Assembly: GCA_005791165.1 (NCBI GenBank)
Contig: SXXW01000024.1
Span: 1-64,000 of the forward strand
DNA length: 64,000 nt
From: Cytophagaceae bacterium
Lineage (GTDB): Bacteria; Bacteroidota; Bacteroidia; Cytophagales; Spirosomataceae
Direction: 5' to 3'
This document shows positions 1-64,000 of this stretch, piece by piece. The notes under the pieces were generated by a model, which had not been told where the DNA came from, ran no database searches, and saw only the letters and a list, made by a program, of their open reading frames with translations. Each line of letters starts with the position of its first letter. Positions within the stretch are counted from its first letter, which is position 1. The translations under genes were made by a program, and so were the position numbers.

Positions 1-364
1 CAAAACATCTATTTCCCGCTTCCATATGGAATATAGGAATTTTACGTTTTTTAGCAGAAATAACCCCTAGGCCACTATTCGTATCTCCTAGCAATAATAA
101 TGCGTCTGGCTTTTCTTTTTCAAAAACCTCATCTACCTTAAGCAATACATTTGCAATAGTTTCCACAGCACCCCCTGAAGCCGCCTCCAAAAAGTAATCT
201 GGCTTTCGAATGCCTAAATCATCAAAAAATATTTTATTTAATTCATAATCATAATTTTGGCCTGTATGTACAATAATATGATCTGTAATTAAATCTAACT
301 TGTACATTACCCTTGACAATTTTATTATTTCTGGCCGGGTCCCAATTAAAGTAATAACTTTCAT
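1..364 (-). CDS. wecB: UDP-N-acetylglucosamine 2-epimerase family, N-terminal part (cut by left edge)
   Basis: The gene starts at an ATG at 364 and runs off the left edge, so only about 121 residues are visible. They carry the hallmarks of non-hydrolysing UDP-GlcNAc 2-epimerases: GTRPEIIKLS at the N-terminus, HTGQNYD near residue 36, GDTNS near residue 98 and HMEAGNRCF at the cut. The MEAGNRCF form and the two genes just upstream (CapF-like and CapE-like) point to the FnlC/CapG/WbjD branch. That branch performs the last step from UDP-N-acetyl-L-pneumosamine to UDP-L-FucNAc. The start lies 17 bases after the CapF-like stop, so the three are probably co-transcribed. The family assignment is firm; the exact substrate is inferred from context. 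Confidence 0.9.
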   Translation of the reverse strand, partial: MKVITLIGTRPEIIKLSRVMYKLDLITDHIIVHTGQNYDYELNKIFFDDLGIRKPDYFLEAASGGAVETIANVLLKVDEVFEKEKPDALLLLGDTNSGLGVISAKKRKIPIFHMEAGNRCF

Positions 365-381
365 TCTTGATTATTTTAAAT

Positions 382-1455
382 TTAAACAGTTTCAAAAAAA
401 GTATCTGGATCATTAGAATCATAAAATTCATTAATCCAAAAGATTGTATAGAGATCTTCCTCTCCTATATTCTTTATATTATGTGTAAAATAAATAGGCA
501 TATCTACAAAAGAAGGGGCATTGCCAGACAATTCAAAGTTTAAAACTTCTTTTCTTCCTACTTGCCTCAATTGAATTCTTGCTTCACCTTTAATAACGGC
601 GAAACGTTCAATTTTTCGGGTATGAAAATGATTCCCTCGGGTTATACCTGGCTTTGTCACAGAAAATGAAACTTGTCCACCAGATTCTAACTTTATAGTT
701 TCTACAAAAGTCCCCCTTTCGTCTTCATGATTAATTAAAGGCCAAGGGAAAATACTCCCAATGACTTCAAAATGCCTGAAAGTATTAAATAAATTTAGAT
801 CAAATTGAGACTTAAATTTTGGAATAATTCTATCCTTAATATATGTTACATCAAAAGAGTTTAACTTCTTAACTAGTTCGGCTAAGACTACTTTGACTTT
901 ATCCTGAAATAAATTTTCCACATGAAACTCCTGTACTAATAACTCCCCATAAAATCTATTAATAAAATCACCTATATAAATCAATTCTATCTCACTCTCC
1001 CTATCTTCAAGTAAACTTTCTGATTTATTTTGTAAAATTTGATGACTATAAACTGCAATAATATTATTTGAGTCTAAAAATGGGCCAAAAATCAATGGAC
1101 ATGTAATAGTTTCACCAACTTGAAAATTATTTTTAGCATCACCAATCTTAAAAATTAAAAGCTTATAATAATCGTTGCCTTTTACAAAAAAAAAGACCTG
1201 TTTTAAAACTCCTAAAGCTTCATTTTTGATTACATATTCGATGCGATTTTGGATTTTTTTTACCTCATTTAAATCTTCAGATAGTACAATCAAATTATCT
1301 ACATGAACGATCTGATTTGATTTCTCTTGATCAATAAATTCTAATTCTATCTTTTCATGATACTTCTTAGATTCATATTCAAAAAATTTAATCAGTTCAG
1401 AATCTGAACTGATTAAGCCTAATTTTAAAACAGATGTAGGTTGATTATGAAACAT
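382..1455 (-). CDS. capF: CapF/FnlB-like protein with intact cupin but degenerate reductase domain
   Basis: Known CapF/FnlB proteins join an N-terminal NADPH-dependent SDR reductase to a C-terminal zinc cupin that epimerises C3 of the UDP-4-keto sugar. Here the cupin (about residues 235 to 350) is intact, with RGNHFHT (His276, His278), Glu283 and His325 as likely metal ligands. The first 230 residues still align in outline to the SDR half, for example LIYIGDF where CapF has LVYIDD. They lack a GxxGxxG Rossmann motif and a YxxxK pair. Length (357 residues) is near normal for the family. It sits between CapE-like and WecB-like genes. The reductase half is probably inactive, so another SDR may supply the 4-reduction. 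Confidence 0.85.
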   Translation of the reverse strand: MFHNQPTSVLKLGLISSDSELIKFFEYESKKYHEKIELEFIDQEKSNQIVHVDNLIVLSEDLNEVKKIQNRIEYVIKNEALGVLKQVFFFVKGNDYYKLLIFKIGDAKNNFQVGETITCPLIFGPFLDSNNIIAVYSHQILQNKSESLLEDRESEIELIYIGDFINRFYGELLVQEFHVENLFQDKVKVVLAELVKKLNSFDVTYIKDRIIPKFKSQFDLNLFNTFRHFEVIGSIFPWPLINHEDERGTFVETIKLESGGQVSFSVTKPGITRGNHFHTRKIERFAVIKGEARIQLRQVGRKEVLNFELSGNAPSFVDMPIYFTHNIKNIGEEDLYTIFWINEFYDSNDPDTFFETV

Positions 1456-1480
1456 TCTAAAATTATTATTCGAAAGTTAA

Positions 1481-2491
1481 TTATACATTAGAAGTATCTA
1501 AACCTATACCAAGGCCAGTTAAAATATCTTTAATTTGGTCTTTATTTAATACATCGGCATTATGAGAATGATAATCTTCGATAGTTGAAATACCTGTTTT
1601 GCCTTCTATAAAAAATTGATTATAATTTAAATTTCTATTATCGGCTTGTATTCTAAAAAACTTACCTTCATCTATAGCCTTTACCATCTCTTCACGGGTG
1701 CAAAGTGTCTCATAGAGTTTTTCGCCATGTCTCGTACCTATGATACTAATAGGGTTTTCCGCATGACAAATTTCTTTCACAGCATGAGCTAAATCATTGA
1801 TTGTGCATGAAGGTGCTTTATAAACAAATAAATCCCCTTGATTCCCGTAATTAAATGCAAATAATACTAACTCTACAGCATCCTCCAATGACATTAAAAA
1901 TCGAGTCATGGTGGGGTCCGTTACGGTTAGCGTTCCACCCTCTTTTATTTGTTTTAAAAAAAGAGGTATAACAGATCCGCGCGAAGCTATGACATTTCCA
2001 TATCTAGTTAAGCATATGATAGTCTTATTTCCTGCAATATTTCTTGAAGCGGCAATGGCCACTTTTTCCATTAAGGCCTTAGTAATCCCCATGGCATTAA
2101 TTGGGTAAGCAGCCTTATCTGTACTTAAACAAATAACTTTTTTTACCTGTGTATAGATGGCAGCATCTATTACATTTTGAGTTCCTAAGACATTAGTTAA
2201 AGTAGCTTCCATTGGGAAAAACTCACAAGTTGGTACCTGCTTAAGTGCAGCAGCATGAAAAATATAATCAACTCCTACGCAAGCTCTTTCTATACTTTTA
2301 TAATCGCGCACATCACCTAAATAAAATTTGATTTTTTCATTTTTATAGCTGTGACGCATTTCATCTTGCTTCTTCTCATCCCGACTAAATATTCGAATTT
2401 CTTTAATATCCGTTTCAAGAAATTTTTTAAGTACCGCATTACCAAAAGATCCAGTTCCCCCAGTAATTAATAAAGTTGCATTTTTAAACAT
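1481..2491 (-). CDS. capE: UDP-GlcNAc 4,6-dehydratase/5-epimerase (CapE/FnlA/WbjB family)
   Basis: This SDR catalyses the first step of UDP-L-FucNAc synthesis: 4,6-dehydration of UDP-GlcNAc with C5 epimerisation, in the cytoplasm. The Rossmann motif TGGTGSFG is at the N-terminus. The active-site region reads STDKAAYPINAMGITKALMEK in part, with Met where most SDRs have Tyr, as is usual in the CapE group. LTRYGNVIASRGSVIP and a proline-rich FFPMEA segment also match the family. Length (336 residues) is typical. It lies 25 bases upstream of the CapF-like gene in the same direction, giving the order E-F-G seen in capsule and O-antigen loci of other bacteria. Confidence 0.93.
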   Translation of the reverse strand: MFKNATLLITGGTGSFGNAVLKKFLETDIKEIRIFSRDEKKQDEMRHSYKNEKIKFYLGDVRDYKSIERACVGVDYIFHAAALKQVPTCEFFPMEATLTNVLGTQNVIDAAIYTQVKKVICLSTDKAAYPINAMGITKALMEKVAIAASRNIAGNKTIICLTRYGNVIASRGSVIPLFLKQIKEGGTLTVTDPTMTRFLMSLEDAVELVLFAFNYGNQGDLFVYKAPSCTINDLAHAVKEICHAENPISIIGTRHGEKLYETLCTREEMVKAIDEGKFFRIQADNRNLNYNQFFIEGKTGISTIEDYHSHNADVLNKDQIKDILTGLGIGLDTSNV

Positions 2492-2496
2492 AGAAA

Positions 2497-3582
2497 TTAT
2501 TTTAGCCAGTTTTTAGATTTAATACCCTGATTATCAGCATATTTTTTCAATTCTTCTTTAAAATTTAAACCGTTAAACATTCGTTCAAATTCAAAAATAA
2601 TCGACTCGTTTGTCTCACGAATTTTACTTTGTTTTTGATTTTCGTTTGAAAAACTATATCGAAAATAATCCCCTTCATCTATTAAGCCTTTATAATCTGC
2701 TGGATTAGCATCAAAGCCTAATTGTATTCCGGGTTTTTCATTAAAAAATATAATTTGGCATGGACCAGAAGGAGGACCCAAATGAAAAGAAGAAAAATAG
2801 ATCAATGCTAACTCCAAATCAATTCTCGTTCCTTGATACTTAGTAAAGGTCACGTTACTAAAATGTACTAAAGATGGGTCTATTTCACTTGAACTACATA
2901 TAACAAAAAATTTAACTGGGTATTTATTTAGCAGACAATATTCGAATAAATGAGCCCAAGCATGAATGATTGAATTTCTATGCTGCCCATAATGAGGATT
3001 ATTCCGAAGGTTTATCGTAACGGGGATTTGACCATCAAGCATATTACTTGAGAAAAAACTCATTGCATCCTCATAAAGCTCTTGAGTGAAATTTATTGTT
3101 GGTATTTTATTGAATTTTTTATGGTAATCTAAAAAAACTTCATTGAAAAAAGTCCAATTTAAGTACTCCTTATTTATAAATTTACTAAAGGAGGGCCACA
3201 CAAGATAATTCGAAATCTTATCATAAAAGATTTGATTAAATTGATCATGAGAATTAAAAACAAAAAAAGATCCGAGATTTCGATTGATTTTTAAAATGTC
3301 GATAATAACGCTCAGATATCCAAAATAATTCCCCTCATTTATGTGATCAAATACCGGAGAATTCTTTTTTCCCTTTGGATCAAAAATCAAAACAAAGTCA
3401 ACGGTGGACAAATTATGTTCCTCAATCAAACAGGTAGATGCCGCCTGAAAATTAATAAAGTCCCCTACACTTATTGGTTGAACATTAAAATCGCAAACCA
3501 TTAATAATCGCTTTGCCGAACTTTTCTTACGACTAAAAAGCCAAAGAATTCCAAAATAGAAGTTTCTAATAATTGTTTTCAA
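2497..3582 (-). CDS. Unrecognised protein, possible glycosyltransferase
   Basis: I do not recognise a named family with confidence. The 361-residue protein has a basic N-terminus with a short hydrophobic stretch (YFGILWLF) and no clear membrane segments after it. The second half has TINLRNNPHYGQHRNS followed by a stretch ending in HLGPPSGPCQI. This pattern (RN pair, then a Gly-x-x-Ser-Gly loop before a Pro-Gly-Ile segment) loosely recalls the TIGR04372 proteins encoded nearby at 5559-6749 and 8055-9257. It lies 5 bases upstream of the CapE-like gene and downstream of a glycosyltransferase, so a role in glycan assembly is likely. That role is inference from context only. Confidence 0.55.
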   Translation of the reverse strand: MKTIIRNFYFGILWLFSRKKSSAKRLLMVCDFNVQPISVGDFINFQAASTCLIEEHNLSTVDFVLIFDPKGKKNSPVFDHINEGNYFGYLSVIIDILKINRNLGSFFVFNSHDQFNQIFYDKISNYLVWPSFSKFINKEYLNWTFFNEVFLDYHKKFNKIPTINFTQELYEDAMSFFSSNMLDGQIPVTINLRNNPHYGQHRNSIIHAWAHLFEYCLLNKYPVKFFVICSSSEIDPSLVHFSNVTFTKYQGTRIDLELALIYFSSFHLGPPSGPCQIIFFNEKPGIQLGFDANPADYKGLIDEGDYFRYSFSNENQKQSKIRETNESIIFEFERMFNGLNFKEELKKYADNQGIKSKNWLK

Positions 3583-3604
3583 ATATTCTTTTATCTAATT
3601 ACAA

Positions 3605-4708
3605 TCAGCTCTTAATTTTATTTTTATGAAATTCTAAAATTAGATTTTGAATTTTGCTTAACTCGTTTAAATCATAAATTAAACCCGTTTTCTCTTCATT
3701 ATGACTCGCATTTTGCAATAAATTTAATTTATTAAATTTGAAATTCCTTAAAATAAAATCAATCGCAGGTTTAAGACCTATCCTATAAAAAAAATCTAGC
3801 ATTCTATCTTTTCTGCCTTTTTTGTAATCTGCTAAAATATAATAATTGTCTACATACTCACCCAAAGAAATATACAGCATTTTTTCTACTTCATTTTCTG
3901 AAATATCTAAAGTACCGCCAATTAATTTATTAGCCATTTGAGAAAAAAATGAACTCAAATCTTTACGATAATTTAAATCATAATAAATTTCATGTAAACG
4001 GGGTGGTACATTATTTTCCGATTTAAGTTGCGTGGAATATATCTCCTCGTTTTCATAACTTCTCAACCACATTAAAGTATTTATAATTTTAGATTTCCCC
4101 AAGTATGCATTCGTCAATTCAAAACCAAATTCTATTGTATCTGCAAAGGGTGTTTTTATGCTCGCACATTCAATACATTTAATCCAAACTTCTGATTTTG
4201 TAACCGCATAAATTGTACTACATAAGTAATTATTCATATGGTTCTTCATACGATCAAAAGAATCATTTTCTTCAATTATATAATTATTAGAATCCGCCAA
4301 AAAAGGGCTTTCCCAATTCCTACTAAAAATATTGCCCTTATGATATTCAAATGTAATAGTTTTACCCATAATGCTACTGAACTCACCTAGTTCCAAAATA
4401 TCCATGCATTTAATTAAGGAACTTGGGATGAAAAACTCATCATCACCTAATAATACTACATATTTAGTCCGAACAAAATTTATTGAGTACCCTAAACGTT
4501 CAGCATAAGAAATTGGAAGATGATGATAAGTAACATTTGAATATTTACCTACTATTTCATTATGAATTTTATCTTTTGATCCATCAAAAATATGAACAAC
4601 GGCATTAGTATTAGACCAATATTCAATACTTCTTATTACGTAATCCTGTCGGTTATAAGAAGGTATGACAATTGTTAAATCACTTAAATCCATCACGTAT
4701 TTTTGCAA
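3605..4708 (-). CDS. TIGR00180-type family 2 glycosyltransferase
   Basis: A GT-A glycosyltransferase, probably acting at the cytoplasmic membrane face on a lipid-linked glycan. The N-terminus reads LTIVIPSYNRQDYVIRSIEYW, matching the start of TIGR00180-family enzymes. HIFDGSKD follows as the first acidic loop, and VVLLGDDEFF holds the metal-binding acidic cluster (about residues 82 to 92). The C-terminal half is helical and not diagnostic. Length is 367 residues. It is a paralogue of the gene at 6757-7899, with the same layout and different specificity residues. The donor and acceptor sugars cannot be told from the sequence. Confidence 0.8.
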   Translation of the reverse strand: MQKYVMDLSDLTIVIPSYNRQDYVIRSIEYWSNTNAVVHIFDGSKDKIHNEIVGKYSNVTYHHLPISYAERLGYSINFVRTKYVVLLGDDEFFIPSSLIKCMDILELGEFSSIMGKTITFEYHKGNIFSRNWESPFLADSNNYIIEENDSFDRMKNHMNNYLCSTIYAVTKSEVWIKCIECASIKTPFADTIEFGFELTNAYLGKSKIINTLMWLRSYENEEIYSTQLKSENNVPPRLHEIYYDLNYRKDLSSFFSQMANKLIGGTLDISENEVEKMLYISLGEYVDNYYILADYKKGRKDRMLDFFYRIGLKPAIDFILRNFKFNKLNLLQNASHNEEKTGLIYDLNELSKIQNLILEFHKNKIKS

Positions 4709-4712
4709 TTAT

Positions 4713-5516
4713 TTAGTTGAAATCTAACTTTAGTTTATTCAATTTCATAATTGATAATTGATAATTATCACTCATAAGTTTAATTTCATATCTACTATCG
4801 TCGAAATAAATTTCACTTGATGGTATTTTTAAATTGTTTGCTACCCCTAAAACAAATTCTCTGTTTTGTTGAGTATTACCAGATCCGATATTCAAAATCC
4901 CGGTTATATTTGATTTCAAAATCAATTTAAATGATTTGACAAACTCTTCTATATCTAACATATCTCTAAATGCATCACATGCTCCTAGAGTAATTTTTTC
5001 TTGTTTTAAGCAGTAAGATTTTAAAGTTCCATACAATGAGGTATTAATTTGTCCCTCTCCATAGATATTAGAAATTCTCAAATGTAAATATTTATGGCTC
5101 TGGTTAGTCATTAACCCATATTTACAAATACTATATTTAACTTTAGCATATTCACTAATAGGATTCAGCAAATGTAAATCTTCGGTTAAAAGTCCATTGA
5201 GATTGCCATATTCATTATAAGAGCCAAAATTAATATACCTTTTAACAGTTTTAATCGATAAAGATTCAAGTAATTTGGTTTGTATGGAATAATTAATGTT
5301 TTCAAATTCTTTGGAGGTATTTTGCGCTTTTACACCGCACCAACCAGCATTTATAATTTGTATTTCACATTCAAAAGAGCTTAAATAATCTAAAAAAGAA
5401 TTTACATCATCAATCGACCTTATTTTAACTTTTTCTATACTGTTGTAAGAACCTGTTAATTCTCTGTAAATTCTACTGCCTAAAAATCCATTTGCGCCGA
5501 TTAAAAATATTTTCAC
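4713..5516 (-). CDS. NAD(P)-dependent sugar epimerase/reductase (extended SDR)
   Basis: An extended SDR of 267 residues with an intact nucleotide-binding motif (LIGANGFLGSRIY), the INFGSYNEYG segment and a YAKVK catalytic Tyr-x-x-x-Lys. LRISNIYGEGQ and FRDMLDIEEF are typical of nucleotide-sugar epimerases and 4-keto reductases. It lies in the run feeding the FucNAc genes, 4 bases downstream of its left neighbour's start. Because the CapF-like protein nearby has lost its Rossmann motif, this intact small SDR is a candidate to supply the missing 4-keto reduction. That is inference; it could equally serve another sugar. Confidence 0.8.
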   Translation of the reverse strand: MKIFLIGANGFLGSRIYRELTGSYNSIEKVKIRSIDDVNSFLDYLSSFECEIQIINAGWCGVKAQNTSKEFENINYSIQTKLLESLSIKTVKRYINFGSYNEYGNLNGLLTEDLHLLNPISEYAKVKYSICKYGLMTNQSHKYLHLRISNIYGEGQINTSLYGTLKSYCLKQEKITLGACDAFRDMLDIEEFVKSFKLILKSNITGILNIGSGNTQQNREFVLGVANNLKIPSSEIYFDDSRYEIKLMSDNYQLSIMKLNKLKLDFN

Positions 5517-5558
5517 TTGGTATTATTTATGATTAAAAAATATAATTTTTAATACTGT

Positions 5559-6749
5559 TTAACTATCAATTAAATCTTTATATTTTCTTAAAAATGAAGT
5601 ACCAATTATAGCCGAAGTTTTAAATGAATAGTGCCCTTCTTTCAATAATGAAATAAAGCGCTCTTGCAATTTATCATCTTCTTTTTTGGTGACCCATTGA
5701 TTTGATATCCTTAAATACATTTCTTCGACAGCATCTTTGATTTCATCCGGTGTATTATTAATGACTAAAATTTCATTTTTTTCAAAAAGGTCATTATACC
5801 TGAAATTTGACATTTCAGAAGAGAAAATAGATTTAAAACCTATAAAAACATTATCAGATAAATATTTATAAAGTTTAGGAATTGTTACATCCCGTGAACC
5901 AAATTGTGGTACATTCGACAATGGAGCAACATTAACTGAAAGGATTGGAACACCAAACATAAATGGCATTGAAGCTGCTCCTGATCCTGTGCCAATAAAA
6001 AATTTACATTGCGAACTGATGTATAAATCTAACCAATCTGCCTTAAAAGTTGAATGAGCATAATCAATTAATCCTTCAATCTTTGGGGCTATTGGCATAC
6101 TTGAATCGCCCATTCTAATACAATGACCTCCTAATGAAATTATATATTTAATCGCAGGAATATAGGTATTAAAATCACTATTCCTATAAGAATGAACATT
6201 CTCAGTTATTGAAAATCCTGAACTGCGTACATGCAAACATACAAACCAATTATTTTTAGAAACACCCAACTCCTGCAATGCTAGCTCACCTCTTTTTATA
6301 TCTGATTCAAAAGGGAAAAATAATGGCCCTAAATTTTGCCCCCCCCACAATGAATTAACTTCAGAAATATCAGCAGTTTTATTAATTGCACTCGAATAGT
6401 GTTCAATATCCAAACCAACGAATCTAGATTTTAAAAATGGATTCAATAAAAAAACTAAAAATGGATTCTCTATGATTATAAAATATTTTCTCAAATATTT
6501 AAGTAAATACTTATTTGCAACTTTTTTTGAATTTATCAATAAAATAGATTTATAATTTGAAATTAAATTTAATTGCTGTTTTTTAATGTGAGTATCTGTA
6601 TCGGAAATTAAATGGCCAATAGCTTCAAAATATAAATCAATAAATTTTATGTTAAATAAATTTAAAATAATTGAAGGCACAAAATAAATACAACCAACAA
6701 TCATTAAAAATAATTTATTACTATAATAGTTGAATAATTTAATTTTCAT
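5559..6749 (-). CDS. Putative glycosyltransferase, TIGR04372 family (copy 1)
   Basis: The 396-residue protein matches the TIGR04372 pattern. It has CLHVRSSGF, then SYRNSDFNTYIPAIKYI, then IRMGDSSMP, then LIDYAHS, and finally FFIGTGSGAASMPFMFGVP, a sugar-nucleotide-loop-like glycine run. The N-terminal 35 residues are hydrophobic, suggesting membrane association. A second copy with the same motifs lies at 8055-9257. The two copies alternate with two TIGR00180 glycosyltransferases, which suggests duplication of a two-gene block. The glycosyltransferase role comes from the family name; to my knowledge biochemical evidence for the family is thin. Confidence 0.8.
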   Translation of the reverse strand: MKIKLFNYYSNKLFLMIVGCIYFVPSIILNLFNIKFIDLYFEAIGHLISDTDTHIKKQQLNLISNYKSILLINSKKVANKYLLKYLRKYFIIIENPFLVFLLNPFLKSRFVGLDIEHYSSAINKTADISEVNSLWGGQNLGPLFFPFESDIKRGELALQELGVSKNNWFVCLHVRSSGFSITENVHSYRNSDFNTYIPAIKYIISLGGHCIRMGDSSMPIAPKIEGLIDYAHSTFKADWLDLYISSQCKFFIGTGSGAASMPFMFGVPILSVNVAPLSNVPQFGSRDVTIPKLYKYLSDNVFIGFKSIFSSEMSNFRYNDLFEKNEILVINNTPDEIKDAVEEMYLRISNQWVTKKEDDKLQERFISLLKEGHYSFKTSAIIGTSFLRKYKDLIDS

Positions 6750-6756
6750 CTATTTA

Positions 6757-7899
6757 TCAATCTAAAATTAAGTTTTCTATAAGTTTAATTTCTTCGAAAT
6801 TTAATTTAACATTATACTTTAAACATAAATCTTTTATACAGTCTGACCCATTACCTAATTCAATACTTGGCATTTCTTTGGTTTTCATAGATAAATTCTT
6901 ATTTATCAAATACTTTATTTTCAATAAAAATTTATCAATATTTGGACGATATAAATATTTCAAGTAACGAATTTTTGTACTATACTTGGTCAATAAATAC
7001 ATATACCTACTAATATCTGGTTTATTCAAATATTTAACCGCGCTTTGACAATAAAGTGATAATGCTATTTTAACTTCTTTTTCTAATAAAACTAAGTTGG
7101 CATGAGGATTAATTTTCTTCAAATTTTTTACCAAATTAAATATAAAACTATTTCTCTCTTCAGTAAAAAAATTATCGATTAACCAATATTGCAATGGTAT
7201 TTTTATTGATTCTTGCAACGCATAATCTTCAAAAATGTTAGACATATCATTTGACTTAATCAAAGTAAGTGAATTTATAACTTTGGATTTGCTTTGAAAT
7301 GAACTTAGCATTTCAAATGCAAAGTGAGAAGATCTTTGTACTAAAGGTGGCGCATATTTAAATGAATCAATGTTATTTAAAAAAAATTCCTTTTTTATAA
7401 CAGAATTTAAGGTAGAACATAAATATGAATACATATAAGTATGTGTTTTTAGCCTACTAATTGCAGATTCATCCGTTAAATAGTACCCATCAAAACATAT
7501 ATTTGGTGACTCTGGAAAATATGCCTTAACTGAATTGTTTTTTTTACTACATACTAAACTTCTACCACTACATGATCCAATATCTGAATTTTCAATTTCG
7601 TTAATACAGGCTTCTAAACCACTAGGCAGAAAAAAATCTTCCTCATCTAAAAGAATTACATATTTAGTAGTAATTAATTTCCCAATTGTTAATAATTGAT
7701 CATTTAAACTATTTGGCAAATAATAATATCTAATATTGTCTCCCACCTTTGAGATTATACTATCGTCAATTTTACATTTACCACCATCTAACACAAATAA
7801 AGTAGCCTCATATTGTGACCAAAAATTCATATTTCTGACAAGAAATGTCTTTTTATTACTAACAGGTATAATTATTGTCAATTCCTTTAACAATCCCAT
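6757..7899 (-). CDS. TIGR00180-like family 2 glycosyltransferase (diverged copy)
   Basis: A 380-residue GT-A-like protein with LTIIIPVSNKKTFLVRNMNFW at the start, FVLDGGK as first acidic loop and VILLDEEDFF as the metal-site cluster. The paralogue at 3605-4708 has GDDEFF at that site, so the acidic residues are shifted but kept. It lies 7 bases upstream of the TIGR04372 copy 1 gene. The C-terminal third is lysine- and asparagine-rich and the gene is markedly AT-rich. Activity is plausible but less certain than for the paralogue. Confidence 0.72.
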   Translation of the reverse strand: MGLLKELTIIIPVSNKKTFLVRNMNFWSQYEATLFVLDGGKCKIDDSIISKVGDNIRYYYLPNSLNDQLLTIGKLITTKYVILLDEEDFFLPSGLEACINEIENSDIGSCSGRSLVCSKKNNSVKAYFPESPNICFDGYYLTDESAISRLKTHTYMYSYLCSTLNSVIKKEFFLNNIDSFKYAPPLVQRSSHFAFEMLSSFQSKSKVINSLTLIKSNDMSNIFEDYALQESIKIPLQYWLIDNFFTEERNSFIFNLVKNLKKINPHANLVLLEKEVKIALSLYCQSAVKYLNKPDISRYMYLLTKYSTKIRYLKYLYRPNIDKFLLKIKYLINKNLSMKTKEMPSIELGNGSDCIKDLCLKYNVKLNFEEIKLIENLILD

Positions 7900-8054
7900 A
7901 TTGTTTGCTTAACCTTAAAATGATTACTCAAATATTTATTTTTCGACAAAAATTAAATAATCAAAAAATAATATACATTATTTTACTAAATCATAATTAT
8001 TTAATTAATATATTATAGATTTAGTACTATTATTTCAATTACCCTATTATATTA

Positions 8055-9257
8055 TTATGAATTTAACAAATTCTTATATTTTTTTAAAAACGCCATTCCA
8101 ACTCTCGCTGAAGAATTAAAAGCATAATGATTTTCTTTTAGATTAGTCAAGTATGAGTCATGTAACTCTTCATCTTCTGGTAAAGTAATCCAGTTGTTTG
8201 ATAATCTTAAATACATTTCCATAACAGTATCTTTTATCTCTTCCGAAGTATTATTAATAACTTCAATTTGCTCATTCACAAATAAATCATTGTACCTAAA
8301 ATTTGAGCAATCAGAAGACATAATTTCTTTAAATCCCATTAAATTATTATTAATTTTATTCAAGTATAATTTAGGAATAGAAATATCTCCAGAAGCAAGT
8401 AAAGGTACAGATGAAAATGGGCAGATATTTAAACTAATTGTTGGCACACCAAAAATAAATGCCATTGCTGAAGCTCCAGAGCCCGTTCCTATAAAGAATT
8501 TGCATTTAGAGCTAATATATAAATCTAGCCAATCAGCCTTTATTTCGGAATGGGCATAATCTATCAATCCACTAATTTGGGGAGCGGCCGGCATACTAGA
8601 ATCTCCCATTCTAACACAAAGCCCTCCCATTGAAATAATATACTTAATTGCTGGTATATAGGTATCAAAATCAGTATTCCGGTAATTATGAATATTTTCC
8701 ATTGTTGAAAATCCCGAACTACGAACATGCAAACAAACAAACCAACTATTTTCGGGAACACCCAAATCCTGTAATGCTTGATTGCCTCTTATAATATCTG
8801 ATTTAATTGGTTGAAAAAGAGGCTTAAGCCCTTTATTTGACCATATTGAGTTAATTTTAAATATCTCAGCCGTCTTATCTATAGCTGAGGTGTAATTTAT
8901 AACACTAACGCCAATCCTTTTCAAATCTAAAAAAGGTTGTAAAATCTTTACTAAATAATGATTTTGAAAAACAATAAAATACATTTCTAGATATTTAATA
9001 AAATATAAATTGGATATATCCTTTCTATCTACAAGTAAAACAGATTTATTATTGGGAATCAGTTTTAACTGCTTTTTCTTTATATGTGTATCGGAATCTA
9101 ATAATAAATGCCCTACTGCTTGGGTATAAATATTTACAAATTCAATTTTTAAAACTTTTAAAATAATGGTTGGAATAAAATATGATATATCTATAAAAAA
9201 AATAGAACTTATTTCATAGAATTTCAAAATCCTTATTTTGATTTTTAACAACGACAT
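8055..9257 (-). CDS. Putative glycosyltransferase, TIGR04372 family (copy 2)
   Basis: A 400-residue paralogue of the protein encoded at 5559-6749. It has the same motif order: CLHVRSSGF, NYRNTDFDTYIPAIKYI, VRMGDSSMP, LIDYAHSE, then FFIGTGSGASAMAFIFGVP. A hydrophobic N-terminal stretch (about residues 15 to 35) is also kept. A 155-base AT-rich gap separates it from the next gene downstream and a 123-base gap from its upstream neighbour, among the larger gaps in this operon. Both gaps may hold internal regulatory signals, though I found no clear -7 box. The acceptor is unknown. Confidence 0.78.
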   Translation of the reverse strand: MSLLKIKIRILKFYEISSIFFIDISYFIPTIILKVLKIEFVNIYTQAVGHLLLDSDTHIKKKQLKLIPNNKSVLLVDRKDISNLYFIKYLEMYFIVFQNHYLVKILQPFLDLKRIGVSVINYTSAIDKTAEIFKINSIWSNKGLKPLFQPIKSDIIRGNQALQDLGVPENSWFVCLHVRSSGFSTMENIHNYRNTDFDTYIPAIKYIISMGGLCVRMGDSSMPAAPQISGLIDYAHSEIKADWLDLYISSKCKFFIGTGSGASAMAFIFGVPTISLNICPFSSVPLLASGDISIPKLYLNKINNNLMGFKEIMSSDCSNFRYNDLFVNEQIEVINNTSEEIKDTVMEMYLRLSNNWITLPEDEELHDSYLTNLKENHYAFNSSARVGMAFLKKYKNLLNS

Positions 9258-9380
9258 AAATGATATTTAAATTAATTATCTTGAGACTTAGGTGAAAATT
9301 GTTCCTAACTAGAACAAGTTTAATAACTCTTTAAAAAGAAATTAATAATATTTTTAGGAATTTTGTATTAACATTATATA

Positions 9381-10319
9381 TTAAATAAGTTGATTTAATA
9401 TATAATGTTGGTCAATTTCAAAGATATCTGACCTTGGATAGAGCCAATCGGAAGATGGCTCATGCTTAATAACGATTTTTTTCTGAATATCCATTCCACA
9501 GAGCTTGGCAAGTAATAAATCAGAGGAAGTCTGAATACTTTTACTATCATCAATAATTATAATTTTCTTGGTTACAGCCACATTAGAAAATACTTCTTCC
9601 CAATTTGTATTAATTATATTGTTGACGTGAAAATGAGTGGCAGCTATTTTATTTTCAAGTAAAAAATTGACAAGTTCATTTGATTGACCAAATGAAAAGT
9701 TAATTGAAATAATTGTCACATCAATTCCATCGCTATATTGAAATATATTTCCATTTGAAAATATATTTCTCGGAGATAAAGAATCATTTATTTCTAGTTT
9801 GCCTAACCGCTGACTTAATGCAATAATTCGAAAACCAGGTTGCAAAAATTCATTCTCAAAAATGTAGTCAGCATCTGACTTATTATTTATGGTAAATCCT
9901 TGTATTCTTGCAATAGAACATAGATCATAAAAATTATTAAAACTAGACTGAGGGCCATCATACCCACTATCCACTACTGTTGCTACTATGGTAAAAGAAC
10001 CTATTGGGTAATTATCTTTTACACTTCTTATTATATTATAAGTATTAACAAGCTGATCAATTCCCAGTAAAAGAAAATCTAATTGCTTCATAAAAAAAAC
10101 AGAAGAAGCACCATTCATCATTAGTCCAAATCCAAACCCTACTAAACTGTTTTCGGCATTTGTAGAATTTACAATACGGCTATTTTCAGATAATTTAATA
10201 TTTCTAGTAAGTCCCCCTAAGCAGGAGCCAGTTTTAATATTTTGACCAAACAAAACGCAATTATCAACTGGTTTTACTTTTTCTTTAATCAAAGAGTTAA
10301 TGTATTCAGTATATTTCAT
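9381..10319 (-). CDS. Transketolase-like / E1 beta-type subunit (pair 1)
   Basis: A 312-residue protein with the fold order of E1 beta subunits: STNAENSLVGFGFGL carries the Glu that activates the thiamine ring, then FFMKQLDFLLLGIDQL, and a C-terminal half with IIIIDDSKS. In typical E1 beta proteins a Gly-Pro-x-His-Ser-Gln segment follows; here it reads GPQSSFNN, so the His is lost. The start overlaps the E1 alpha-like stop by 4 bases, a sign of coupled translation. No E2 or E3 gene is present. A carboligase or other transfer on a sugar is more likely than central-metabolism decarboxylation, but this is inference. Confidence 0.82.
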   Translation of the reverse strand: MKYTEYINSLIKEKVKPVDNCVLFGQNIKTGSCLGGLTRNIKLSENSRIVNSTNAENSLVGFGFGLMMNGASSVFFMKQLDFLLLGIDQLVNTYNIIRSVKDNYPIGSFTIVATVVDSGYDGPQSSFNNFYDLCSIARIQGFTINNKSDADYIFENEFLQPGFRIIALSQRLGKLEINDSLSPRNIFSNGNIFQYSDGIDVTIISINFSFGQSNELVNFLLENKIAATHFHVNNIINTNWEEVFSNVAVTKKIIIIDDSKSIQTSSDLLLAKLCGMDIQKKIVIKHEPSSDWLYPRSDIFEIDQHYILNQLI

Positions 10320-11242
10320 TTAAACTCGCTTTTTAAATTACTATAAATTTGTTCCGCAACTTTTAAAACTGCATTCTCACCAATTTGCTCTTTTAATACA
10401 TAGATTGGATCATCTATGTCATACCTTAGGAATAAATCCTTTATATCACCTGTAAGATTTACCGTAGAAGAAGGACCAGCGTGATAATTGATATATTTCC
10501 CACTTGGGTACTCTGAACTAGGGGATTCGTTTCTATCACCAAGCGTTTTAAGTTTAACTTCAACACAATATATTTTATTTTCATTCAATGATTTTTGGCG
10601 AATTTCAGTTAAGATTTTTAAGTAACTAAAAGCATCGTTCCCTTCTATTTGAATAAATTCAATATCGACAGATGATACTAATTTCCTTAAATCAATGGGT
10701 ATTCTTCTTTCAGTAATATGAGACCCTAAAGACCATTCATTATTCTCAATAATAACTATTACTGATAAGCCTAAGCTTTTCATCATGACCAAACTTTCAT
10801 AAAAACTTCCCTCCTCCATAGATCCGTCACCGCCGAGTACAAAAGTTGCCGCTGGTGCACTTTTTAACTTTTCTGCCATAGCGACTCCAGCTGCCACCGA
10901 AAAGTTATTGGCCAATATACTAGAGGAATATATAATATTTCGTTCTCTATTTATTAAATTCATTGACCCCAATCTACCTTGACACAAGCCAGAATCTAAT
11001 AAAAGATATTCGTCCATAATTGGCTTCAATTTCGGAGCTCTAGCAAGGTTGTAAGCAATATTTCTATGTGTTAACAATACTTTATCTTCATACTTCAACG
11101 AATGACTTAAAGCAACTGCAATAGCTTCATGACCAAAAGACAAATGAATTGGAATTTTAAATTTACCTTCCTTATACTTTTCATTCACCATCATTTGACT
11201 CAAACGAATACGAACTATATCTTTTACAATTTCTTCATTCAT
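10316..11242 (-). CDS. Thiamine-diphosphate E1 alpha-type subunit (pair 1)
   Basis: A 308-residue E1 alpha-like protein. HLSFGHEAIAVAL near residue 33 and LTHRNIAYNLA near 57 match the family. The thiamine-binding motif starts at GGDGSMEEGSFYES (residues 137 to 150) and ends with ENNEWS. It pairs with the beta-like gene downstream (4-base overlap) and itself starts 4 bases inside the WbuC-like gene, so all three look translationally coupled. Paired E1 alpha/beta proteins without E2/E3 occur in sugar pathways, for example AviB1/AviB2 of avilamycin, where a two-carbon branch is added. A similar job is possible here. Confidence 0.85.
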   Translation of the reverse strand: MNEEIVKDIVRIRLSQMMVNEKYKEGKFKIPIHLSFGHEAIAVALSHSLKYEDKVLLTHRNIAYNLARAPKLKPIMDEYLLLDSGLCQGRLGSMNLINRERNIIYSSSILANNFSVAAGVAMAEKLKSAPAATFVLGGDGSMEEGSFYESLVMMKSLGLSVIVIIENNEWSLGSHITERRIPIDLRKLVSSVDIEFIQIEGNDAFSYLKILTEIRQKSLNENKIYCVEVKLKTLGDRNESPSSEYPSGKYINYHAGPSSTVNLTGDIKDLFLRYDIDDPIYVLKEQIGENAVLKVAEQIYSNLKSEFK

Positions 11243-11736
11243 ATAATGGACTGATTGTAGGTATTAGCAACTTTTTGTAAGTTTTGTAAATATTCCTGAC
11301 TGTTCAATGCATTTTCCTCAGGTGCAATAGAAAAAAAATTCTTCCAAGTCTGGGGGTCATATTTCCCCATCATAGTTTCATATGTTACCGCATATTCGGT
11401 AAGCATTACATAGGTATGCCACATAAATGCGGGTACGGCAATCATTTCAATACCTCCTTTTTTTAAAATAGTCGTATTTATGATTTCTCCATGATCATTA
11501 AAGAAAAAAACAGCCAGACTACCTTCTAGAATATAAATTTTTTCGATCTTCTCAACACCGGGATGTAAGTGTGGTTGCATGTAAGAATCGTTCATCATAA
11601 AATTAATAACCCTGTTGAATTCATCACCAGGGTTATGCAAAATTTTAGGAAATCTACGTCTTTCAGATAAATTCGCTTTTGCGATACCTTCTAAAATTTC
11701 AGAAGGACTTAAATATGGTATTTGATTGTTTTCCAT
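11239..11736 (-). CDS. wbuC: WbuC-family cupin metalloprotein
   Basis: A 165-residue cupin. QPHLHPGVEKIEKIYILEGSL holds two His and a Glu in the expected metal-binding spacing, and AFMWHTYV provides the second-motif His. ERRRFPKILH near the N-terminus is typical of the WbuC group. In E. coli and relatives wbuC sits in FucNAc-containing O-antigen clusters beside fnlA, fnlB and fnlC. Here it is about 9 kb upstream of the CapE/F/G-like genes and coupled to the E1-like pair instead. Its precise reaction is not established; it may act as an isomerase or epimerase on a nucleotide sugar. Confidence 0.8.
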   Translation of the reverse strand: MENNQIPYLSPSEILEGIAKANLSERRRFPKILHNPGDEFNRVINFMMNDSYMQPHLHPGVEKIEKIYILEGSLAVFFFNDHGEIINTTILKKGGIEMIAVPAFMWHTYVMLTEYAVTYETMMGKYDPQTWKNFFSIAPEENALNSQEYLQNLQKVANTYNQSII

Positions 11737-11759
11737 TAAAAAAATTTAATACGTTAATT

Positions 11760-12845
11760 TTATGGTTGAGTTTTTAACCACCTTAAATCTTCTGATATGA
11801 ATCCATTTTCATAAAGAAATTCAAGCTGCTGAAGTCTATAAAATTCAGTTTGTTTAAATGTTTTTTCATTAAAATTTAACTCTTGTAATTTATTAGCCAT
11901 GTCCAAAATACCCCTCTCTACAGACCAATCACATTTTACAAAACCTGGTAATTCAGAAGAGATTTTTTTGAATGAAACTTTATAGGTGCGAGTATCTGCT
12001 CCCCCTTCCTTAATTTTTCTATCTTTAATGAGGCCTTCTTTGTCCAAGTCTGGATTTTCCGCAAGAAATTTTAATTCACATCCCTCAATTGACTTCTGTA
12101 TAATCTTAGCGATATCAATAATTCGTAAGTTATTTTCCTCGGATCCTACATTTAAGACCATGAGATCTCCTCCATTATAATCAAAATTAATGGCACATTT
12201 TACAGCCTTACAGACATCTTGAATGTGTAAATTTGGCCTCCAAGCTTGCCCATCTGAGTTTAGGACGATTAATTTATTCGCTACAGCCATACCTGTTAAC
12301 ATGTTAATTACTACATCAAAACGAATACGAGGAGAATGGCCAAATACAGTTGCAAATCGCAAAGCAATTGGGGAGAAATCTTTATCACTTATACTGCGCA
12401 AATCCTCTTCCACTTCAAGTTTATTCATTGAATATCCAGTTTGGGGATAAACTTCAGAATCTTCTGTAAGTAACTCATCTTTACCCAAACCATATATAGA
12501 ACAACTGGAAGCAAAAATAAAACGTACGCCCATTTTTTTACATATTTTTGCAATTTCTAATGCATAAACCCGAGTAGGGTCATAAATTCGACTTGCATCC
12601 AATTTGCCCATCGGATCATTAGATATACCAGCAAGATGTAATACAACGTCTATATTTTTAAGATCAGATTCTACTATATCTCTTGCATCACGAACAATAG
12701 TTTGCGTAGATGAAGCAGAGTAAAGAAGACCACTCTTAAAAAAACCAGTATCATATCCCACACATTCAATCCCATTATTGGTAAGATACTCAGTAATGAC
12801 ACTGCCTAAGTAGCCCTGTGATCCCGTTATTAAGACTCTTTTCAT
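11760..12845 (-). CDS. NAD-dependent epimerase/dehydratase (SDR paralogue A)
   Basis: An extended SDR of 361 residues with ITGSQGYLGSVIT at the N-terminus, SSCSIYG near residue 113, YSMNK as the catalytic Tyr-x-x-x-Lys and the subgroup motif FGHSPRIRFDVVINML. RPNLHIQDVC and DTRTYKVSFKKI near the C-terminus are shared with the SDR at 17314-18351, which is clearly a paralogue; a third member lies at 31811-32749. Such enzymes act on nucleotide-activated sugars in the cytoplasm as epimerases or 4-reductases. Beside a GHMP kinase and a CmcI-like protein, the substrate may be a heptose or branched sugar. Confidence 0.83.
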   Translation of the reverse strand: MKRVLITGSQGYLGSVITEYLTNNGIECVGYDTGFFKSGLLYSASSTQTIVRDARDIVESDLKNIDVVLHLAGISNDPMGKLDASRIYDPTRVYALEIAKICKKMGVRFIFASSCSIYGLGKDELLTEDSEVYPQTGYSMNKLEVEEDLRSISDKDFSPIALRFATVFGHSPRIRFDVVINMLTGMAVANKLIVLNSDGQAWRPNLHIQDVCKAVKCAINFDYNGGDLMVLNVGSEENNLRIIDIAKIIQKSIEGCELKFLAENPDLDKEGLIKDRKIKEGGADTRTYKVSFKKISSELPGFVKCDWSVERGILDMANKLQELNFNEKTFKQTEFYRLQQLEFLYENGFISEDLRWLKTQP

Positions 12846-12876
12846 AAAAATTTAATACTAAATTAATGGAATACTA

Positions 12877-13629
12877 CTATTTGATTCTTCTTAAATATCC
12901 ACTTGGAGATTGTGTAATTCCAAGCCTTGTATAAGTTTCATCTATTTCGAAATCATCATTTTCTTTTAGAAACAAATCAATGGCTGCCAAAGGATTATCT
13001 TCTTTCCACTCAGGTTTTCCTCTTGGAATATCTGAAACCCATTCCTGAGCACCATCTTGTACGATTAGATAAGATCCTACATTAATATATTTTGAATATA
13101 ACCGCATTTCATTTAACACATGATCTCTCGAATGATTACTATCAAGCATCACCATCGTTGTTTTACCTGAGTCAAGCAATGCCTCCAACTCAAGAATCGT
13201 AGAATCTGCAATGGAAGACCCTTCGATCATTTTTATTCTTTTGAACATAGAATGCGCCTCTATCGCAACCCGATTGTGTGCGCGAATTTCCACATCGATA
13301 CCAATTACTTGACCATCATTTTCCATTAGCTCAAATAAAGATGCCGTGTAGATTAAGGATCCTCCATGAGCAATTCCCGTTTCTATAAAAATATCAGGCT
13401 TAACTTTCCAAATTAACTCTTGCAACATAATCATGTCTGTGCCAAATTGAATAATGGGCCTGCCCATCCAAGTTAGTTCATACATTAATTTAAACTCGGC
13501 GGCAGCTTTAATCCAAAGATTACTGAGCATAGCCAGGCCTTCTTGAGAGTATAAATTAACCTCAAATTCTTCGTTATTATTTTTCAATATAACTTTAGAA
13601 TTAGTTTCAGTGTTGTAGTTTTTAATCAT
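12877..13629 (-). CDS. CmcI / cephalosporin hydroxylase-family methyltransferase
   Basis: A 250-residue protein with the class I methyltransferase core of the CmcI family. FIETGIAHGGSLIY (about residues 85 to 98) is the SAM-binding glycine motif, IGIDVEIRAHN the acidic strand end, and MVMLDSNHSRDHV the metal-binding DxNH-like segment. WMGRPIIQFGTDMIMLQEL upstream is also typical. In glycan clusters this family O-methylates sugars such as rhamnose or heptose. It is 11 bases from the GHMP kinase gene, so it may methylate a heptose unit. The family is well supported; the substrate is not known. Confidence 0.85.
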   Translation of the reverse strand: MIKNYNTETNSKVILKNNNEEFEVNLYSQEGLAMLSNLWIKAAAEFKLMYELTWMGRPIIQFGTDMIMLQELIWKVKPDIFIETGIAHGGSLIYTASLFELMENDGQVIGIDVEIRAHNRVAIEAHSMFKRIKMIEGSSIADSTILELEALLDSGKTTMVMLDSNHSRDHVLNEMRLYSKYINVGSYLIVQDGAQEWVSDIPRGKPEWKEDNPLAAIDLFLKENDDFEIDETYTRLGITQSPSGYLRRIK

Positions 13630-13640
13630 GTTTTTTTGTT

Positions 13641-14639
13641 TTAAAAATTAAGTAATGTTCTTGTACCTATGGGTTCAAAATTAAAGTTGACCAATTCAAG
13701 TTGATTTAAAGATTCGATAATTTTAGGATGATTTTCTTTATCAGCAAGTAAAAATAAAAACCCGCCACCTCCTGCACCAAGGATTTTACCTCCATAAGCA
13801 CCATTTTCCATTGCTGCACTATAATAAGTATCAATTAAACTATTTGAAATTTTATCAGAAAGGCCTTTTTTTGATACCCAATTCTGATGTAGTAAGCGAC
13901 CCAATTGATCCAAATTCAATTTAGGTTCACAAACAAGATTATAAAACTGAATGGCAAGGTCTTTAATTTCTAGCATTTTGTCCTCGTTTGACCCGAATGA
14001 GTTTTTCTGATCACTCAATACTTCATCCGCTGATCTTTGAATATCTGTATAAAACAATAAGGAATTTTCAAAAATTTTAAATATACTAGCATTCGTTATA
14101 GGCGTTAATAAAACATTCCCATTAGGGTTAAAAGTAAATAGATTAACACCGCCAAATGCAGCTGCATATTGATCTTGTTTCCCAATTGGCTTTTTAAGTA
14201 CATTTATTTCTATATGACACGCCTCTTCTGCAATTTGAGCTAGGCTTACATGGTCTCCTTTTAGCTGATGCAACGCATTTAACAACCCTACTGCAAAACA
14301 ACTAGAAGATGCTAAACCAGACAATGCTGGCAAATCAGAAGTTGATGAAATATATAATGGCTCATCAATTCCTAAATATCTAATACATTCACGGGCAATC
14401 TCATTTTTGATATCATCAAGGGAGTCTACATGCTCTGTAATAGAATAATTTAATCTGTATTTTTCTTTAAAAAGCTTATTGTGAACTTTAACAGTGACAT
14501 AAATAAATTTATCGATGGTAGTACTCAAAACAAGTCCACCATGTTTTTCATAAAAGTAATTTATATCTGTTCCACCACCTGCAAAGCTGATGCGTTGAGG
14601 CGTTGCAGTGGTAATGATTTTTTTCATTATTTGGCTCAT
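13641..14639 (-). CDS. GHMP-family sugar kinase, HddA-like
   Basis: A 332-residue GHMP kinase. TPQRISFAGGGTDINYFYEK is the N-terminal substrate motif seen in D-glycero-D-manno-heptose 7-phosphate kinases, LSGLASSSCFAVGLL (about 106 to 120) is the ATP-binding glycine/serine loop, and GAGGGGFLFLL the C-terminal motif. HddA makes heptose 1,7-bisphosphate on the way to GDP-D-glycero-alpha-D-manno-heptose. A GmhA-like isomerase (18353-18910) and an HddC-like nucleotidylyltransferase (19656-20360) lie in the same operon and support this. A Met at residue 5 is an alternative start. No GmhB phosphatase is seen in the window. Confidence 0.86.
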   Translation of the reverse strand: MSQIMKKIITTATPQRISFAGGGTDINYFYEKHGGLVLSTTIDKFIYVTVKVHNKLFKEKYRLNYSITEHVDSLDDIKNEIARECIRYLGIDEPLYISSTSDLPALSGLASSSCFAVGLLNALHQLKGDHVSLAQIAEEACHIEINVLKKPIGKQDQYAAAFGGVNLFTFNPNGNVLLTPITNASIFKIFENSLLFYTDIQRSADEVLSDQKNSFGSNEDKMLEIKDLAIQFYNLVCEPKLNLDQLGRLLHQNWVSKKGLSDKISNSLIDTYYSAAMENGAYGGKILGAGGGGFLFLLADKENHPKIIESLNQLELVNFNFEPIGTRTLLNF

Positions 14640-14642
14640 GAT

Positions 14643-15539
14643 TTAGGATAGATTCATATGATTAATCATTTTTATAACCCCTATTTCTATCGATGTCTGA
14701 GGCCCCCAATTTAGTGTTTCCCTTGTTCTTGACATTTCAGCCCAAAAATCAGTATCCTTAATTGGCATATTTTCTACAAGGGTAGATGTAATTTTATTGG
14801 AATGATGCATTATAGATTCAATAGTAGCAATTATGTCAATAATTGAAGTTGATTTACCCCAACCCAAATTATAAATTCCAGAGGGGATTTTTTGTTGAGC
14901 AAAATGTAACAAGCCTTCAGTAACATCATCTATATAAATAAAATCATTTGAATTAGATGGTGTTCTAATGGTAGGCACAAGATTATTCTGAATATTTTGA
15001 ATAACGGTAGGTAATAAAGACTCTTTCCTTTGATCAGGCCCATAAACATAAAATACCCGTGCCCATATAAGTGTTATGTTATTTTGAAGACATTCAAATT
15101 GCAAAAAATCTCTGAGTGAATTTTTAGCCCAGGTAAAGTAATTATATGATACAACATTTTCAGTCTCTACACAAAATCCTATTTTTTTATTATACTCCCA
15201 GCAGCTACCAGTCACTATAATTTTTTCCAAAGAATCTATTTTAAAAATATTTCGGAAAAATGCCATTTGATGATTTAAATTTTCAACTGAAGTTTCATAT
15301 GAAAAATCAGGAATTTTTTCCCAGGCTAAATGTATTAATACTTCAGGTTCAAATTCTCTGATTCTATCCATTGCACTAACATTAAGCTGAAGTGCAGATT
15401 GAATCCAAGTTATTTTATCCTGTTGTAATTCAAAATTTTCAGTTCTTGAAATGGCTAATATTGAATGCCCTTGATCCAATAAAAGATTAACAAGTGATTT
15501 ACCTATAAAGCCCGTAGCCCCTGTTACCAAAAATTTCAT
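14643..15539 (-). CDS. Extended SDR sugar dehydratase/epimerase-like protein with Tyr-to-Phe change
   Basis: A 298-residue extended SDR with VTGATGFIGKSLV at the N-terminus, IVTGSCWEYN in the middle and FIYIDDVTEGL near residue 200. At the catalytic site the sequence is YNYFTWAK. Four residues before the Lys is Phe rather than Tyr, so the usual YxxxK pair is not present at normal spacing. ARVFYVYGPDQ resembles CDP-abequose-type reductases. The start overlaps the stop of the upstream RmlC-like gene by 4 bases. It probably acts on the product of that epimerase or has become a binding protein. Confidence 0.78.
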   Translation of the reverse strand: MKFLVTGATGFIGKSLVNLLLDQGHSILAISRTENFELQQDKITWIQSALQLNVSAMDRIREFEPEVLIHLAWEKIPDFSYETSVENLNHQMAFFRNIFKIDSLEKIIVTGSCWEYNKKIGFCVETENVVSYNYFTWAKNSLRDFLQFECLQNNITLIWARVFYVYGPDQRKESLLPTVIQNIQNNLVPTIRTPSNSNDFIYIDDVTEGLLHFAQQKIPSGIYNLGWGKSTSIIDIIATIESIMHHSNKITSTLVENMPIKDTDFWAEMSRTRETLNWGPQTSIEIGVIKMINHMNLS

Positions 15540-16072
15540 AAGGAGCCCAAAATTAAATCAGGGTAATCACGATCCTTATCCGACATATATTTTGGTATTA
15601 CTGGCCAATGGATACCAAAAGCAGGATCATTGTACCTAAACCCTAGCGAATCCGATGTGAAAAAATCATTCATGTAATAATGAATCCTAGTATTATCCTC
15701 CATGGTAAGAAATGCATTAGCACATCCCACAGGAATATATAATGATTCTCGTCCATCAGCAGTAAAATTAAATTCCTGCCATTGCATAAAAGTTGACGAT
15801 TCGGGTCTTAAATCAATTAAAACATTAAAAATACTCCCAGAAATACACGATATTACTTTAGACTCTTTACTTGGAACTTTTTGATAATGAAAACCTCGTA
15901 ACGTGTATTTCATTATATTTTCAGAAATATTTCCTTGCTTAACTGAAAAATCTATTCCGTGTGACTTAAATTCATTTTCACAAAAATGCCTTCTGAACAA
16001 GCCTCTTTCATCTGAATGAGATTGCGCTTCAATTACATAAACACCCTCTAATTTTTGTTTAATGAATATCAT
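15536..16072 (-). CDS. rfbC: RmlC-like nucleotide-sugar 3,5-epimerase
   Basis: A 178-residue cupin of the dTDP-4-dehydrorhamnose 3,5-epimerase family. DERGLFRRHFCENEF replaces the usual DeRG-F-E-F segment, LRGFHYQ holds the catalytic-site His (commonly LRGLHFQ), and YIPVGCANAFLTMED is the conserved substrate loop. Both ends overlap neighbours by 4 bases: the C-methyltransferase upstream and the SDR downstream. The three probably work in series on one 4-keto sugar. No RmlA or typical RmlB lies nearby, so the substrate may be a CDP- or GDP-linked sugar, perhaps a heptose, rather than dTDP-rhamnose. A related RmlC-like protein acts on heptose in Campylobacter capsule synthesis. Confidence 0.85.
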   Translation of the reverse strand: MIFIKQKLEGVYVIEAQSHSDERGLFRRHFCENEFKSHGIDFSVKQGNISENIMKYTLRGFHYQKVPSKESKVISCISGSIFNVLIDLRPESSTFMQWQEFNFTADGRESLYIPVGCANAFLTMEDNTRIHYYMNDFFTSDSLGFRYNDPAFGIHWPVIPKYMSDKDRDYPDLILGSL

Positions 16073-17298
16073 TTTACGCTAATTACATTCGGCAAAGGAA
16101 CAATAATAGGTCCTGTATATCCATTTAATCTTAACTCTTCAATAATTTCTTTTTCAAAATTCCAGGCCAATAATAAGATAGATCCGCATGTATCAAATAA
16201 TTTCTTTCCTTCCTCAAAAGAGATAATGGGTATGTTAGTGCCCGGAGTAAAACGATTGTGCTTTAGCGGATTCTTGTCGATAACGCATTCAATAACTGAG
16301 TTATCTAGGCCTGCAAAATTTAACAAAGTAGAACTTCTTGCTGATGCTCCATATGCAATTACAGGTCCATTATTTTTATGCTCTTCTGCAATCTGCTTCA
16401 ATTCCTTCGCATGTTTTTCACAGGCCAAAGCAAAATTTTCCCATGTTTCGATATCATTCGTTTTATTGTCTTTTTCTTTTTGCAAAGCGTCCTTTAGCGC
16501 TAAGGATTTTTCTCGCTGCTTCTTTGAAAAATAAATAACTAATGAACCGCCACTTATAGGACTATGCGTTAAATCAAAAGGCTTTAAGCCATATTGATTC
16601 AATAAATAAATCATGCTTTGTAAAGAATAGAAAAATAGGTGCTCATGGTAAACCGAATCATAGTGAAGTTCGTCCAATATTATTTGCGAGTAATGAAATT
16701 CAATGACTCCAAGCCCATCATTACTTAATAAATCTTCTATTCCGTCGATAATGGAGTGTACTTCCTTAACATGAGGTATTACATTTCTAGCAAATATAAT
16801 ATCTGCGCTTCCATGTTGTTCACGCACTAATTTAGCAGTTCCCAGATTAAAAAATTCAGCAAGGGTAGGCACCCCATCTTGAGTAGCCATTTCAGCAATA
16901 TTCTTTGCAGGATCAACGCCCAAAACACGACAACCTTTAGAAGCAAAATCCTTTAGAAAAGTCCCATCGTTACTGGCAATTTCTACAACAAATGGCTTAG
17001 CAACTACACTACGTTGCAAGACATTTTTAGAAAAGAATTTACTGTATTCATGGGCAGTTTTAGAAGTGCCTGTAACCCAAACATAATGACTGAACAGATA
17101 TTCTGGATCAACTGTTGCAGATAATTGAACTGTCGAACAATTTGAACAGTGAACTAATTGTAAGGGAACATTTGGCAGTTCTTCAGATAGATCCGCCCGT
17201 AAACTATTTGCTGGTGGTTGATCCGTCAAATCCATAAAAGTTTTTATGTTTTCAGAATTGCAAATCCTACATGCATCAATTGTGTCAAAAATTTCCAT
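16069..17298 (-). CDS. Sugar C-methyltransferase (NovU/TylC3-like)
   Basis: A 409-residue protein with three domains typical of sugar C-methyltransferases. The first is an N-terminal four-Cys zinc site (CRIC near 10 and CSNC near 52). The second is a SAM-binding core with VEIASNDGTFLKDF near 106 and the HYDSVYHEHLFFYSL active-site segment. The third is a C-terminal Rossmann-like domain with VIAYGASARSSTLLN. The family methylates carbon 3 or 5 of 4-keto sugars and makes branched-chain deoxy sugars such as mycarose or noviose. It is coupled by 4 bases to the RmlC-like gene. This supports synthesis of a C-methyl-branched sugar by this operon. Confidence 0.9.
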   Translation of the reverse strand: MEIFDTIDACRICNSENIKTFMDLTDQPPANSLRADLSEELPNVPLQLVHCSNCSTVQLSATVDPEYLFSHYVWVTGTSKTAHEYSKFFSKNVLQRSVVAKPFVVEIASNDGTFLKDFASKGCRVLGVDPAKNIAEMATQDGVPTLAEFFNLGTAKLVREQHGSADIIFARNVIPHVKEVHSIIDGIEDLLSNDGLGVIEFHYSQIILDELHYDSVYHEHLFFYSLQSMIYLLNQYGLKPFDLTHSPISGGSLVIYFSKKQREKSLALKDALQKEKDNKTNDIETWENFALACEKHAKELKQIAEEHKNNGPVIAYGASARSSTLLNFAGLDNSVIECVIDKNPLKHNRFTPGTNIPIISFEEGKKLFDTCGSILLLAWNFEKEIIEELRLNGYTGPIIVPLPNVISVK

Positions 17299-17313
17299 AA
17301 AAAACGAATTAAA

Positions 17314-18351
17314 TTAATTTTGTGCTATTCTCATTTTGTTATTCACATATCCAAATTCTTGCAAGTAAGATAATTGAGCAAGTCTTGTAGTTTTTTTACC
17401 TCTGAAATCTTGTTCTTTAAAATCTACTTTTTTAAACAAATCGACCAATTCTTTTCCCCCTTTATCCAAATCCCATTCTGGCGTATAGTAACCTTCTAAT
17501 TCAGTCAATATTCGATCAAAGCTTACTCGGTAAGTACGTGCATCATTCCCGTGTTCGCCTGTAAAAGTAAGTTCGCTTCCTGGTACAGCTCTTTGAGCCG
17601 CTTCAGCCAATTGCCTAACTGTAAAATTTCCATTGGGTATCCCAACATTAAAGGCCCTACCTGCAACTAATTCTTTAGGGGCGGTTAAGCCTGCTATATA
17701 GGCATTGCATACATCTTTTACATGCACAACGGGTCTATTAGGCGTTCCATCACTTTTTATTTCAATTTTCCCAGTTGTATACGCACATGCTACTAAATTA
17801 TTGAATACAATATCACATCTTAACCTTGGACTAGCTCCAAATACCGTTGATGGTCGAAAAGATGTCACGATAAAATCCTCAGATTGCAATTTATTTAATG
17901 CAAGTTCCGCGTCCCATTTGGTAATGGCATAGGAAGTAATTGGATTTTTTTCACTATCATATTCATCTAATTCACCTTCGAAAGTTGAAATACCATACAT
18001 GCTTTGAGAGGAAGAATAGATAAACCTTTTAACTCCTACTTTTTTGGCGAGTTCAGCTAACAAAAGTGTTCCTCCTAGGTTGATTTCCTCTGTAAGTCCA
18101 GGTACAAGTTCTCCCAAAGGATCATTCGATAAAGCTGCCAAGTGAATAATAGCATCAATATTTTCCAAGTCACTCATGGAAACATCTCTAATATCTTTAC
18201 TTATTTGTTTCACTATAACCTGATCATCATAAAGCAAACAATCTTTATAATAACCAATATCAAACCCTGTGACTTCATGTCCCTTTTGCTGAAGCATAGG
18301 GACCAAAACACTACCTATATAACCCTGATTACCTGTTACAAGTATTTTCAT
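17314..18351 (-). CDS. NAD-dependent epimerase/dehydratase (SDR paralogue B)
   Basis: A 345-residue extended SDR with VTGNQGYIGSVLV, IYSSSQSMYG, YAITK as catalytic Tyr-x-x-x-Lys, FGASPRLRCDIVFNNL and RPVVHVKDVC. ARTYRVSFDRI near the C-terminus marks the same subgroup as the SDR at 11760-12845. It lies 15 bases upstream of the C-methyltransferase gene and 1 base after the SIS isomerase gene. That places it between heptose-phosphate and C-methyl-sugar steps. A 4-ketoreductase or epimerase role on the nucleotide sugar is likely; the substrate is not known. Confidence 0.84.
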   Translation of the reverse strand: MKILVTGNQGYIGSVLVPMLQQKGHEVTGFDIGYYKDCLLYDDQVIVKQISKDIRDVSMSDLENIDAIIHLAALSNDPLGELVPGLTEEINLGGTLLLAELAKKVGVKRFIYSSSQSMYGISTFEGELDEYDSEKNPITSYAITKWDAELALNKLQSEDFIVTSFRPSTVFGASPRLRCDIVFNNLVACAYTTGKIEIKSDGTPNRPVVHVKDVCNAYIAGLTAPKELVAGRAFNVGIPNGNFTVRQLAEAAQRAVPGSELTFTGEHGNDARTYRVSFDRILTELEGYYTPEWDLDKGGKELVDLFKKVDFKEQDFRGKKTTRLAQLSYLQEFGYVNNKMRIAQN

Positions 18352-18352
18352 T

Positions 18353-18910
18353 CTAATTTGCTTTATATTCTATTTTACCTACTAAATAATCTACGATTGC
18401 GACTAACCAAATATGATGTGTCATTTCAACAATATTATACCCCATACTATTGACCCAAAGATTAATATCCCCCAAATTTCGTAGCGGATTATTAGGGTTA
18501 AAGCCAGAAAGAGTAATCACTTTCAGACCAAAATCTTTTGCCCATTGAGCCCCGTTAACAATATTGGCTGATGTACCGCTACTACTAATTAGAATTACCA
18601 CATCACCTTTATCTGAATAAAATTCCAACGCTTTTTCAACCCAATGTTCATATCCATAATCATTGGCAAAACAAGTCAATAGATCGGATTCATTAAACGT
18701 TATTGCCCTAACCCCAGCTGCCTTTGTCAAATCTACTGCGACGTGACTTGCCATAGCAGCACTACCCCCATTCCCTACAATAATAATCTTATTTTTAGTT
18801 GACTTAATCGATTTAATTAACTCTGCCGATGCAAATAAATCATCCTCATTCATCGAAGATAAGGCTTGATTCATTAATTGATTATACTCTTTAAAAAATT
18901 CAGAATTCAT
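18353..18910 (-). CDS. gmhA: GmhA-like SIS-domain sedoheptulose-7-phosphate isomerase (copy 1)
   Basis: A 185-residue SIS-domain protein. VGNGGSAAMASHVAVDL near residue 45 is the phosphosugar-binding loop with the metal-site His, ISSSGTSANIV near 108 is the Ser/Thr-rich sugar-phosphate loop, and VEMTHHIWL near 165 is the catalytic His region. GmhA turns sedoheptulose 7-phosphate into heptose 7-phosphate, the first step toward ADP- or GDP-heptose. It heads a run with two nucleotidylyltransferases and the reversed HldE-like fusion. A second, more diverged SIS protein is at 33751-34317. Confidence 0.86.
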   Translation of the reverse strand: MNSEFFKEYNQLMNQALSSMNEDDLFASAELIKSIKSTKNKIIIVGNGGSAAMASHVAVDLTKAAGVRAITFNESDLLTCFANDYGYEHWVEKALEFYSDKGDVVILISSSGTSANIVNGAQWAKDFGLKVITLSGFNPNNPLRNLGDINLWVNSMGYNIVEMTHHIWLVAIVDYLVGKIEYKAN

Positions 18911-18921
18911 ATAATTTGATT

Positions 18922-19623
18922 TTAATTAAAAATAATATCAGGGTTTGATTCTAATATAGCATTTAACTTTATCTGATCGTTTGGCGTATCCATAGGATGC
19001 CAAAAATCAACTTTAAATGTACTAATCACAATGTCACGATCAGCAATCACCCTAGGAAGAACATCAATTTCAAAAGACTCCTCAATCGACTCAATATAAG
19101 AAAATATACGTTTATCCAAAATATAAAACCCTGCATTAATCGGTACTGCAAATGTTTTTTCAAATATTCCAGATAACCTATTTTCATGATCAATATCCAA
19201 AATTCCATATTCTATAAATTTATTGAACGTAGAAATGATTAGGTCGGATTTATGCTTTTCTTTAAATGCAATACATTTATCGAGATTAAAATTAGTTAGG
19301 CTATCCCCATAGGTAAGCAAAAAGGTATCAGATTTTAATTCATTCTTTGCCATTAACAATCTCCCACCCGTAGGCGTCCCCTCGGCAGTATCTAAAACCC
19401 TAATACGAAGTGATTCATGTGAATATTCTAATGCAAACTCGATTAAATCTTGGATACGATACCCTCCTAATAAAACAAAATCGCCAATCCCATAATTTTC
19501 ATAAATTGAAATAATGTGACGTAGTATTTCCTTCCCCGCAACTTTAATCAAAGGCTTCAATTGGCCTGGTTCACCATTATTCATTCTGGTCCCAAATCCT
19601 CCGCAAAATATTAAACAATCCAT
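18922..19623 (-). CDS. Sugar-1-phosphate nucleotidylyltransferase, RfbF-like (CDP-sugar type)
   Basis: A 233-residue NTP transferase starting with IFCGGFGTRMNNGEPGQLKP, the nucleotide loop plus Lys. VLDTAEGTPTGGRLLMAK near residue 78 and FLLTYGDSLTNFN near 98 match glucose-1-phosphate cytidylyltransferases (RfbF). FWHPMDTPNDQIKLN near the end is also shared. It is somewhat shorter than RfbF (about 257 residues). It sits directly after a second, RmlA/HddC-like transferase gene, so the operon can probably activate two different sugar phosphates. Cytidylyl specificity is inferred from the motif match. Confidence 0.82.
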   Translation of the reverse strand: MDCLIFCGGFGTRMNNGEPGQLKPLIKVAGKEILRHIISIYENYGIGDFVLLGGYRIQDLIEFALEYSHESLRIRVLDTAEGTPTGGRLLMAKNELKSDTFLLTYGDSLTNFNLDKCIAFKEKHKSDLIISTFNKFIEYGILDIDHENRLSGIFEKTFAVPINAGFYILDKRIFSYIESIEESFEIDVLPRVIADRDIVISTFKVDFWHPMDTPNDQIKLNAILESNPDIIFN

Positions 19624-19655
19624 TAAATCAAATTTTTTATTAGGTAGTTTCTGAA

Positions 19656-20360
19656 CTAAACGGCTAATTGATTGGCCCTTATATACATTTCTGGTGTACC
19701 TATGTCCATAAATATTTCTTGCGTTTCATAGCTAAATATTTTACCAGTCAATTGGCCTAGAATCTCGGTGCTAAAATCCGTGGCATCTGAAAATTCTCGA
19801 TGCATCATGTCTAAAAATTCAATAGACAAAATATAAACTGCTCCATTGGCTAAATTCCCCGGTGGGTTTAACACTTTTTCATGAAAGCCAATAACTACGC
19901 CATTTTTATCTAATTCAACAATGCCACATTCAGATGGCTTATCTGTCCTAAAAGTCATCATAGTCAAAACACAACCCTTTGGTCTATTTTCATGAGCTTT
20001 GTAAAATAAAGGTAAGTTAGCTAAGCAAAAATTATCTGCATGTATTAATAAACCATCCTCTTGGTTAAAAAAATCAAGATTATGCTTTAAAGTTCCAGCC
20101 GTCCCTAATAAATTAGATTCATTTACAACATTAATCTGATTTCTGAATTCAGAATTTTTAATAAATACATTAACTTGATCTGATAAATAATGGGTATTAA
20201 CAAGAAAAGTAGAAGTTCCAGCTGCAGATAAATTTTCTAACCAAATTTGCAATAATGGCTTATTATTTATAGGAACTAAGCATTTGGGCATTGAATTTGT
20301 CAAAGGCCTCAATCTAGTTCCTAAGCCTGCTGCCAATAAAATTGCCCGTTTAATTATCAT
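19656..20360 (-). CDS. Sugar-phosphate nucleotidylyltransferase, HddC/ManC-like
   Basis: A 234-residue nucleotidylyltransferase with AILLAAGLGTRLRPLTNSMPK at the N-terminus, LIHADNFC near 107 for the metal-site Asp, and FMDIGTPEMYIRANQ at the end. The latter is typical of D-glycero-D-manno-heptose 1-phosphate guanylyltransferase (HddC) and related enzymes. With the GmhA-like isomerase and HddA-like kinase in the operon, making GDP-D-glycero-alpha-D-manno-heptose is a fair guess. Mannose-1-phosphate guanylyltransferase is the main alternative. Confidence 0.82.
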   Translation of the reverse strand: MIIKRAILLAAGLGTRLRPLTNSMPKCLVPINNKPLLQIWLENLSAAGTSTFLVNTHYLSDQVNVFIKNSEFRNQINVVNESNLLGTAGTLKHNLDFFNQEDGLLIHADNFCLANLPLFYKAHENRPKGCVLTMMTFRTDKPSECGIVELDKNGVVIGFHEKVLNPPGNLANGAVYILSIEFLDMMHREFSDATDFSTEILGQLTGKIFSYETQEIFMDIGTPEMYIRANQLAV

Positions 20361-20377
20361 TTTAAATTATTGCTTTA

Positions 20378-21823
20378 CTATTTACCTTCTAATTCGTATA
20401 AAAATTCACTTGCTTTTAGGGGAGTATTTCCAACCCTGCTTACTTGAATAGCAGCAGCCAATGATCCCATCAATGCGGCCTCCCATATATTTCCTCCACT
20501 GGCAAGTGTCAAAGCACTAGCAATTAATAATGAATCTCCCGCTCCTGCTACATCTTTCGGAGATGAATTTAAGGCGCCTATTCGATCCGTAAGCCATTCT
20601 TCTCCATTTTCAATATTTGCATGAATGAGAAGCCCCTCCTCGCCAAGCTTTAGTAATACATTATTTGCAGAAGACATTTGACGCAATTTCTCAGCCATAA
20701 TTACTAAACCATCCTCATGATTTCGAGTGGCTAATCGGGCTTCGCGTTCTGTAGGCGTAATTAAACTCATTGAATGAAAGCGACTAATGTCCCCCATTTG
20801 CGATGAAGATTGACTATCAGCAGCCATCATTACGCCTTTAGAATTTGCTAAATTAATAATTCTATCCACTAAAGGTTGGGGTAAGCATCCATAATTAAAA
20901 TCAGAAAAAATTAAAAGATTGCATTGATTGATTACAGATTCCACTTGCTCAAATACCTGATCTTGTAATTTAATATTAATCGCATTTTGATGCAAATGAC
21001 TTACCCGTAATAGAGTTTTTCCCTTACTTCTAAATCTTTGTTTTAATGTCGTAGGACGACTATCATCACCAATTAAATAGGAATTAACGCCTGCTTTTTC
21101 AAGTTCATTTTTTGCAAATTCCCTAGTTGAATCCAATCCAGTAATTGAAATAAAATGAACTTCCGCCCCAAGACCAGCACCATGAGCTGCAACTATACCC
21201 GCTCCTCCAATAAAACGAGTAGAATCAATGGGAGTAACAACAATGGTGGGGTCTTCTTGAGACATGCCTAGTGGCTGGCAAGTGATATACTCGTCAGCTA
21301 TAAAATCACCAATAACGCAAACTTTAAGTTTTTGAAAATTTTCAAGTATCTCTTTTAATCTGTTAGGTAAAATATCATGCCTGAAGAAATAATCATCAGG
21401 TAAATTAATAACTGTTTTATCCAAGGGATCATAAAATTCTTTCCTCAAAAGATCAAGAGATGAAAAAATGGTTTCCCCAGAACTAAACAATAATTGACCA
21501 CCATAACTTTCAAGTGCCGCTAATTCAGCATTATAACTATTTTCATGTTCTTTTCCTTTCACCACAATGTCAGGCCTTATGCGATCTATAACATCAGTAA
21601 TGGACTCATTGATTATAAATGCTTCATTTACCCAGCTATTACTTTCAAGGCCTTCAAGGCGAAGTTTTTCAGGTACATGAGCAGCTTCGCCAGAAATTTT
21701 GTCGCTATAAATGGCAACAATCAGATGAGTTCCACAATTTTTAGCAAACCTAAGAAGACGAAGATGTCCAGGATGCAAAATATTAAAATGTCCAGAAACT
21801 AATACTTTCTTAACTTTCATCAT
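20378..21823 (-). CDS. Nucleotidyltransferase-PfkB kinase fusion (HldE domains in reversed order)
   Basis: A 481-residue protein with an N-terminal cytidylyltransferase-fold domain (about 5 to 135; SGHFNILHPGH with the HxGH motif at 17 to 20, and VVKGKEHE) followed by a PfkB/ribokinase-like domain (about 160 to 478; GGAGIVAAHGAGLG, and DVAGAGDSLLIA with the catalytic Asp). HldE normally has the kinase first and the transferase last. Both active sites look intact, so it may phosphorylate a heptose phosphate and then activate it, like HldE. The start overlaps the upstream SDR stop by 14 bases; a Met at residue 2 is an alternative. Coexistence with an HddA-like kinase is notable. Confidence 0.88.
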   Translation of the reverse strand: MMKVKKVLVSGHFNILHPGHLRLLRFAKNCGTHLIVAIYSDKISGEAAHVPEKLRLEGLESNSWVNEAFIINESITDVIDRIRPDIVVKGKEHENSYNAELAALESYGGQLLFSSGETIFSSLDLLRKEFYDPLDKTVINLPDDYFFRHDILPNRLKEILENFQKLKVCVIGDFIADEYITCQPLGMSQEDPTIVVTPIDSTRFIGGAGIVAAHGAGLGAEVHFISITGLDSTREFAKNELEKAGVNSYLIGDDSRPTTLKQRFRSKGKTLLRVSHLHQNAINIKLQDQVFEQVESVINQCNLLIFSDFNYGCLPQPLVDRIINLANSKGVMMAADSQSSSQMGDISRFHSMSLITPTEREARLATRNHEDGLVIMAEKLRQMSSANNVLLKLGEEGLLIHANIENGEEWLTDRIGALNSSPKDVAGAGDSLLIASALTLASGGNIWEAALMGSLAAAIQVSRVGNTPLKASEFLYELEGK

Positions 21824-22673
21824 TAAAAATTAAATATTGATTAATTGCATCAAAAGGAGAAGGGGGAATTGATTGAAATTCTTGTAATTTAGAACTATTC
21901 AATGTAGTATAACGAGGAGAAAATTTAATACCTACATCTTTATAGGATATGCAATTTATCAAGTTGGCATCTAAGCATAGCTTAGAAGAAATAAAATAAG
22001 CCACAGCAGAATATGAAATATCGTGAATAGCAGAACAATGATAGATCCCCTTAATTTTCTTTTGTGAAATTTTAATTAAAATATCAATCGCATAATCAAG
22101 TGACACCGGCGACATATTCATGTCTGAGAATACATTTATCGGAACCGCATTTCTAAGTTTTATGATCCAGTCGTTAAATAAAGGAATATTAACAGATAAT
22201 ATTTTTCCAAAACGAGCAATTGCCACATTTTCACACATACCTAACAAAAAACTTTCAACTTCAACTTTTTGTCTACCATACTCCGTTTTAGGATCAAATT
22301 CTTCGTTTAAATCAGAAAATGGTGTTTCACCATTAAATACGGCATTAGAAGATATATATATTACAAATGCTCCTGAGTCACAAAATCGTTTAATTAATTT
22401 AATCGTGTTTACGACATTTATTTTCCTGCTTTTAAGAGGCTCATTTTCACAATAATCAATTGAAGTCTTACCGGCACAGAAAAAAACAACATCAATCTTA
22501 AATGAAGGTAATATCCAATTTTCGACATCGTCTTCAAGGTTTAAATAAAATGACCCATCAGTCACCAATTCTTTTTTCCAAGTAGTTTTTAGTACTGAAA
22601 TATGACTTTTCTCATATACTTCTATAAGCTTTGAGCCAATTTTTCCGTCTCCTCCAATAACAAGTAATGCCAA
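21810..22673 (-). CDS. RmlD-like SDR (nucleotide-sugar 4-keto reductase-like)
   Basis: A 287-residue SDR with LLVIGGDGKIGSKLI at the N-terminus, FFCAGKTSIDYCE near 75, IYISSNAVFNGETPF near 108 and YGRQK as catalytic Tyr-x-x-x-Lys. The VFxGE segment after the Ser is typical of RmlD-type dTDP-4-dehydrorhamnose reductases, and YHCSAIHDISY resembles the C-terminal substrate region. It overlaps the fused kinase gene by 14 bases. A 130-base gap lies upstream, so an internal promoter is possible, but no TAnnTTTG box was found there. It probably reduces a 4-keto nucleotide sugar. Confidence 0.82.
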   Translation of the reverse strand: MALLVIGGDGKIGSKLIEVYEKSHISVLKTTWKKELVTDGSFYLNLEDDVENWILPSFKIDVVFFCAGKTSIDYCENEPLKSRKINVVNTIKLIKRFCDSGAFVIYISSNAVFNGETPFSDLNEEFDPKTEYGRQKVEVESFLLGMCENVAIARFGKILSVNIPLFNDWIIKLRNAVPINVFSDMNMSPVSLDYAIDILIKISQKKIKGIYHCSAIHDISYSAVAYFISSKLCLDANLINCISYKDVGIKFSPRYTTLNSSKLQEFQSIPPSPFDAINQYLIFNDES

Positions 22674-22803
22674 TAAAAACTTTATTTAATTAATTTAATG
22701 AATTATTTTTTTAAAAATTAATCCTTAGATATCCCGATCTTTTTAAAATGAAATATTTAAAAGCTATTGATCAATTTTTCTCTGCAAGTAATTAAATTAT
22801 ATT

Positions 22804-23844
22804 TTATTGCATAGCAATAATAGGCCGAAAGACTACACCATTTTCCAAATCAAGTAACGCTTCATTAATATTTTCTAATGTATAACGTTTGGTAATAAGC
22901 TTTTCAAGAGGAACTTTACCTTGTAAATATATTTCAGCGAGTTTAGGGATATCAATATCTGGCTTACACCCTCCTCCCCAACTTCCAAATATTTGTTTCC
23001 CAGCAATTAATTCGTGAGGTGCAATATTTATAAATTCCCCTTCAGGAGGATGTGAAGCAAAAATTAACTTCCCTGTTTTTTTAATTAAAGAAAAACCAAG
23101 TTCAATAGTTTCGGTCTTTCCCCCAGACTCAATACATGCATCAGAATAGTCTCCTAAAATACTTAATACTTTATCTTTTGTATTTTCCTTTTTGGAATTT
23201 ATTATATGATTTGCTCCAAATAACTTTGCTAGTTCGAGTTTCTCATCCGAAATATCTACAGCTATAACATTTTTACATTTTAAATATTTTAATGCCATTA
23301 AAGCACTTAACCCAATCCCTCCAAGTCCTATAACTATTACGGACATTTCAGAATTTGGTTTTAATTCATTTAAAACCATACCGGCGCCAGTTAATAAAGC
23401 GCAACCAAAAAGGACTGCTACATCAAGAGGCACTTTTGGAGGGATTTTTACCAATCTATTTTCAGAAACAATAGAATAATTACTAAACGTAGTTACTTTT
23501 CCAGAATTAACTATTTGATCGTTATAGACATATTTTGCTCCTTCAGCCTCTATGCCTTGCCCTTTAATCCAGCCTAAAACTACTTTATCTCCAACCTCAA
23601 CTTTAGTAACACCTGATCCCACCTCAACTACTTCACCCGAAGCCTCATGACCAAGTAAATGTGGTAACCAAGGGTCATGCCCCCTAAAGCCCCTAGCCTC
23701 CATCAATTGACTTCGACAAACTCCACTGTAAAATATTTTAATTAAAACCTGACCAAAATTTAATTTGGGAATTTCAAGTTCTACAACCTTCAAAGGTTGA
23801 TTAGTATTAAATAAAACAGCCGATTTGTTTGGTATAATTTTCAT
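22804..23844 (-). CDS. Zinc-dependent MDR-family alcohol/polyol dehydrogenase
   Basis: A 346-residue medium-chain dehydrogenase. Cys43 (in SGVCRSQ) and His66-Glu67 (in LLGHEASGEV) are the catalytic zinc ligands, and VIGLGGIGLSAL near 170 is the NAD-binding loop. The four-Cys structural zinc lobe of classic alcohol dehydrogenases is missing; that stretch (about 93 to 115) has no cysteines. It leads a run with FkbM-type methyltransferase and acetolactate-synthase-like genes. The substrate may be an alcohol made during side-chain or branched-sugar synthesis. The family is sure; the role is inferred. Confidence 0.88.
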   Translation of the reverse strand: MKIIPNKSAVLFNTNQPLKVVELEIPKLNFGQVLIKIFYSGVCRSQLMEARGFRGHDPWLPHLLGHEASGEVVEVGSGVTKVEVGDKVVLGWIKGQGIEAEGAKYVYNDQIVNSGKVTTFSNYSIVSENRLVKIPPKVPLDVAVLFGCALLTGAGMVLNELKPNSEMSVIVIGLGGIGLSALMALKYLKCKNVIAVDISDEKLELAKLFGANHIINSKKENTKDKVLSILGDYSDACIESGGKTETIELGFSLIKKTGKLIFASHPPEGEFINIAPHELIAGKQIFGSWGGGCKPDIDIPKLAEIYLQGKVPLEKLITKRYTLENINEALLDLENGVVFRPIIAMQ

Positions 23845-23850
23845 TAATGA

Positions 23851-24717
23851 TTATAAATTTTGCCAATTCATTTTTTCGTCTTTAGAAATAAATAGACTCC
23901 CTTCTTTATAGCCATTTGGCATGTCTTCTAATTTTTCAACTTTTTTCCAATTTGTTTTTTGAGAAAATGCATTCACTCCAATCTTATTTAAATGTTGGTA
24001 AATAGATATTTTATTTTCTTCTGAGCCAATCTCTAAAATCATATCTGTATTATTCCAATCCGCTATTTCAGTATCTAAAATTATATTTTTTTCATTACCT
24101 TCAACGTCCATTTTAATAAAATCAGCTTTTGACATTATTTCTTTAATAGGTATTACTTTAACTTTAAATTTAGTCAATTTTCCATATGGAATTTTTGAAC
24201 CTGCTAAATGACTACTTGTTGTATTTCCTTCAACTCTTACAAATTCCAACTCCCCTGAGACATTTGAAACAGCAGCTTCTACTACATTAACTCTATTAGA
24301 GTCATTAATTTTTAAATTATTTTTTAAAATTTCAATATGAATAGGATCTGGCTCTATAGAGGTAACGTTCCAATTACATAAATTCATTACTAAAGAGTGA
24401 ATACCAATATTAGCTCCAATATCGAACGTATTTTTATACTTGTTTTTATTTATTTGATAATATGAAAAAATAATCAATTCATCTAGACCAAATAAATCTA
24501 AGCTATTTATTGCCCCAAACTCTTGATATGGAAAATCAATCGTACCGATTTCGCCCCCCAAATCAATAATTGCATTTTTTTTCTCTTTTAAATTTGAATT
24601 TTTTACAACATAGTCCGTAATAGTTTCAAAAGTTTTATACTCTTTTGAATTTCTTGAATGCTGAGAAGAAATGAAAGGTAAAACCTCAATAATTTGTCCA
24701 ATTGTTAAATTTTCCAT
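23851..24717 (-). CDS. FkbM-family methyltransferase
   Basis: A 288-residue protein. FDIGANIGIHSLVM (about residues 98 to 111) is the SAM-binding loop, SIEPDPIHIEILKNNL the following acidic strand and helix, and FIKMDVEGNEKNII the FkbM signature near 200. The first 85 residues are not diagnostic. FkbM-type enzymes O-methylate sugars and polyketides and are frequent in glycan clusters. It lies 6 bases downstream of the dehydrogenase gene's start side and 41 bases after the acetolactate-synthase-like gene. Its target is unknown. Confidence 0.87.
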   Translation of the reverse strand: MENLTIGQIIEVLPFISSQHSRNSKEYKTFETITDYVVKNSNLKEKKNAIIDLGGEIGTIDFPYQEFGAINSLDLFGLDELIIFSYYQINKNKYKNTFDIGANIGIHSLVMNLCNWNVTSIEPDPIHIEILKNNLKINDSNRVNVVEAAVSNVSGELEFVRVEGNTTSSHLAGSKIPYGKLTKFKVKVIPIKEIMSKADFIKMDVEGNEKNIILDTEIADWNNTDMILEIGSEENKISIYQHLNKIGVNAFSQKTNWKKVEKLEDMPNGYKEGSLFISKDEKMNWQNL

Positions 24718-24758
24718 TTTGATTTTTTTTGAATTTTTATTTTATAGTGTTTATTGAA

Positions 24759-26603
24759 CTACCAACCTTCTTTAGTTTGTTTTATGTTAATTTTAACGTC
24801 TTTTGAATTAAAGTTTTTTACAATCATTAATTGTGATGATATTTCCTCCCCAATAAAAGGCATTTGATTTTCAAGTGGATAACCAAATTTTAATACAGGA
24901 TATAACTTTTGATCCTGATAAATCTGAACATCAATAAAAAGAGGATTATCTTTTGAATATATTCTAGCTAATTGATCTTCTAGATTAGTATTCTGATCAA
25001 TTAAAACATAATCCAATCCAAATGCTGAAGCAACTTCAGCGTAATCATTTGGGAATGCTAAGCCTGAAGGTTCATCGACACACACAAAATTTCCACCAAG
25101 CCATGTTTGTAAAGTTTGCTTTTGTATTCCATGACTTTTATTATTTATTAGAAATATTTTGATAGGTAAATTATTTTTCGAAACTGTTATCAACTCTGCT
25201 AAGCATACCATCAAACCACCATCGCCTATAATACACGTTAAACTTTTATTATTCTTTGAAAATGCTGCCCCAATTGATGCTGGTAAAGAATAGCCCATTG
25301 GGGTATTGTTCCAAGCAGAAAACAACTTCTGCTGTTTATCTAAATTTATTGCATTACAAGTCCATGTTAAATTTCCACCAGTATCAACATAGATTAACTC
25401 ATTTTCTCTTGTATTTAATGATAACTCTTTTATAAAATCATAAATATTAAGATGGCTTTTATTATCTCCATTTCCGTCACTTCCAACTAATTGGTCATTA
25501 GGTAGTTTCATCTTGCAATCTTGGATCCATTTTTTCCAGCTTGTATATTTTATTTGATAATTAATATCAATTTTTGTTTCGATTTTTTGAAAAAAATCAT
25601 AAAGCGAGCATACAATTCCATGGTCAATTTTTATACCATACCCCTTAAATTTATTTATTTCATTTTTATCAATATCAATCATGACAATTTTAGCTTCACG
25701 CCCAAATGAGGATAAAATTCCTCCTGTCAAATTTTGAGATAATCTTGTTCCCAATGCTATGATTAAATCCGCATTTTGTACTGAAAAATTACCAATTCTC
25801 GAACCATAAACGCCAAAGGTTCCTATTCTTAATTCGTGATGAAAATCAATTAAATCAGCTCCGGCCCATGTAAGCAAAACTGGTATTCCGAGTTTGTTGA
25901 TTACATCCTTGTAATTATTTATTTCAGGTGTCTTTAAGCCTCCGCCTAAAATTATTATTGGCCTTTTTGATTTACTAATTTCAATTAAAAGATTTTCTAT
26001 TTGAGTATTTATATAATCTTCATTTATATTATCTGGTAATGGCGAATACTTTTCGATTTTTTCAATATCAATTTCAGCTCTTTGAAGATCGTCAGGAATA
26101 TCAATAAGTACTGGTCCTGGTCTACCTGAAAATGCAATTGAATACGCTTTTTCTAAATGAAATCTTATTGTATTTGGATCAGTTATCTGTACAGCATATT
26201 TTGTAATTGGCTTGAAAATTGAAACTACATCTGTTTCTTGAAATCCTAATTGTCTCACATTTCTATCACCTTTTAACCTATGTGTTGCTACTTGTCCGGT
26301 TAACATTAATGTCGGAATTGAATCATAAAATGAACAACAAGTTCCAGTTAAAAGATTAGTTGCACCAGGCCCACTTGTAGTAATTGCCACACCTAATTTA
26401 CCTGTAGCTCTTGCGTATCCATCTGCGGCAATAGCTGCACATTGTTCATGTGTCATCGAAATCATCTTAATGCTTTCTGATTTATAAATAGAATCAAATA
26501 AATGAACTGCTGCTCCACCGGACATTCCAAAAGCACATTCGACTCCTTTTTCAACTAAAAAAGCAGTAATATAATCAGTCAATTTCATGTTAATTGATTG
26601 CAC
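24759..26603 (-). CDS. Acetolactate synthase-like thiamine-diphosphate enzyme
   Basis: A 614-residue protein with the three-domain layout of acetohydroxyacid synthase. The N-terminal pyrimidine-binding domain has HEQCAAIAADGYARATGK with the key Glu, and GPGATNLLTG. A central Rossmann-like domain follows, then the C-terminal domain with IGDGGLMVCLAEL and a thiamine/metal motif ending near NNKSHGI. In biosynthetic loci such enzymes can add a two-carbon unit from pyruvate to a keto sugar, as YerE does for yersiniose A. No regulatory subunit gene is adjacent, which argues against ordinary valine synthesis. A Met at residue 6 is an alternative start. Confidence 0.86.
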   Translation of the reverse strand: MQSINMKLTDYITAFLVEKGVECAFGMSGGAAVHLFDSIYKSESIKMISMTHEQCAAIAADGYARATGKLGVAITTSGPGATNLLTGTCCSFYDSIPTLMLTGQVATHRLKGDRNVRQLGFQETDVVSIFKPITKYAVQITDPNTIRFHLEKAYSIAFSGRPGPVLIDIPDDLQRAEIDIEKIEKYSPLPDNINEDYINTQIENLLIEISKSKRPIIILGGGLKTPEINNYKDVINKLGIPVLLTWAGADLIDFHHELRIGTFGVYGSRIGNFSVQNADLIIALGTRLSQNLTGGILSSFGREAKIVMIDIDKNEINKFKGYGIKIDHGIVCSLYDFFQKIETKIDINYQIKYTSWKKWIQDCKMKLPNDQLVGSDGNGDNKSHLNIYDFIKELSLNTRENELIYVDTGGNLTWTCNAINLDKQQKLFSAWNNTPMGYSLPASIGAAFSKNNKSLTCIIGDGGLMVCLAELITVSKNNLPIKIFLINNKSHGIQKQTLQTWLGGNFVCVDEPSGLAFPNDYAEVASAFGLDYVLIDQNTNLEDQLARIYSKDNPLFIDVQIYQDQKLYPVLKFGYPLENQMPFIGEEISSQLMIVKNFNSKDVKINIKQTKEGW

Positions 26604-26614
26604 TGTTAATAAAA

Positions 26615-27418
26615 TTAGTTTCCAAATCTTCTTAGCTTAAATAGGTTTGAATCATTTTTTAGTTTTTCGTTTAATGACTCTGTACCCCATTGATCATAAA
26701 CAAGACTGAAATTTCTACCACTTACGATGTCCCTACTTGATGATATTACCCAGTTACAGCATTCAACTACTTTTTCTAAATTTGAGTCATTTTTATTATT
26801 AATTATATCTAAGGTTTTTTGATAATTTTCTCCTGCATTAGCTATACCAGCCTTTATTGTTGCTTCATGAATTTTTGTTTTAACCCAACCCGGACCAATA
26901 ATGCAAAACCTCGTATCAGGTATTTCCGAATCTAACAATTCCGTCATTTTAATTTGTGCAATTTTCGAAATTGTATATGCAGAATAATATTTTGTAGCAT
27001 TGTTCGTCCCCCCACCAGCAAATAAAATTACAATAGGGCCATGATTTGAATCCTTTCTTCTGCTTGGTATTAAGTTATATATTATTCGCATTTGAGAAGT
27101 AAAATTTAGATTTATAGAATTTTCCCATTCGTCAAATGCGGTTTTAATAAATTCACCGACAGGTTCAAGTGTTGCAGGAGCAATGCAAAGAACATCCCAT
27201 TCATAATCTCTACTAATTTTTATACATGCTTTATCTATGTCTAAAGAGCTAGATAAATCACATTTAAACAATATTGCACCTTTAGATTCAAGTTCTTTTA
27301 GTCGATCACTAAAATTCCTATATGTACCAATTACTACATGCCCATCATCTAACCAGTTATTTGCTAATGCTAGTCCAAAATCGCTTGAAATTGAAATTAT
27401 TACATATCTTTTCTTCAC
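26615..27418 (-). CDS. Classical SDR oxidoreductase
   Basis: A short-chain dehydrogenase. IISISSDFGLALANNW is the N-terminal nucleotide-binding region (SxSSDFG in place of the usual TGxxxGIG), NLNFTSQMR the helix-4 Asn, and YTISK the catalytic Tyr-x-x-x-Lys. GPGWVKT follows as the expected Pro-Gly loop. I start it at a GTG at 27418 (267 residues), 13 bases after the upstream stop. An ATG at 27493 would overlap the E1 beta gene by 62 bases and add residues unlike SDR N-termini. It probably reduces or oxidises a carbonyl made by the neighbouring thiamine enzymes. Confidence 0.8.
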   Translation of the reverse strand: MKKRYVIISISSDFGLALANNWLDDGHVVIGTYRNFSDRLKELESKGAILFKCDLSSSLDIDKACIKISRDYEWDVLCIAPATLEPVGEFIKTAFDEWENSINLNFTSQMRIIYNLIPSRRKDSNHGPIVILFAGGGTNNATKYYSAYTISKIAQIKMTELLDSEIPDTRFCIIGPGWVKTKIHEATIKAGIANAGENYQKTLDIINNKNDSNLEKVVECCNWVISSSRDIVSGRNFSLVYDQWGTESLNEKLKNDSNLFKLRRFGN

Positions 27419-27431
27419 TTTTCTTTTAAAA

Positions 27432-28499
27432 TTAAAAAGGCCCCTTAAACCAATCTCCGGGTATGTCATGTGGAATTGGTTCCGGTAAATCATTTTTAAC
27501 CATTGAAAAATCTTTACCTAACATTTGTATAACTGCAATTACAATATCTGAAGCTCTAACATAAAAACCTTTTGTCAAGGCTGGACTTGTTGGCTCTGGC
27601 ATGTCAGGCATTGCTAAGCGGCTGGGCTTACATTTTAAAAAATCAAAACAATCCATTGAAACTCTTGCGATAATTTCCCCTGCAACTGATCCTGTAGTAA
27701 ATCCTGTGTCAAGTGCTAGGATTCTACCCGTGACTTTTACTGAATTAAATATTGAGTCCCAATCGATAGGCCTAATCGTTAATAAATCAATGACATCACA
27801 TGAAATACCCATTTTCTCTAGGTACTCTACCGCATGTAAGGCTTCAATAGTCATGTATGACATGGTAACAATTGTTACATCAATCCCGGATTTTACTTTT
27901 TTTGCCTTGCCAATGGGTTTTGAATAAAACCCCTCAGGAACAAAACCCTTAACATTATGCAACCACCTGTGTTCTAAAAATACAACCGGATTTGGATCTA
28001 ATATAGATGCTGTTAGCAAACCCTTTGCATCTTCAGGCGTTGTAGGCATAACAACCTTTAATCCAGGCATATGTGCAAACCATGCTTGTAGATTTTGAGA
28101 GTGAGTGGGTCCTTGCCCCCAACCCCTTCCTAAGATAAGCCTAATCGTAATTGGAACCGACTGTTGACTTCCAAACATATAATGCCACTTTGAAGCAGAA
28201 TTTATAAGTTGGTCCATGGCTAATAAGAAAAAATCGAGCCGCTGGTGTGTCATTAAAGGAATTAATCCATTTAGGGATGCTCCTACAGCTATACCTGTCA
28301 TTGCATTTTCAGAAGTTGGCATATCAAACACCCTCTCACTTCCAAATTTCTGTTCTAAATTTTTAGTTGTATCAAAAACAGCCTTGGGATCAGTTACTCC
28401 TAGCCCATAACAAATTACGTTATCATTAGCAGCCATTGTTTCATGAATGGCTTCATTAATTGCAGTTGCAAAAGTGATTTCTCTATTATTAGATTGCAT
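27432..28499 (-). CDS. E1 beta-type subunit / transketolase C-terminal-like (pair 2)
   Basis: A 355-residue E1 beta protein. DMPTSENAMTGIAVGASL contains the thiamine-activating Glu, THQRLDFFLLAMDQL the next helix, and GRGWGQGPTHSQNLQAWFAH the His/Ser/Gln loop that pair 1 has lost. LGIDAIDL-type C-terminal strands and GEIIARVSM follow. The start overlaps the E1 alpha gene by 11 bases. The subunit looks fully active by motif. There is no E2 or E3 gene in the window, so the acyl or hydroxyalkyl intermediate probably goes to a sugar or small acceptor; this is inference. Confidence 0.88.
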   Translation of the reverse strand: MQSNNREITFATAINEAIHETMAANDNVICYGLGVTDPKAVFDTTKNLEQKFGSERVFDMPTSENAMTGIAVGASLNGLIPLMTHQRLDFFLLAMDQLINSASKWHYMFGSQQSVPITIRLILGRGWGQGPTHSQNLQAWFAHMPGLKVVMPTTPEDAKGLLTASILDPNPVVFLEHRWLHNVKGFVPEGFYSKPIGKAKKVKSGIDVTIVTMSYMTIEALHAVEYLEKMGISCDVIDLLTIRPIDWDSIFNSVKVTGRILALDTGFTTGSVAGEIIARVSMDCFDFLKCKPSRLAMPDMPEPTSPALTKGFYVRASDIVIAVIQMLGKDFSMVKNDLPEPIPHDIPGDWFKGPF

Positions 28500-29457
28500 A
28501 TTCCCCTATGTAAGCTTCAGAATTCTCAGGAAATGAAGATTCTTTGGCAAATGCAAAGGCTTCTTTAATTTCAAATTCTATTTTTGCTATAATTTCTTTA
28601 ATTTGAACTTCAGATATAAGCTTTTCTTGCAAAAGCTTGTCTTTCAATTTTGAAATTGGATCATTTTTTTTCCATCTTAAATATTCCTCTTCAGTTCTAT
28701 ATCCAATATCATTATCATAATTAACGCCACAATGTTCTAACCATCTATACGTAGAGAATTCAATGAATTGAGGTCCTTGATTATTTTGTATTCTTTGAAC
28801 AGCAGATTCAATTGATTTAAATGATTCAATTGCATTATTTCCATCAACTTCATCTACTCCTAAACCCATCGCTTTAGCAACAGTAGAAATTTTTCTTCCT
28901 TCTGGTTGACGCACATTTAATGGGCTATACACCGAATATAAATTATTCTCGCATAAAAATAATACTGGTAATTTTTTTACCACAGCAAAATTGACAGATT
29001 CGTAATATGACCCTTCTTCCGTAGCACCATCACCAAAAAAAATACAAGAGATTTGTTCGGTTTTTCTAATTTTAGATGCTAAAGCTAATCCAACACCAAC
29101 AGGTATACTATTTCCAACAATCGCCGAAGTCCCCATAAAGCCAACTGAATTGTCAATTAAATGCATAGAACCACCTTTGCCTTTGGAACAACCAGTACTT
29201 TTGCCATAAATTTCAGCAATCATTGACTTTAAGTTTCCTCCTTTACCGATATAATGCGCATGACCTCGATGCGTACTCATTGCCATGTCCTTGATACTAA
29301 CACAAAGGCCTAAAGCGGCTGGGACTGCTTCTTGGCCGATAGATAAATGAGTAGGACAACGCATTTCACCTTTAGGATATTCCCTAGCAATTTCTTCCTC
29401 AACCATGCGTATGCGCATCATTAAAGTAAGCAATTCTAAATTTAAATCTGTTACCAT
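28489..29457 (-). CDS. E1 alpha-type thiamine-diphosphate subunit (pair 2)
   Basis: A 322-residue E1 alpha protein. THLSIGQEAVPAALG near 35, STHRGHAHYIGKGG near 60 and KGKGGSMHLID near 93 are standard. FGDGATEEGSYYESVNFA (about 140 to 157) ending in CENNLYS is the thiamine-binding motif. The C-terminal half keeps GVDEVDGNN. It precedes the beta gene with an 11-base overlap. Compared with pair 1 it is closer to ordinary pyruvate/acetoin dehydrogenase subunits. Acetoin or 2-oxo-acid dehydrogenase is an alternative reading, but no lipoyl partner is nearby. Confidence 0.89.
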   Translation of the reverse strand: MVTDLNLELLTLMMRIRMVEEEIAREYPKGEMRCPTHLSIGQEAVPAALGLCVSIKDMAMSTHRGHAHYIGKGGNLKSMIAEIYGKSTGCSKGKGGSMHLIDNSVGFMGTSAIVGNSIPVGVGLALASKIRKTEQISCIFFGDGATEEGSYYESVNFAVVKKLPVLFLCENNLYSVYSPLNVRQPEGRKISTVAKAMGLGVDEVDGNNAIESFKSIESAVQRIQNNQGPQFIEFSTYRWLEHCGVNYDNDIGYRTEEEYLRWKKNDPISKLKDKLLQEKLISEVQIKEIIAKIEFEIKEAFAFAKESSFPENSEAYIGEYAI

Positions 29458-29489
29458 ATTTTTTCTAATGAATTAAAATCACCTATTAA

Positions 29490-30359
29490 TTATATTTTTT
29501 TTGCAAGTAGATACATAGACCAATCAACCATCGAAAGTATATCAGGGATATCTCCATATTCCTTTAAAATAGATACTTTATCTAGATGAATAAAATCGAA
29601 CCCCTTTGATTGGAGCAACTCCCGAAATTGATGGTAAGACCAAGCATTTTGATGATTGAATCGATGAAAATCTTCATCAGCAAGAGCGTATTTATTCAAA
29701 TCTTTTGAAATATCCCGGATATTTTCCTTATTAAGTATAATAACATGTTGATCATGAGGAATACGTGCAGGTCCATGATAAGCCTCTTTATTATTAGAAT
29801 TAATTTGGCCGGAAAAATGATCCCCGTACGCCTTATTCCAATATCCACAAATTAACATGGAATAATAATTTTCTGCATTGATTTCAACTCCAAATTTTTT
29901 CCAAGTCCATATCACTGAATCCTGACCGAGATTTTGCAAAAAGCCTAGGTTGCGCTTCATGTATTGGTCTTTTATCCTATCAAAATCAGGTATCTTGATA
30001 AGTATCCTGCCACTTTTCTTAAGAATACGATATGACTCTTCCAGCAACCTGTCGACAGTATTATCATCCAAGTGTTCAAAACAATGACTACTATAAACGA
30101 GTTCAAGCTTATCAGAAGCAAAAGGAAGTATTGTTGAAGGTTGAAATAAAATCTGTTTTGTATTAATTGAAGAAATCACATCTAAATTCATCCAGCCAAA
30201 ACCAAAAAAATTTGCTCCTCCGCCAATATTGACTTTATTTATACCAGAAAAGTAATTATTAAATAAAATCAAGCGCCGAAGTAAAAAAAAATATGGGCGC
30301 TTTAAAATTCGTAATTGATTATATAATTGATAATATAAAAAAACTAAGAATTTTTTCAT
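29490..30359 (-). CDS. Class I SAM-dependent methyltransferase
   Basis: A 289-residue protein with VNIGGGANFFGFGWMNLD near residue 43 as the SAM motif I region and YSSHCFEHLDDNTVDRLLEE near 90 typical of Methyltransf_11 proteins in glycan clusters. ILKKSGRILIKIPDFD is the post-core strand. A basic, hydrophobic N-terminus (about the first 35 residues) may tether it to the membrane. The C-terminal extension with histidine-rich NHQNAWSYHQF is unassigned. The acceptor is unknown. Confidence 0.82.
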   Translation of the reverse strand: MKKFLVFLYYQLYNQLRILKRPYFFLLRRLILFNNYFSGINKVNIGGGANFFGFGWMNLDVISSINTKQILFQPSTILPFASDKLELVYSSHCFEHLDDNTVDRLLEESYRILKKSGRILIKIPDFDRIKDQYMKRNLGFLQNLGQDSVIWTWKKFGVEINAENYYSMLICGYWNKAYGDHFSGQINSNNKEAYHGPARIPHDQHVIILNKENIRDISKDLNKYALADEDFHRFNHQNAWSYHQFRELLQSKGFDFIHLDKVSILKEYGDIPDILSMVDWSMYLLAKKI

Positions 30360-30387
30360 AAAGAAGTATATTTAAGATGGTTAGTAT

Positions 30388-31140
30388 TCAAAATAGAACT
30401 CCTTTATAATAACTACTAATCCTTTTATAGTGCCTATCACTAGGCTTCCCATAATAATTTATCCTTTTATTTCCAACTAACGACCTGAAAAGTGTAATCT
30501 CTAAACTTATTCGATTATTCAATTGTCCAGGTATACCGCGATGAATTAGATCTGAATTATGGAAAAGAACACAGAAACCAGGTCCTGTGTCTGAATACAA
30601 TTTTCCGTCTACTTCAAGCATACCATTTTCTAAATTCAGACCATTGGGATATATCATTAGTTTAAGATGTCCCCTTTCGAAACCATCCTTATGCAAAGAA
30701 TTAGGACCAAACTTTTCTGATTTAGGCTTGCTGATCCATCCACGAAAATTAATAATGACGAATGGAGACTTGATCGGTAATTTAATGGCGTTTCTTACAA
30801 ATTCGATTACTTTTTCAAATACCCAATGTTTTTCTATTTTGAAAAAAATTAAATTATCATTAATTTTTCGAATAATTTCTTCACTGAATTGTTCATTATT
30901 TTTCTCATTATATTCTTGATCAAACGTTACTAATTTTGATGCGCTTATGGTCTCCAATAAGTCATTGTTCAACTCTTGAGGTAGATAAAAAACTAATGGC
31001 TCAAGGCTTACTTCTCCAAAAAATAGATGAACTAGTGAGTCATGAAGTGAAAAATAGTTAAGTGAAAATAAATTAAAAAATTTGCCTATGGTATTGCCCA
31101 ATTTACTTTTTGCTTTTAGAAACAGCTTTTTTGCTTTCAT
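30388..31140 (-). CDS. Phytanoyl-CoA-dioxygenase-like Fe(II)/2-oxoglutarate oxygenase
   Basis: A 250-residue protein I place by its metal motif. HKDG (His-x-Asp) near residue 150 is followed about 50 residues later by IHRGIPG (second His) and NNRISLEI with the Arg that would bind 2-oxoglutarate. The double-stranded beta-helix signature GPGFCVLFHNSD lies between. The N-terminal 40 residues are basic and hydrophobic. It lies between two methyltransferase genes, so it may hydroxylate a sugar or its side group. The fold assignment is moderate and the function unproven. Confidence 0.6.
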   Translation of the reverse strand: MKAKKLFLKAKSKLGNTIGKFFNLFSLNYFSLHDSLVHLFFGEVSLEPLVFYLPQELNNDLLETISASKLVTFDQEYNEKNNEQFSEEIIRKINDNLIFFKIEKHWVFEKVIEFVRNAIKLPIKSPFVIINFRGWISKPKSEKFGPNSLHKDGFERGHLKLMIYPNGLNLENGMLEVDGKLYSDTGPGFCVLFHNSDLIHRGIPGQLNNRISLEITLFRSLVGNKRINYYGKPSDRHYKRISSYYKGVLF

Positions 31141-31146
31141 GAAAAT

Positions 31147-31806
31147 TTACGGAATAAACCAATAATAGTCTCCAGTATAACCAATTTCATTAAAAAATAT
31201 TTCCCATTCCTCAACTGACATAATGGTTTTAGCAGTTAAATTCCAATCAAACATACGTCTTTTTTCCTCTTCATTCCTATATGCATCGACAGTAATAAAT
31301 GATTTGCCCCTACTTACTCGCTCTATTTCTTGTAATGCTTTAGCACAATCTTCTCTTTCTAAATTATGAACAGTGTTAATTGAAATGACTACATCGAATG
31401 AATTATCTTCATAAGGTAAACTTGTAGCATTTGCCACTGAAACGAAAGGTTTTATTTCTTCAACTGCATTTTCAATCGCATATTCAGAGATATCAATTCC
31501 TGAAACTGTCATATTAGGAATTAATAAAGTTAAATCATATAACATAAATCCTTTGGCACAACCAACATCAAGTAAAGAACTGTTAGAAGTCAAATTCCAA
31601 TATTCTTGAAATGTTGGAATGACGGGCTGCCAAAACCTGGGCATATAATTAAATCCGCCATATCCATTTTTTCTATCCCCATCAAAGAAGTCTTTACCAA
31701 ATTTTCTTGCTAATGCCCTATCTTCTTCAGATTTTGATGCTCCACGCTCTTCTACATTACGCTTTGCTTTTGGGTAATTAATCATTAAATCTATTTCTTT
31801 CCCCAT
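31147..31806 (-). CDS. Class I SAM-dependent methyltransferase
   Basis: A 219-residue methyltransferase. LLDVGCAKGFMLYDL near 79 is SAM motif I, SGIDISEYAIENA motif II, ANATSLPYEDNSFDVVISINTV motif III/IV in two parts. The N-terminus has RKFGKDFFDGDRKNGYGGFNY, a segment common to small sugar or quinone methyltransferases. A Met at residue 8 is an alternative start; the first Met lies 4 bases after the upstream stop. It belongs to the same run as three SDR/epimerase genes, and probably methylates a sugar or its acyl group. Confidence 0.84.
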   Translation of the reverse strand: MGKEIDLMINYPKAKRNVEERGASKSEEDRALARKFGKDFFDGDRKNGYGGFNYMPRFWQPVIPTFQEYWNLTSNSSLLDVGCAKGFMLYDLTLLIPNMTVSGIDISEYAIENAVEEIKPFVSVANATSLPYEDNSFDVVISINTVHNLEREDCAKALQEIERVSRGKSFITVDAYRNEEEKRRMFDWNLTAKTIMSVEEWEIFFNEIGYTGDYYWFIP

Positions 31807-31810
31807 AAAA

Positions 31811-32749
31811 TTATAATTTTAAATTTTTCATCCATTTAACCGTGTAACATTGATCAGATTCCACCAATGTTCCGTTTTTATATGCTTCTATTATTTCATT
31901 AATAGCATAATCAACTCCATAGGCTTGTTTGAATCCAGTATTTAATAATTTATCCGAGTTTTGACGATAGGATCTTGGATCATTCGATTCTGATACTATA
32001 ATTTCCGCACCTAATTTATTTTTCACCATTTCAGCAATTAGTAAAATAGAGATGTTTTCAAAACCAGCATTATAACAGCCCGATTCTATATGACTATTTT
32101 TTATCAAATGCTGATACACTCCAACCATATCCTTCATATGGATATTAGGCCTAGTTTGATCGCCACCAAAAACCGTAATTCTATTATTTTTTAAGGCTTG
32201 AAAGGTCAACATGTTAACACTCACATCCAATCTCATCCTAGGCGACATGCCACAAACGGTAGCAGGTCTAATGCAATGCACTTGCATTTTATCTTTATAG
32301 CTAAGCAGTACTCTTTCGGCCACCATTTTCGTTTTATTATAAACTGAAATTGGCACTAAAGATAGATCTTCCGTTACTTGTGGCTCATCTTTCACACCAT
32401 AAACACTGCCGGAACTAGCATAAACAAAATGTTTGACTCCGTAACGGATAGCTTTATCTGCTAACTGCTGAGCTGCTAAGACATTTACCTCCCATGATAA
32501 GGTTGGATTTAAATCTACCGCAGGGTCATTTGCGATATTGGCTAAATGCAAAATAGTTTCTACATCTTTGAGATCTATAGAATCAACATCCCTAATATCC
32601 CCTTTAATATTTGTTAGATTAGGATGATCCTTTAAGCGATTCCCAAACCATTGGGTATCCACAACCGTTACTTGATGACCGTCGTTTAATAAAGTTTCAG
32701 TCAATACGGTTCCAACGTAGCCGCAGCCTCCTGTTAATAGTATTTTCAT
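31811..32749 (-). CDS. NAD-dependent epimerase/dehydratase (SDR paralogue C)
   Basis: A 312-residue extended SDR with LTGGCGYVGTVLT, YASSGSVYG near 110, YNKTK as the catalytic Tyr-x-x-x-Lys, and CGMSPRMRLDVSVNML near 165. RPNIHMKDMV and DPRSYRQNSDKL near the end tie it to the SDRs at 11760-12845 and 17314-18351. It is the smallest of the three and 4 bases from its neighbours on both sides. Function as a nucleotide-sugar epimerase or reductase is well supported by motif; substrate unknown. Confidence 0.86.
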   Translation of the reverse strand: MKILLTGGCGYVGTVLTETLLNDGHQVTVVDTQWFGNRLKDHPNLTNIKGDIRDVDSIDLKDVETILHLANIANDPAVDLNPTLSWEVNVLAAQQLADKAIRYGVKHFVYASSGSVYGVKDEPQVTEDLSLVPISVYNKTKMVAERVLLSYKDKMQVHCIRPATVCGMSPRMRLDVSVNMLTFQALKNNRITVFGGDQTRPNIHMKDMVGVYQHLIKNSHIESGCYNAGFENISILLIAEMVKNKLGAEIIVSESNDPRSYRQNSDKLLNTGFKQAYGVDYAINEIIEAYKNGTLVESDQCYTVKWMKNLKL

Positions 32750-32753
32750 TTGT

Positions 32754-33746
32754 TTATTGTTTGTGAATATAATCTGCTGGTAAATTTCTTAAAACTTCAA
32801 GATTAGAATCAATCCAATTCAATGTGTCTTCTAAGCCCTCTGAAAGCGAAATCTTATCTCTCCAACCTAATGAATTTCTAATTTTTTCTGTAGCCAATAG
32901 ATAGGCCTGATCTTTTCCCAATCGATCTCCAGTAATTTCTGCCAAGCTCTCTAAATCAATATGAGTCATTTCGCTAATTTTTTCAACCAATTCCCTTATG
33001 GAAATAAAATCATTCGTTGAAATGTGATAACTCTCTCCTACTAATCCATCCAATGCAATTTTTAATGTGGCATCAGAGACATCGTCCATATGGATAAAAG
33101 ATCGAATAGAGTGACCTCCTCCGTGCAATTGCATTTTCTTCCCTATTCTGGCATATAACATGGCTCTAGGAATAATTCTGTAAAGTTGCTGGCCCGGTCC
33201 ATAGACATTAGCGGCCCTTGTGAACACTACTGGGAAATTATAGGCCTTGAAAAAACTCATTAAATGCAAATCGCAAGCGGCCCTAGAAACAGCATAAGGC
33301 GTACTTGGAGCAAAATGAAAGCTTTCTTTTATCCATCCATCCGTACTTCCGTAAGCCTCAGGCGTAGTGACATGAACATACTTTTTAATGAAAGGTAACT
33401 TTCTTAATTGATCATGAAGTTTTACTTGGCCTACCACATTCGTTTGATACCAATCTTGAGGAGTCTCCCAACTTTGAGCCACCATTCCCTGAGCGGCAAA
33501 ATTTACGATAAACTCAGGTTTAAATTCATGTAATAAATTAATTAACTCCTCTAAATTTTTATTTAAGTCAATTTTCTTAAAAATGAATTTCCCTGCTTTT
33601 GTATCATTCTCCCATTTATATGGCAAATAAACATCATTCAATTCCTCTGAACGGCTTACCCCTAATACCTCAATTCCTTGTTGAAGTAAGAATTTAACAA
33701 ATTGAGCCCCTGAAAACGAATTACTTCCAATAACTAAAAACTTCAT
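32754..33746 (-). CDS. Nucleotide-sugar 4,6-dehydratase-like SDR with Lys-to-Arg change
   Basis: A 330-residue extended SDR resembling dTDP-glucose or GDP-mannose 4,6-dehydratases. It has VIGSNSFSGAQFV at the N-terminus, VTTPEAYGS in place of TDEVYG (the Glu is kept), and TRAANVYGPGQQLYRIIPR and SIRSFIHMDDVSD. The catalytic segment reads TPYAVSRAACD, so the Tyr is present but the usual Lys is Arg; I checked the codon (AGG). As the only dehydratase-like enzyme besides CapE it could start the deoxysugar pathway. The Arg may alter that. The following SIS gene is 4 bases away. Confidence 0.85.
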   Translation of the reverse strand: MKFLVIGSNSFSGAQFVKFLLQQGIEVLGVSRSEELNDVYLPYKWENDTKAGKFIFKKIDLNKNLEELINLLHEFKPEFIVNFAAQGMVAQSWETPQDWYQTNVVGQVKLHDQLRKLPFIKKYVHVTTPEAYGSTDGWIKESFHFAPSTPYAVSRAACDLHLMSFFKAYNFPVVFTRAANVYGPGQQLYRIIPRAMLYARIGKKMQLHGGGHSIRSFIHMDDVSDATLKIALDGLVGESYHISTNDFISIRELVEKISEMTHIDLESLAEITGDRLGKDQAYLLATEKIRNSLGWRDKISLSEGLEDTLNWIDSNLEVLRNLPADYIHKQ

Positions 33747-33750
33747 TTTA

Positions 33751-34317
33751 TTATTTATTTATGGGATTTTTAAAAAGCCACTGCATACACATGTGACCTA
33801 CCATCATTTGCAAATCCTCAGAGACCTGCATGTCATTAAATTCAAAATGTATCGGTATTTGTGCAATATTTTTACACGCTCCACCAGAAAAACCAAGTAT
33901 CGCAACCGTTTTCATTCCCAATTGATTCCCCATTTTAAGTGCATTAACTATATTAGGAGAATTTCCACTACCGGATAAAGCAATTAATAAATCCCCTTCA
34001 TTTCCTTTTACTCTTAGTTGTTCAGAATAAATATTTTCATATCCAATGTCATTTCCTAAACATGTTATTATGGATTGATTAGCACTTAATGACTCAACTC
34101 TTAAGCCGATTCCATTACTTACACCCGCTCCATACAAAAAGTCATTGGCCAAATGATTCGCATTGCCAGCGCTCCCTCCATTCCCACAAAAGTAAATAGT
34201 ATTTTTATTTTCCCAAGCCAATTTCATTTCGTTGGCTAATTTATCTACCAAACTCATTGTGCTGGAAGAAAATGCTTCATTTATTTTTTTCGAATAATTT
34301 ACGATGATTTCATTCAT
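33751..34317 (-). CDS. GmhA-like SIS-domain phosphosugar isomerase (copy 2)
   Basis: A 188-residue SIS protein. FCGNGGSAGNANHLANDFLYG near 43 binds the sugar phosphate, ALSGSGNSPNIVNAL near 112 is the second loop, and VSEDLQMMVGHMCMQ near 165 has the Glu/His positions typical of D-sedoheptulose 7-phosphate isomerases. It is distinct from the SIS gene at 18353-18910. Placed just after the ABC flippase gene, it may supply heptose phosphate or act on another keto sugar phosphate. I call it GmhA-like by motif only. Confidence 0.83.
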   Translation of the reverse strand: MNEIIVNYSKKINEAFSSSTMSLVDKLANEMKLAWENKNTIYFCGNGGSAGNANHLANDFLYGAGVSNGIGLRVESLSANQSIITCLGNDIGYENIYSEQLRVKGNEGDLLIALSGSGNSPNIVNALKMGNQLGMKTVAILGFSGGACKNIAQIPIHFEFNDMQVSEDLQMMVGHMCMQWLFKNPINK

Positions 34318-34320
34318 ATG

Positions 34321-36069
34321 TTAACTGTTTTGTAAAACCTCCTCAGGAATTCCTTCTTGAATTAATTTACCACTTTTTAATTTAAAAATTTTATCACAAT
34401 TTGATACCGTTGATAGTCTGTGTGCTACGATAATAATAGTTTTATCGCGTTTAAGATTATTTATCGCATCCATAAATCCCTTTTCTGTTTCATTATCTAA
34501 TGAACTTGTGGCTTCATCCAAAATCAAAACGGATGGATTATGATATAGTGCACGAGCAATTCCAATTCTCTGCCTTTGGCCACCAGAAAGTCGGACGCCA
34601 CGTTCTCCTACAAATGTATTTATCCCTTCATCTAAATTTAAAATAAATTCCGTCAGTTGAGCGGCATCTACGGCCCTATTGACCGCCACTTCATCTACCA
34701 ATTTAGGATCCAATCCAAATGCAATATTGTTCCGCAATGAATCATCCGTTAAATAGATTGATTGTGGCACATAACCAATTTTATCTTGCCAAGATCTAAT
34801 ATTAGTATTCAAAGGAGTTTTATCAATTAAAATTTCGCCATGTTCTGGCTCTAATAGTCCTAAAATTAAATCAATTAAAGTACTTTTTCCTGAACCACTG
34901 GGACCAATAAATCCGACTGTTTCCCCCTTTTTAATTTCTAATGAAATATTTTTAAGAACTAAGTTCCTTGTATTAGCATATTTGAAGTCTACATTATTTA
35001 ACGTAATCTTATCAACAAAATTCAATGGGGTAAAATTCTCTTTTTCAATAATAGTCCTTTCATTTAAACCCTTAAATTCATCATACAATAAGATAATAGT
35101 TGGCTTTGCAATTTGAATCCCTTGCATAAAAAACATAATTCTATTAATGGAAGGAATCAATCGAAAAGCAGCAGCAGCAAATATCCCTAGAGTAGGGATT
35201 AAGACATGTACAGGTTTGTTTTGTGCTAACATAGATAAAATCAAAGCAACCAAACCCATTACAGCGAAAACTTCAATATAAAGTCGGGGAATTTGGGAAA
35301 GAGTATTCGCTTTAATTCTAATTTTAGATAGGCTAAGGTTACTTTTCGCATATTCACTTACAAAATGATTTCCTCGATTCATCAACTTAATATCTTTCAC
35401 TCCGCCTAAACCCTGAAATAAAAATTGATTTTTTATTGCAGTGAAGGTTTGCCGCTCTTCCCCCCATTTTGAAATCCTCTTTTTAGTGAAGCCTTGAAAA
35501 ACAAAAATTAGTATGCATAGAAAAATAGAAACAACTAATGCGCCTTTAGGCTCTATAAAAACTATCAAACCGACAACTCCAATGATGGCAGAAATCTCAA
35601 TAATTAAAGCGATAAACGCCTGAGTCATATCAGTCAGTTGACTAACTTCACTAAAATTCCTTAACAATACAGCAGAATTTCTATTTAAGTGAAAAGAATA
35701 GGGTTGATTTAAATAGCCTTTAAATAAAAGGTCTTCTAATGTTTTTGATAGGGAATTAGAAAAATTATTTTGTCGCCAATTGACAAAAAGTAAAAAAAAT
35801 GCCTTCAAAACATAAATGACTATGATAAATAATAAACCGTAGAGAACGAGTTTAGAATGTGGGGGATTTCCTAATAGTTCTAGAATTAATTTTACTTTAG
35901 GGTAATCATCTACAATGTTCGGATTTAAAATGATTGCTAATGCTGGAAGTAATATTCCTACGCCCAACATTTCAAACAGCATTCCAAAAAACATTAAAAT
36001 AAAAAGAAGAAAAAGGCTCTTTTTAAATGAATTTGGAAGTAAATAATTAAATTTTTGAAGAATTGTCAT
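34321..36069 (-). CDS. ABC transporter, fused permease-ATPase (PglK/MsbA-like flippase)
   Basis: A 582-residue half-transporter. Residues 1 to about 320 hold six predicted membrane helices, and the rest is the nucleotide-binding domain. That domain has GPSGSGKSTLIDL (Walker A), LSGGQRQRIGIARAL (signature), VLILDEATSSLD (Walker B) and IIVAHRLSTVS (H-loop). In glycan loci such proteins (PglK, WlaB) flip undecaprenyl-diphosphate-linked oligosaccharide across the inner membrane. No Wzx or Wzy gene was seen, so this is the best flippase candidate. It overlaps the regulator-like gene upstream by 23 bases. Confidence 0.92.
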   Translation of the reverse strand: MTILQKFNYLLPNSFKKSLFLLFILMFFGMLFEMLGVGILLPALAIILNPNIVDDYPKVKLILELLGNPPHSKLVLYGLLFIIVIYVLKAFFLLFVNWRQNNFSNSLSKTLEDLLFKGYLNQPYSFHLNRNSAVLLRNFSEVSQLTDMTQAFIALIIEISAIIGVVGLIVFIEPKGALVVSIFLCILIFVFQGFTKKRISKWGEERQTFTAIKNQFLFQGLGGVKDIKLMNRGNHFVSEYAKSNLSLSKIRIKANTLSQIPRLYIEVFAVMGLVALILSMLAQNKPVHVLIPTLGIFAAAAFRLIPSINRIMFFMQGIQIAKPTIILLYDEFKGLNERTIIEKENFTPLNFVDKITLNNVDFKYANTRNLVLKNISLEIKKGETVGFIGPSGSGKSTLIDLILGLLEPEHGEILIDKTPLNTNIRSWQDKIGYVPQSIYLTDDSLRNNIAFGLDPKLVDEVAVNRAVDAAQLTEFILNLDEGINTFVGERGVRLSGGQRQRIGIARALYHNPSVLILDEATSSLDNETEKGFMDAINNLKRDKTIIIVAHRLSTVSNCDKIFKLKSGKLIQEGIPEEVLQNS

Positions 36070-36607
36070 TCAGTTTCAAAAGTTCCATTTTGATGCCTAA
36101 TTGGCTAATAATTGACTCGGTAAATTCGGAATTCCGATAAATTCCTACTCTGATTTTTTTTTGAATCAATGGTTCCGCTTTTTCTATTAATTGATATAAA
36201 TATGGCTTATCTACTTCCCCAACTAGTACCAAATCCACGAAAGGCGAATTCTTCCCCTCAGCCAAATCCCCGGTCAAGTAGACCTGATCTAAATTTCCTA
36301 GTTTTTTGATAATTTGATCTACGATCTGATCCAACCCCACAAATTGCATAATGATACCACGTAGCGTCTTGAACATAGGATGACCTTGGTTGACCACATA
36401 ATTTTTAACTTTCGTATTCTCAGAATCCTCTTGAACCTCGATCAAATGCATTTCCTGCAGTTTGTTCAGTTCAAGCCTAACTGTATTGCTACTCACCCCT
36501 AAATCTCGTTCCAAACCCCGCAAGTACACTTTACTGGCAGGGTTCAAAAGCAATTTGGTTAGCAAGGCTATTCGAATCTTTCCAGAAAAAATGTTGTCTA
36601 AAACCAA
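36047..36607 (-). CDS. Winged-helix regulator fused to a nucleotidyltransferase-like domain
   Basis: A 186-residue protein with an N-terminal winged helix (about 8 to 75; LGVSSNTVRLELNKLQE as recognition helix) and a C-terminal half with YLTGDLAEGKNSPFVDLVLVG, which looks like an MNT-type nucleotidyltransferase core. It begins with a TTG at 36607; no ATG lies in frame between that and the nearest upstream stop. It is the first gene of the long minus-strand operon and overlaps the flippase gene by 23 bases. Such proteins often open Bacteroidota polysaccharide loci. A local regulator role is likely; whether the second domain is enzymatic is unknown. Confidence 0.78.
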   Translation of the reverse strand: MVLDNIFSGKIRIALLTKLLLNPASKVYLRGLERDLGVSSNTVRLELNKLQEMHLIEVQEDSENTKVKNYVVNQGHPMFKTLRGIIMQFVGLDQIVDQIIKKLGNLDQVYLTGDLAEGKNSPFVDLVLVGEVDKPYLYQLIEKAEPLIQKKIRVGIYRNSEFTESIISQLGIKMELLKLNDNSSKI

Positions 36608-36680
36608 ATGAATGCCTAATTAACGGCTTCGCCACTTTGCCTCACAGATGTATGAAGCAAATTGATACAATATTGAGTAA

Positions 36681-36688
36681 CAAAAGTA
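36681..36688 (-). promoter_or_regulatory. Candidate -7 box for the long glycan operon
   Basis: On the minus strand this reads TACTTTTG, an exact match to the Bacteroidota -7 consensus TAnnTTTG. It lies about 74 bases before the TTG start of the regulator-like gene. A good TTTG -33 box at about 20 bases further upstream was not seen, so the call is weak. The 213-base gap between the two operons shows no other strong feature. Confidence 0.3.
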
Positions 36689-36820
36689 TGCAATTAAAAA
36701 TTATTTTATACCGCCGGTAAACTAAAATTTATTTAAAGGCAATAAAAAACAAATTAATGAGCCCCTACAAAACATATGAAAAACGTCTATCTTCTAATTA
36801 TTTAGGCCACCCGATTAAAT

Positions 36821-37516
36821 TCACCCCTTCTGCCCATAATAAGCATCCTTTCCATGTTTCCTGGTAAAATGTTTGTTTAAAATATAATCAGGGAAATTAG
36901 CAGCAGGATTTAACATTAAAGTATGGTATGCCATTTGGGCACAAGATTCTAAAGCTATCGCATTTTCTAAAGCTTTGGCTGTAGACTTGCCCCATACAAA
37001 GGATGCATGTCCCGAAAGCAAACATGCTGGAATATGTAAAGGATTAATTTGATTGCTCAAGAAATGATCCACTAATGTTGACCCAGTTAACTTTTCATAT
37101 CCTTCCTCAACTTGTCCTAACGTTAGGGGAGGCAAACATGGAACATCCCCAGAAAAATGATCCGCATGAGTTGTGCCTAAAACAGGAATCGATTTGCCTG
37201 CTTGAGCCCATGAAGTCGCCCATGGGGAATGTGTATGAACAATCCCACCCACCTCAACAAAGCCCTTATAAATCTCTAGATGAGTTAGGGTATCAGAAGA
37301 AGGTTTTAATTTTGAATCAATCACCTTGCCCTCCAAGTCCACCAACACCATATCTTGCCAAGTTAACGTATCATATGCGACTCCACTTGGTTTAATGGCC
37401 ATAACACCAGAAGCCCTATCTATTGCTGAAGCATTCCCCCAAGTCAACACCACTAATTTATGCTGCACGATAGCCAAATTAGTTTCAAAGGCTTCTTTTT
37501 TCAAATTTTCTAACAT
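36821..37516 (-). CDS. araD: AraD-like L-ribulose-5-phosphate 4-epimerase / class II aldolase
   Basis: A class II aldolase-fold epimerase that interconverts L-ribulose 5-phosphate and D-xylulose 5-phosphate. LTWGNASAID, IKPSGV and SSDTLTHLEIY match E. coli AraD closely. HTHSPWATSWAQAG holds the zinc His pair and HADHF a further His. I start it at the ATG at 37516 (MLENLKKEAF, as in AraD), which overlaps the upstream stop by 7 bases. An ATG at 37528 would add four residues. It is the last gene of the 42.6 to 36.8 kb operon, far from any arabinose genes, and fits a pentulose-phosphate supply role with the epimerase domain encoded at 41591-42637. Confidence 0.9.
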   Translation of the reverse strand: MLENLKKEAFETNLAIVQHKLVVLTWGNASAIDRASGVMAIKPSGVAYDTLTWQDMVLVDLEGKVIDSKLKPSSDTLTHLEIYKGFVEVGGIVHTHSPWATSWAQAGKSIPVLGTTHADHFSGDVPCLPPLTLGQVEEGYEKLTGSTLVDHFLSNQINPLHIPACLLSGHASFVWGKSTAKALENAIALESCAQMAYHTLMLNPAANFPDYILNKHFTRKHGKDAYYGQKG

Positions 37517-38100
37517 GGTTCTTCCCATTTATGTACTAAATCTATATGTGTCATGACGGCTGTTGGCACGAAATCTAACGCTTTCATTTGTTGGCGATAT
37601 GCCAAAATATCATCGGGTCTACCCCATCGTTCAGGACAAACTAAGCAAGTATTCATTCCCTTCAATTGATGAACGATCTCGGGATTTAACGGCAAAATAG
37701 TATTCGTATCAATCCAGACCCAATCCACCATTGCAGCATAATTTTTAACCAATTCAATTGGCTCATCTTCAGAATAGCGAATAGCTATCGCACGTTCTCC
37801 TGCTCTAGATGCTCGGTAGATATAAGGAAACTCCACGTCCAACAAAAAATGTCTATCGATTCCCCTGCTCCTAACTGCCTTAAGTACATCTGATTCAATC
37901 CCTGCTTCTTTAATATTAAGAACCAATAAACCATGTTGGTATTCATCCAAATAATCTTCCAAAAAATCCCCATTTAAATAAGGATCATGGTGTAAAATTA
38001 ATTTACTTCCTTGAGCACGTATGTCAATTTCACATCCATATTTTTTTGGAATTTCCTTAAGACTTTGCACCTTATTAACCCGGTGAATAACGATTTCCAT
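37510..38100 (-). CDS. GDPD-like (glycerophosphodiesterase-fold) protein
   Basis: A 196-residue protein related to glycerophosphodiester phosphodiesterases and PI-PLC. IHRVNKVQSLKEIP matches the first His segment, and CEIDIRAQGSKLILHHDPYL has the Glu-x-Asp metal pair and the HHDP motif. The C-terminal half (LDVEFPYIYRASRAG, IRYSEDEP) fits a shortened TIM barrel. It has no signal peptide, so it should be cytoplasmic. It overlaps the AraD-like gene by 7 bases and follows a DPM1-like transferase gene by 2 bases. It may cleave a phosphodiester intermediate in this operon; that is inference. Confidence 0.7.
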   Translation of the reverse strand: MEIVIHRVNKVQSLKEIPKKYGCEIDIRAQGSKLILHHDPYLNGDFLEDYLDEYQHGLLVLNIKEAGIESDVLKAVRSRGIDRHFLLDVEFPYIYRASRAGERAIAIRYSEDEPIELVKNYAAMVDWVWIDTNTILPLNPEIVHQLKGMNTCLVCPERWGRPDDILAYRQQMKALDFVPTAVMTHIDLVHKWEEPC

Positions 38101-38102
38101 AG

Positions 38103-38828
38103 TTATCTTTTTCCCTGTTTAATATCTTTCCTCAATTGAAATATATAAGCAAACGTTCTTTTGATCAATTTATATTTACCCTTTAAACTACCTCCACCTT
38201 TGGCCTCCCCAAATTCCCGCTTAGCAAAAAATACAGGGAATGATTGAACCTTCATTCCCAATCTATTTGCCACAAATAGCACATATAAATCTAATGAAAA
38301 ATCATGTGGGGCAACATCTAAATGTTTCGTAAAGCTACGGTGAAACATTTTAGGTTGGGCATTAACATCCCATAGTTTTGATCCCAATAAAAAAGACGAA
38401 ATCACCGACATAGAAGCAGTAAAAAATACGTCAAATAAACCCCTGCCATTTCGTTCCCCTTTTACGATTGTTTGACCAGAAGCCAAACTGGTGCCGAACT
38501 GGTCAAAAGCAATAATTACATCCTTGGGATCTGTTTGCAAATCGGCATGTGTCCAGGCTAAAACTTCTCCTTCAGCTAATGATAATCCTTGTAAAATTCC
38601 ATACCCATATCCCTGATTTATGGGAACATGCATTAGCTTGGCAAACTTATTTTCTGGCTTGATCAACAATTTTTTAAAAATTTCTTGCGTCCCATCTGAT
38701 GAGCCATTGTCGACAAAAATAAATTCAACATCCTCGCGCGCTCCACAAGCCTCTCTGCAAACCTGCACCAAATTAGGCAAAGACCCTGACTCATTATAAC
38801 ATGGTATGACGATGGACAATTTTTTCAT
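38103..38828 (-). CDS. DPM1/GtrB-like family 2 glycosyltransferase
   Basis: A 241-residue GT2 enzyme. LSIVIPCYNESGSLPNLVQ at the N-terminus, FVDNGSSDGTQEIF near 40, NQGYGYGILQGLSLAEGE near 75 and THADLQTDP near 95 match dolichol/undecaprenyl-phosphate sugar transferases. Such enzymes put a sugar on undecaprenyl phosphate for GtrA-type flipping, and a GtrA-like domain is encoded in the same operon at 41591-42637. No C-terminal GtrB transmembrane pair is visible. A repeat of the same arrangement occurs at 51156-51890. Confidence 0.87.
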   Translation of the reverse strand: MKKLSIVIPCYNESGSLPNLVQVCREACGAREDVEFIFVDNGSSDGTQEIFKKLLIKPENKFAKLMHVPINQGYGYGILQGLSLAEGEVLAWTHADLQTDPKDVIIAFDQFGTSLASGQTIVKGERNGRGLFDVFFTASMSVISSFLLGSKLWDVNAQPKMFHRSFTKHLDVAPHDFSLDLYVLFVANRLGMKVQSFPVFFAKREFGEAKGGGSLKGKYKLIKRTFAYIFQLRKDIKQGKR

Positions 38829-38834
38829 CTTGAG

Positions 38835-39602
38835 TTACATTCGCCTTTTAAAATAATCCAACCAATATTGATACGTTGTGTAATCCTGAGGGGTGCCCCA
38901 ACAAATATACTGGTCCACTTCGCAGGCTTGAATATTAAGCCCTAAACGTATAGCAAAATCAGCGGCTACGTCTACATAAAACTCATGATTAATTCGTTCA
39001 TTCGCATGTACCATCGCCTCCACAGCCTCAAAAAAATATCTAGCCTTTTTAAAAGTAAATGCGCCGATAACCGCATGATCCTTCATCGGGTTTTCACTCA
39101 AAGGAATTTTACATGATACCCGCTTGGCACGAACTGAATTTTGAATAGTTTCAACCCAACCATACATTTTGGGGTTTTGCAGAACTGCTGGATTATTTCT
39201 AAAAGTCCATATCCACCCATCTACTTGATCATCTGAAAATAAACGTTCTATTTCAGATTCTTGGTAAGTCATGTCATTATCAGAAGCGCCAATCGTTAAA
39301 ATGGCATCCTCTGGAATATAATCGCGCGCTGCTAAGCAAGTAATTGCTTGTCCTTCGGTCAATTTATCTACGGTAACAATAATGGCGTTTGGAATATATT
39401 CTTTGATTTTTTCTTCCATTGGGTATTTTTCCAAATGGCTCTTGCGACACACAAAAATATACCGATCTGCCTTCGGTAAGGCTTGGCACGCACGAATAAC
39501 CATAGGTAATCCATCCACTTCAATAAAGGGTTTGGGGATTTGGTAGCCGGCATCTACATAGCGCTGACCTTCACCTGCCATCGGAATTAAGTTAATTCGC
39601 AT
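38835..39602 (-). CDS. NTP transferase-like protein (sugar/polyol-phosphate nucleotidylyltransferase)
   Basis: A nucleotidyltransferase-fold protein of about 255 residues starting at MRINLIPMAGEGQRYVDAGY; the glycine loop and PKPFIEVDG are typical of sugar-1-phosphate nucleotidylyltransferases. IGASDNDMTY near 100 supplies the acidic metal site and DQYICWGTPQDY the C-terminal sugar loop. An ATG at 39623 would lie deeper inside the upstream gene, so I use the one at 39602 (11-base overlap). It may activate a pentose or pentulose phosphate made by the operon's epimerases. No exact family is assigned. Confidence 0.82.
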   Translation of the reverse strand: MRINLIPMAGEGQRYVDAGYQIPKPFIEVDGLPMVIRACQALPKADRYIFVCRKSHLEKYPMEEKIKEYIPNAIIVTVDKLTEGQAITCLAARDYIPEDAILTIGASDNDMTYQESEIERLFSDDQVDGWIWTFRNNPAVLQNPKMYGWVETIQNSVRAKRVSCKIPLSENPMKDHAVIGAFTFKKARYFFEAVEAMVHANERINHEFYVDVAADFAIRLGLNIQACEVDQYICWGTPQDYTTYQYWLDYFKRRM

Positions 39603-40176
39603 ATATTCTTGTATGGGTTTCACCTTCTATTCGATACAAGGCCAATTCTCCGCAATTTATTTCATTTATTTCAATTGGCATATGAATGGCCTCTTGAATA
39701 AACGATTTATTTTGTAATGAAGCTATGCTTACATGAGGCATCCAATGCTTGCCAACAAACGGAAATCCATAATTTTGATGTGATATTTTAAATCGTCCAC
39801 TCCACTCATTTGGATATTCAATGGGCTTTATAATGAATCGTTTAATGGCCTCCGCAAAATTCAATTGGAGTAATTCCCAGTCCACCGTTTTTTCTAACCC
39901 AATCGTTAAAGTATCACCACCGGTCACCGCATCATTTTCAAAAACTAACCATTCAACTGATTTAAAAATTGGGGCTTTTTTTTCAATGAGCGACACATAT
40001 TCACCTTCTTTTTGTTTTTCACCATAAAATAAAAAAAGAGTCGCATGAACAGGGTGATGCAAATAAGTAGCGTCAGGCTCTACAAGTTCAACTTTTTTTT
40101 TCCATGAAAGAACTAGCTCTTGGAATTCATTTCCTGGAACCCAAAAATAGCCATATTTGATAAGCTGAGTGTTCAT
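39592..40176 (-). CDS. 2H phosphoesterase-superfamily protein
   Basis: A 194-residue protein with two His-x-Thr/Ser motifs about 100 residues apart: HATLFLF (His44, Thr46) and PHVSIAS (His148, Ser150). This is the signature of the 2H phosphoesterase group (LigT, cyclic phosphodiesterases, RNA ligase-like). It resembles none of the RNA-processing members enough to name. It is encoded between a nucleotidyltransferase/phosphatase fusion and an NTP transferase, so hydrolysis of a cyclic sugar phosphate or a nucleotide intermediate is a possibility. The motif call is solid; the role is guesswork. Confidence 0.75.
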   Translation of the reverse strand: MNTQLIKYGYFWVPGNEFQELVLSWKKKVELVEPDATYLHHPVHATLFLFYGEKQKEGEYVSLIEKKAPIFKSVEWLVFENDAVTGGDTLTIGLEKTVDWELLQLNFAEAIKRFIIKPIEYPNEWSGRFKISHQNYGFPFVGKHWMPHVSIASLQNKSFIQEAIHMPIEINEINCGELALYRIEGETHTRIYAN

Positions 40177-40182
40177 GTTTTG

Positions 40183-41604
40183 TCAAATATCTTTATATCG
40201 AATTCTTTGATCCTTTGATAATTCGGGTATCAACCTGTTTTGAAAAATCCTAAAATTATGTTTTTCTAAATGTCCTGGATTTAATTTAAACCAGGCATGG
40301 ATAGGCAAATCTAATGCTTTGCCAATCAAAGCCCTAATAATCACATTATGTGTCACGATAGCTATTTTATTCTTGGGTGTAATTTTAGTAACAAATTTTT
40401 CTATGCGCTCCGCTACATCTTGTTGGGACTCCCCACCATCAGGGAATTTAGGGTCTTCATTGCGATTCCAAGCTTCCACTAAATCTGGAAATTTTTCTGA
40501 TAGCTCAGAATACAAAAGCCCCTCAGCAGACCCATAATTAATTTCATTTAATAGAGGATCTTGAATTTCTTTTGAACCTTTTAATGCCGTGCCTGTTGAA
40601 ATAGTTCGCTGCAAAGTCCCCGTATAAATTGAATCAAATTCATCCGTCGGTATCTGATTAGATTCTAATGGTAAAATATCTGGATTTCTGCCAACTCCTA
40701 AAAATGATCCATCATTGAGTGCTGTTTTTCCATGCCTGATGAATGACAAAGTAGGTAAAGTTTGATTTAAATTTTTATACCAAATGCTTAAGTCTTGAAT
40801 AAATTCTTCCAATTGTTCAAAAATCAAATTGGGCTCTAATTGATTGTCATATTTCCAAAAGTGCAAGGCTAAAAAAAATTGCGTATGTTTTTCAAACGAA
40901 GGATTAAGTTGGCCAAATTCCTCAGCCAGTACTTGTGCAGAAAACCGCTGGTTTGTTTGTCTAATTATTTTTATCAAATTCAACATTAAAAATTTGATCA
41001 CATGGTAGGCATATTCTTTTTGATGCCTTTCATCCATATCATAGGTGAATTTTTGTTCAGTAATGGGGTTAGTAGAGAAATCATACGCTCTGTAGCTAAT
41101 TTTCCGACTTTTTAAATCATCTAAATAAGCCTCCATTCCGCGTCTAGTTCCCATCAAATCTGCCAATTGGACTCCTTTTGCCGAATAAATATCCTTCAGA
41201 TTTTTGCCAAAAACCGCTGGAAAAAATTCCCAATCAAGGCATGTAAAAGGGCTTTCAATCACATGTTTACGATGGCCTTCCACATCATAAATCATAAGGT
41301 GAAAAACTGCTGTTTTTTCGTCATTAAACTTTAATGGCCCAAAGCTTAAGTTTAACTTTATTTGATATTCGGGCAGAAAAATATCTTTCCCTTTTATGGT
41401 ACCTGCTTTTTTTTCGATTTCTTGAAAGACTGGTTGGGTTAATTGGTCTACGACGACAATGATATCGATGTCACTAATTAATTTCAAGTCCGTAGCAGAT
41501 TCAAATGAGCCTACAAAAGTAATGGAGATGACACTCTTAACTTCTGAAATGCATTCGACAAGGGTCTTTTTAATTTGAAATTTAATCTCCTCAATATTTT
41601 TCAT
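40183..41604 (-). CDS. Nucleotidyltransferase-histidine phosphatase fusion
   Basis: A 473-residue protein with two enzyme domains. The N-terminal domain (about 15 to 270) has GSFESAT (32 to 38) and SDIDI (44 to 48), the MNT/pol-beta nucleotidyltransferase signature. The C-terminal domain (about 283 to 470) is a histidine phosphatase with RHGKT (290 to 294), TLQRTIS, a catalytic-acid Glu near 354 and THN (His419). All key phosphatase residues are kept. It overlaps the GtrA/epimerase fusion gene by 14 bases. It may adenylylate or activate a sugar phosphate and dephosphorylate another. I know no characterised protein with this exact layout. Confidence 0.83.
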   Translation of the reverse strand: MKNIEEIKFQIKKTLVECISEVKSVISITFVGSFESATDLKLISDIDIIVVVDQLTQPVFQEIEKKAGTIKGKDIFLPEYQIKLNLSFGPLKFNDEKTAVFHLMIYDVEGHRKHVIESPFTCLDWEFFPAVFGKNLKDIYSAKGVQLADLMGTRRGMEAYLDDLKSRKISYRAYDFSTNPITEQKFTYDMDERHQKEYAYHVIKFLMLNLIKIIRQTNQRFSAQVLAEEFGQLNPSFEKHTQFFLALHFWKYDNQLEPNLIFEQLEEFIQDLSIWYKNLNQTLPTLSFIRHGKTALNDGSFLGVGRNPDILPLESNQIPTDEFDSIYTGTLQRTISTGTALKGSKEIQDPLLNEINYGSAEGLLYSELSEKFPDLVEAWNRNEDPKFPDGGESQQDVAERIEKFVTKITPKNKIAIVTHNVIIRALIGKALDLPIHAWFKLNPGHLEKHNFRIFQNRLIPELSKDQRIRYKDI

Positions 41605-42637
41605 ATTCGCCGGATGTTTGGAGAAGCATGATATTTTTGATTGGATTAGGAGCGCTTAATATAAAACTACCTGAAACGACAGACTCTACATTTAGATATT
41701 TTACGGTCGTTTGATTAACTCCGCCATCCAGACAAATTTCAAAATTTTGTCGATTTTTATGTTGGTTTAACTCCTCGATCCATGGAAGAATTTCCATGTC
41801 AAATTTCTGCCCTGAAAAACCAGGCTTAGGTATAGCTAAAAGCAGCACATATTTTATCTGATCTAAATACGGAAAAATAGAACTTAACTTTTCGTTTAAG
41901 CCAACGGCAATGCCAGCTTTCACTCCTGCATTTTCAATGGTTTTAAAAACAGCTTGTATATCCTCGTCTATTTCAGCATGGATATAAATGATGTCCACAT
42001 AGGGTAAAAGATCCTGTAGCCAAATTGATGGCGTTTTGGACATGATATGAACTTCTATTTTCTTTTTTTGCCAATAGGCGCGAACAACCTCTGCGCGATA
42101 TGCTTTGACGTCTTTGCAAGTTGGATTGAATGATTTGTCAACAATATCAATGTGAATAAAATCAGAGATATTGGAAATTCGATCATAAATTAATTTGATA
42201 TCCTCAACTCCATCGGCATAAATTGCCACTCCCACCTTTTTGAATTCCTTAAATGAAAATTTTCTGTGAAGCAGATAAGATATAATAAAAAATAAGCCCG
42301 CAATTAGAAAGCGGGAAAGCTCCATTGGTAAACCAAAAGAGGTTAATTTCTGCCTAAAAAAATATTGTACTAAAAAAGAAATTGACGAAATAATAGTAAA
42401 ATAAAGCAATGCGCGCTGTCTTTTGGGTTGGGCTATGTGAAAGTTAAAACGAATATTTAACCCAAAAGCAGTTAGTAATCCCACAACAAATGAAAATAAT
42501 ATGGATAAATACGATGGGAAATTAAATGATATGAACGCACGAGCAACTAATAACTCTGTAAAAAGCGAAATGATTCCAAACACAGCATATAGCAATAAAA
42601 AGCGATACCTGTAAAAAAAATAATTGAATGAGTACAT
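41591..42637 (-). CDS. GtrA-like membrane domain fused to ribulose-phosphate 3-epimerase domain
   Basis: A 348-residue fusion. Residues 1 to about 125 form four hydrophobic segments like GtrA, the proposed flippase of undecaprenyl-phosphate-linked sugars. Residues about 134 to 345 are a ribulose-5-phosphate 3-epimerase-type TIM barrel. The metal and catalytic residues are kept: His162 and Asp164 in HIDIVD, the second Asp at 167, His197 in EVHIM, and Asp304 in CLDGG. PGFSGQ is the phosphate-loop segment. It starts the minus-strand operon, 132 bases from divergent lptB. A single polypeptide coupling pentulose-phosphate epimerisation to a membrane sugar carrier would be unusual. Confidence 0.85.
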   Translation of the reverse strand: MYSFNYFFYRYRFLLLYAVFGIISLFTELLVARAFISFNFPSYLSILFSFVVGLLTAFGLNIRFNFHIAQPKRQRALLYFTIISSISFLVQYFFRQKLTSFGLPMELSRFLIAGLFFIISYLLHRKFSFKEFKKVGVAIYADGVEDIKLIYDRISNISDFIHIDIVDKSFNPTCKDVKAYRAEVVRAYWQKKKIEVHIMSKTPSIWLQDLLPYVDIIYIHAEIDEDIQAVFKTIENAGVKAGIAVGLNEKLSSIFPYLDQIKYVLLLAIPKPGFSGQKFDMEILPWIEELNQHKNRQNFEICLDGGVNQTTVKYLNVESVVSGSFILSAPNPIKNIMLLQTSGEYEKY

Positions 42638-42666
42638 TCAGTGGCCTTGAGAGGAGATGGTTGCAA

Positions 42667-42674
42667 CAAAAATA
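42667..42674 (-). promoter_or_regulatory. Candidate -7 box for the GtrA/epimerase operon
   Basis: The minus-strand sequence TATTTTTG matches TAnnTTTG exactly and ends about 30 bases before the operon's first ATG. The 132-base divergent gap also holds two near-matches (TATTTTG, 42696-42702 and 42714-42720) on the plus strand before lptB. No clear -33 box was found for either direction. Confidence 0.3.
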
Positions 42675-42768
42675 ATTGATTTTAAAGACAGACCCTATTT
42701 TGATGCAGATAATTATTTTGGTGTATGATTAACATTAACAAAATCAAATTAATGCCTATTTTTACCCC

Positions 42769-43509
42769 ATGATTCTTAGGACAGAAAATCTGGTTAAAAA
42801 ATATGGAGCAAGATTGGTAAATGACCACATCTCATACCAAGTAGCTCAAGGAGAAATAGTGGGCTTGTTGGGCCCCAACGGTGCCGGTAAAACCACTTCT
42901 TTTTATATTGCCACAGGTCTAGTTAAACCGAATTCAGGCAAAGTTTACTTAGATGATTTGGATGTGACTAGCCTGCCTATGTACAAGCGAGCACGTTTAG
43001 GTATAGGCTATTTGGCGCAAGAAGCTTCTGTTTTTAGAACATTATCTGTAGAAGAAAACATCCTTGCCGTCCTTGAGATGACCACTCTTTCCAAATCGGA
43101 ACAGAAAGAAAAAACCGAAAGTCTCCTCGAAGAATTCTCCCTGACCCATGTGCGCAAAAGTTTAGGCCAAGTACTTTCCGGAGGAGAACGCCGGCGTACT
43201 GAAATTGCCCGCGCCTTGGCCGTTGACCCGAAATTCATCCTATTAGACGAACCATTCGCCGGAGTAGACCCTATTGCCGTGGAAGAAATTCAAAGTATCG
43301 TAGCCAAACTAAAATACCGGAATATTGGCATTTTAATCACCGATCACAATGTGGATGAAACTTTATCCATCACCGACAGGGCATATTTGCTTTTTGAAGG
43401 CCGTATTTTAAAAGCGGGTACTCCAAAAGAATTAGCTGATGATGAGCAGGTTAGGAGGGTTTATTTAGGGAAGAATTTTAAGTTAAAAGAAAATTCAGGT
43501 AATAAGTAA
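42769..43509 (+). CDS. lptB: LPS export ABC transporter ATPase LptB
   Basis: A 246-residue ATPase that powers LPS transport to the outer membrane with LptF/Lpt[18 protein letters not shown] is Walker A with the LptB-type SFY after it, [15 protein letters not shown] the signature, and [15 protein letters not shown] Walker [11 protein letters not shown] is the H-loop. Length and motifs fit LptB closely. It is the first gene of a plus-strand run and the only LPS-export gene in the window. Its neighbours downstream are unrelated to export, apart from a sugar-phosphate transferase two genes later. Confidence 0.95.
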
Positions 43510-43521
43510 TAGAAAAATATA

Positions 43522-43555
43522 TAACAGGTAGGAGGTATTAGGTAACAAGGTAATT
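43522..43555 (+). repeat. TAGGTAATAGG-type intergenic repeat, copy 1
   Basis: A degenerate run of GGTA-based units (CAGGTAGGAGGTATTAGGTAACAAGG core) between the lptB stop and the next start. Related runs occur at 45247-45315, 46321-46370 and 61958-61980. Confidence 0.6.
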
Positions 43556-43557
43556 AA

Positions 43558-44682
43558 ATGAAAAAAGAAACTCAAGCGATACATGCGACTAACCTAGTGG
43601 ACGAGACCGCCGCGGCGATCGCCACGCCGATTTTCCTATCCACCACTTTTGCCCGTGATGCCGATGGAAGCTATCCCAAGGGCCACATGTATTCTCGGAA
43701 TTCAAACCCTAATCGGGATGCCCTCGAAAAAGGCTTAGCCATTCTCGAAGGGGGAGCCATAGCCTTTGCTTTTGGCTCTGGTCTAGCCGCCGTCTCAGCC
43801 GTCTTTCAATGCATGAAATCAGGAGACCATGTCCTCATGCCTGCCGTCGGTTATTATGCCTCGATGAAATTAGCAGAGGAAATTATGGGTCCCTGGGGAT
43901 TGCAAATGACCCAAGTGGACATGGAGGATTTGGAGGCCATTAAGGGCGCAATCCAACCCAATACAAAACTCATTTGGGTAGAAACCCCTGCCAATCCCCT
44001 CCTAGGAATTTCCGACATTCAAGCCATATGCACTCTAGCTCATTCGCATGGAATATTTGTTGGCGTCGATAATACCATCGCCACGCCTATTTTACAAAAC
44101 CCGATCTCTTTAGGCGCCGACATCGTCATGCATGCCACCACCAAATACATCGGTGGACATTCGGATGTACTCGGTGGAGCCATCATCGTTCGAGAAGAAA
44201 ACGACTGGTCGGCGCGCTTAAAACGTGTCCAAATTCTGATGGGCGCCACACAAAATCCTTTGGATTGTTACCTATTAGCTCGAGGGCTAAAAACACTTCC
44301 ATTGCGCATGCGCGAACATTCTGCCTCCGCTTTAACCCTAGCCCAAAAATTAGAAAAACACATCGCCATCGAAAAGGTGCATTATCCAGGATTAGCTTCA
44401 CATCCCCAGCATGAGCTCGCTAAGCGCCAAATGCCCAACGGTTTTTCTGGAATGATCTCGATCCAAATTAAAGGAGATGAAGCAAATGCTCGTAAGGTGG
44501 CATCAAGTTTGAAGCTATTCCAACAAGCCACTAGCTTGGGTGGAGTGGAATCTTTGGTAGAACATCGCCGATCCATCGAAGGGCCTGATAGCAAAACTCC
44601 GGGTAATTTACTACGTTTGTCGGTCGGTTTGGAACACGTGGACGACCTGTGGGAAGACCTGGACCAAGCATTATCCGTGTGA
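43558..44682 (+). CDS. Cys/Met-metabolism PLP-dependent lyase or synthase
   Basis: A 374-residue fold-type I PLP enzyme of the cystathionine gamma-lyase/synthase family. IFLSTTFARD near 26, YSRNSNPNRDALE near 45 and VETPANPLLGISDI near 140 are standard. HATTKYIGGHSDVLGG near 192 holds the PLP lysine. Motifs do not decide between cystathionine gamma-synthase, gamma-lyase, methionine gamma-lyase and O-acetylhomoserine sulfhydrylase. It starts 48 bases after lptB and is followed by a sugar transferase gene 1 base later, an odd partner. It acts in the cytoplasm. Confidence 0.88.
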   Translation: MKKETQAIHATNLVDETAAAIATPIFLSTTFARDADGSYPKGHMYSRNSNPNRDALEKGLAILEGGAIAFAFGSGLAAVSAVFQCMKSGDHVLMPAVGYYASMKLAEEIMGPWGLQMTQVDMEDLEAIKGAIQPNTKLIWVETPANPLLGISDIQAICTLAHSHGIFVGVDNTIATPILQNPISLGADIVMHATTKYIGGHSDVLGGAIIVREENDWSARLKRVQILMGATQNPLDCYLLARGLKTLPLRMREHSASALTLAQKLEKHIAIEKVHYPGLASHPQHELAKRQMPNGFSGMISIQIKGDEANARKVASSLKLFQQATSLGGVESLVEHRRSIEGPDSKTPGNLLRLSVGLEHVDDLWEDLDQALSV

Positions 44683-44683
44683 G

Positions 44684-45247
44684 ATGTTAAAAAGATTTAT
44701 TGACATATTGGTTTCCCTCATCGCCGGAATTATCTTCCTGATTCCGATGGTGTTCGTTGGCCTGGCCGTCGCCTTGAGTTCCAAAGGCCCCATCCTCTAC
44801 TGGTCGCGCCGAGTAGGTCGTAACCATGTCGTATTTGCCATGCCAAAATTTCGAACCATGCAAGTCAATACTCCCGTCCTGCCCACTCATTTATTGGCCG
44901 ACGCAAATTCATTTCTCACCCCCATCGGTTCATTTTTGCGCAAAAGTAGTTTGGATGAATTGCCTCAGTTATGGTGCATTTTTATGGGCGACATGTCGCT
45001 GGTGGGTCCTCGCCCCTCCCTTGAAAACCAAACAGATTTAATTCAAGCGAGAGCCTCGGCAGGTGTGCATACACTTGTCCCCGGACTGACGGGTTGGGCC
45101 CAGGTCAACGGGCGTGACGAGCTACCAACCCAACAAAAAGTTGCCTTAGATGCGGAATACCTACAGAAAAAATCATTTTTATTTGATGTTAAAATAATAT
45201 TATTGACCCTTTGGAAGGTGGTGAAGGGGGATGGGGTGAAGCATTAA
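44684..45247 (+). CDS. Initiating sugar-phosphate transferase (PglC/WcaJ catalytic-domain type)
   Basis: A 187-residue polyprenyl-phosphate sugar-1-phosphate transferase of the small, single-domain type. MLKRFIDILVSLIAGIIFLIP is the N-terminal re-entrant membrane segment. YWSRRVGRN, MPKFRTM and LRKSSLDELPQLW follow, and SLVGPRPSLE carries the phosphoglycosyl-transferase motif. It adds the first sugar phosphate to undecaprenyl phosphate at the inner membrane. It is 1 base after the PLP enzyme gene and may start the glycan built by the large minus-strand operon 8 kb to the left. Substrate unknown. Confidence 0.93.
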   Translation: MLKRFIDILVSLIAGIIFLIPMVFVGLAVALSSKGPILYWSRRVGRNHVVFAMPKFRTMQVNTPVLPTHLLADANSFLTPIGSFLRKSSLDELPQLWCIFMGDMSLVGPRPSLENQTDLIQARASAGVHTLVPGLTGWAQVNGRDELPTQQKVALDAEYLQKKSFLFDVKIILLTLWKVVKGDGVKH

Positions 45248-45315
45248 CATTAGGCAATAGGTTTTTTTAGGTAATAAGTAACAGGTATTAGGTAATAGGG
45301 TTTTTTAGGTAATAT
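45247..45315 (+). repeat. TAGGTAATAGG-type intergenic repeat, copy 2
   Basis: Contains several GGTAATA or GGTATTA units, including TTAGGTAATAAGTAACAGG, between the sugar-transferase stop and the convergent AbiEii-like stop. It forms the last codons and stop (TAA at 45305-45307, read on the minus strand) of the AbiEii-like gene. Confidence 0.65.
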
Positions 45316-45943
45316 TGTTGCGGCCTGAAAATAAATACGCTGCATGTGCATTTTGAATAGTTGTTTTTACTTCTTCCCAACTTAAATCGTGAAACATCCA
45401 TGGCATGGCTTCATTCTCCGCATCTTCAAAATAAACTAGACTCTTAAGAACCAAAAAAATAGATCCAGTCGGGTGGTATTTTTGACCATAAAAACTCAAT
45501 AATTGAGTTAAATCGAATTGCTGCAAAATATAATATAAATCGATAAAATCTTTTTTGCTCCCCCTACCTATAATAGCGCCCAATTTCATCGCTGCTATAT
45601 CTTCAATGCCAGCTAAATAAATGCCATCTACTTCCAATCTATTTCGTAACCAAGGATATTCAAAATGAACAATGTCGACCTTAATTTCATCGATTAGGTA
45701 CGTATGAATATTTTTAGAATTGCCCAACACAACCACATCTCCTATTGTTTTTAATTCATCCGTCAATGCATCAAAATCAACGTTCAATAATCCAAATAAG
45801 TCTATATCAATGGACTTTCGATGCCCTATTTGAAGCGCTAATGACGTCCCTCCAACCAAGCGCATTTCACTAAACATGCGTAAGGATTGGAGCTTTTTTA
45901 ATAATTCCAGGGTGGATTCATCGACTGTTTCGTAGTGTAACAT
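45305..45943 (-). CDS. AbiEii/AbiGii-type nucleotidyltransferase (toxin-like)
   Basis: A 212-residue protein of the AbiEii toxin-like nucleotidyltransferase family. VGGTSLALQIGHRKSIDIDLF (near 31) has the GGTSLAL and DxD motifs, and KKDFIDLYYIL near 130 the Lys-Asp pair. It pairs with the small gene upstream (46-base overlap), a setup common in Bacteroidota and often annotated as an abortive-infection-like or type IV toxin module. The target is not known. Its stop codon is inside a repeat. Confidence 0.85.
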   Translation of the reverse strand: MLHYETVDESTLELLKKLQSLRMFSEMRLVGGTSLALQIGHRKSIDIDLFGLLNVDFDALTDELKTIGDVVVLGNSKNIHTYLIDEIKVDIVHFEYPWLRNRLEVDGIYLAGIEDIAAMKLGAIIGRGSKKDFIDLYYILQQFDLTQLLSFYGQKYHPTGSIFLVLKSLVYFEDAENEAMPWMFHDLSWEEVKTTIQNAHAAYLFSGRNNIT

Positions 45944-46209
45944 CTGAAATTTTTAATGGGCAATCCCGTTATATTCACTATAAATGCTAATGCTTTGGGT
46001 TCTAAGGACCTAAATTGAGTAGCTAAAGCCCCTATTTCTCCTATTCCAAACCAGGCTGAAATTAAATTCCAATCTTCCATTAACCCATATTCCAAAACTC
46101 TTTGGACAATAAAACCTTTGTTTTTTTCTATATCAATCCCTTCCAAGGGAGTGTCCCAAAACAAATGCTTTGACAATAATTCAATGGCTATCTTTTGCTC
46201 CATGTTCAT
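45898..46209 (-). CDS. Small partner of the AbiEii-like toxin, DUF6922-like
   Basis: A 103-residue protein. LLSKHLFWDTPLEGIDIEKNK near residue 12 and RVLEYGLMEDWNL near 37 match the small conserved proteins (DUF6922-like) that sit before AbiEii-type genes in this phylum. The overlap with the toxin gene suggests translational coupling. By analogy with AbiEi it could be an antitoxin or transcriptional repressor, but it lacks a visible helix-turn-helix. An alternative Met lies at residue 3. Confidence 0.7.
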   Translation of the reverse strand: MNMEQKIAIELLSKHLFWDTPLEGIDIEKNKGFIVQRVLEYGLMEDWNLISAWFGIGEIGALATQFRSLEPKALAFIVNITGLPIKNFRCYTTKQSMNPPWNY

Positions 46210-46228
46210 GCAAGGTATATTTTTAAAT

Positions 46229-46236
46229 CAAAATTA
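46229..46236 (-). promoter_or_regulatory. Candidate -7 box for the AbiEii-like module
   Basis: TAATTTTG on the minus strand fits TAnnTTTG, about 20 bases before the small gene's ATG. A CAAA on the plus strand at 46251-46254 would be a -33 box, but the spacing is only 14 bases, which is short. Confidence 0.25.
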
Positions 46237-46320
46237 TGCCCATCGGATCGCAAATTCTATTTGAATTTCGTTACCCAAACCCCAAAAAAAGGCGAAATTA
46301 GGCAAAAGGGATTCGGTAAA

Positions 46321-46370
46321 TTTAGGTAAGAGGTTCTCTAGGTAAGAGGTATTAAGTAACAGGTAATAGC
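46321..46370 (+). repeat. TAGGTAATAGG-type intergenic repeat, copy 3
   Basis: TTTAGGTAAGAGG, then CTAGGTAAGAGG, then GTAACAGGTAATAG between the two toxin-antitoxin-like modules. The two 12-base units repeat with one change. Confidence 0.65.
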
Positions 46371-46419
46371 TCAATAGACTGATCATTTTACCAAGGACAG
46401 AAGCCTAGAATCGACAATT

Positions 46420-46581
46420 TTACTGCCCTGCAAGTTTCGACTTGTTTTCAGATAATTGCTTATTTATATATGCTTTTAACTCCTCAAAAGTCATATTTTG
46501 AGTTTCGTTGCTTATTTTTTCTCTGATGTCTCGCATCATTTTTACCGCATCAAACTGCTTTTCGTTTTTAATTGTTTTCAT
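46420..46581 (-). CDS. Small antitoxin-like protein, partner of the PIN toxin
   Basis: A 53-residue protein beginning MKTIKNEKQFDAVKMMRDIR and ending in SENKSKLAGQ. It resembles the small Bacteroidota antitoxins with FDAVKMMRDIRxKIS and a MTFEEL motif encoded next to PIN-domain genes. Its ATG lies 14 bases inside the end of the PIN gene, so the pair is translationally coupled, with the toxin gene first. It has no DNA-binding domain that I can see, so the N-terminal helix may be the regulator part. Confidence 0.72.
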   Translation of the reverse strand: MKTIKNEKQFDAVKMMRDIREKISNETQNMTFEELKAYINKQLSENKSKLAGQ

Positions 46582-47032
46582 AATTAACTAAGTCTTTGGG
46601 GCTTCTAATTTCAATCATTGAATAACCCATTCGTAAATTAACTGAATTATAGCCCTTAATTCTGTCAAGGTTTACGATATGTTTAAAATTCCAACTGGCT
46701 AAAACATCCACTTTGTGAATGGTTGCCAGAGCAATATGACGACAATCTTCCAAACTCGTTTTTCCTACTACTTTTTCGTCAATGTACGTGTCTGCAAGTT
46801 TAATTGCTTCTTCCGTAAGCTCAACTCTTTGAAACTTATCTGAAGAGTATTTTAATATATGCTCTCTAACATGTTGCGGCGCATTTATTAATTCAAGGTC
46901 TAGTAAGTCAGAGACGACAAAAATAATTTCCTTATTTTCAAGACGTTTAAATAACTTGATTGTCGCTTCTTTGAACTCTTCATCAAAGTACCCTCCAACA
47001 ACTGAAGTATCAATATAAATTCGCTGTTTCAT
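46568..47032 (-). CDS. PIN-domain protein (toxin-like ribonuclease)
   Basis: A 154-residue PIN-domain protein. The conserved acidic residues are in YIDTSVVGGYF (Asp8), LLDLELINA (Glu near 48) and TSLEDCRHIALA (Asp near 96), with LASWNFKHIV as the fourth conserved region. VapC-type PIN toxins cleave RNA, often tRNA. The small coupled gene downstream is probably the antitoxin. A -7 candidate (47050-47057) lies just upstream. Family assignment is good; toxicity is not shown. Confidence 0.85.
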   Translation of the reverse strand: MKQRIYIDTSVVGGYFDEEFKEATIKLFKRLENKEIIFVVSDLLDLELINAPQHVREHILKYSSDKFQRVELTEEAIKLADTYIDEKVVGKTSLEDCRHIALATIHKVDVLASWNFKHIVNLDRIKGYNSVNLRMGYSMIEIRSPKDLVNYENN

Positions 47033-47049
47033 TTAAATCAATCTTAAGA

Positions 47050-47057
47050 CAAAGATA
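47050..47057 (-). promoter_or_regulatory. Candidate -7 box for the PIN module
   Basis: TATCTTTG on the minus strand, an exact TAnnTTTG match, lies 18 bases before the PIN gene ATG. A leader of about ten bases would result. No convincing -33 box was found. Confidence 0.35.
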
Positions 47058-47251
47058 GTCAAAATATTTCTGTAGCAGATTTTGGTTCAATCCTCGCTCA
47101 AAACTATTGAATTCCTTTTAAAAAATTATATTTAATTCTGCCAACTCCTTGATAATTTTAAAAAGATGCCAATCAATCCAAATGGCCTACCTAAATTAGC
47201 ATTCAGATAATAAAACTCTACTAGCCAAAGAATTTGGCTTACACCACGAAT

Positions 47252-48991
47252 ATGCTACAAGCCAAAAAGAACTGGAAGTTTTTGCCTCCTCCGAATCCAC
47301 AAGCCATTGCCCAATTGCAAGAGGAGTTAAAAACAACTAAAAACCCATACTTCCTCTCTTTGATGGTGAGTCGGGGCATTCTGACTTTCGACCAAGCCAA
47401 GTATTTCATGGTGCCTTCGTTGGATGATCTGCCGGATCCCTTCCTCATGCAAGACATGGACATCGCGGTAGAACGCTTGGCTTTGGCATTGGAAAATGGA
47501 GAGAAAATACTGATATATGGCGATTATGATGTGGATGGAACGACATCGGTCGCTTTGGTCTATGGATACTTAACCGAAATTTTAGGGGCAGATGCCGACT
47601 ATTACATTCCTGATCGATATAATGAAGGGTATGGCGTGTCCCAAGCGGGAATTCAATATGCCTATGACAACGAATACAGCTTAATCATCTCCTTGGACTG
47701 CGGCATCAAAGCCCACGAACGGGTCGAATGGTGTAATGAAATGGGCATCGATTTTATCATTTGTGACCATCATTTACCCGAAGAAACCATTCCAAAAGCC
47801 ATCGCGGTCCTAGATCCCAAACGGAAAGATTGTGCCTATCCTTTCAAAGAATTAACAGGTTGTGGTGTCGGATTTAAGCTTTTATGCGCCTTTGCCCAAG
47901 CCAATGACTTAGACATGGATCCCATTTTTGAGCGATTGGATTTATTGGCCTGCTCGATAGCCGCCGACATGGTTCCGATCACGGGAGAAAATAGAATTTT
48001 GGCCTACCATGGCTTGGTCCAATTAGGCTCAAATCCAAGTCCCGGCCTTTCTTATTTATTGCAAAAAGCCAATAAAAAAGCACCTATACAGATCACCGAT
48101 ATTGTCTTTTCCATTTCGCCCATCATCAACGCCGCGGGTCGGATGGAACATGCCCATGGCGCCGTGAAGTTATTGTTGGCCTCCGACCTCATCGAAGCGC
48201 AAATGTTGGCCGAGGCTGTCATCCAACAAAACCTAGAGCGCCGAGTGGTCGAAAAAGAAATCGTCAGCCAAGCGCTTTCACTCTTTGACACCAACACATT
48301 TCTGCAAAACGCCAAAAGCACAGTTTTATTTCAAGCGGGTTGGCACAAGGGGGTCGTCGGCATCGTCGCCAGTAAAATTCAAGAATTTTATTTTAGGCCC
48401 ACCATCATTTTAACCGAATCACATGGACAGATTGTAGGCTCAGCTCGATCGGTCAAAGGCTTTGACATACATGCCGCTTTAGAAAAATGCGCGGATTTAT
48501 TAGCCCAATTTGGAGGGCATACACATGCTGCTGGGCTACACCTAAAACCCGAAAACCTTCAAGCCTTCATTGATCGTTTTGAGGCGCTTGTGCAAACAGG
48601 TTTGCCAACAGGCGAGTTGAGGGCTGAATTGACGATTGACCTTCAGGTACCTTTGGAAGCCATGACGCTTTCCTTTTATGATCAATTATTATCCCGACTT
48701 TCCCCCTATGGTCCGGGCAATATGATGCCCAATTTTCTGAGTGGCCCCATTTATTTAACTAAGGCTCCCTTCATCATGAAGGAAGAGCATCTGAAATTAC
48801 ATGTAAGTTCTTCGCCTTCTGGCTCTTCATGGGAGGCCGTGGGTTTTGGGATTCGCAAAGATTTTTACGAAGGACTTTTACATGCCTACGAAAAGCAGCT
48901 CGCGTTCCAAATGGTTTATCATGTGGAAATTAATGAATTTCGGGGCGATCGGAATTTGCAATTGAGGATTTTAGATATTTCAGAAATTTAA
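47252..48991 (+). CDS. recJ: Single-stranded-DNA-specific exonuclease RecJ
   Basis: A DHH-superfamily 5'-3' exonuclease used in recombination and repair. [12 protein letters not shown] near 88 is motif [10 protein letters not shown] near 172 the DHH motif, [16 protein letters not shown] near 292 a core signature, and [12 protein letters not shown] near 415 the DHHA1 glycine/His motif. I start at the ATG at 47252 ([10 protein letters not shown]); the in-frame TTG at 47234 would add six residues. It is clearly housekeeping and more GC-rich than the operons to its left. Confidence 0.95.
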
Positions 48992-49001
48992 AAATTAGGC
49001 G

Positions 49002-49009
49002 TAAATTTG
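49002..49009 (+). promoter_or_regulatory. Candidate promoter of the 49.0-55.5 kb operon
   Basis: TAAATTTG (TAnnTTTG) at 49002-49009, with TTTC at 48978-48981, 20 bases upstream, as a one-mismatch -33 box. The -7 box is 20 bases before the ATG. This spacing fits Bacteroidota promoters. Confidence 0.4.
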
Positions 49010-49029
49010 TTTTTTTAAGATTCGATACC

Positions 49030-50091
49030 ATGTCAAAAAAATTAATTGTTACAGGTTCTATGGGCCTAATCGGTTCCGAAGTAAGTGAATATTTTCTTCA
49101 GAAGGGATGGGAGGTTCACGGAATCGATAATAACCAAAGAGCTGTGTTTTTTGGCATGCAAGGCGATAATTCTTCCAACAAAGACCGCCTAAAAATATAT
49201 GGCTCCTCATATCATTTACACGATCAAATTGACATAAGAGACCGCCAAGCTATCCTAGACATCATTCCTTCCATTAAGCCGGATGCCATTGTTCATACCG
49301 CGGCCCAACCGAGCCACGACCGGGCGGCGTCCATTCCTTTTGAAGATTTTGATACCAATGCCGTAGGTACTTTCAACTTGTTGGAGTCCCTTCGTCGTTA
49401 CGATACCAACGTTCCTTTTGTGCATTTATCGACCAATAAAGTATACGGCGATGCTCCTAATTTGATCAAAATGAAGGAGTTGGAAACGCGTTATGACTAC
49501 GATGATCCTTCTTATTTTGAGGGTATTTCAGAGAGCTTTAGTATAGATCAGTCGAAGCACTCGCTGTTTGGGGCATCGAAAGTTTCTGCCGATATTTCCG
49601 TACAGGAATATGGACGTTATTTTAATATGCCAACGGCCTGTTTACGCGGAGGTTGCTTAACAGGTCCAAACCATGCGGGAGTAGAATTGCACGGCTTTTT
49701 AAGTTATTTGATCAAGTGCAATATTGAGGAGAAAGAGTATACCGTTTTTGGATACAAAGGAAAGCAAGTGCGCGATAATATCCATTCCTATGACGTAGCG
49801 AGGTTTATTGAGGAGTTTTTAAAGGCTCCCCGCATCGCGGAAGTGTACAACATCGGTGGAGGAAAAGATAATTCGGTTTCTATTTTAGAAGCCTTTGATT
49901 TGATCGCTAAAATTTCAGGCAAGCCCATGAAATATACCTATGTAGATCAAAATAGAATCGGTGATCACATCTGTTATTACAGCGATTTGAAAAAAATGAA
50001 AGCGCATTATCCAAATTGGGATATCACCAAATCGCTTGAAGACGTGTTTGTAGACATTTATACGCGCTACATGGAAACAGCTCAATCATGA
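49030..50091 (+). CDS. CDP-tyvelose/paratose epimerase-like SDR (Phe in place of Tyr)
   Basis: A 353-residue extended [16 protein letters not shown] is the nucleotide loop, [12 protein letters not shown] and [14 protein letters not shown] are characteristic of a subgroup close to CDP-paratose 2-epimerase. The catalytic segment reads HSLFGASK, so a Phe replaces the Tyr of YxxxK. Its reaction is probably epimerisation at C2 or a related step on a nucleotide sugar. It overlaps the next epimerase gene by 4 bases. The two may act in series or as a heteromer. Confidence 0.83.
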
Positions 50092-51152
50092 AAATATTAA
50101 TTACCGGTGGTTGTGGGTTTGTTGGGTCAAATTTGGCCATCCTTTTTAAACAATATTATACCGATTCAGAAATCTATTGTTTAGACAATCTTTCGAGGCG
50201 AGGATCTGAAATTAATCTACAAAAAATACTGGCACAGGGCATCCATTTTGTCCATGGAGACGTGCGCATAAAAACGGATTTGGAGCGTATTCCAGCGGTC
50301 GACATTGTCATCGACGCTGCCGCTGAACCCTCTGTTTTAGCCGGAACTATTCCTGGGGAGCTGGAGAATTTAATTGACACCAACCTGAACGGCACGATCA
50401 ACACTTTATATTTTGCCAAAAAACATCAAGCGGCTTTCATCTTTTTATCTACGTCTCGAGTATATCCATATGATCGCTTATTGGACGTTTCACTGACTTC
50501 TAACCCCAATCGATTTAATCTTTCTGACGCACAACCCATGCCGGGGATTTCATCGAAAGGTTTAACGGAAGATTTTCCATTAACCGGTTTAAGGTCCTTG
50601 TACGGAGCGACTAAATTGGCCTCCGAATACCTCATTCAAGAATTTGCACATAACTTTAATATTCCGGCGGTCATCAATCGTTGTGGAGTATTAAGCGGTC
50701 CTTATCAAATGGGGAAGATTGACCAAGGAGTGATTGTGCTTTGGATGGCAAGGCATTTTTGGAAAGGTTCATTGTCTTATATTGGGTTTGATGGGCAGGG
50801 CCAACAAGCACGCGACGTGTTGCATGTCCGCGATTTATTCCGATTAGTCCAATGGCAAATAGCCCATTTGAGTTTACAAAAAGGCCAAATATTTAACGTG
50901 GGTGGCGGTTTAGAACAAACTATTTCGTTGGCCGAATTAACCGACGTTTGTTCCCAAATCACGGGAAATACAATATCCATTTCTCAGACCGCTGAAAATA
51001 GACCTGGAGATATCCCAATCTATGTGACCGATAACACCAAAATCACCGAGTTTAGCGGTTGGCGCCCAGAAATCACCGTCCCAACACTCCTTTCAGAAGT
51101 CTACGATTGGTTTAAACAAGATGAGGCCATGTTGAAACCTATATTATCCTAA
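50088..51152 (+). CDS. CDP-paratose 2-epimerase-like SDR
   Basis: A 354-residue extended SDR with [25 protein letters not shown] and YGATK as the catalytic Tyr-x-x-x-Lys. [20 protein letters not shown] and [19 protein letters not shown] are the RfbE-type C-terminal signature. Unlike its 5' neighbour it keeps the Tyr. CDP-paratose/tyvelose epimerases act on CDP-3,6-dideoxyhexoses, but no dehydratase or E1/E3 genes for that pathway lie in this operon. The substrate is therefore open. It is 3 bases from the glycosyltransferase gene. Confidence 0.86.
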
Positions 51153-51155
51153 GCC

Positions 51156-51890
51156 ATGAAACTAAGCGTTGTCATCCCTGCATACAATGAAGAAGGCTCG
51201 ATCCAAGAGACCTTAACTTCCTTATATGCAGCGCTTTCGGTAGCAGAGGTCGATCATGAAATTGTGGTGGTCAACGATAATTCCAAAGACAAAACTTTAG
51301 AAATACTTCAAGAGCTTCATAAAGAAATTCCCACATTGGTATGCTTCACCAATCCAGGACCTAATGGTTTTGGTTATGCGATTCGCTACGGTTTGGACCG
51401 CTTTACGGGAGAATGTGTGGGTGTGATGATGTCTGATTTATCTGATGATCCCGCTGATTTAATTGCCTTTTATCGGCTGATGGTACGCGACAATTTAGAC
51501 TGCGTGTTCGGCTCTCGCTTTATGAAAGGTTCAGCGGTTTACGATTACCCAAAACATAAACTAGTGATCAATCGGATTGCCAATTGGCTCATCAAGGTTT
51601 TAATCGGCATCAAATACAATGACTTCACCAACGCATTTAAAATGTATCGAAGTCATACGATTGAAGGCTTGAAACCATTTTTATCTGCACACTTCAATTT
51701 AACCATTGAGTTGCCTTTGAAAGCAATCATCCGTGGGTATTCATTTGGGATTTTACCTAACTCCTGGAGAAACAGGAAAGCGGGGGAATCCAATTTGAAA
51801 ATCAAGGAAATGGGGAGCCGGTATTTATTTATTTTGCTGTACATTTTAATCGAAAAATACCTTTCGAGAAATGACTATTTAAAAAAATAA
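51156..51890 (+). CDS. DPM1/GtrB-like family 2 glycosyltransferase
   Basis: A 244-residue GT2 enzyme with LSVVIPAYNEEGSIQETLTS, VVNDNSKDKTLEI, GFGYAIRYGLDRFTGE and MMSDLSDDPAD. These are the motifs of polyprenyl-phosphate glycosyltransferases. The motif order matches the enzyme encoded at 38103-38828. Together with the two GT-C-like proteins that follow, it would make and use a lipid-linked sugar for periplasmic glycosylation. It starts 3 bases after the upstream epimerase stop. Confidence 0.88.
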   Translation: MKLSVVIPAYNEEGSIQETLTSLYAALSVAEVDHEIVVVNDNSKDKTLEILQELHKEIPTLVCFTNPGPNGFGYAIRYGLDRFTGECVGVMMSDLSDDPADLIAFYRLMVRDNLDCVFGSRFMKGSAVYDYPKHKLVINRIANWLIKVLIGIKYNDFTNAFKMYRSHTIEGLKPFLSAHFNLTIELPLKAIIRGYSFGILPNSWRNRKAGESNLKIKEMGSRYLFILLYILIEKYLSRNDYLKK

Positions 51891-51896
51891 ATCAAG

Positions 51897-53501
51897 ATGA
51901 AAAAGCGATTATTCTTAGGATTTTGTATCGCCATCTCATTGCCCATTGCCATCCACTTTTTCCATTTATATTGTAAGTTAGAAAATACGCCTACTTGGTC
52001 CGATGACTTTCTATTTTTAGAAATGATTCCTGACCTGTTTGACGGCGCGAGTACAAAATCACTGATATCCCAATTATTTGCTTCTCACAATGAAATTCAC
52101 CGCATTGCTTTTGCGCGGATTTGGGTGGCGTTCTACTATTTGATCGTGCATGAAATCAATTTTAAAAACTTGATTTTGCTGGCTAATTTGCAAATGATAG
52201 TGATTTTAATTCCTTTTTACGGCTATCTAAAAAGGCAGAATTTATCCATTTTTCACTTGATTCCCATCACCTTAATTCTCTTTTCAGGATTTGGGAATTT
52301 AGACAATTACAGTTTGATTGGCAGCTTACAGCACACCTCCTCCATCCTTTTCATGGTTTGGATTTCGTATGGTTTGCTCTATTTCCAAGATAAAAAATGG
52401 GTGCTTTTAATGGCCTTATTTTATCCTTTTGTGTCTTCGGAAGGAATTGCCTTTATCCCCATGGTAGCCGTGATTCTGTGGATGCAAAAAAATAAATGGG
52501 CTCCCATTTTTAGCTTTTTAGGCGTGGGCATTATCGGTTTTTACATCGCCAATTATCACCCACAGCAAAAAGCTAATCTAGCCATCACGGCGAATACTTT
52601 TTTCGAATTAGGCCAAGGATTCTTAGGGTTTTTAGGCATATTTAGATTGCCCTTTTCGGATTCACATCGGTCTGAAATCGCTGCCTTATTAGGCCTCATC
52701 GTCTTTGGCATAATCATTTTTTCCATCCTTCGAGTATGGAGAAAACAAACCTTTCAATCCCTCGCTTTTCCCTTTTTAATCTATACACAAATCATGGCCA
52801 CTGGTGCCTTAATTTGCATCGGACGTTTTCAAATGGGGGATATCCTGGACATTGCTATTTCCGAACGGTTTTTCACCTATGGCCTGATTGGCCTCATATT
52901 GCTTTACCTTATTCTAATTCATCCATTTGAATTTTTACGTCGCTCATGGACGCCAGGTTTACTGATAGGCTTTGTATTTTTCTTGCCCTCTACCTATTTT
53001 TCAATCATCCCAACGAAAGCGATTTCATTGCGATTGCAAGCTGATCTGATCAACACCTTTTATCAAAAAAAATCAAGCGCATATGAAGGTCAAATCTATG
53101 ATTTCAATTTGCTCCATAATCCCAAATATTATCGTTTTCCAGACGCAAAAATCCCTTCCCTTTCCTCGATCCAAGAGGGGATGAAAAATGCCTCGAACTT
53201 CAAAATTCCTGGAGAATATTCCTACCGAACCAAAGGGAATATCCGAGCAATTTATTTTGAAAATTTGCCTTTGAAAAAAGAATATGATCGTTTTTTAATC
53301 ATTCGATCTATTCAGGATCCAAAGGTATTTACCTGTAGCGCATTAACGTATGATGAAAAACCATTAGGTCCTAAAATGGCCAATGTATGGCTTCCCAAAG
53401 ATGTCATTTTAGGAGGAAATGAATATTATCTATTTTCATTGGATCATAAAAAGGTAGTCGACGTGCTTAAATTGGACGGCGAACCCACGCGTTTAGAATG
53501 A
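51897..53501 (+). CDS. GT-C-like multi-spanning membrane protein (copy 1)
   Basis: A 534-residue protein with about 11 hydrophobic segments and a soluble C-terminal tail of about 130 residues. Right after the first helix it has SDDF (35 to 38), then HNEIHRIAFAR (64 to 74). A paired Asp in the first external loop is the hallmark of GT-C glycosyltransferases that use polyprenyl-phosphate sugars. FGNLDNYSLIGSLQHT near 136 is shared with the next gene. I do not recognise a named family; it is probably a periplasmic glycosyltransferase. It overlaps the next gene by 4 bases. Confidence 0.72.
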   Translation: MKKRLFLGFCIAISLPIAIHFFHLYCKLENTPTWSDDFLFLEMIPDLFDGASTKSLISQLFASHNEIHRIAFARIWVAFYYLIVHEINFKNLILLANLQMIVILIPFYGYLKRQNLSIFHLIPITLILFSGFGNLDNYSLIGSLQHTSSILFMVWISYGLLYFQDKKWVLLMALFYPFVSSEGIAFIPMVAVILWMQKNKWAPIFSFLGVGIIGFYIANYHPQQKANLAITANTFFELGQGFLGFLGIFRLPFSDSHRSEIAALLGLIVFGIIIFSILRVWRKQTFQSLAFPFLIYTQIMATGALICIGRFQMGDILDIAISERFFTYGLIGLILLYLILIHPFEFLRRSWTPGLLIGFVFFLPSTYFSIIPTKAISLRLQADLINTFYQKKSSAYEGQIYDFNLLHNPKYYRFPDAKIPSLSSIQEGMKNASNFKIPGEYSYRTKGNIRAIYFENLPLKKEYDRFLIIRSIQDPKVFTCSALTYDEKPLGPKMANVWLPKDVILGGNEYYLFSLDHKKVVDVLKLDGEPTRLE

Positions 53502-55057
53502 AACAAAAACACGTTTTATGGATCATTTTAATGGCAAGCATTCCTGCAATCTTGCACTTTGTCAAACTGAATCATTTGCTCATTAATTTCCCGTCATTTG
53601 GGGACGACTTCCAATATCTGCAATTAGTTGAATTCATCCAACACCATTCATTTTTTGAAAATGTAGAGGCCATTTTCCAACCCCATAATCAAATTCATCG
53701 AATTGCGTATGGCCGACTCATCATGCTCATTTCCTATAGTTTTTTAGGATTTATTGATTTCAAATGGATGACCATCTTCGCTAATCTTCAGCTTTTAGCC
53801 ATCGCCGTTCCTATTTTTCTTTACTTAAAAAAGGAAAAGCATTCGCTATGGCACATGGTTCCCATATCATTCATCTTGTTTTCTAGCTATGGCAACTTAG
53901 ATAATTTTGGTTTCATCGGCGTTTCTCAGCACACGGGATCCATGCTGTTTCTAGTTTGGATTTCCTATGGCCTGATGTACGCGGAAAATAAATTATGGGT
54001 ATTCTTTTTAGCCTTAGCTTACCCCTTTGTTTCCACGGAGGGAATAGCCTTCTTGCCCATTGTCGCCTTTGTCTTTTGGAAAACCAAATCGCGTTTAACC
54101 TATTATTTTGCCGGTTTTGCCGCTATCATCATCCTGCTATATGTGATGGGACTTCCTGTTTCTGAAAAATCTCCTATAACGAGTCCTTCCATTTTAACCT
54201 ATTTAATGGCTTTTTCGAGCTTTTTAGGCTTATTTATGGTTAAAGTATCGGATACGTATGTGGGCCTTATCAATATGGCCACAGGTATTTTGGTCTGCTT
54301 GTTCTTAGCTTTTGCTATTTTAAAGGGCCAAAAACGGTTCATATCATTTCCCACGCTATTGATGGCACAAGTGATGATTGTCGGAATTCTGATTTGTATT
54401 GGCCGGTCAAGCCAAGGCGATTTGGTGTCCATCGTTAATTCCGAACGCTTTCTTTTTTATGGGATCATCAGTTTAATTGGGATTTATTTATGTTGTCTCA
54501 ACATCCCCATTTTTTCTAAAAGCCTAATCCCATTAACGGGATTAGCCATCACTTTTTATATCCTAAGTTATTTTTATTCGCTGGACACCTTAGAAAATAT
54601 GCATTTGAGACTACGCTCAGATGTCAACAATGCGCATCATAATGCTCCATTTTCAAGCTATTCCATTGCTCCTTTAGACTATGAATTGATTAATCAACGC
54701 AACTATTATCACCTACCAAAGGACGAAATAATCTCCTTAGCTACAGCTCAAATTTCCTCGAACCTTAAACCTCTAAAAATAAAATCGATCGATTCCTTAG
54801 GTTCTGGAAAATACCTCATCAACCTAGAAAACCCTTTAATAAACGAAAATAAAAACAAAACTGTATTTGCTTTATTGGTCGACCGAAAACAAAAAACCAA
54901 ATGGATGATTAGTCCTATATTCAATAATAAAATAGGAAGAATACCCTTTTTCAATGTTCATTTTGATTCTCAAAATCAACTCATTAATTTCGAATTATAC
55001 ATGATGGAGTTAACAAGCGCAAATAAAATGGCCCCCATCGCAAATCTAGTTTTATAA
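53498..55057 (+). CDS. GT-C-like multi-spanning membrane protein (copy 2)
   Basis: A 519-residue tandem paralogue of the previous protein with the same layout. It has GDDF (35 to 38), HNQIHRIAYGR (63 to 73), YGNLDNFGFIGVSQHTGS near 130 and FVSTEGIAFLPIVA, then a soluble tail. The gene pair arose by duplication and diverged in the tail, which suggests two related transfer steps or acceptors. It is the fifth gene of the operon starting at 49030. Confidence 0.72.
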   Translation: MKQKHVLWIILMASIPAILHFVKLNHLLINFPSFGDDFQYLQLVEFIQHHSFFENVEAIFQPHNQIHRIAYGRLIMLISYSFLGFIDFKWMTIFANLQLLAIAVPIFLYLKKEKHSLWHMVPISFILFSSYGNLDNFGFIGVSQHTGSMLFLVWISYGLMYAENKLWVFFLALAYPFVSTEGIAFLPIVAFVFWKTKSRLTYYFAGFAAIIILLYVMGLPVSEKSPITSPSILTYLMAFSSFLGLFMVKVSDTYVGLINMATGILVCLFLAFAILKGQKRFISFPTLLMAQVMIVGILICIGRSSQGDLVSIVNSERFLFYGIISLIGIYLCCLNIPIFSKSLIPLTGLAITFYILSYFYSLDTLENMHLRLRSDVNNAHHNAPFSSYSIAPLDYELINQRNYYHLPKDEIISLATAQISSNLKPLKIKSIDSLGSGKYLINLENPLINENKNKTVFALLVDRKQKTKWMISPIFNNKIGRIPFFNVHFDSQNQLINFELYMMELTSANKMAPIANLVL

Positions 55058-55096
55058 ATAATCATTGTAAAAATCTAAAATTTAACCCCCTAAAAA

Positions 55097-55459
55097 ATGA
55101 AATCCCTTACACACATCCCGGCCGCTATCTTAGCCTTTTTATTTTTATTGGGAGGCATCAGCTTCTTTTTACCATTGTTGCCAGTGCCACCCATGACCGG
55201 AAATTCATTAACTTTTTTCAATCTTTTGGGAACAACAGGATATATGGCTGTCGTAAAAATATTGGAAATTATAGGAGGTGCCTTAGTAATCATGCCGACA
55301 AAACGGGCTTTAGGAACGCTCATTTTAGCTCCAATATCCGTTAATATCCTGCTTTTCGAAATTTGCCTTGCCAATACTCCTGGCATTGGGATTTTACTTA
55401 TTGCATTGATCGGCCTTGTGGTCTACCAAGAAAAACAGAAATTTTTGGCATTGGTATAA
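55097..55459 (+). CDS. DoxX-like small membrane protein
   Basis: A 120-residue protein with four hydrophobic segments. LLGGISFFLPLLPVPP and MAVVKILEIIGGALVIM match DoxX-family and related small membrane proteins. The function of the family is uncertain. It follows the GT-C-like pair by 39 bases and may or may not belong to the operon. Its 3' end is convergent with thrC, 22 bases apart, with no strong terminator between them. Confidence 0.7.
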   Translation: MKSLTHIPAAILAFLFLLGGISFFLPLLPVPPMTGNSLTFFNLLGTTGYMAVVKILEIIGGALVIMPTKRALGTLILAPISVNILLFEICLANTPGIGILLIALIGLVVYQEKQKFLALV

Positions 55460-55481
55460 AGCCCAAAAAGGCATTAAAAAG

Positions 55482-56786
55482 CTAGCCTAGCAAAAACTTT
55501 TTGAATCCTTCAAAATCCGTCCCCAACAAGATGGATTTTTTTTGTTTGTCCAGCAACTCAGATAGTCGTAAGGGAACAGGAACTTTTCCGCCGATCACCG
55601 CCTCGACGGTTGGCAAAAATTTAGCATAATGTGCGGTCGACAAAACGACTCCAGTAACCTTTTCGCCACACTCTTTTTTATATTGCAATAGCCCATCATA
55701 ACCCACCGCTGTATGCGGACACATGATGTAACCTGTTTTTTCATACACCTCCGACATCCTCTTTTTCGTTTGAACATCATTCGTAAAATAGCCTTTGACC
55801 ACCTGCTTTATTTCGTCCAAAACTCCCCCGGAAAGAATTTGCATCCGCACAAAATTCGACGGGCTTCCCACATCCATCGCATTGGAGATGGTTTCGACAC
55901 TAGGTTCCGGATGATACACACCGGTCGACAAATAATCAGGAACCGGATGGTTTTCATTGCAAGCCGCGATAAACGCTTTGACCGGTAAACCCATTTGGTA
56001 TGCCATCAAACCCCCACTCAAATTTCCAAAATTTCCCGAAGGCACACTGAACACCAAAGGATCCAATAATCCTTTCCTTTTCGCCTCCGCATAGGCCGCA
56101 AAATAATAAAACGACTGAGGAATTAATCGCGCAATATTAATCGAATTAGCTGAAGCCAAATTAAATTTGGCCCGCAAATCCGCATCCAAAAAGGCTTGCT
56201 TAACTAATCGTTGGCAATCATCAAAAGTCCCCTCAATCTCCAAAGCCTCCACATTTCCCCCTAAAGTCGTCAACTGCATTTCCTGAATGTCCGAAACTTT
56301 CCCCGATGGATACAATATAGTTACCGATATCCCCGGCGTATTAAAAAAACCTTGAGCCACCGCTCCCCCCGTATCCCCAGAAGTCGCTACTAAAATCCGA
56401 ATTTCTCTATGATGTTTGACCAAATAATGCGACATGACCGCCGCCATAAATCGGGCACCAAAATCCTTAAAGGCCATCGACGGACCATGAAATAATTCCA
56501 AAATTTCCACCCCTGGCTCCAATGAAAATAAGGGCGCCTCAAAGTTCATCGAACTCGCAATAATAGACTTTATTTCCGCTTCACTTAAATCATCTCCCAA
56601 TAAATTAGCACATACCGCCTCCGCAATTTCCACCAAGGATAAATCCTGAATGGTTTCAAAAAACGAATCCGGCAAACGCTTGATTTCAGTAGGCATATAT
56701 AGCCCATTATCCGGAGGTAAACCCCTGAAAATGGCTTCCTCGAAAGAAACATTTGGACTCGACTTTTGCGTACTGTAAAGAATCAT
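55482..56786 (-). CDS. thrC: Threonine synthase
   Basis: A 434-residue PLP enzyme that converts O-phosphohomoserine to threonine. FEEAIFRGLPPDNGLYMP at the start and FHGPSMAFKDFGARFM near 107 (the Lys binds PLP) are diagnostic. VATSGDTGGAVAQGF is the phosphate loop, and VPSGNFGNLSGG near 243 a further signature. Length fits the long form of ThrC. It is the last gene of a minus-strand group with comB, gcvT and an M28 peptidase, 30 bases from comB. Housekeeping. Confidence 0.95.
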   Translation of the reverse strand: MILYSTQKSSPNVSFEEAIFRGLPPDNGLYMPTEIKRLPDSFFETIQDLSLVEIAEAVCANLLGDDLSEAEIKSIIASSMNFEAPLFSLEPGVEILELFHGPSMAFKDFGARFMAAVMSHYLVKHHREIRILVATSGDTGGAVAQGFFNTPGISVTILYPSGKVSDIQEMQLTTLGGNVEALEIEGTFDDCQRLVKQAFLDADLRAKFNLASANSINIARLIPQSFYYFAAYAEAKRKGLLDPLVFSVPSGNFGNLSGGLMAYQMGLPVKAFIAACNENHPVPDYLSTGVYHPEPSVETISNAMDVGSPSNFVRMQILSGGVLDEIKQVVKGYFTNDVQTKKRMSEVYEKTGYIMCPHTAVGYDGLLQYKKECGEKVTGVVLSTAHYAKFLPTVEAVIGGKVPVPLRLSELLDKQKKSILLGTDFEGFKKFLLG

Positions 56787-56816
56787 ATTTTAAAAATCCC
56801 CCCTAGAGGCTATTGA

Positions 56817-57527
56817 TTAAAGTTTTTTATTGACCAATTGTTCCCCTTCTAATTCAGGTAAGACATCGTAACGGTCCATTTCCAAACAAAAAGCGATGTC
56901 TTTTTCGATGCCTAAACCTAACAATCTTTTCACGTGGGAGGAGTTTTTTACGGCAGTCAACATATCTTTGGAGGCAACATTATAGTTTTTCCAAGCCATT
57001 AAAGCAGCGTCATCGGCTACCTCGTAGACACCGGTCAATTGGTCTATCAGGGCACCCGCAAACAAAGTATCTTCTAAATTTGGCTTTCCTTTCCAACCGG
57101 CACATACGACTAAAGCGTCGCCTTGCCAATTTTTAACCGCCTCCGTAATGCTGGACAAATTTAAAAATGCCCCCACATATAATTGGGGAGCTTCGGCAGA
57201 CCGACGAATCGCCACGGTACCATTGGTCGTCGTTACACAAATTTTGGCCCCTTTAACCTTTGAATCTTGATAGGAAAATGGCGAATTATCAAAGTCAAAA
57301 CCTTCTGGTGTAATGCCATTGCGCTCAGCCGAAATCAAATATCCTTGCTCGCGAAATGATTGGCATAATTCTATCTGCTCCACCGGAACAATTTCTGCCG
57401 CTCCATGTGCAAAAGCCGTCACCATGCAGGATGTAGCCCTAAAAATGTCCACCACCACGACACATTTATCCGACAAATCATATAAATGAATTAAATCAGG
57501 CGAGAAGCATACATCTATTTTACGCAT
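56817..57527 (-). CDS. comB: 2-phosphosulfolactate phosphatase (ComB)
   Basis: A 236-residue ComB-family protein. VVVVDIFRATSCMVTAF near 23 and ISAERNGITPEGFDFDNSPF are the N-terminal signature, and VVCAGWKGKPNLEDTLFAGA near 140 the C-terminal one. ComB hydrolyses 2-phosphosulfolactate in coenzyme M synthesis in archaea; many non-methanogenic bacteria carry it with an unclear role, perhaps sulfolactate or capnine-related in Bacteroidota. It lies 1 base downstream of gcvT. Confidence 0.9.
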   Translation of the reverse strand: MRKIDVCFSPDLIHLYDLSDKCVVVVDIFRATSCMVTAFAHGAAEIVPVEQIELCQSFREQGYLISAERNGITPEGFDFDNSPFSYQDSKVKGAKICVTTTNGTVAIRRSAEAPQLYVGAFLNLSSITEAVKNWQGDALVVCAGWKGKPNLEDTLFAGALIDQLTGVYEVADDAALMAWKNYNVASKDMLTAVKNSSHVKRLLGLGIEKDIAFCLEMDRYDVLPELEGEQLVNKKL

Positions 57528-57528
57528 C

Positions 57529-58620
57529 TTAAATGAAAGGCATTTTAACGATTTGAGCTTTTAATGATTTGTCACGGATGGAGATAAAAACCTCGGTGCC
57601 AACCGTACTTTGGGATGTCTCCACATATCCCATGCCAATTCCTTTAGACAAATTGGGAGATTGTGTTCCTGAGGTTACCTCACCAATCGCCTCACCCGCC
57701 GCGTTCAAAATGGGATAATGTTGGCGTGGAATCCCACGATCAATCATCTCAAAACCCACTAATTTTTTCTTAGGTCCAGCCGCTTTGATCGCCGCATGGA
57801 AATCCTTCATGATGAAATCCTTATTAAACGAGGTAATCCACCCTAATCCCGCCTCAATCGGCGAAGTCGTATCATCAATGTCATGGCCATATAAACAATA
57901 ACCCATTTCCGTTCTCAAGGTATCCCTCGCACCTAAACCAACCGGTTGAATTCCAACCGATTCCCCCGCCTTAAAAATGGCATTCCACATCGCTAGGGCA
58001 TTTTTATTCTCCACATATATCTCAAAACCTCCCGCTCCCGTATACCCAGTATTTGAAATAATCGCCTCTGAAAATCCAGCCATATTACCTATTTTAAACG
58101 TATAATAAGGCATTTCAGATAAATTAACATCGGTTAATTTCTGCAAAACAGGAAGTGCGTTTGGCCCCTGAACCGCAAATAAACTAAAGTCGTCGGATCG
58201 ATTTGTCATTTCAACTCCAAAGGTGTTATGAGACGAAATCCAGTTCCAATCTTTCTCAATATTAGACGCATTAACCACCAAATAATATTCGTGGGCATTC
58301 ACTCGATATACCAATAAATCATCCACAATACCCCCTGTTGCATTAGGTAAACAGCTGTATTGCACTTTGCCGTCCGTTAATTTAGACGCATCATTCGAAC
58401 ATACATATTGAATTAAATCCAGCGCTTTTTCTCCCTTTAATAAAAATTCCCCCATGTGGCTCACGTCAAAAACTCCTACATTGTTGCGCACACAAACATG
58501 CTCCTCAATTAAATTGGTGTATAAAACCGGCATATTAAATCCAGCAAAAGGGACCATTTTAGCTCCCAAACCTACATGCGTGTCATTTAAATGCACAAAT
58601 TGCAAAGCATTTTCTTCCAT
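57529..58620 (-). CDS. gcvT: Glycine cleavage system T protein (aminomethyltransferase)
   Basis: A 363-residue GcvT. MVPFAGFNMPVLY near 20, VGVFDVSHMGEFLLKG near 43, GYTGAGGFEIY near 180 and LGARDTLRTEMGYCLYGHDI near 230 are family marks. I start at MEENALQF (ATG at 58620), one base after the upstream stop; a longer ORF from 58659 would overlap the peptidase gene. GcvT transfers the methylene group to tetrahydrofolate. gcvH and gcvP are not in the window. Confidence 0.95.
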   Translation of the reverse strand: MEENALQFVHLNDTHVGLGAKMVPFAGFNMPVLYTNLIEEHVCVRNNVGVFDVSHMGEFLLKGEKALDLIQYVCSNDASKLTDGKVQYSCLPNATGGIVDDLLVYRVNAHEYYLVVNASNIEKDWNWISSHNTFGVEMTNRSDDFSLFAVQGPNALPVLQKLTDVNLSEMPYYTFKIGNMAGFSEAIISNTGYTGAGGFEIYVENKNALAMWNAIFKAGESVGIQPVGLGARDTLRTEMGYCLYGHDIDDTTSPIEAGLGWITSFNKDFIMKDFHAAIKAAGPKKKLVGFEMIDRGIPRQHYPILNAAGEAIGEVTSGTQSPNLSKGIGMGYVETSQSTVGTEVFISIRDKSLKAQIVKMPFI

Positions 58621-58621
58621 A

Positions 58622-59626
58622 TTATTCTCTATATAAAACTTGTAATAGTGTTTGCCCAACCGCCTTTAGCGTGGACTTGTCGATGGTACTCAAATTATCT
58701 TGATGCGTGTGATGGAAAGATCCAAAATCAAAACCACCATTCACCGGCCTTATATCGATGATGTCAATCATCTGAATTTTACCTACTTCATTCACCGCCG
58801 TATGGTCGTCCGTTATTCCAAAAGCTTCCTCGTCGATGAACATATTTCCGTACCCTAAATCAGCAGCCGTTGCCCAAATAGAGCGTACAATACCGGGTGC
58901 ATATTGCATCGATGACCCTTCATGTGGAAATTTCGCCCCTCTAGCCCCCACCATGTCCAATAAAATTCCATAATAAGGACGGTAGTTTTCTGGGATGATG
59001 TTCGTGGCCCAGTGTTGAGATCCTAGGGCCCAACTGGTCGTCGACGGGTTTCCCGTGAAATCATGAGGCTCGCCATGATCTTCTAAATCAAAGAAAATTA
59101 GGTCCACGCCGACCGTCGGCTTTTTGGTAGTTTCCGATAAAAGTCGCGCGATTTCCAACATAACCCCTACGCCGCTCCCGCCATCATTTGCCGCGTCAAT
59201 TGGCTTATTTTTATCCACCGAATCTTTGTCGGCGATACTTCTGGCATCCCAATGCGCCCCCAATAAAATCCGCTTTTGAATTTGCGGCTGGTATTGCGCC
59301 ATGATATTATAGCCCTTCATTTTATATCCATCATAACGGAAGGAGGTAAATTCTTGGATTTTGACTTGCCAACCGTAGCCCTTTAGTTTTTCAACAATCC
59401 AATCTTTGCATTTGATTTGTGCTGGAGAATTAGGAATTCGAGGACCGAAACTTACTTGCTTCGCGATGTGTGCATAGGCTGAATCGGAATTAAATACGGG
59501 AGTTTCAACGATAACTGCCGTAGATGCTACGTTTGTTTCTTGGCTTTTCGTGCTTTTATACCAAATGAAAACTCCACTGAGAATAAAAAGAACCAACAAA
59601 AATAATGCGATGCGAGAACGATTCAT
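58622..59626 (-). CDS. M28-family zinc peptidase / glutaminyl-cyclase-like protein
   Basis: A 334-residue protein with an N-terminal membrane anchor or lipoprotein-like signal (about residues 5 to 24). GAHWDAR, DAANDGGSGVG, FFDLEDHGE and LLDMVGARG supply the zinc-binding His, Asp, Glu and Asp, and FHHTHQD the last His. WALGSQHWA is seen in glutaminyl cyclases of this fold. It should act in the periplasm or at the outer face, making N-terminal pyroglutamate or trimming peptides. Of the two, glutaminyl-peptide cyclotransferase is slightly favoured. Confidence 0.87.
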   Translation of the reverse strand: MNRSRIALFLLVLFILSGVFIWYKSTKSQETNVASTAVIVETPVFNSDSAYAHIAKQVSFGPRIPNSPAQIKCKDWIVEKLKGYGWQVKIQEFTSFRYDGYKMKGYNIMAQYQPQIQKRILLGAHWDARSIADKDSVDKNKPIDAANDGGSGVGVMLEIARLLSETTKKPTVGVDLIFFDLEDHGEPHDFTGNPSTTSWALGSQHWATNIIPENYRPYYGILLDMVGARGAKFPHEGSSMQYAPGIVRSIWATAADLGYGNMFIDEEAFGITDDHTAVNEVGKIQMIDIIDIRPVNGGFDFGSFHHTHQDNLSTIDKSTLKAVGQTLLQVLYRE

Positions 59627-59630
59627 TTTA

Positions 59631-59638
59631 CAAAGATA
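59631..59638 (-). promoter_or_regulatory. Candidate -7 box of the M28/gcvT/comB/thrC group
   Basis: TATCTTTG on the minus strand, an exact TAnnTTTG match, lies 5 bases before the peptidase ATG, so the transcript would be nearly leaderless. No clear -33 box was seen. Confidence 0.35.
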
Positions 59639-59701
59639 AGGGCTTGGAATTAAGAATTCCTATTTGATATTCGTACCTTGCAGGCTAATTACAAATAAAT
59701 C

Positions 59702-61957
59702 ATGGGCATTAACCCAAAACAAGAAAAATTTTTAAGAGAAATTCAAGCAGAGATACTCGAATTTTTTGAACTCAACGATTATCGATCGTACTCGGTCAAC
59801 CAAATTCACAAAGCATTTGCGATTCGCGACCGAAAGACCAAGGAATTTTATTCCGACGCCGTACATAATTTAGCACAAGAAAACAGGATCATTCGCCAGT
59901 CGGATGGTAATTATAGATTTGACAGTGAATCATTCCAAGTCAAAGGTCGTGTGGATCACGTAAATTCACGTTTTGCCTTCATCGTAACCGAAGGAGAGGG
60001 AAAAGATATTTGGGTCGCGACGGCCGATTTAATGTATGCCAAAGACGGAGATACAGTCCTCGTTCAAGCGCGCAGGCCTTCTGAAAAAAAGAAAAATGAC
60101 CGCCCGGAAGGCGAGGTCGTTGAGATTTTAGAAAGACGTTCGCCTGAGTTAGTGGGCGTAATCCAAGTCACCCCGCACTACGCCTTTTTAATTCCCGATT
60201 CAAAAAAAATATACGAAGATATCTACGTGCCTCGTACGGAAACGATGGCGGCTAATCACCTAGACAAAGTGATCGTCGAGGTGACTCGTTGGGCCTCCGC
60301 CGGAAAAAAAGCGGAAGGCCGCGTGATCAAAGTCTTAGGAAAGGCCGGTGAAAATGACACTGAAATGCACTCCATTTTGGCGGAATTTGGGCTTCCTTAT
60401 GATTTTCCAGAAGAGGTGGAATTGGCTGCTGAGGCTATCCCAACCACCATCTCAAAAGACGAAATTAAAAAGAGAAAAGATTACAGAAAAGTCTTGACCT
60501 TCACGATAGATCCGGTGGATGCCAAAGATTTTGACGATGCGATTAGCTATCAAATTTTGGCTAATGGACATACGGAAATCGGCGTTCATATTGCCGATGT
60601 TTCCCATTATGTGAAACCTGGAAGTGTATTAGACCAAGAGGCTTATCGACGTGCGACCTCCGTTTATTTGGTGGATCGTGTCGTTCCTATGTTGCCCGAA
60701 AAACTTTCCAATGGCCTTTGTTCGTTGAGACCCAATGAAGACAAATGTACTTTTTCGGCCATTTTCGAATTAGATAAAAAAGGTAAGATTGTTAAGGAAT
60801 GGTTTGGAAGAACGTTAATCCATTCGGATCGTAGGTTTGCCTACGAAGACGCCCAAGTTTTAATCGAACATGAAGGTCCCTCAGAAGATTCGTGTGAGCC
60901 CGTCATCAAAGATTTAAATCGGATTGCGAAATCATTTAGAGACGCTCGATTTAAACATGGGTCGGTCAATTTCGATACGACGGAGCTTCGGTTTTTGTTG
61001 GACGAAGACGGAAAACCCATTGCCGTATATCCGCGCGAACGCAAGGATGCGCATAAATTAATTGAAGAATTTATGTTATTGGCCAACAAAAAAGTGGCTG
61101 AATATGTACATGAATTAAAACAAACGGATCCGCGAAATACCATGGTATATCGGATTCACGAGGCACCTGATCCAGAAAAACTTAGGGTATTTTCTTCCTT
61201 TGCGAAGAAATTTGGGTACCAAGTAACCACCGAACCGAAGCAAGTAAGTCAATCGTTTAATGCGTTGATGGAAAATATTCAGGGAAAAGCGGAGGAAAAT
61301 GTATTGCAAAGTTTGGCTGTTCGGACTATGTCGAAGGCGCGATACAGCACCGATGCGATTGGGCATTTTGGCCTTGCCTTTCCATTTTATTCGCACTTTA
61401 CAAGTCCTATTCGTCGCTATCCGGATGTCATGACGCATCGATTATTACAACATTATTTAGATGGAGGCGAGACTAAAGATCGCTCGCCTATCGAGATTCA
61501 ATGCAAACATTCATCGGATCGGGAGAAGTTGGCCTCCGAAGCAGAACGTGCTTCCATTAAATACAAGCAAGTGGAGTTCATGAGTTTACAAGAACCACAG
61601 GTTTTTGAAGGAATCATTACTGGGGTAACGGAATTTGGAATATTTGTGGAGATCGGGGAAACTTCGTGCGAGGGACTTGTGCGGATGGTCGACCTAAACG
61701 ACGATTTTTACGATTTAGATAAAGAAAATTACCGGATTGTGGGCAAGTCCAATGGGCGTGTATTCACCTTTGGTGATGCGGTAAAAGTGAAAGTGCGCGA
61801 TACGAATTTGGCCAAAAGAACCATCGATTTAGAAATGGTGGGCATGCGTTCGGGAACAGGATTTGTTAACAATCGCTCCAGAAAAAGAGAAGTGCCTAGG
61901 GGAAATCGAGTGATTCCAAAAGGAAATGAGCGAAGGAGAAATACGGGGAGAAGGTGA
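59702..61957 (+). CDS. rnr: Ribonuclease R
   Basis: A 751-residue RNB-family 3'-5' exoribonuclease. An N-terminal helical/winged region and cold-shock domains precede the RNB core. TIDPVDAKDFDDAISYQ near 265 holds the metal-binding Asp residues, SYRRATSVYLVDRVVPMLPEKLSNGLCSL-type sequence follows in the core, and FPFYSHFTSPIRRYPDVM lies near 560. A C-terminal S1 domain (GIITGVTEFGIFVEI) and a basic tail (RSRKREVPRGN) are present. It degrades structured RNA. Housekeeping. Confidence 0.95.
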   Translation: MGINPKQEKFLREIQAEILEFFELNDYRSYSVNQIHKAFAIRDRKTKEFYSDAVHNLAQENRIIRQSDGNYRFDSESFQVKGRVDHVNSRFAFIVTEGEGKDIWVATADLMYAKDGDTVLVQARRPSEKKKNDRPEGEVVEILERRSPELVGVIQVTPHYAFLIPDSKKIYEDIYVPRTETMAANHLDKVIVEVTRWASAGKKAEGRVIKVLGKAGENDTEMHSILAEFGLPYDFPEEVELAAEAIPTTISKDEIKKRKDYRKVLTFTIDPVDAKDFDDAISYQILANGHTEIGVHIADVSHYVKPGSVLDQEAYRRATSVYLVDRVVPMLPEKLSNGLCSLRPNEDKCTFSAIFELDKKGKIVKEWFGRTLIHSDRRFAYEDAQVLIEHEGPSEDSCEPVIKDLNRIAKSFRDARFKHGSVNFDTTELRFLLDEDGKPIAVYPRERKDAHKLIEEFMLLANKKVAEYVHELKQTDPRNTMVYRIHEAPDPEKLRVFSSFAKKFGYQVTTEPKQVSQSFNALMENIQGKAEENVLQSLAVRTMSKARYSTDAIGHFGLAFPFYSHFTSPIRRYPDVMTHRLLQHYLDGGETKDRSPIEIQCKHSSDREKLASEAERASIKYKQVEFMSLQEPQVFEGIITGVTEFGIFVEIGETSCEGLVRMVDLNDDFYDLDKENYRIVGKSNGRVFTFGDAVKVKVRDTNLAKRTIDLEMVGMRSGTGFVNNRSRKREVPRGNRVIPKGNERRRNTGRR

Positions 61958-61980
61958 TTTAGGTAATAGGTAATAGAAAA
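61958..61980 (+). repeat. TAGGTAATAGG-type intergenic repeat, copy 4
   Basis: TTTAGGTAATAGGTAATAG immediately after the rnr stop codon, the cleanest copy of the unit seen at 43522, 45247 and 46321. Confidence 0.7.
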
Positions 61981-61996
61981 ATTATATGCTTATTTG

Positions 61997-62040
61997 GGAT
62001 TCAATTCCAAAAATATTATGTAATTTTAGGAATTGAATCC
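61997..62040 (+). promoter_or_regulatory. Perfect 12-bp inverted repeat before the DUF4143 gene
   Basis: GGATTCAATTCC (61997-62008) and its exact reverse complement GGAATTGAATCC (62029-62040) flank a 20-base AT-rich spacer. The right arm ends 6 bases before the ATG at 62047. It could be a repressor operator or an RNA hairpin that masks the start. There is no T-tract, so it is not a plain terminator. Confidence 0.6.
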
Positions 62041-62043
62041 TAA

Positions 62044-63183
<1,140 letters not shown>

Positions 63184-63213
63184 TAGGTAAAACTGCCTTG
63201 TCTTGAAAAAAGC

Positions 63214-63243
63214 AAAAAGCATGACCTAATGGTCGGGCTTTTC
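63214..63243. terminator. Bidirectional hairpin terminator
   Basis: AAAAGC-AT-GACC (63215-63226) pairs with GGTC-GG-GCTTTT (63231-63242) around a TAAT loop, with one mismatch and one wobble. On the minus strand the hairpin is followed by a T-rich run, so it suits termination of the aldo/keto reductase gene. It lies between convergent stops. Confidence 0.6.
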
Positions 63244-63273
63244 CATTTAATTCCTTGATTATAACCCTTGAAA

Positions 63274-64000
63274 TTAGTCTTGAACAAGTGGTCCAGGTCG
63301 AGAGGTTTGATATAAGTCGTACCAGTCTTGATGTTCCAGGTCGATATTAAATGAATTCACAATATTGCGAATGCGCGATTCCTCCAACGTTCCGATTAAA
63401 GGAAGGGCACCTAATTTAACGACCCAGGCAACCGCAATAGACTCGATGTTGCTATTGTATTTAGCCGCCATTTCCACTAATTTTTTACGTACTCGAAGTG
63501 CGATTTCATCCGTACCTTGTTCGATACGACCTCCAGCCAAAGGAGACACAGCCAATGGCCGCATGTATTTTTGCTTGATGTAATCCAAAGCGCCATTATC
63601 CAAAGCAGTGGTTTGCAATAAATTTAAATCGATGTGATTGGAAACCACTGGGATATTTAAATAGGAAACCAGTAGTTGATGTTGGTATACCGAAAAATTA
63701 GACACTCCAATATTTTTTACTTTCCCCGAACTTTTCAGTTTTTCTAATGCTAAGGCCGTTGATTCCAAGTCCGACAAAGGATCCAATTGGTCCAATAAAA
63801 ACACATCTAAATAATCTGTTTTTAAATTTCGCAATGAATTCTCTACAGATTTTAAAATATGGTTAGCGGATGTGTTGACATGTTTAACACGGATATCGGG
63901 TCTTGCCGCATTGGGTAAACAAATCCCACATTTAGAAAACAAGATAATTTCTGAACGTCGCACAGATCCAGATGAAATGAGTTCGCCAAACGTCTTTTCA
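63274..64000 (-). CDS. Aldo/keto reductase, C-terminal part (cut by right edge)
   Basis: The reading frame continues past the right edge. The visible 242 codons include FSKCGICLPN (near the substrate-lysine strand), YLDVFLLDQLDPLSDLE with the characteristic Asp-Val-x-x-x-Asp, VKNIGVSNFSVYQHQLLVS, and a C-terminal NADP-site run (LPLIGTLEESRI). These match YdhF-like aldo/keto reductases. The gene probably begins a further 60 to 70 codons upstream, outside the window. A GTG near 63963 is internal, not the real start. Confidence 0.87.
   Translation of the reverse strand, partial: EKTFGELISSGSVRRSEIILFSKCGICLPNAARPDIRVKHVNTSANHILKSVENSLRNLKTDYLDVFLLDQLDPLSDLESTALALEKLKSSGKVKNIGVSNFSVYQHQLLVSYLNIPVVSNHIDLNLLQTTALDNGALDYIKQKYMRPLAVSPLAGGRIEQGTDEIALRVRKKLVEMAAKYNSNIESIAVAWVVKLGALPLIGTLEESRIRNIVNSFNIDLEHQDWYDLYQTSRPGPLVQD

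Follow-up and report, generated by a model that had tools for sequence, protein, structure and literature searches.

We describe a set of seven genes, A to G, which form one real unit. We propose that they supply a surface glycan with pentulose by building a donor in which the sugar is carried on polyprenyl phosphate, a reading to which we assign a probability of about 0.5. The genes belong to a Cytophagaceae bacterium and lie in a stretch of 64,000 nucleotides (the window), all on the minus strand and inside positions 36,821-42,637. A fuses a GtrA transmembrane domain (residues 1-132) to a ribulose-phosphate 3-epimerase (Rpe) domain (residues 133-348; gene at 41,591-42,637), and B fuses a small nucleotidyltransferase domain with a GS...DxD motif to a histidine phosphatase domain (40,183-41,604). 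They are followed by a predicted 2H phosphoesterase (C, 39,592-40,176), an NTP transferase (D, 38,835-39,623), a DPM1/ArnC/GtrB-like GT2 enzyme (E, 38,103-38,828), a short predicted phosphodiesterase of the GDPD fold (F, 37,510-38,100) and a putative L-ribulose-5-phosphate 4-epimerase (AraD; G, 36,821-37,528). The Pfam families above cut-off in the window are GtrA with Ribul_P_3_epim in A, NTP_transf_2 (PF01909) with His_Phos_1 (PF00300) in B, Glycos_transf_2 in E and Aldolase_II in G. The initial annotation had described these seven open reading frames, their order and their motifs, and all of them were re-found as it described. It had also put overlaps and gaps at no more than 14 bases, which holds for four of the six junctions; with the first possible start codons the distances from A to G are -14, 6, -32, 6, 2 and -19 bases. 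If translation of D began at codon 8 and that of G at codon 5, both in-frame start codons, the two larger overlaps would shrink to 11 and 7.

The co-occurrence of the seven families in other genomes, on which the initial annotation had made its operon depend, is seen in 18 loci. We scanned 84,980 species genomes with the GDPD gene F, found 330 relatives and examined the best 80 of these 330, which sort into 17 loci of the window's type, 48 loci of another version of the cluster and 15 short or mixed loci, the last being kept out of the exclusivity counts. Two of the 18 window-type loci come from a search with B and not with F, and the family count over the 18 omits L037, which is from the same genus as L038. 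Genes A to F are present in all 18 and AraD in 14, being missing from the stretch seen in the other four, and the next most frequent family reaches only 5/18. Since the same seven families recur in Bacteroidota, Verrucomicrobiota, Marinimicrobia, SAR11 and archaea-labelled bins and others do not, a chance assembly of a variable polysaccharide region can be ruled out. Fusions also show that the parts belong together: GtrA is fused to Rpe in 17/17 of the F-found window-type loci as well as in L136 and L139, A to B in two loci (L058 and L070) and B to C in two more (L040 and L041). The unit is rare, with 3/38 genomes in the window's genus and 3/297 in the SAR11 order. Counting both versions, the gene set is spread over many bacteria and was also seen on plasmids, in phage contigs and in SAR11 bins. 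F had no matches among phage records and the 2H gene had none among plasmids.

One could regard the genes as serving the salvage or breakdown of pentulose phosphates and phosphodiesters, with GtrA and the GT2 enzyme as bystanders, as Rpe, AraD, GDPD and HAD or histidine phosphatases are found in catabolism too. We consider this very improbable given the constant GtrA-Rpe fusion, the presence of the GT2 enzyme in 18/18 loci, an NTP transferase D that is never lost and the location of the window's operon in a region of sugar-nucleotide and glycosyltransferase genes.

The GtrA domain of A exceeds the cut-off of PF04138 (40.5 bits), and E, besides PF00535, gives profile matches to DPMS (5mlz), ArnC (9hwj and 8vxh), sll0501 and 5ekp, and a GtrB-like PHROG match at 4e-20. 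By sequence, the GT2 enzyme and the GtrA domain are thus of the polyprenyl-phosphate sugar kind, as in the three-component GtrA/GtrB/GtrC system of O-antigen modification and in ArnC and DPM1. The motif THADxQTDP of E is invariant in 6/6 sequences from both versions, whereas DPM1 and ArnC carry DAD where E has HAD. E also differs from them in having no transmembrane tail, and the unit differs from all of these systems in bringing its own sugar pathway and NTP transferases and in the fusion of GtrA to Rpe. A GtrC-like GT-C enzyme is not found among the seven genes, and no protein of the window tested positive for a GT-C family; the window's genome has four PMT_2 proteins, all on other contigs. 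GT-C-like membrane proteins do lie near several relatives of the unit, another likeness to the Gtr system: PMT_2 proteins adjoin it in L040 and L046, although only 2/10 scanned neighbouring polytopic proteins match a GT-C Pfam family. D has only a sub-cut-off match to NTP_transf_3 in Pfam, but matches phrog_3980 at 1e-44. In the other version two NTP transferases are joined in tandem, and D is the counterpart of their second half (D2), to which it is 36-45% identical; with D1 of these proteins it shares about 26%.

This second version of the cluster is far commoner than that of the window; culturable bacteria that carry it include Azospirillum brasilense MTCC4039 and a Flavobacterium. Both have in common a core of GtrA, NTP transferase, GT2 and GDPD, and in place of the remaining genes the other version has a kinase resembling phosphoribulokinase, a phosphatase nearest ribulose-bisphosphate 5-phosphatase, a second NTP transferase and an enzyme of the aldolase family. 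Rpe, AraD, the small nucleotidyltransferase and the 2H protein were matched in 0/48 of its loci; the 2H absence is the least certain of the four, given that 2H proteins are strongly divergent (22-29%). In two clusters tested, the kinase scores 205 and 212 bits with phosphoribulokinase against 94 and 96 with uridine kinase, and the HAD phosphatase scores 168 bits with ribulose-1,5-bisphosphate 5-phosphatase against 97-99 for the next family; a phage-borne copy gives 199 and 110 bits for kinase and HAD. None of these scores reaches its curated cut-off (236 bits for the kinase, 330 for the HAD), and they mark the nearest kin of the proteins, not their identity. The long aldolase-family enzyme resembles rhamnulose-1-phosphate aldolases more closely than it does the haloarchaeal ribulose-1-phosphate aldolase. 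A GT-C-like domain is fused to the kinase in 46/48 loci, a call for its N-terminal half that is based on sub-cut-off matches, and this fusion again ties the parts together. On a tree of E and F the two versions interleave; it has 78 rows out of the 84 loci and the window, kept where both E and F exceed 60 bits, and was built quickly, with SH-aLRT as the sole measure of support. On it, the fork placing L045 among the window-type loci is drawn open. L053, one of the short or mixed loci, is a hybrid, combining Rpe with D1, D2, E and F. The tree suggests that the two halves have been exchanged on a common core, and the second version independently points to pentulose phosphates.

The Rpe domain of A reaches 90 bits with PF00834 (cut-off 21) and aligns with the Rpe structure 2fli (E 1e-17), while all NCBIfam Rpe models score under their own cut-offs. 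The residues H162, D164, H197 and D304 (H30, D32, H65 and D172 of the domain) are kept in at least 90% of 18 sequences, and Rpe activity is predicted. G scores 323 bits with the AraD subfamily model NF006047 (cut-off 257), 298 bits with the equivalog TIGR00760 (under its cut-off of 389), and can be aligned over its whole length to E. coli AraD (1jdi, E = 1e-68); its residues H98, H100, H174, T119, D123, Y230 and Y231 are kept in at least 90% of 15 sequences, so that score and catalytic residues both predict an AraD. NF006047 matches in 8/8 tested genomes with the unit, at a distance from the operon in three Verrucomicrobiota genomes, but a copy located elsewhere counts as weak evidence because 4/14 control genomes are also above cut-off. 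A housekeeping Rpe was not found in the window's own 84%-complete bin but is present in 16/16 good genomes of the genus. It might be argued that a different sugar is activated on the polyprenyl carrier, for example L-arabinose, D-ribose or another aldopentose, or else a hexulose or heptulose, with the epimerases acting on its phosphate. The kin of Rpe include allulose 6-phosphate epimerase, the substrates of class II aldolase-family enzymes vary, and an isomerase in the cluster would be unnecessary if one outside serves. We nevertheless think this unlikely: the domain scores higher with Rpe than with allulose 6-phosphate epimerase (111 against 78 bits, scores which cannot separate a D- from an L-pentulose preference), G is a full-length AraD, the kinase and phosphatase of the second version indicate ribulose phosphates by a separate route, and no isomerase family recurs in the 18 loci.

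In B the conserved residues are G32, S33, D45 and D47 of one domain and R8, H9, R51, E72 and H137 of the other. C and F have no Pfam or NCBIfam family match at E 0.01, and the 2H and GDPD labels that the initial annotation gave them are upheld by fold searches with predicted structures. C has a profile match to YjcG (2d4g, E 3e-4); the folds closest to its AlphaFold2 model (pLDDT 93) are those of YjcG, the Arabidopsis Appr>p phosphodiesterase and LigT, and both motifs, H44-x-[T/S] and H148-x-[T/S], are present in 18/18 sequences, as expected of a 2H phosphoesterase. For F, no match in the PDB was found by sequence, but the 16 best folds for its AlphaFold2 model (pLDDT 97) are all GDPDs, with a TM-score to the query of 0.64-0.71, and Rpe, another TIM barrel, ranks after them. 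H6, R7, E24, D26, H38 and K64 are invariant in 46/46 sequences, and all of these except R7 presumably correspond to the catalytic set of GDPDs. The GDPD/PI-PLC-like fold together with the histidine and acidic residues predicts a phosphodiesterase. Testable functions are thereby given to two protein families that no model covers, those of C and F.

Two phosphodiesterases next to an NTP transferase would also fit a nucleotide-linked pentulose or pentitol 5-phosphate, like CDP-ribitol, which is placed as a phosphodiester in the fashion of teichoic acids, with GDPD and 2H trimming or recycling diesters. The solved relatives closest to D include inositol-1-phosphate cytidylyltransferase, and the CDP-ribitol and CDP-glucitol pathways likewise join a pentulose or hexulose phosphate to an NTP transferase, according to a passage in PMC10918830. 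Those pathways reduce the ketose, however, and no ketose-phosphate reductase family recurs in the 18 loci, which makes a pentitol unlikely. The phosphatase domain would furthermore take away the phosphate that such a path retains, E and GtrA are of types that attach sugars to polyprenyl phosphate, and no LicD- or TagF-like transferase family recurs. We therefore hold this phosphodiester route to be quite doubtful. The initial annotation had read the operon as activating a pentulose or related phosphate sugar and delivering it to the surface glycan. Its pentulose part agrees with the single unit, the retained catalytic residues of the epimerases, the kind of GT2 and GtrA and the testimony of the second version, while the pentitol phosphate it allowed for is disfavoured.

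Because both exchangeable halves appear to use a pentulose phosphate, the product is probably a polyprenyl-phosphate-linked pentulose, as a furanose, for a surface glycan. Families, folds, catalytic residues, linkage and exchange can be read from the sequences; what we infer in the following route is the product, the order of steps, the window's GT-C step and which substrates B, C, D and F use. Central D-ribulose 5-phosphate would be epimerised at C3 by the Rpe domain of A and at C4 by G, giving a non-central pentulose 5-phosphate, either L-ribulose 5-phosphate or, if the Rpe domain acts again, L-xylulose 5-phosphate. Since pentulose 5-phosphates with a blocked O5 cannot form a furanose ring, the phosphate must leave O5 and activation must take place elsewhere. 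B might then nucleotidylate the sugar and strip the 5-phosphate with its histidine phosphatase domain, and C and F could convert the phosphodiester, possibly via a 1,2-cyclic phosphate, into a sugar phosphorylated at the anomeric C2. From this D would make the NDP-pentulose, polyprenyl phosphate would receive the pentulose through E and the GtrA domain, and its placement on the glycan outside would fall to a separate GT-C enzyme. In the other version the kinase may convert ribulose 5-phosphate to ribulose bisphosphate and the HAD phosphatase this to ribulose 1-phosphate, followed by epimerisation by the aldolase-family enzyme, the NTP transferase D1 and the same core.

This second route would follow the logic of NDP-heptose pathways, with their isomerase, kinase, phosphatase and NTP transferase: a kinase leads to a bisphosphate, a HAD enzyme removes the distal phosphate and an NTP transferase activates the sugar. 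It differs in using a pentulose instead of a heptose and in having two NTP transferases and a GDPD, and the window's version lacks any kinase. The best NCBIfam match of the HAD protein is the ribulose bisphosphate 5-phosphatase of the haloarchaeal non-carboxylating pentose bisphosphate pathway, which, in passages of PMC9700705, removes the 5-phosphate to give a cyclised ribulose 1-phosphate within nucleoside degradation to DHAP and ethylene glycol; here, in contrast, the HAD gene sits with glycan genes. In its boldest form, which we regard as speculative and rather unlikely, our proposal is a new ketose activation. The phosphate would be moved from O5 to the anomeric C2 through a nucleotide phosphodiester and a 1,2-cyclic phosphate by GDPD and 2H chemistry, after which an ordinary NTP transferase together with an enzyme like DPM1 could make polyprenyl-phosphate pentulofuranose. 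Two unrelated enzyme sets, with and without a kinase, would serve the same end and be swapped as cassettes around a single core, the nucleotidyltransferase and 2H esterase replacing the kinase, with L-xylulose as candidate common product.

Xylulose and other ketopentoses are described for a few bacterial glycans, including those of Devosia (D. submarina KMM 9415), E. coli O95, C. jejuni RM1221, Y. enterocolitica O:10 and Eubacterium saburreum (T15), and furanose pentuloses are among them, according to passages in PMC8707391 and PMC11380512. PMC8707391 places the unprotonated anomeric carbon of Xluf near 104-107 ppm. The initial annotation knew of no described operon with this set, and the literature we searched likewise held no description of the set or its route, nor of an activated donor for glycan ketopentoses. 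In its two exchangeable versions, the present set offers a concrete candidate for a pathway to such a donor.

Around the unit, a winged-helix gene at 36,047-36,607 can be rejected as a member, having no match in the 84 loci, and a neighbouring ABC transporter protein gave generic matches only. Promoter and terminator counts were no better than in shuffles, and no tRNA was found near the islands in six sources scanned. The Yersinia proxima copy of the other version is isolated, flanked by hut genes and by unrelated genes, in the manner of Gtr islands. A blastn search with its F gene and the part covering the kinase start against 5,426 E. coli genomes found only two plasmids; at about 70% identity a diverged cluster could escape such a search. 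The cell-surface glycopolymer family AZOBR_p60025 of NCBIfam was without a match in L025 and L030 and below cut-off in Y. proxima (124 bits), but a full member lies beside the cluster in L026 (190 bits, cut-off 150).

The initial annotation had described a seven-gene minus-strand run with overlaps or gaps of at most 14 bases and intact motifs. All seven ORFs are present on the minus strand at 36821-42637: A, a GtrA-Rpe fusion (41591-42637); B, a nucleotidyltransferase (NTase)-histidine phosphatase fusion (40183-41604); C, a 2H protein (39592-40176); D, an NTP transferase (38835-39623); E, a GT2 protein (38103-38828); F, a GDPD-like protein (37510-38100); and G, an AraD protein (36821-37528). 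The genes nearly touch, but the limit of 14 bases does not hold for the first possible start codons, which give gaps from A to G of -14, 6, -32, 6, 2 and -19; later in-frame starts shorten the overlaps. A, B, E and G have support from Pfam and NCBIfam, D has weak support, and C and F match no family in either. Structure prediction settles the folds of these two, modelled as 2H for C (pLDDT 93; top fold matches YjcG, Appr>p phosphodiesterase and LigT) and as GDPD for F (pLDDT 97; top fold matches GDPDs). The motifs are indeed intact: the residues which we take to be catalytic in their families are kept in Rpe (H-D-H-D), the NTase (GS/DxD), the phosphatase (RH...R...E...H), the 2H protein (two H-x-[T/S]) and AraD (its own set), and the presumed catalytic H6, R7, E24, D26, H38 and K64 of F are present in 46 of 46 sequences.

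A genome scan with an alignment of F gave 330 relatives, and the ORFs of the best 80 of these 330 loci were mapped. Loci with at least three of the four features Rpe, NTase, 2H and AraD were assigned to the window's kind, and those with two or more of a kinase, a HAD phosphatase, a long aldolase and D1 to another version of the cluster. D1 and D2 are the first and second halves of tandem NTP transferases, D2 being equivalent to D. By this fixed rule, 17 of the best 80 loci are of the window's kind and 48 are the other version; the remaining 15 are short or mixed. Of the 17, 13 have the complete set of nine domains or genes; three loci (L043, L046 and L047) lack AraD within the stretch covered, and the contig of L057 stops within B, so that its phosphatase domain is missing. 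Searching with B rather than F added two loci, one in the SAR11 order with all seven genes (L136) and one in Verrucomicrobiota with A to F (L139). We clustered the ORFs of 18 loci of the window's kind, leaving out L037, which belongs to the same genus as L038. Rpe, NTase, 2H, D, E and F occur in all 18, the phosphatase domain in 17 and AraD in 14, and the most frequent further family in 5, so the expectation that the seven families are conserved together is borne out. AraD comes last in Bacteroidota, first in the SAR11 loci and between F and A in Marinimicrobia, and its linkage therefore survives rearrangement. It lies away from the operon in three Verrucomicrobiota genomes. AraD (NF006047) was matched in 8 of 8 unit-bearing genomes tested, but its presence elsewhere in a genome is weak support for the unit, since 4 of 14 control genomes also exceeded the cut-off.

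The other version keeps the core of D2, GtrA, E and F, the remainder being the kinase, HAD phosphatase, long class II aldolase-family protein and D1. In 46 of its 48 loci the kinase is fused to a polytopic GT-C-like half as a single ORF. Rpe, NTase, 2H and AraD had no match in any of the 48 loci; conversely, the kinase, HAD, long aldolase and D1 were absent from 16 of the 17 loci of the window's kind, L049 having a weak HAD match. On the E+F tree the two version labels interleave, needing 3 changes: L045, of the other version, is placed among the window's kind at an open fork, and L058 and L070, of the window's kind, fall inside a 51-row group, starred at 99, that is otherwise other-version or unlabelled. 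We read this as the exchange of apparently equivalent halves on a shared core. One locus, L053, is a hybrid with Rpe, D1, D2, E and F. The motif THADxQTDP of E is invariant across both versions; its histidine presumably replaces the first Asp of DAD in DPM1 and ArnC.

Rpe and AraD connect D-ribulose, D-xylulose and L-ribulose 5-phosphates. The kinase and HAD are nearest to phosphoribulokinase and ribulose-1,5-bisphosphate 5-phosphatase (NCBIfam, both below curated cut-offs) and would connect ribulose 5-phosphate, bisphosphate and 1-phosphate, so the substrates of both halves make pentulose phosphate the common ground. The furanose form is closed to a pentulose 5-phosphate, in which O5 is blocked, and each half includes a phosphatase that could free O5. 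The product of a haloarchaeal RuBP phosphatase is reported to be cyclised Ru1P (PMC9700705). E and the GtrA domain are of polyprenyl-phosphate types, and the core should therefore make a polyprenyl-phosphate pentulose, judging from these family assignments. Candidate GT-C partners are PMT_2 proteins adjoining the unit in L040 and L046 (2 of 10 scanned proteins) and the kinase fusions, with GT87/ALG3 matches below cut-off.

Activation of a ketose must occur at C2. On a more speculative reading, the C2 hydroxyl could attack an O1 that is nucleotidylated or NDP-linked, with a 1,2-cyclic phosphate as the product. Neighbouring hydroxyls take part in the chemistry of GDPD-fold enzymes, and cyclic phosphates are opened by 2H enzymes. 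Such a route would account for two nucleotidyl transfers (by B or D1, then D or D2) and for the presence of one or two phosphodiesterases. Alternatively, though the case is weaker, F could salvage a cyclic phosphate formed by possible decay of an NDP-ketose. F is tied to the activation stage, and not to the lipid stage, by a distant third group (L130, L131, L132, L033 and L035), in which an F-like gene stands with a HAD and with D1-like NTP transferase domains, one to three in number. Members of this group lie on plasmids of Pseudomonas, Scandinavium and Rhizobium or in Bacteroidota; L130 to L132 have no GtrA annotated. On two phage contigs (IMG/VR) the soluble genes of the other version occur with no GT2 match: L119 has all six (F, aldolase, D1, D2, kinase and HAD; 3600-8106) and L120 has five (F, aldolase, D1, D2 and kinase; 7035-12230). 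Activation and lipid transfer are therefore separable. In a region of glycan genes, the Synechococcus phages Bellamy and S-SM2 encode a tandem D1-D2 protein, with a class II aldolase-family gene adjacent.

Candidate sugars are L-ribulose, L-xylulose and D-xylulose. We lean towards L-xylulose because a dedicated, divergent Rpe stands beside the housekeeping Rpe and the closest kin of the other half's long aldolase are rhamnulose-1-phosphate aldolases, enzymes with a stereochemistry that would lead to L-xylulose 1-phosphate. The ordinary Rpe is present in 16 of 16 good genomes of the window's genus, but the search gave none in the bin of the window itself (84% complete). L-xylulose is reported in Y. 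enterocolitica O:10, in a paper that names no pentulose synthesis genes in the O-antigen cluster (PMC11380512). Yersinia proxima carries the other version elsewhere in its genome, as an eight-gene island standing alone (L102, 7157-16182) and flanked by histidine-utilisation and unrelated genes. In the open PubMed Central literature, with subscription journals mostly outside it, we looked for the gene combination and for work on xylulose in O-antigen clusters, pentulofuranose glycans and nucleotide-linked xylulose, and found no paper that describes the gene set or such a nucleotide-linked donor.

The seven-gene unit is sporadic in distribution. Among 295 genomes of the window's class, B was matched in the window alone, and its profile matched 3 of 297 genomes in the SAR11 order, 3 of 288 in Verrucomicrobiota and 1 of 245 in Marinimicrobia, each count including the centre genome. 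The GtrA-Rpe type is found in 3 of 38 genomes of the window's genus (G000, G773 with L037 and G786 with L038), and the bins of L058 and L070 are labelled Pacearchaeota. The other version is found on an E. coli, an Azospirillum and a Hirschia plasmid and also in Flavobacterium, Pseudomonas and Virgibacillus, among others.

Elsewhere in the window, a heptose-type cassette of kinase, isomerase and NTP transferases (13641-20360) and, on the same strand, a second GmhA-like isomerase below cut-off (33751-34317) form by eye a sugar-nucleotide region. The genes at 45305-45943 and 46568-47032 seem, also by eye, to resemble an AbiEii-type nucleotidyltransferase and a PIN-domain protein. At 51156-55057 a second GT2 (244 aa) precedes two polytopic proteins (534 and 519 aa), possibly membrane glycosyltransferases.
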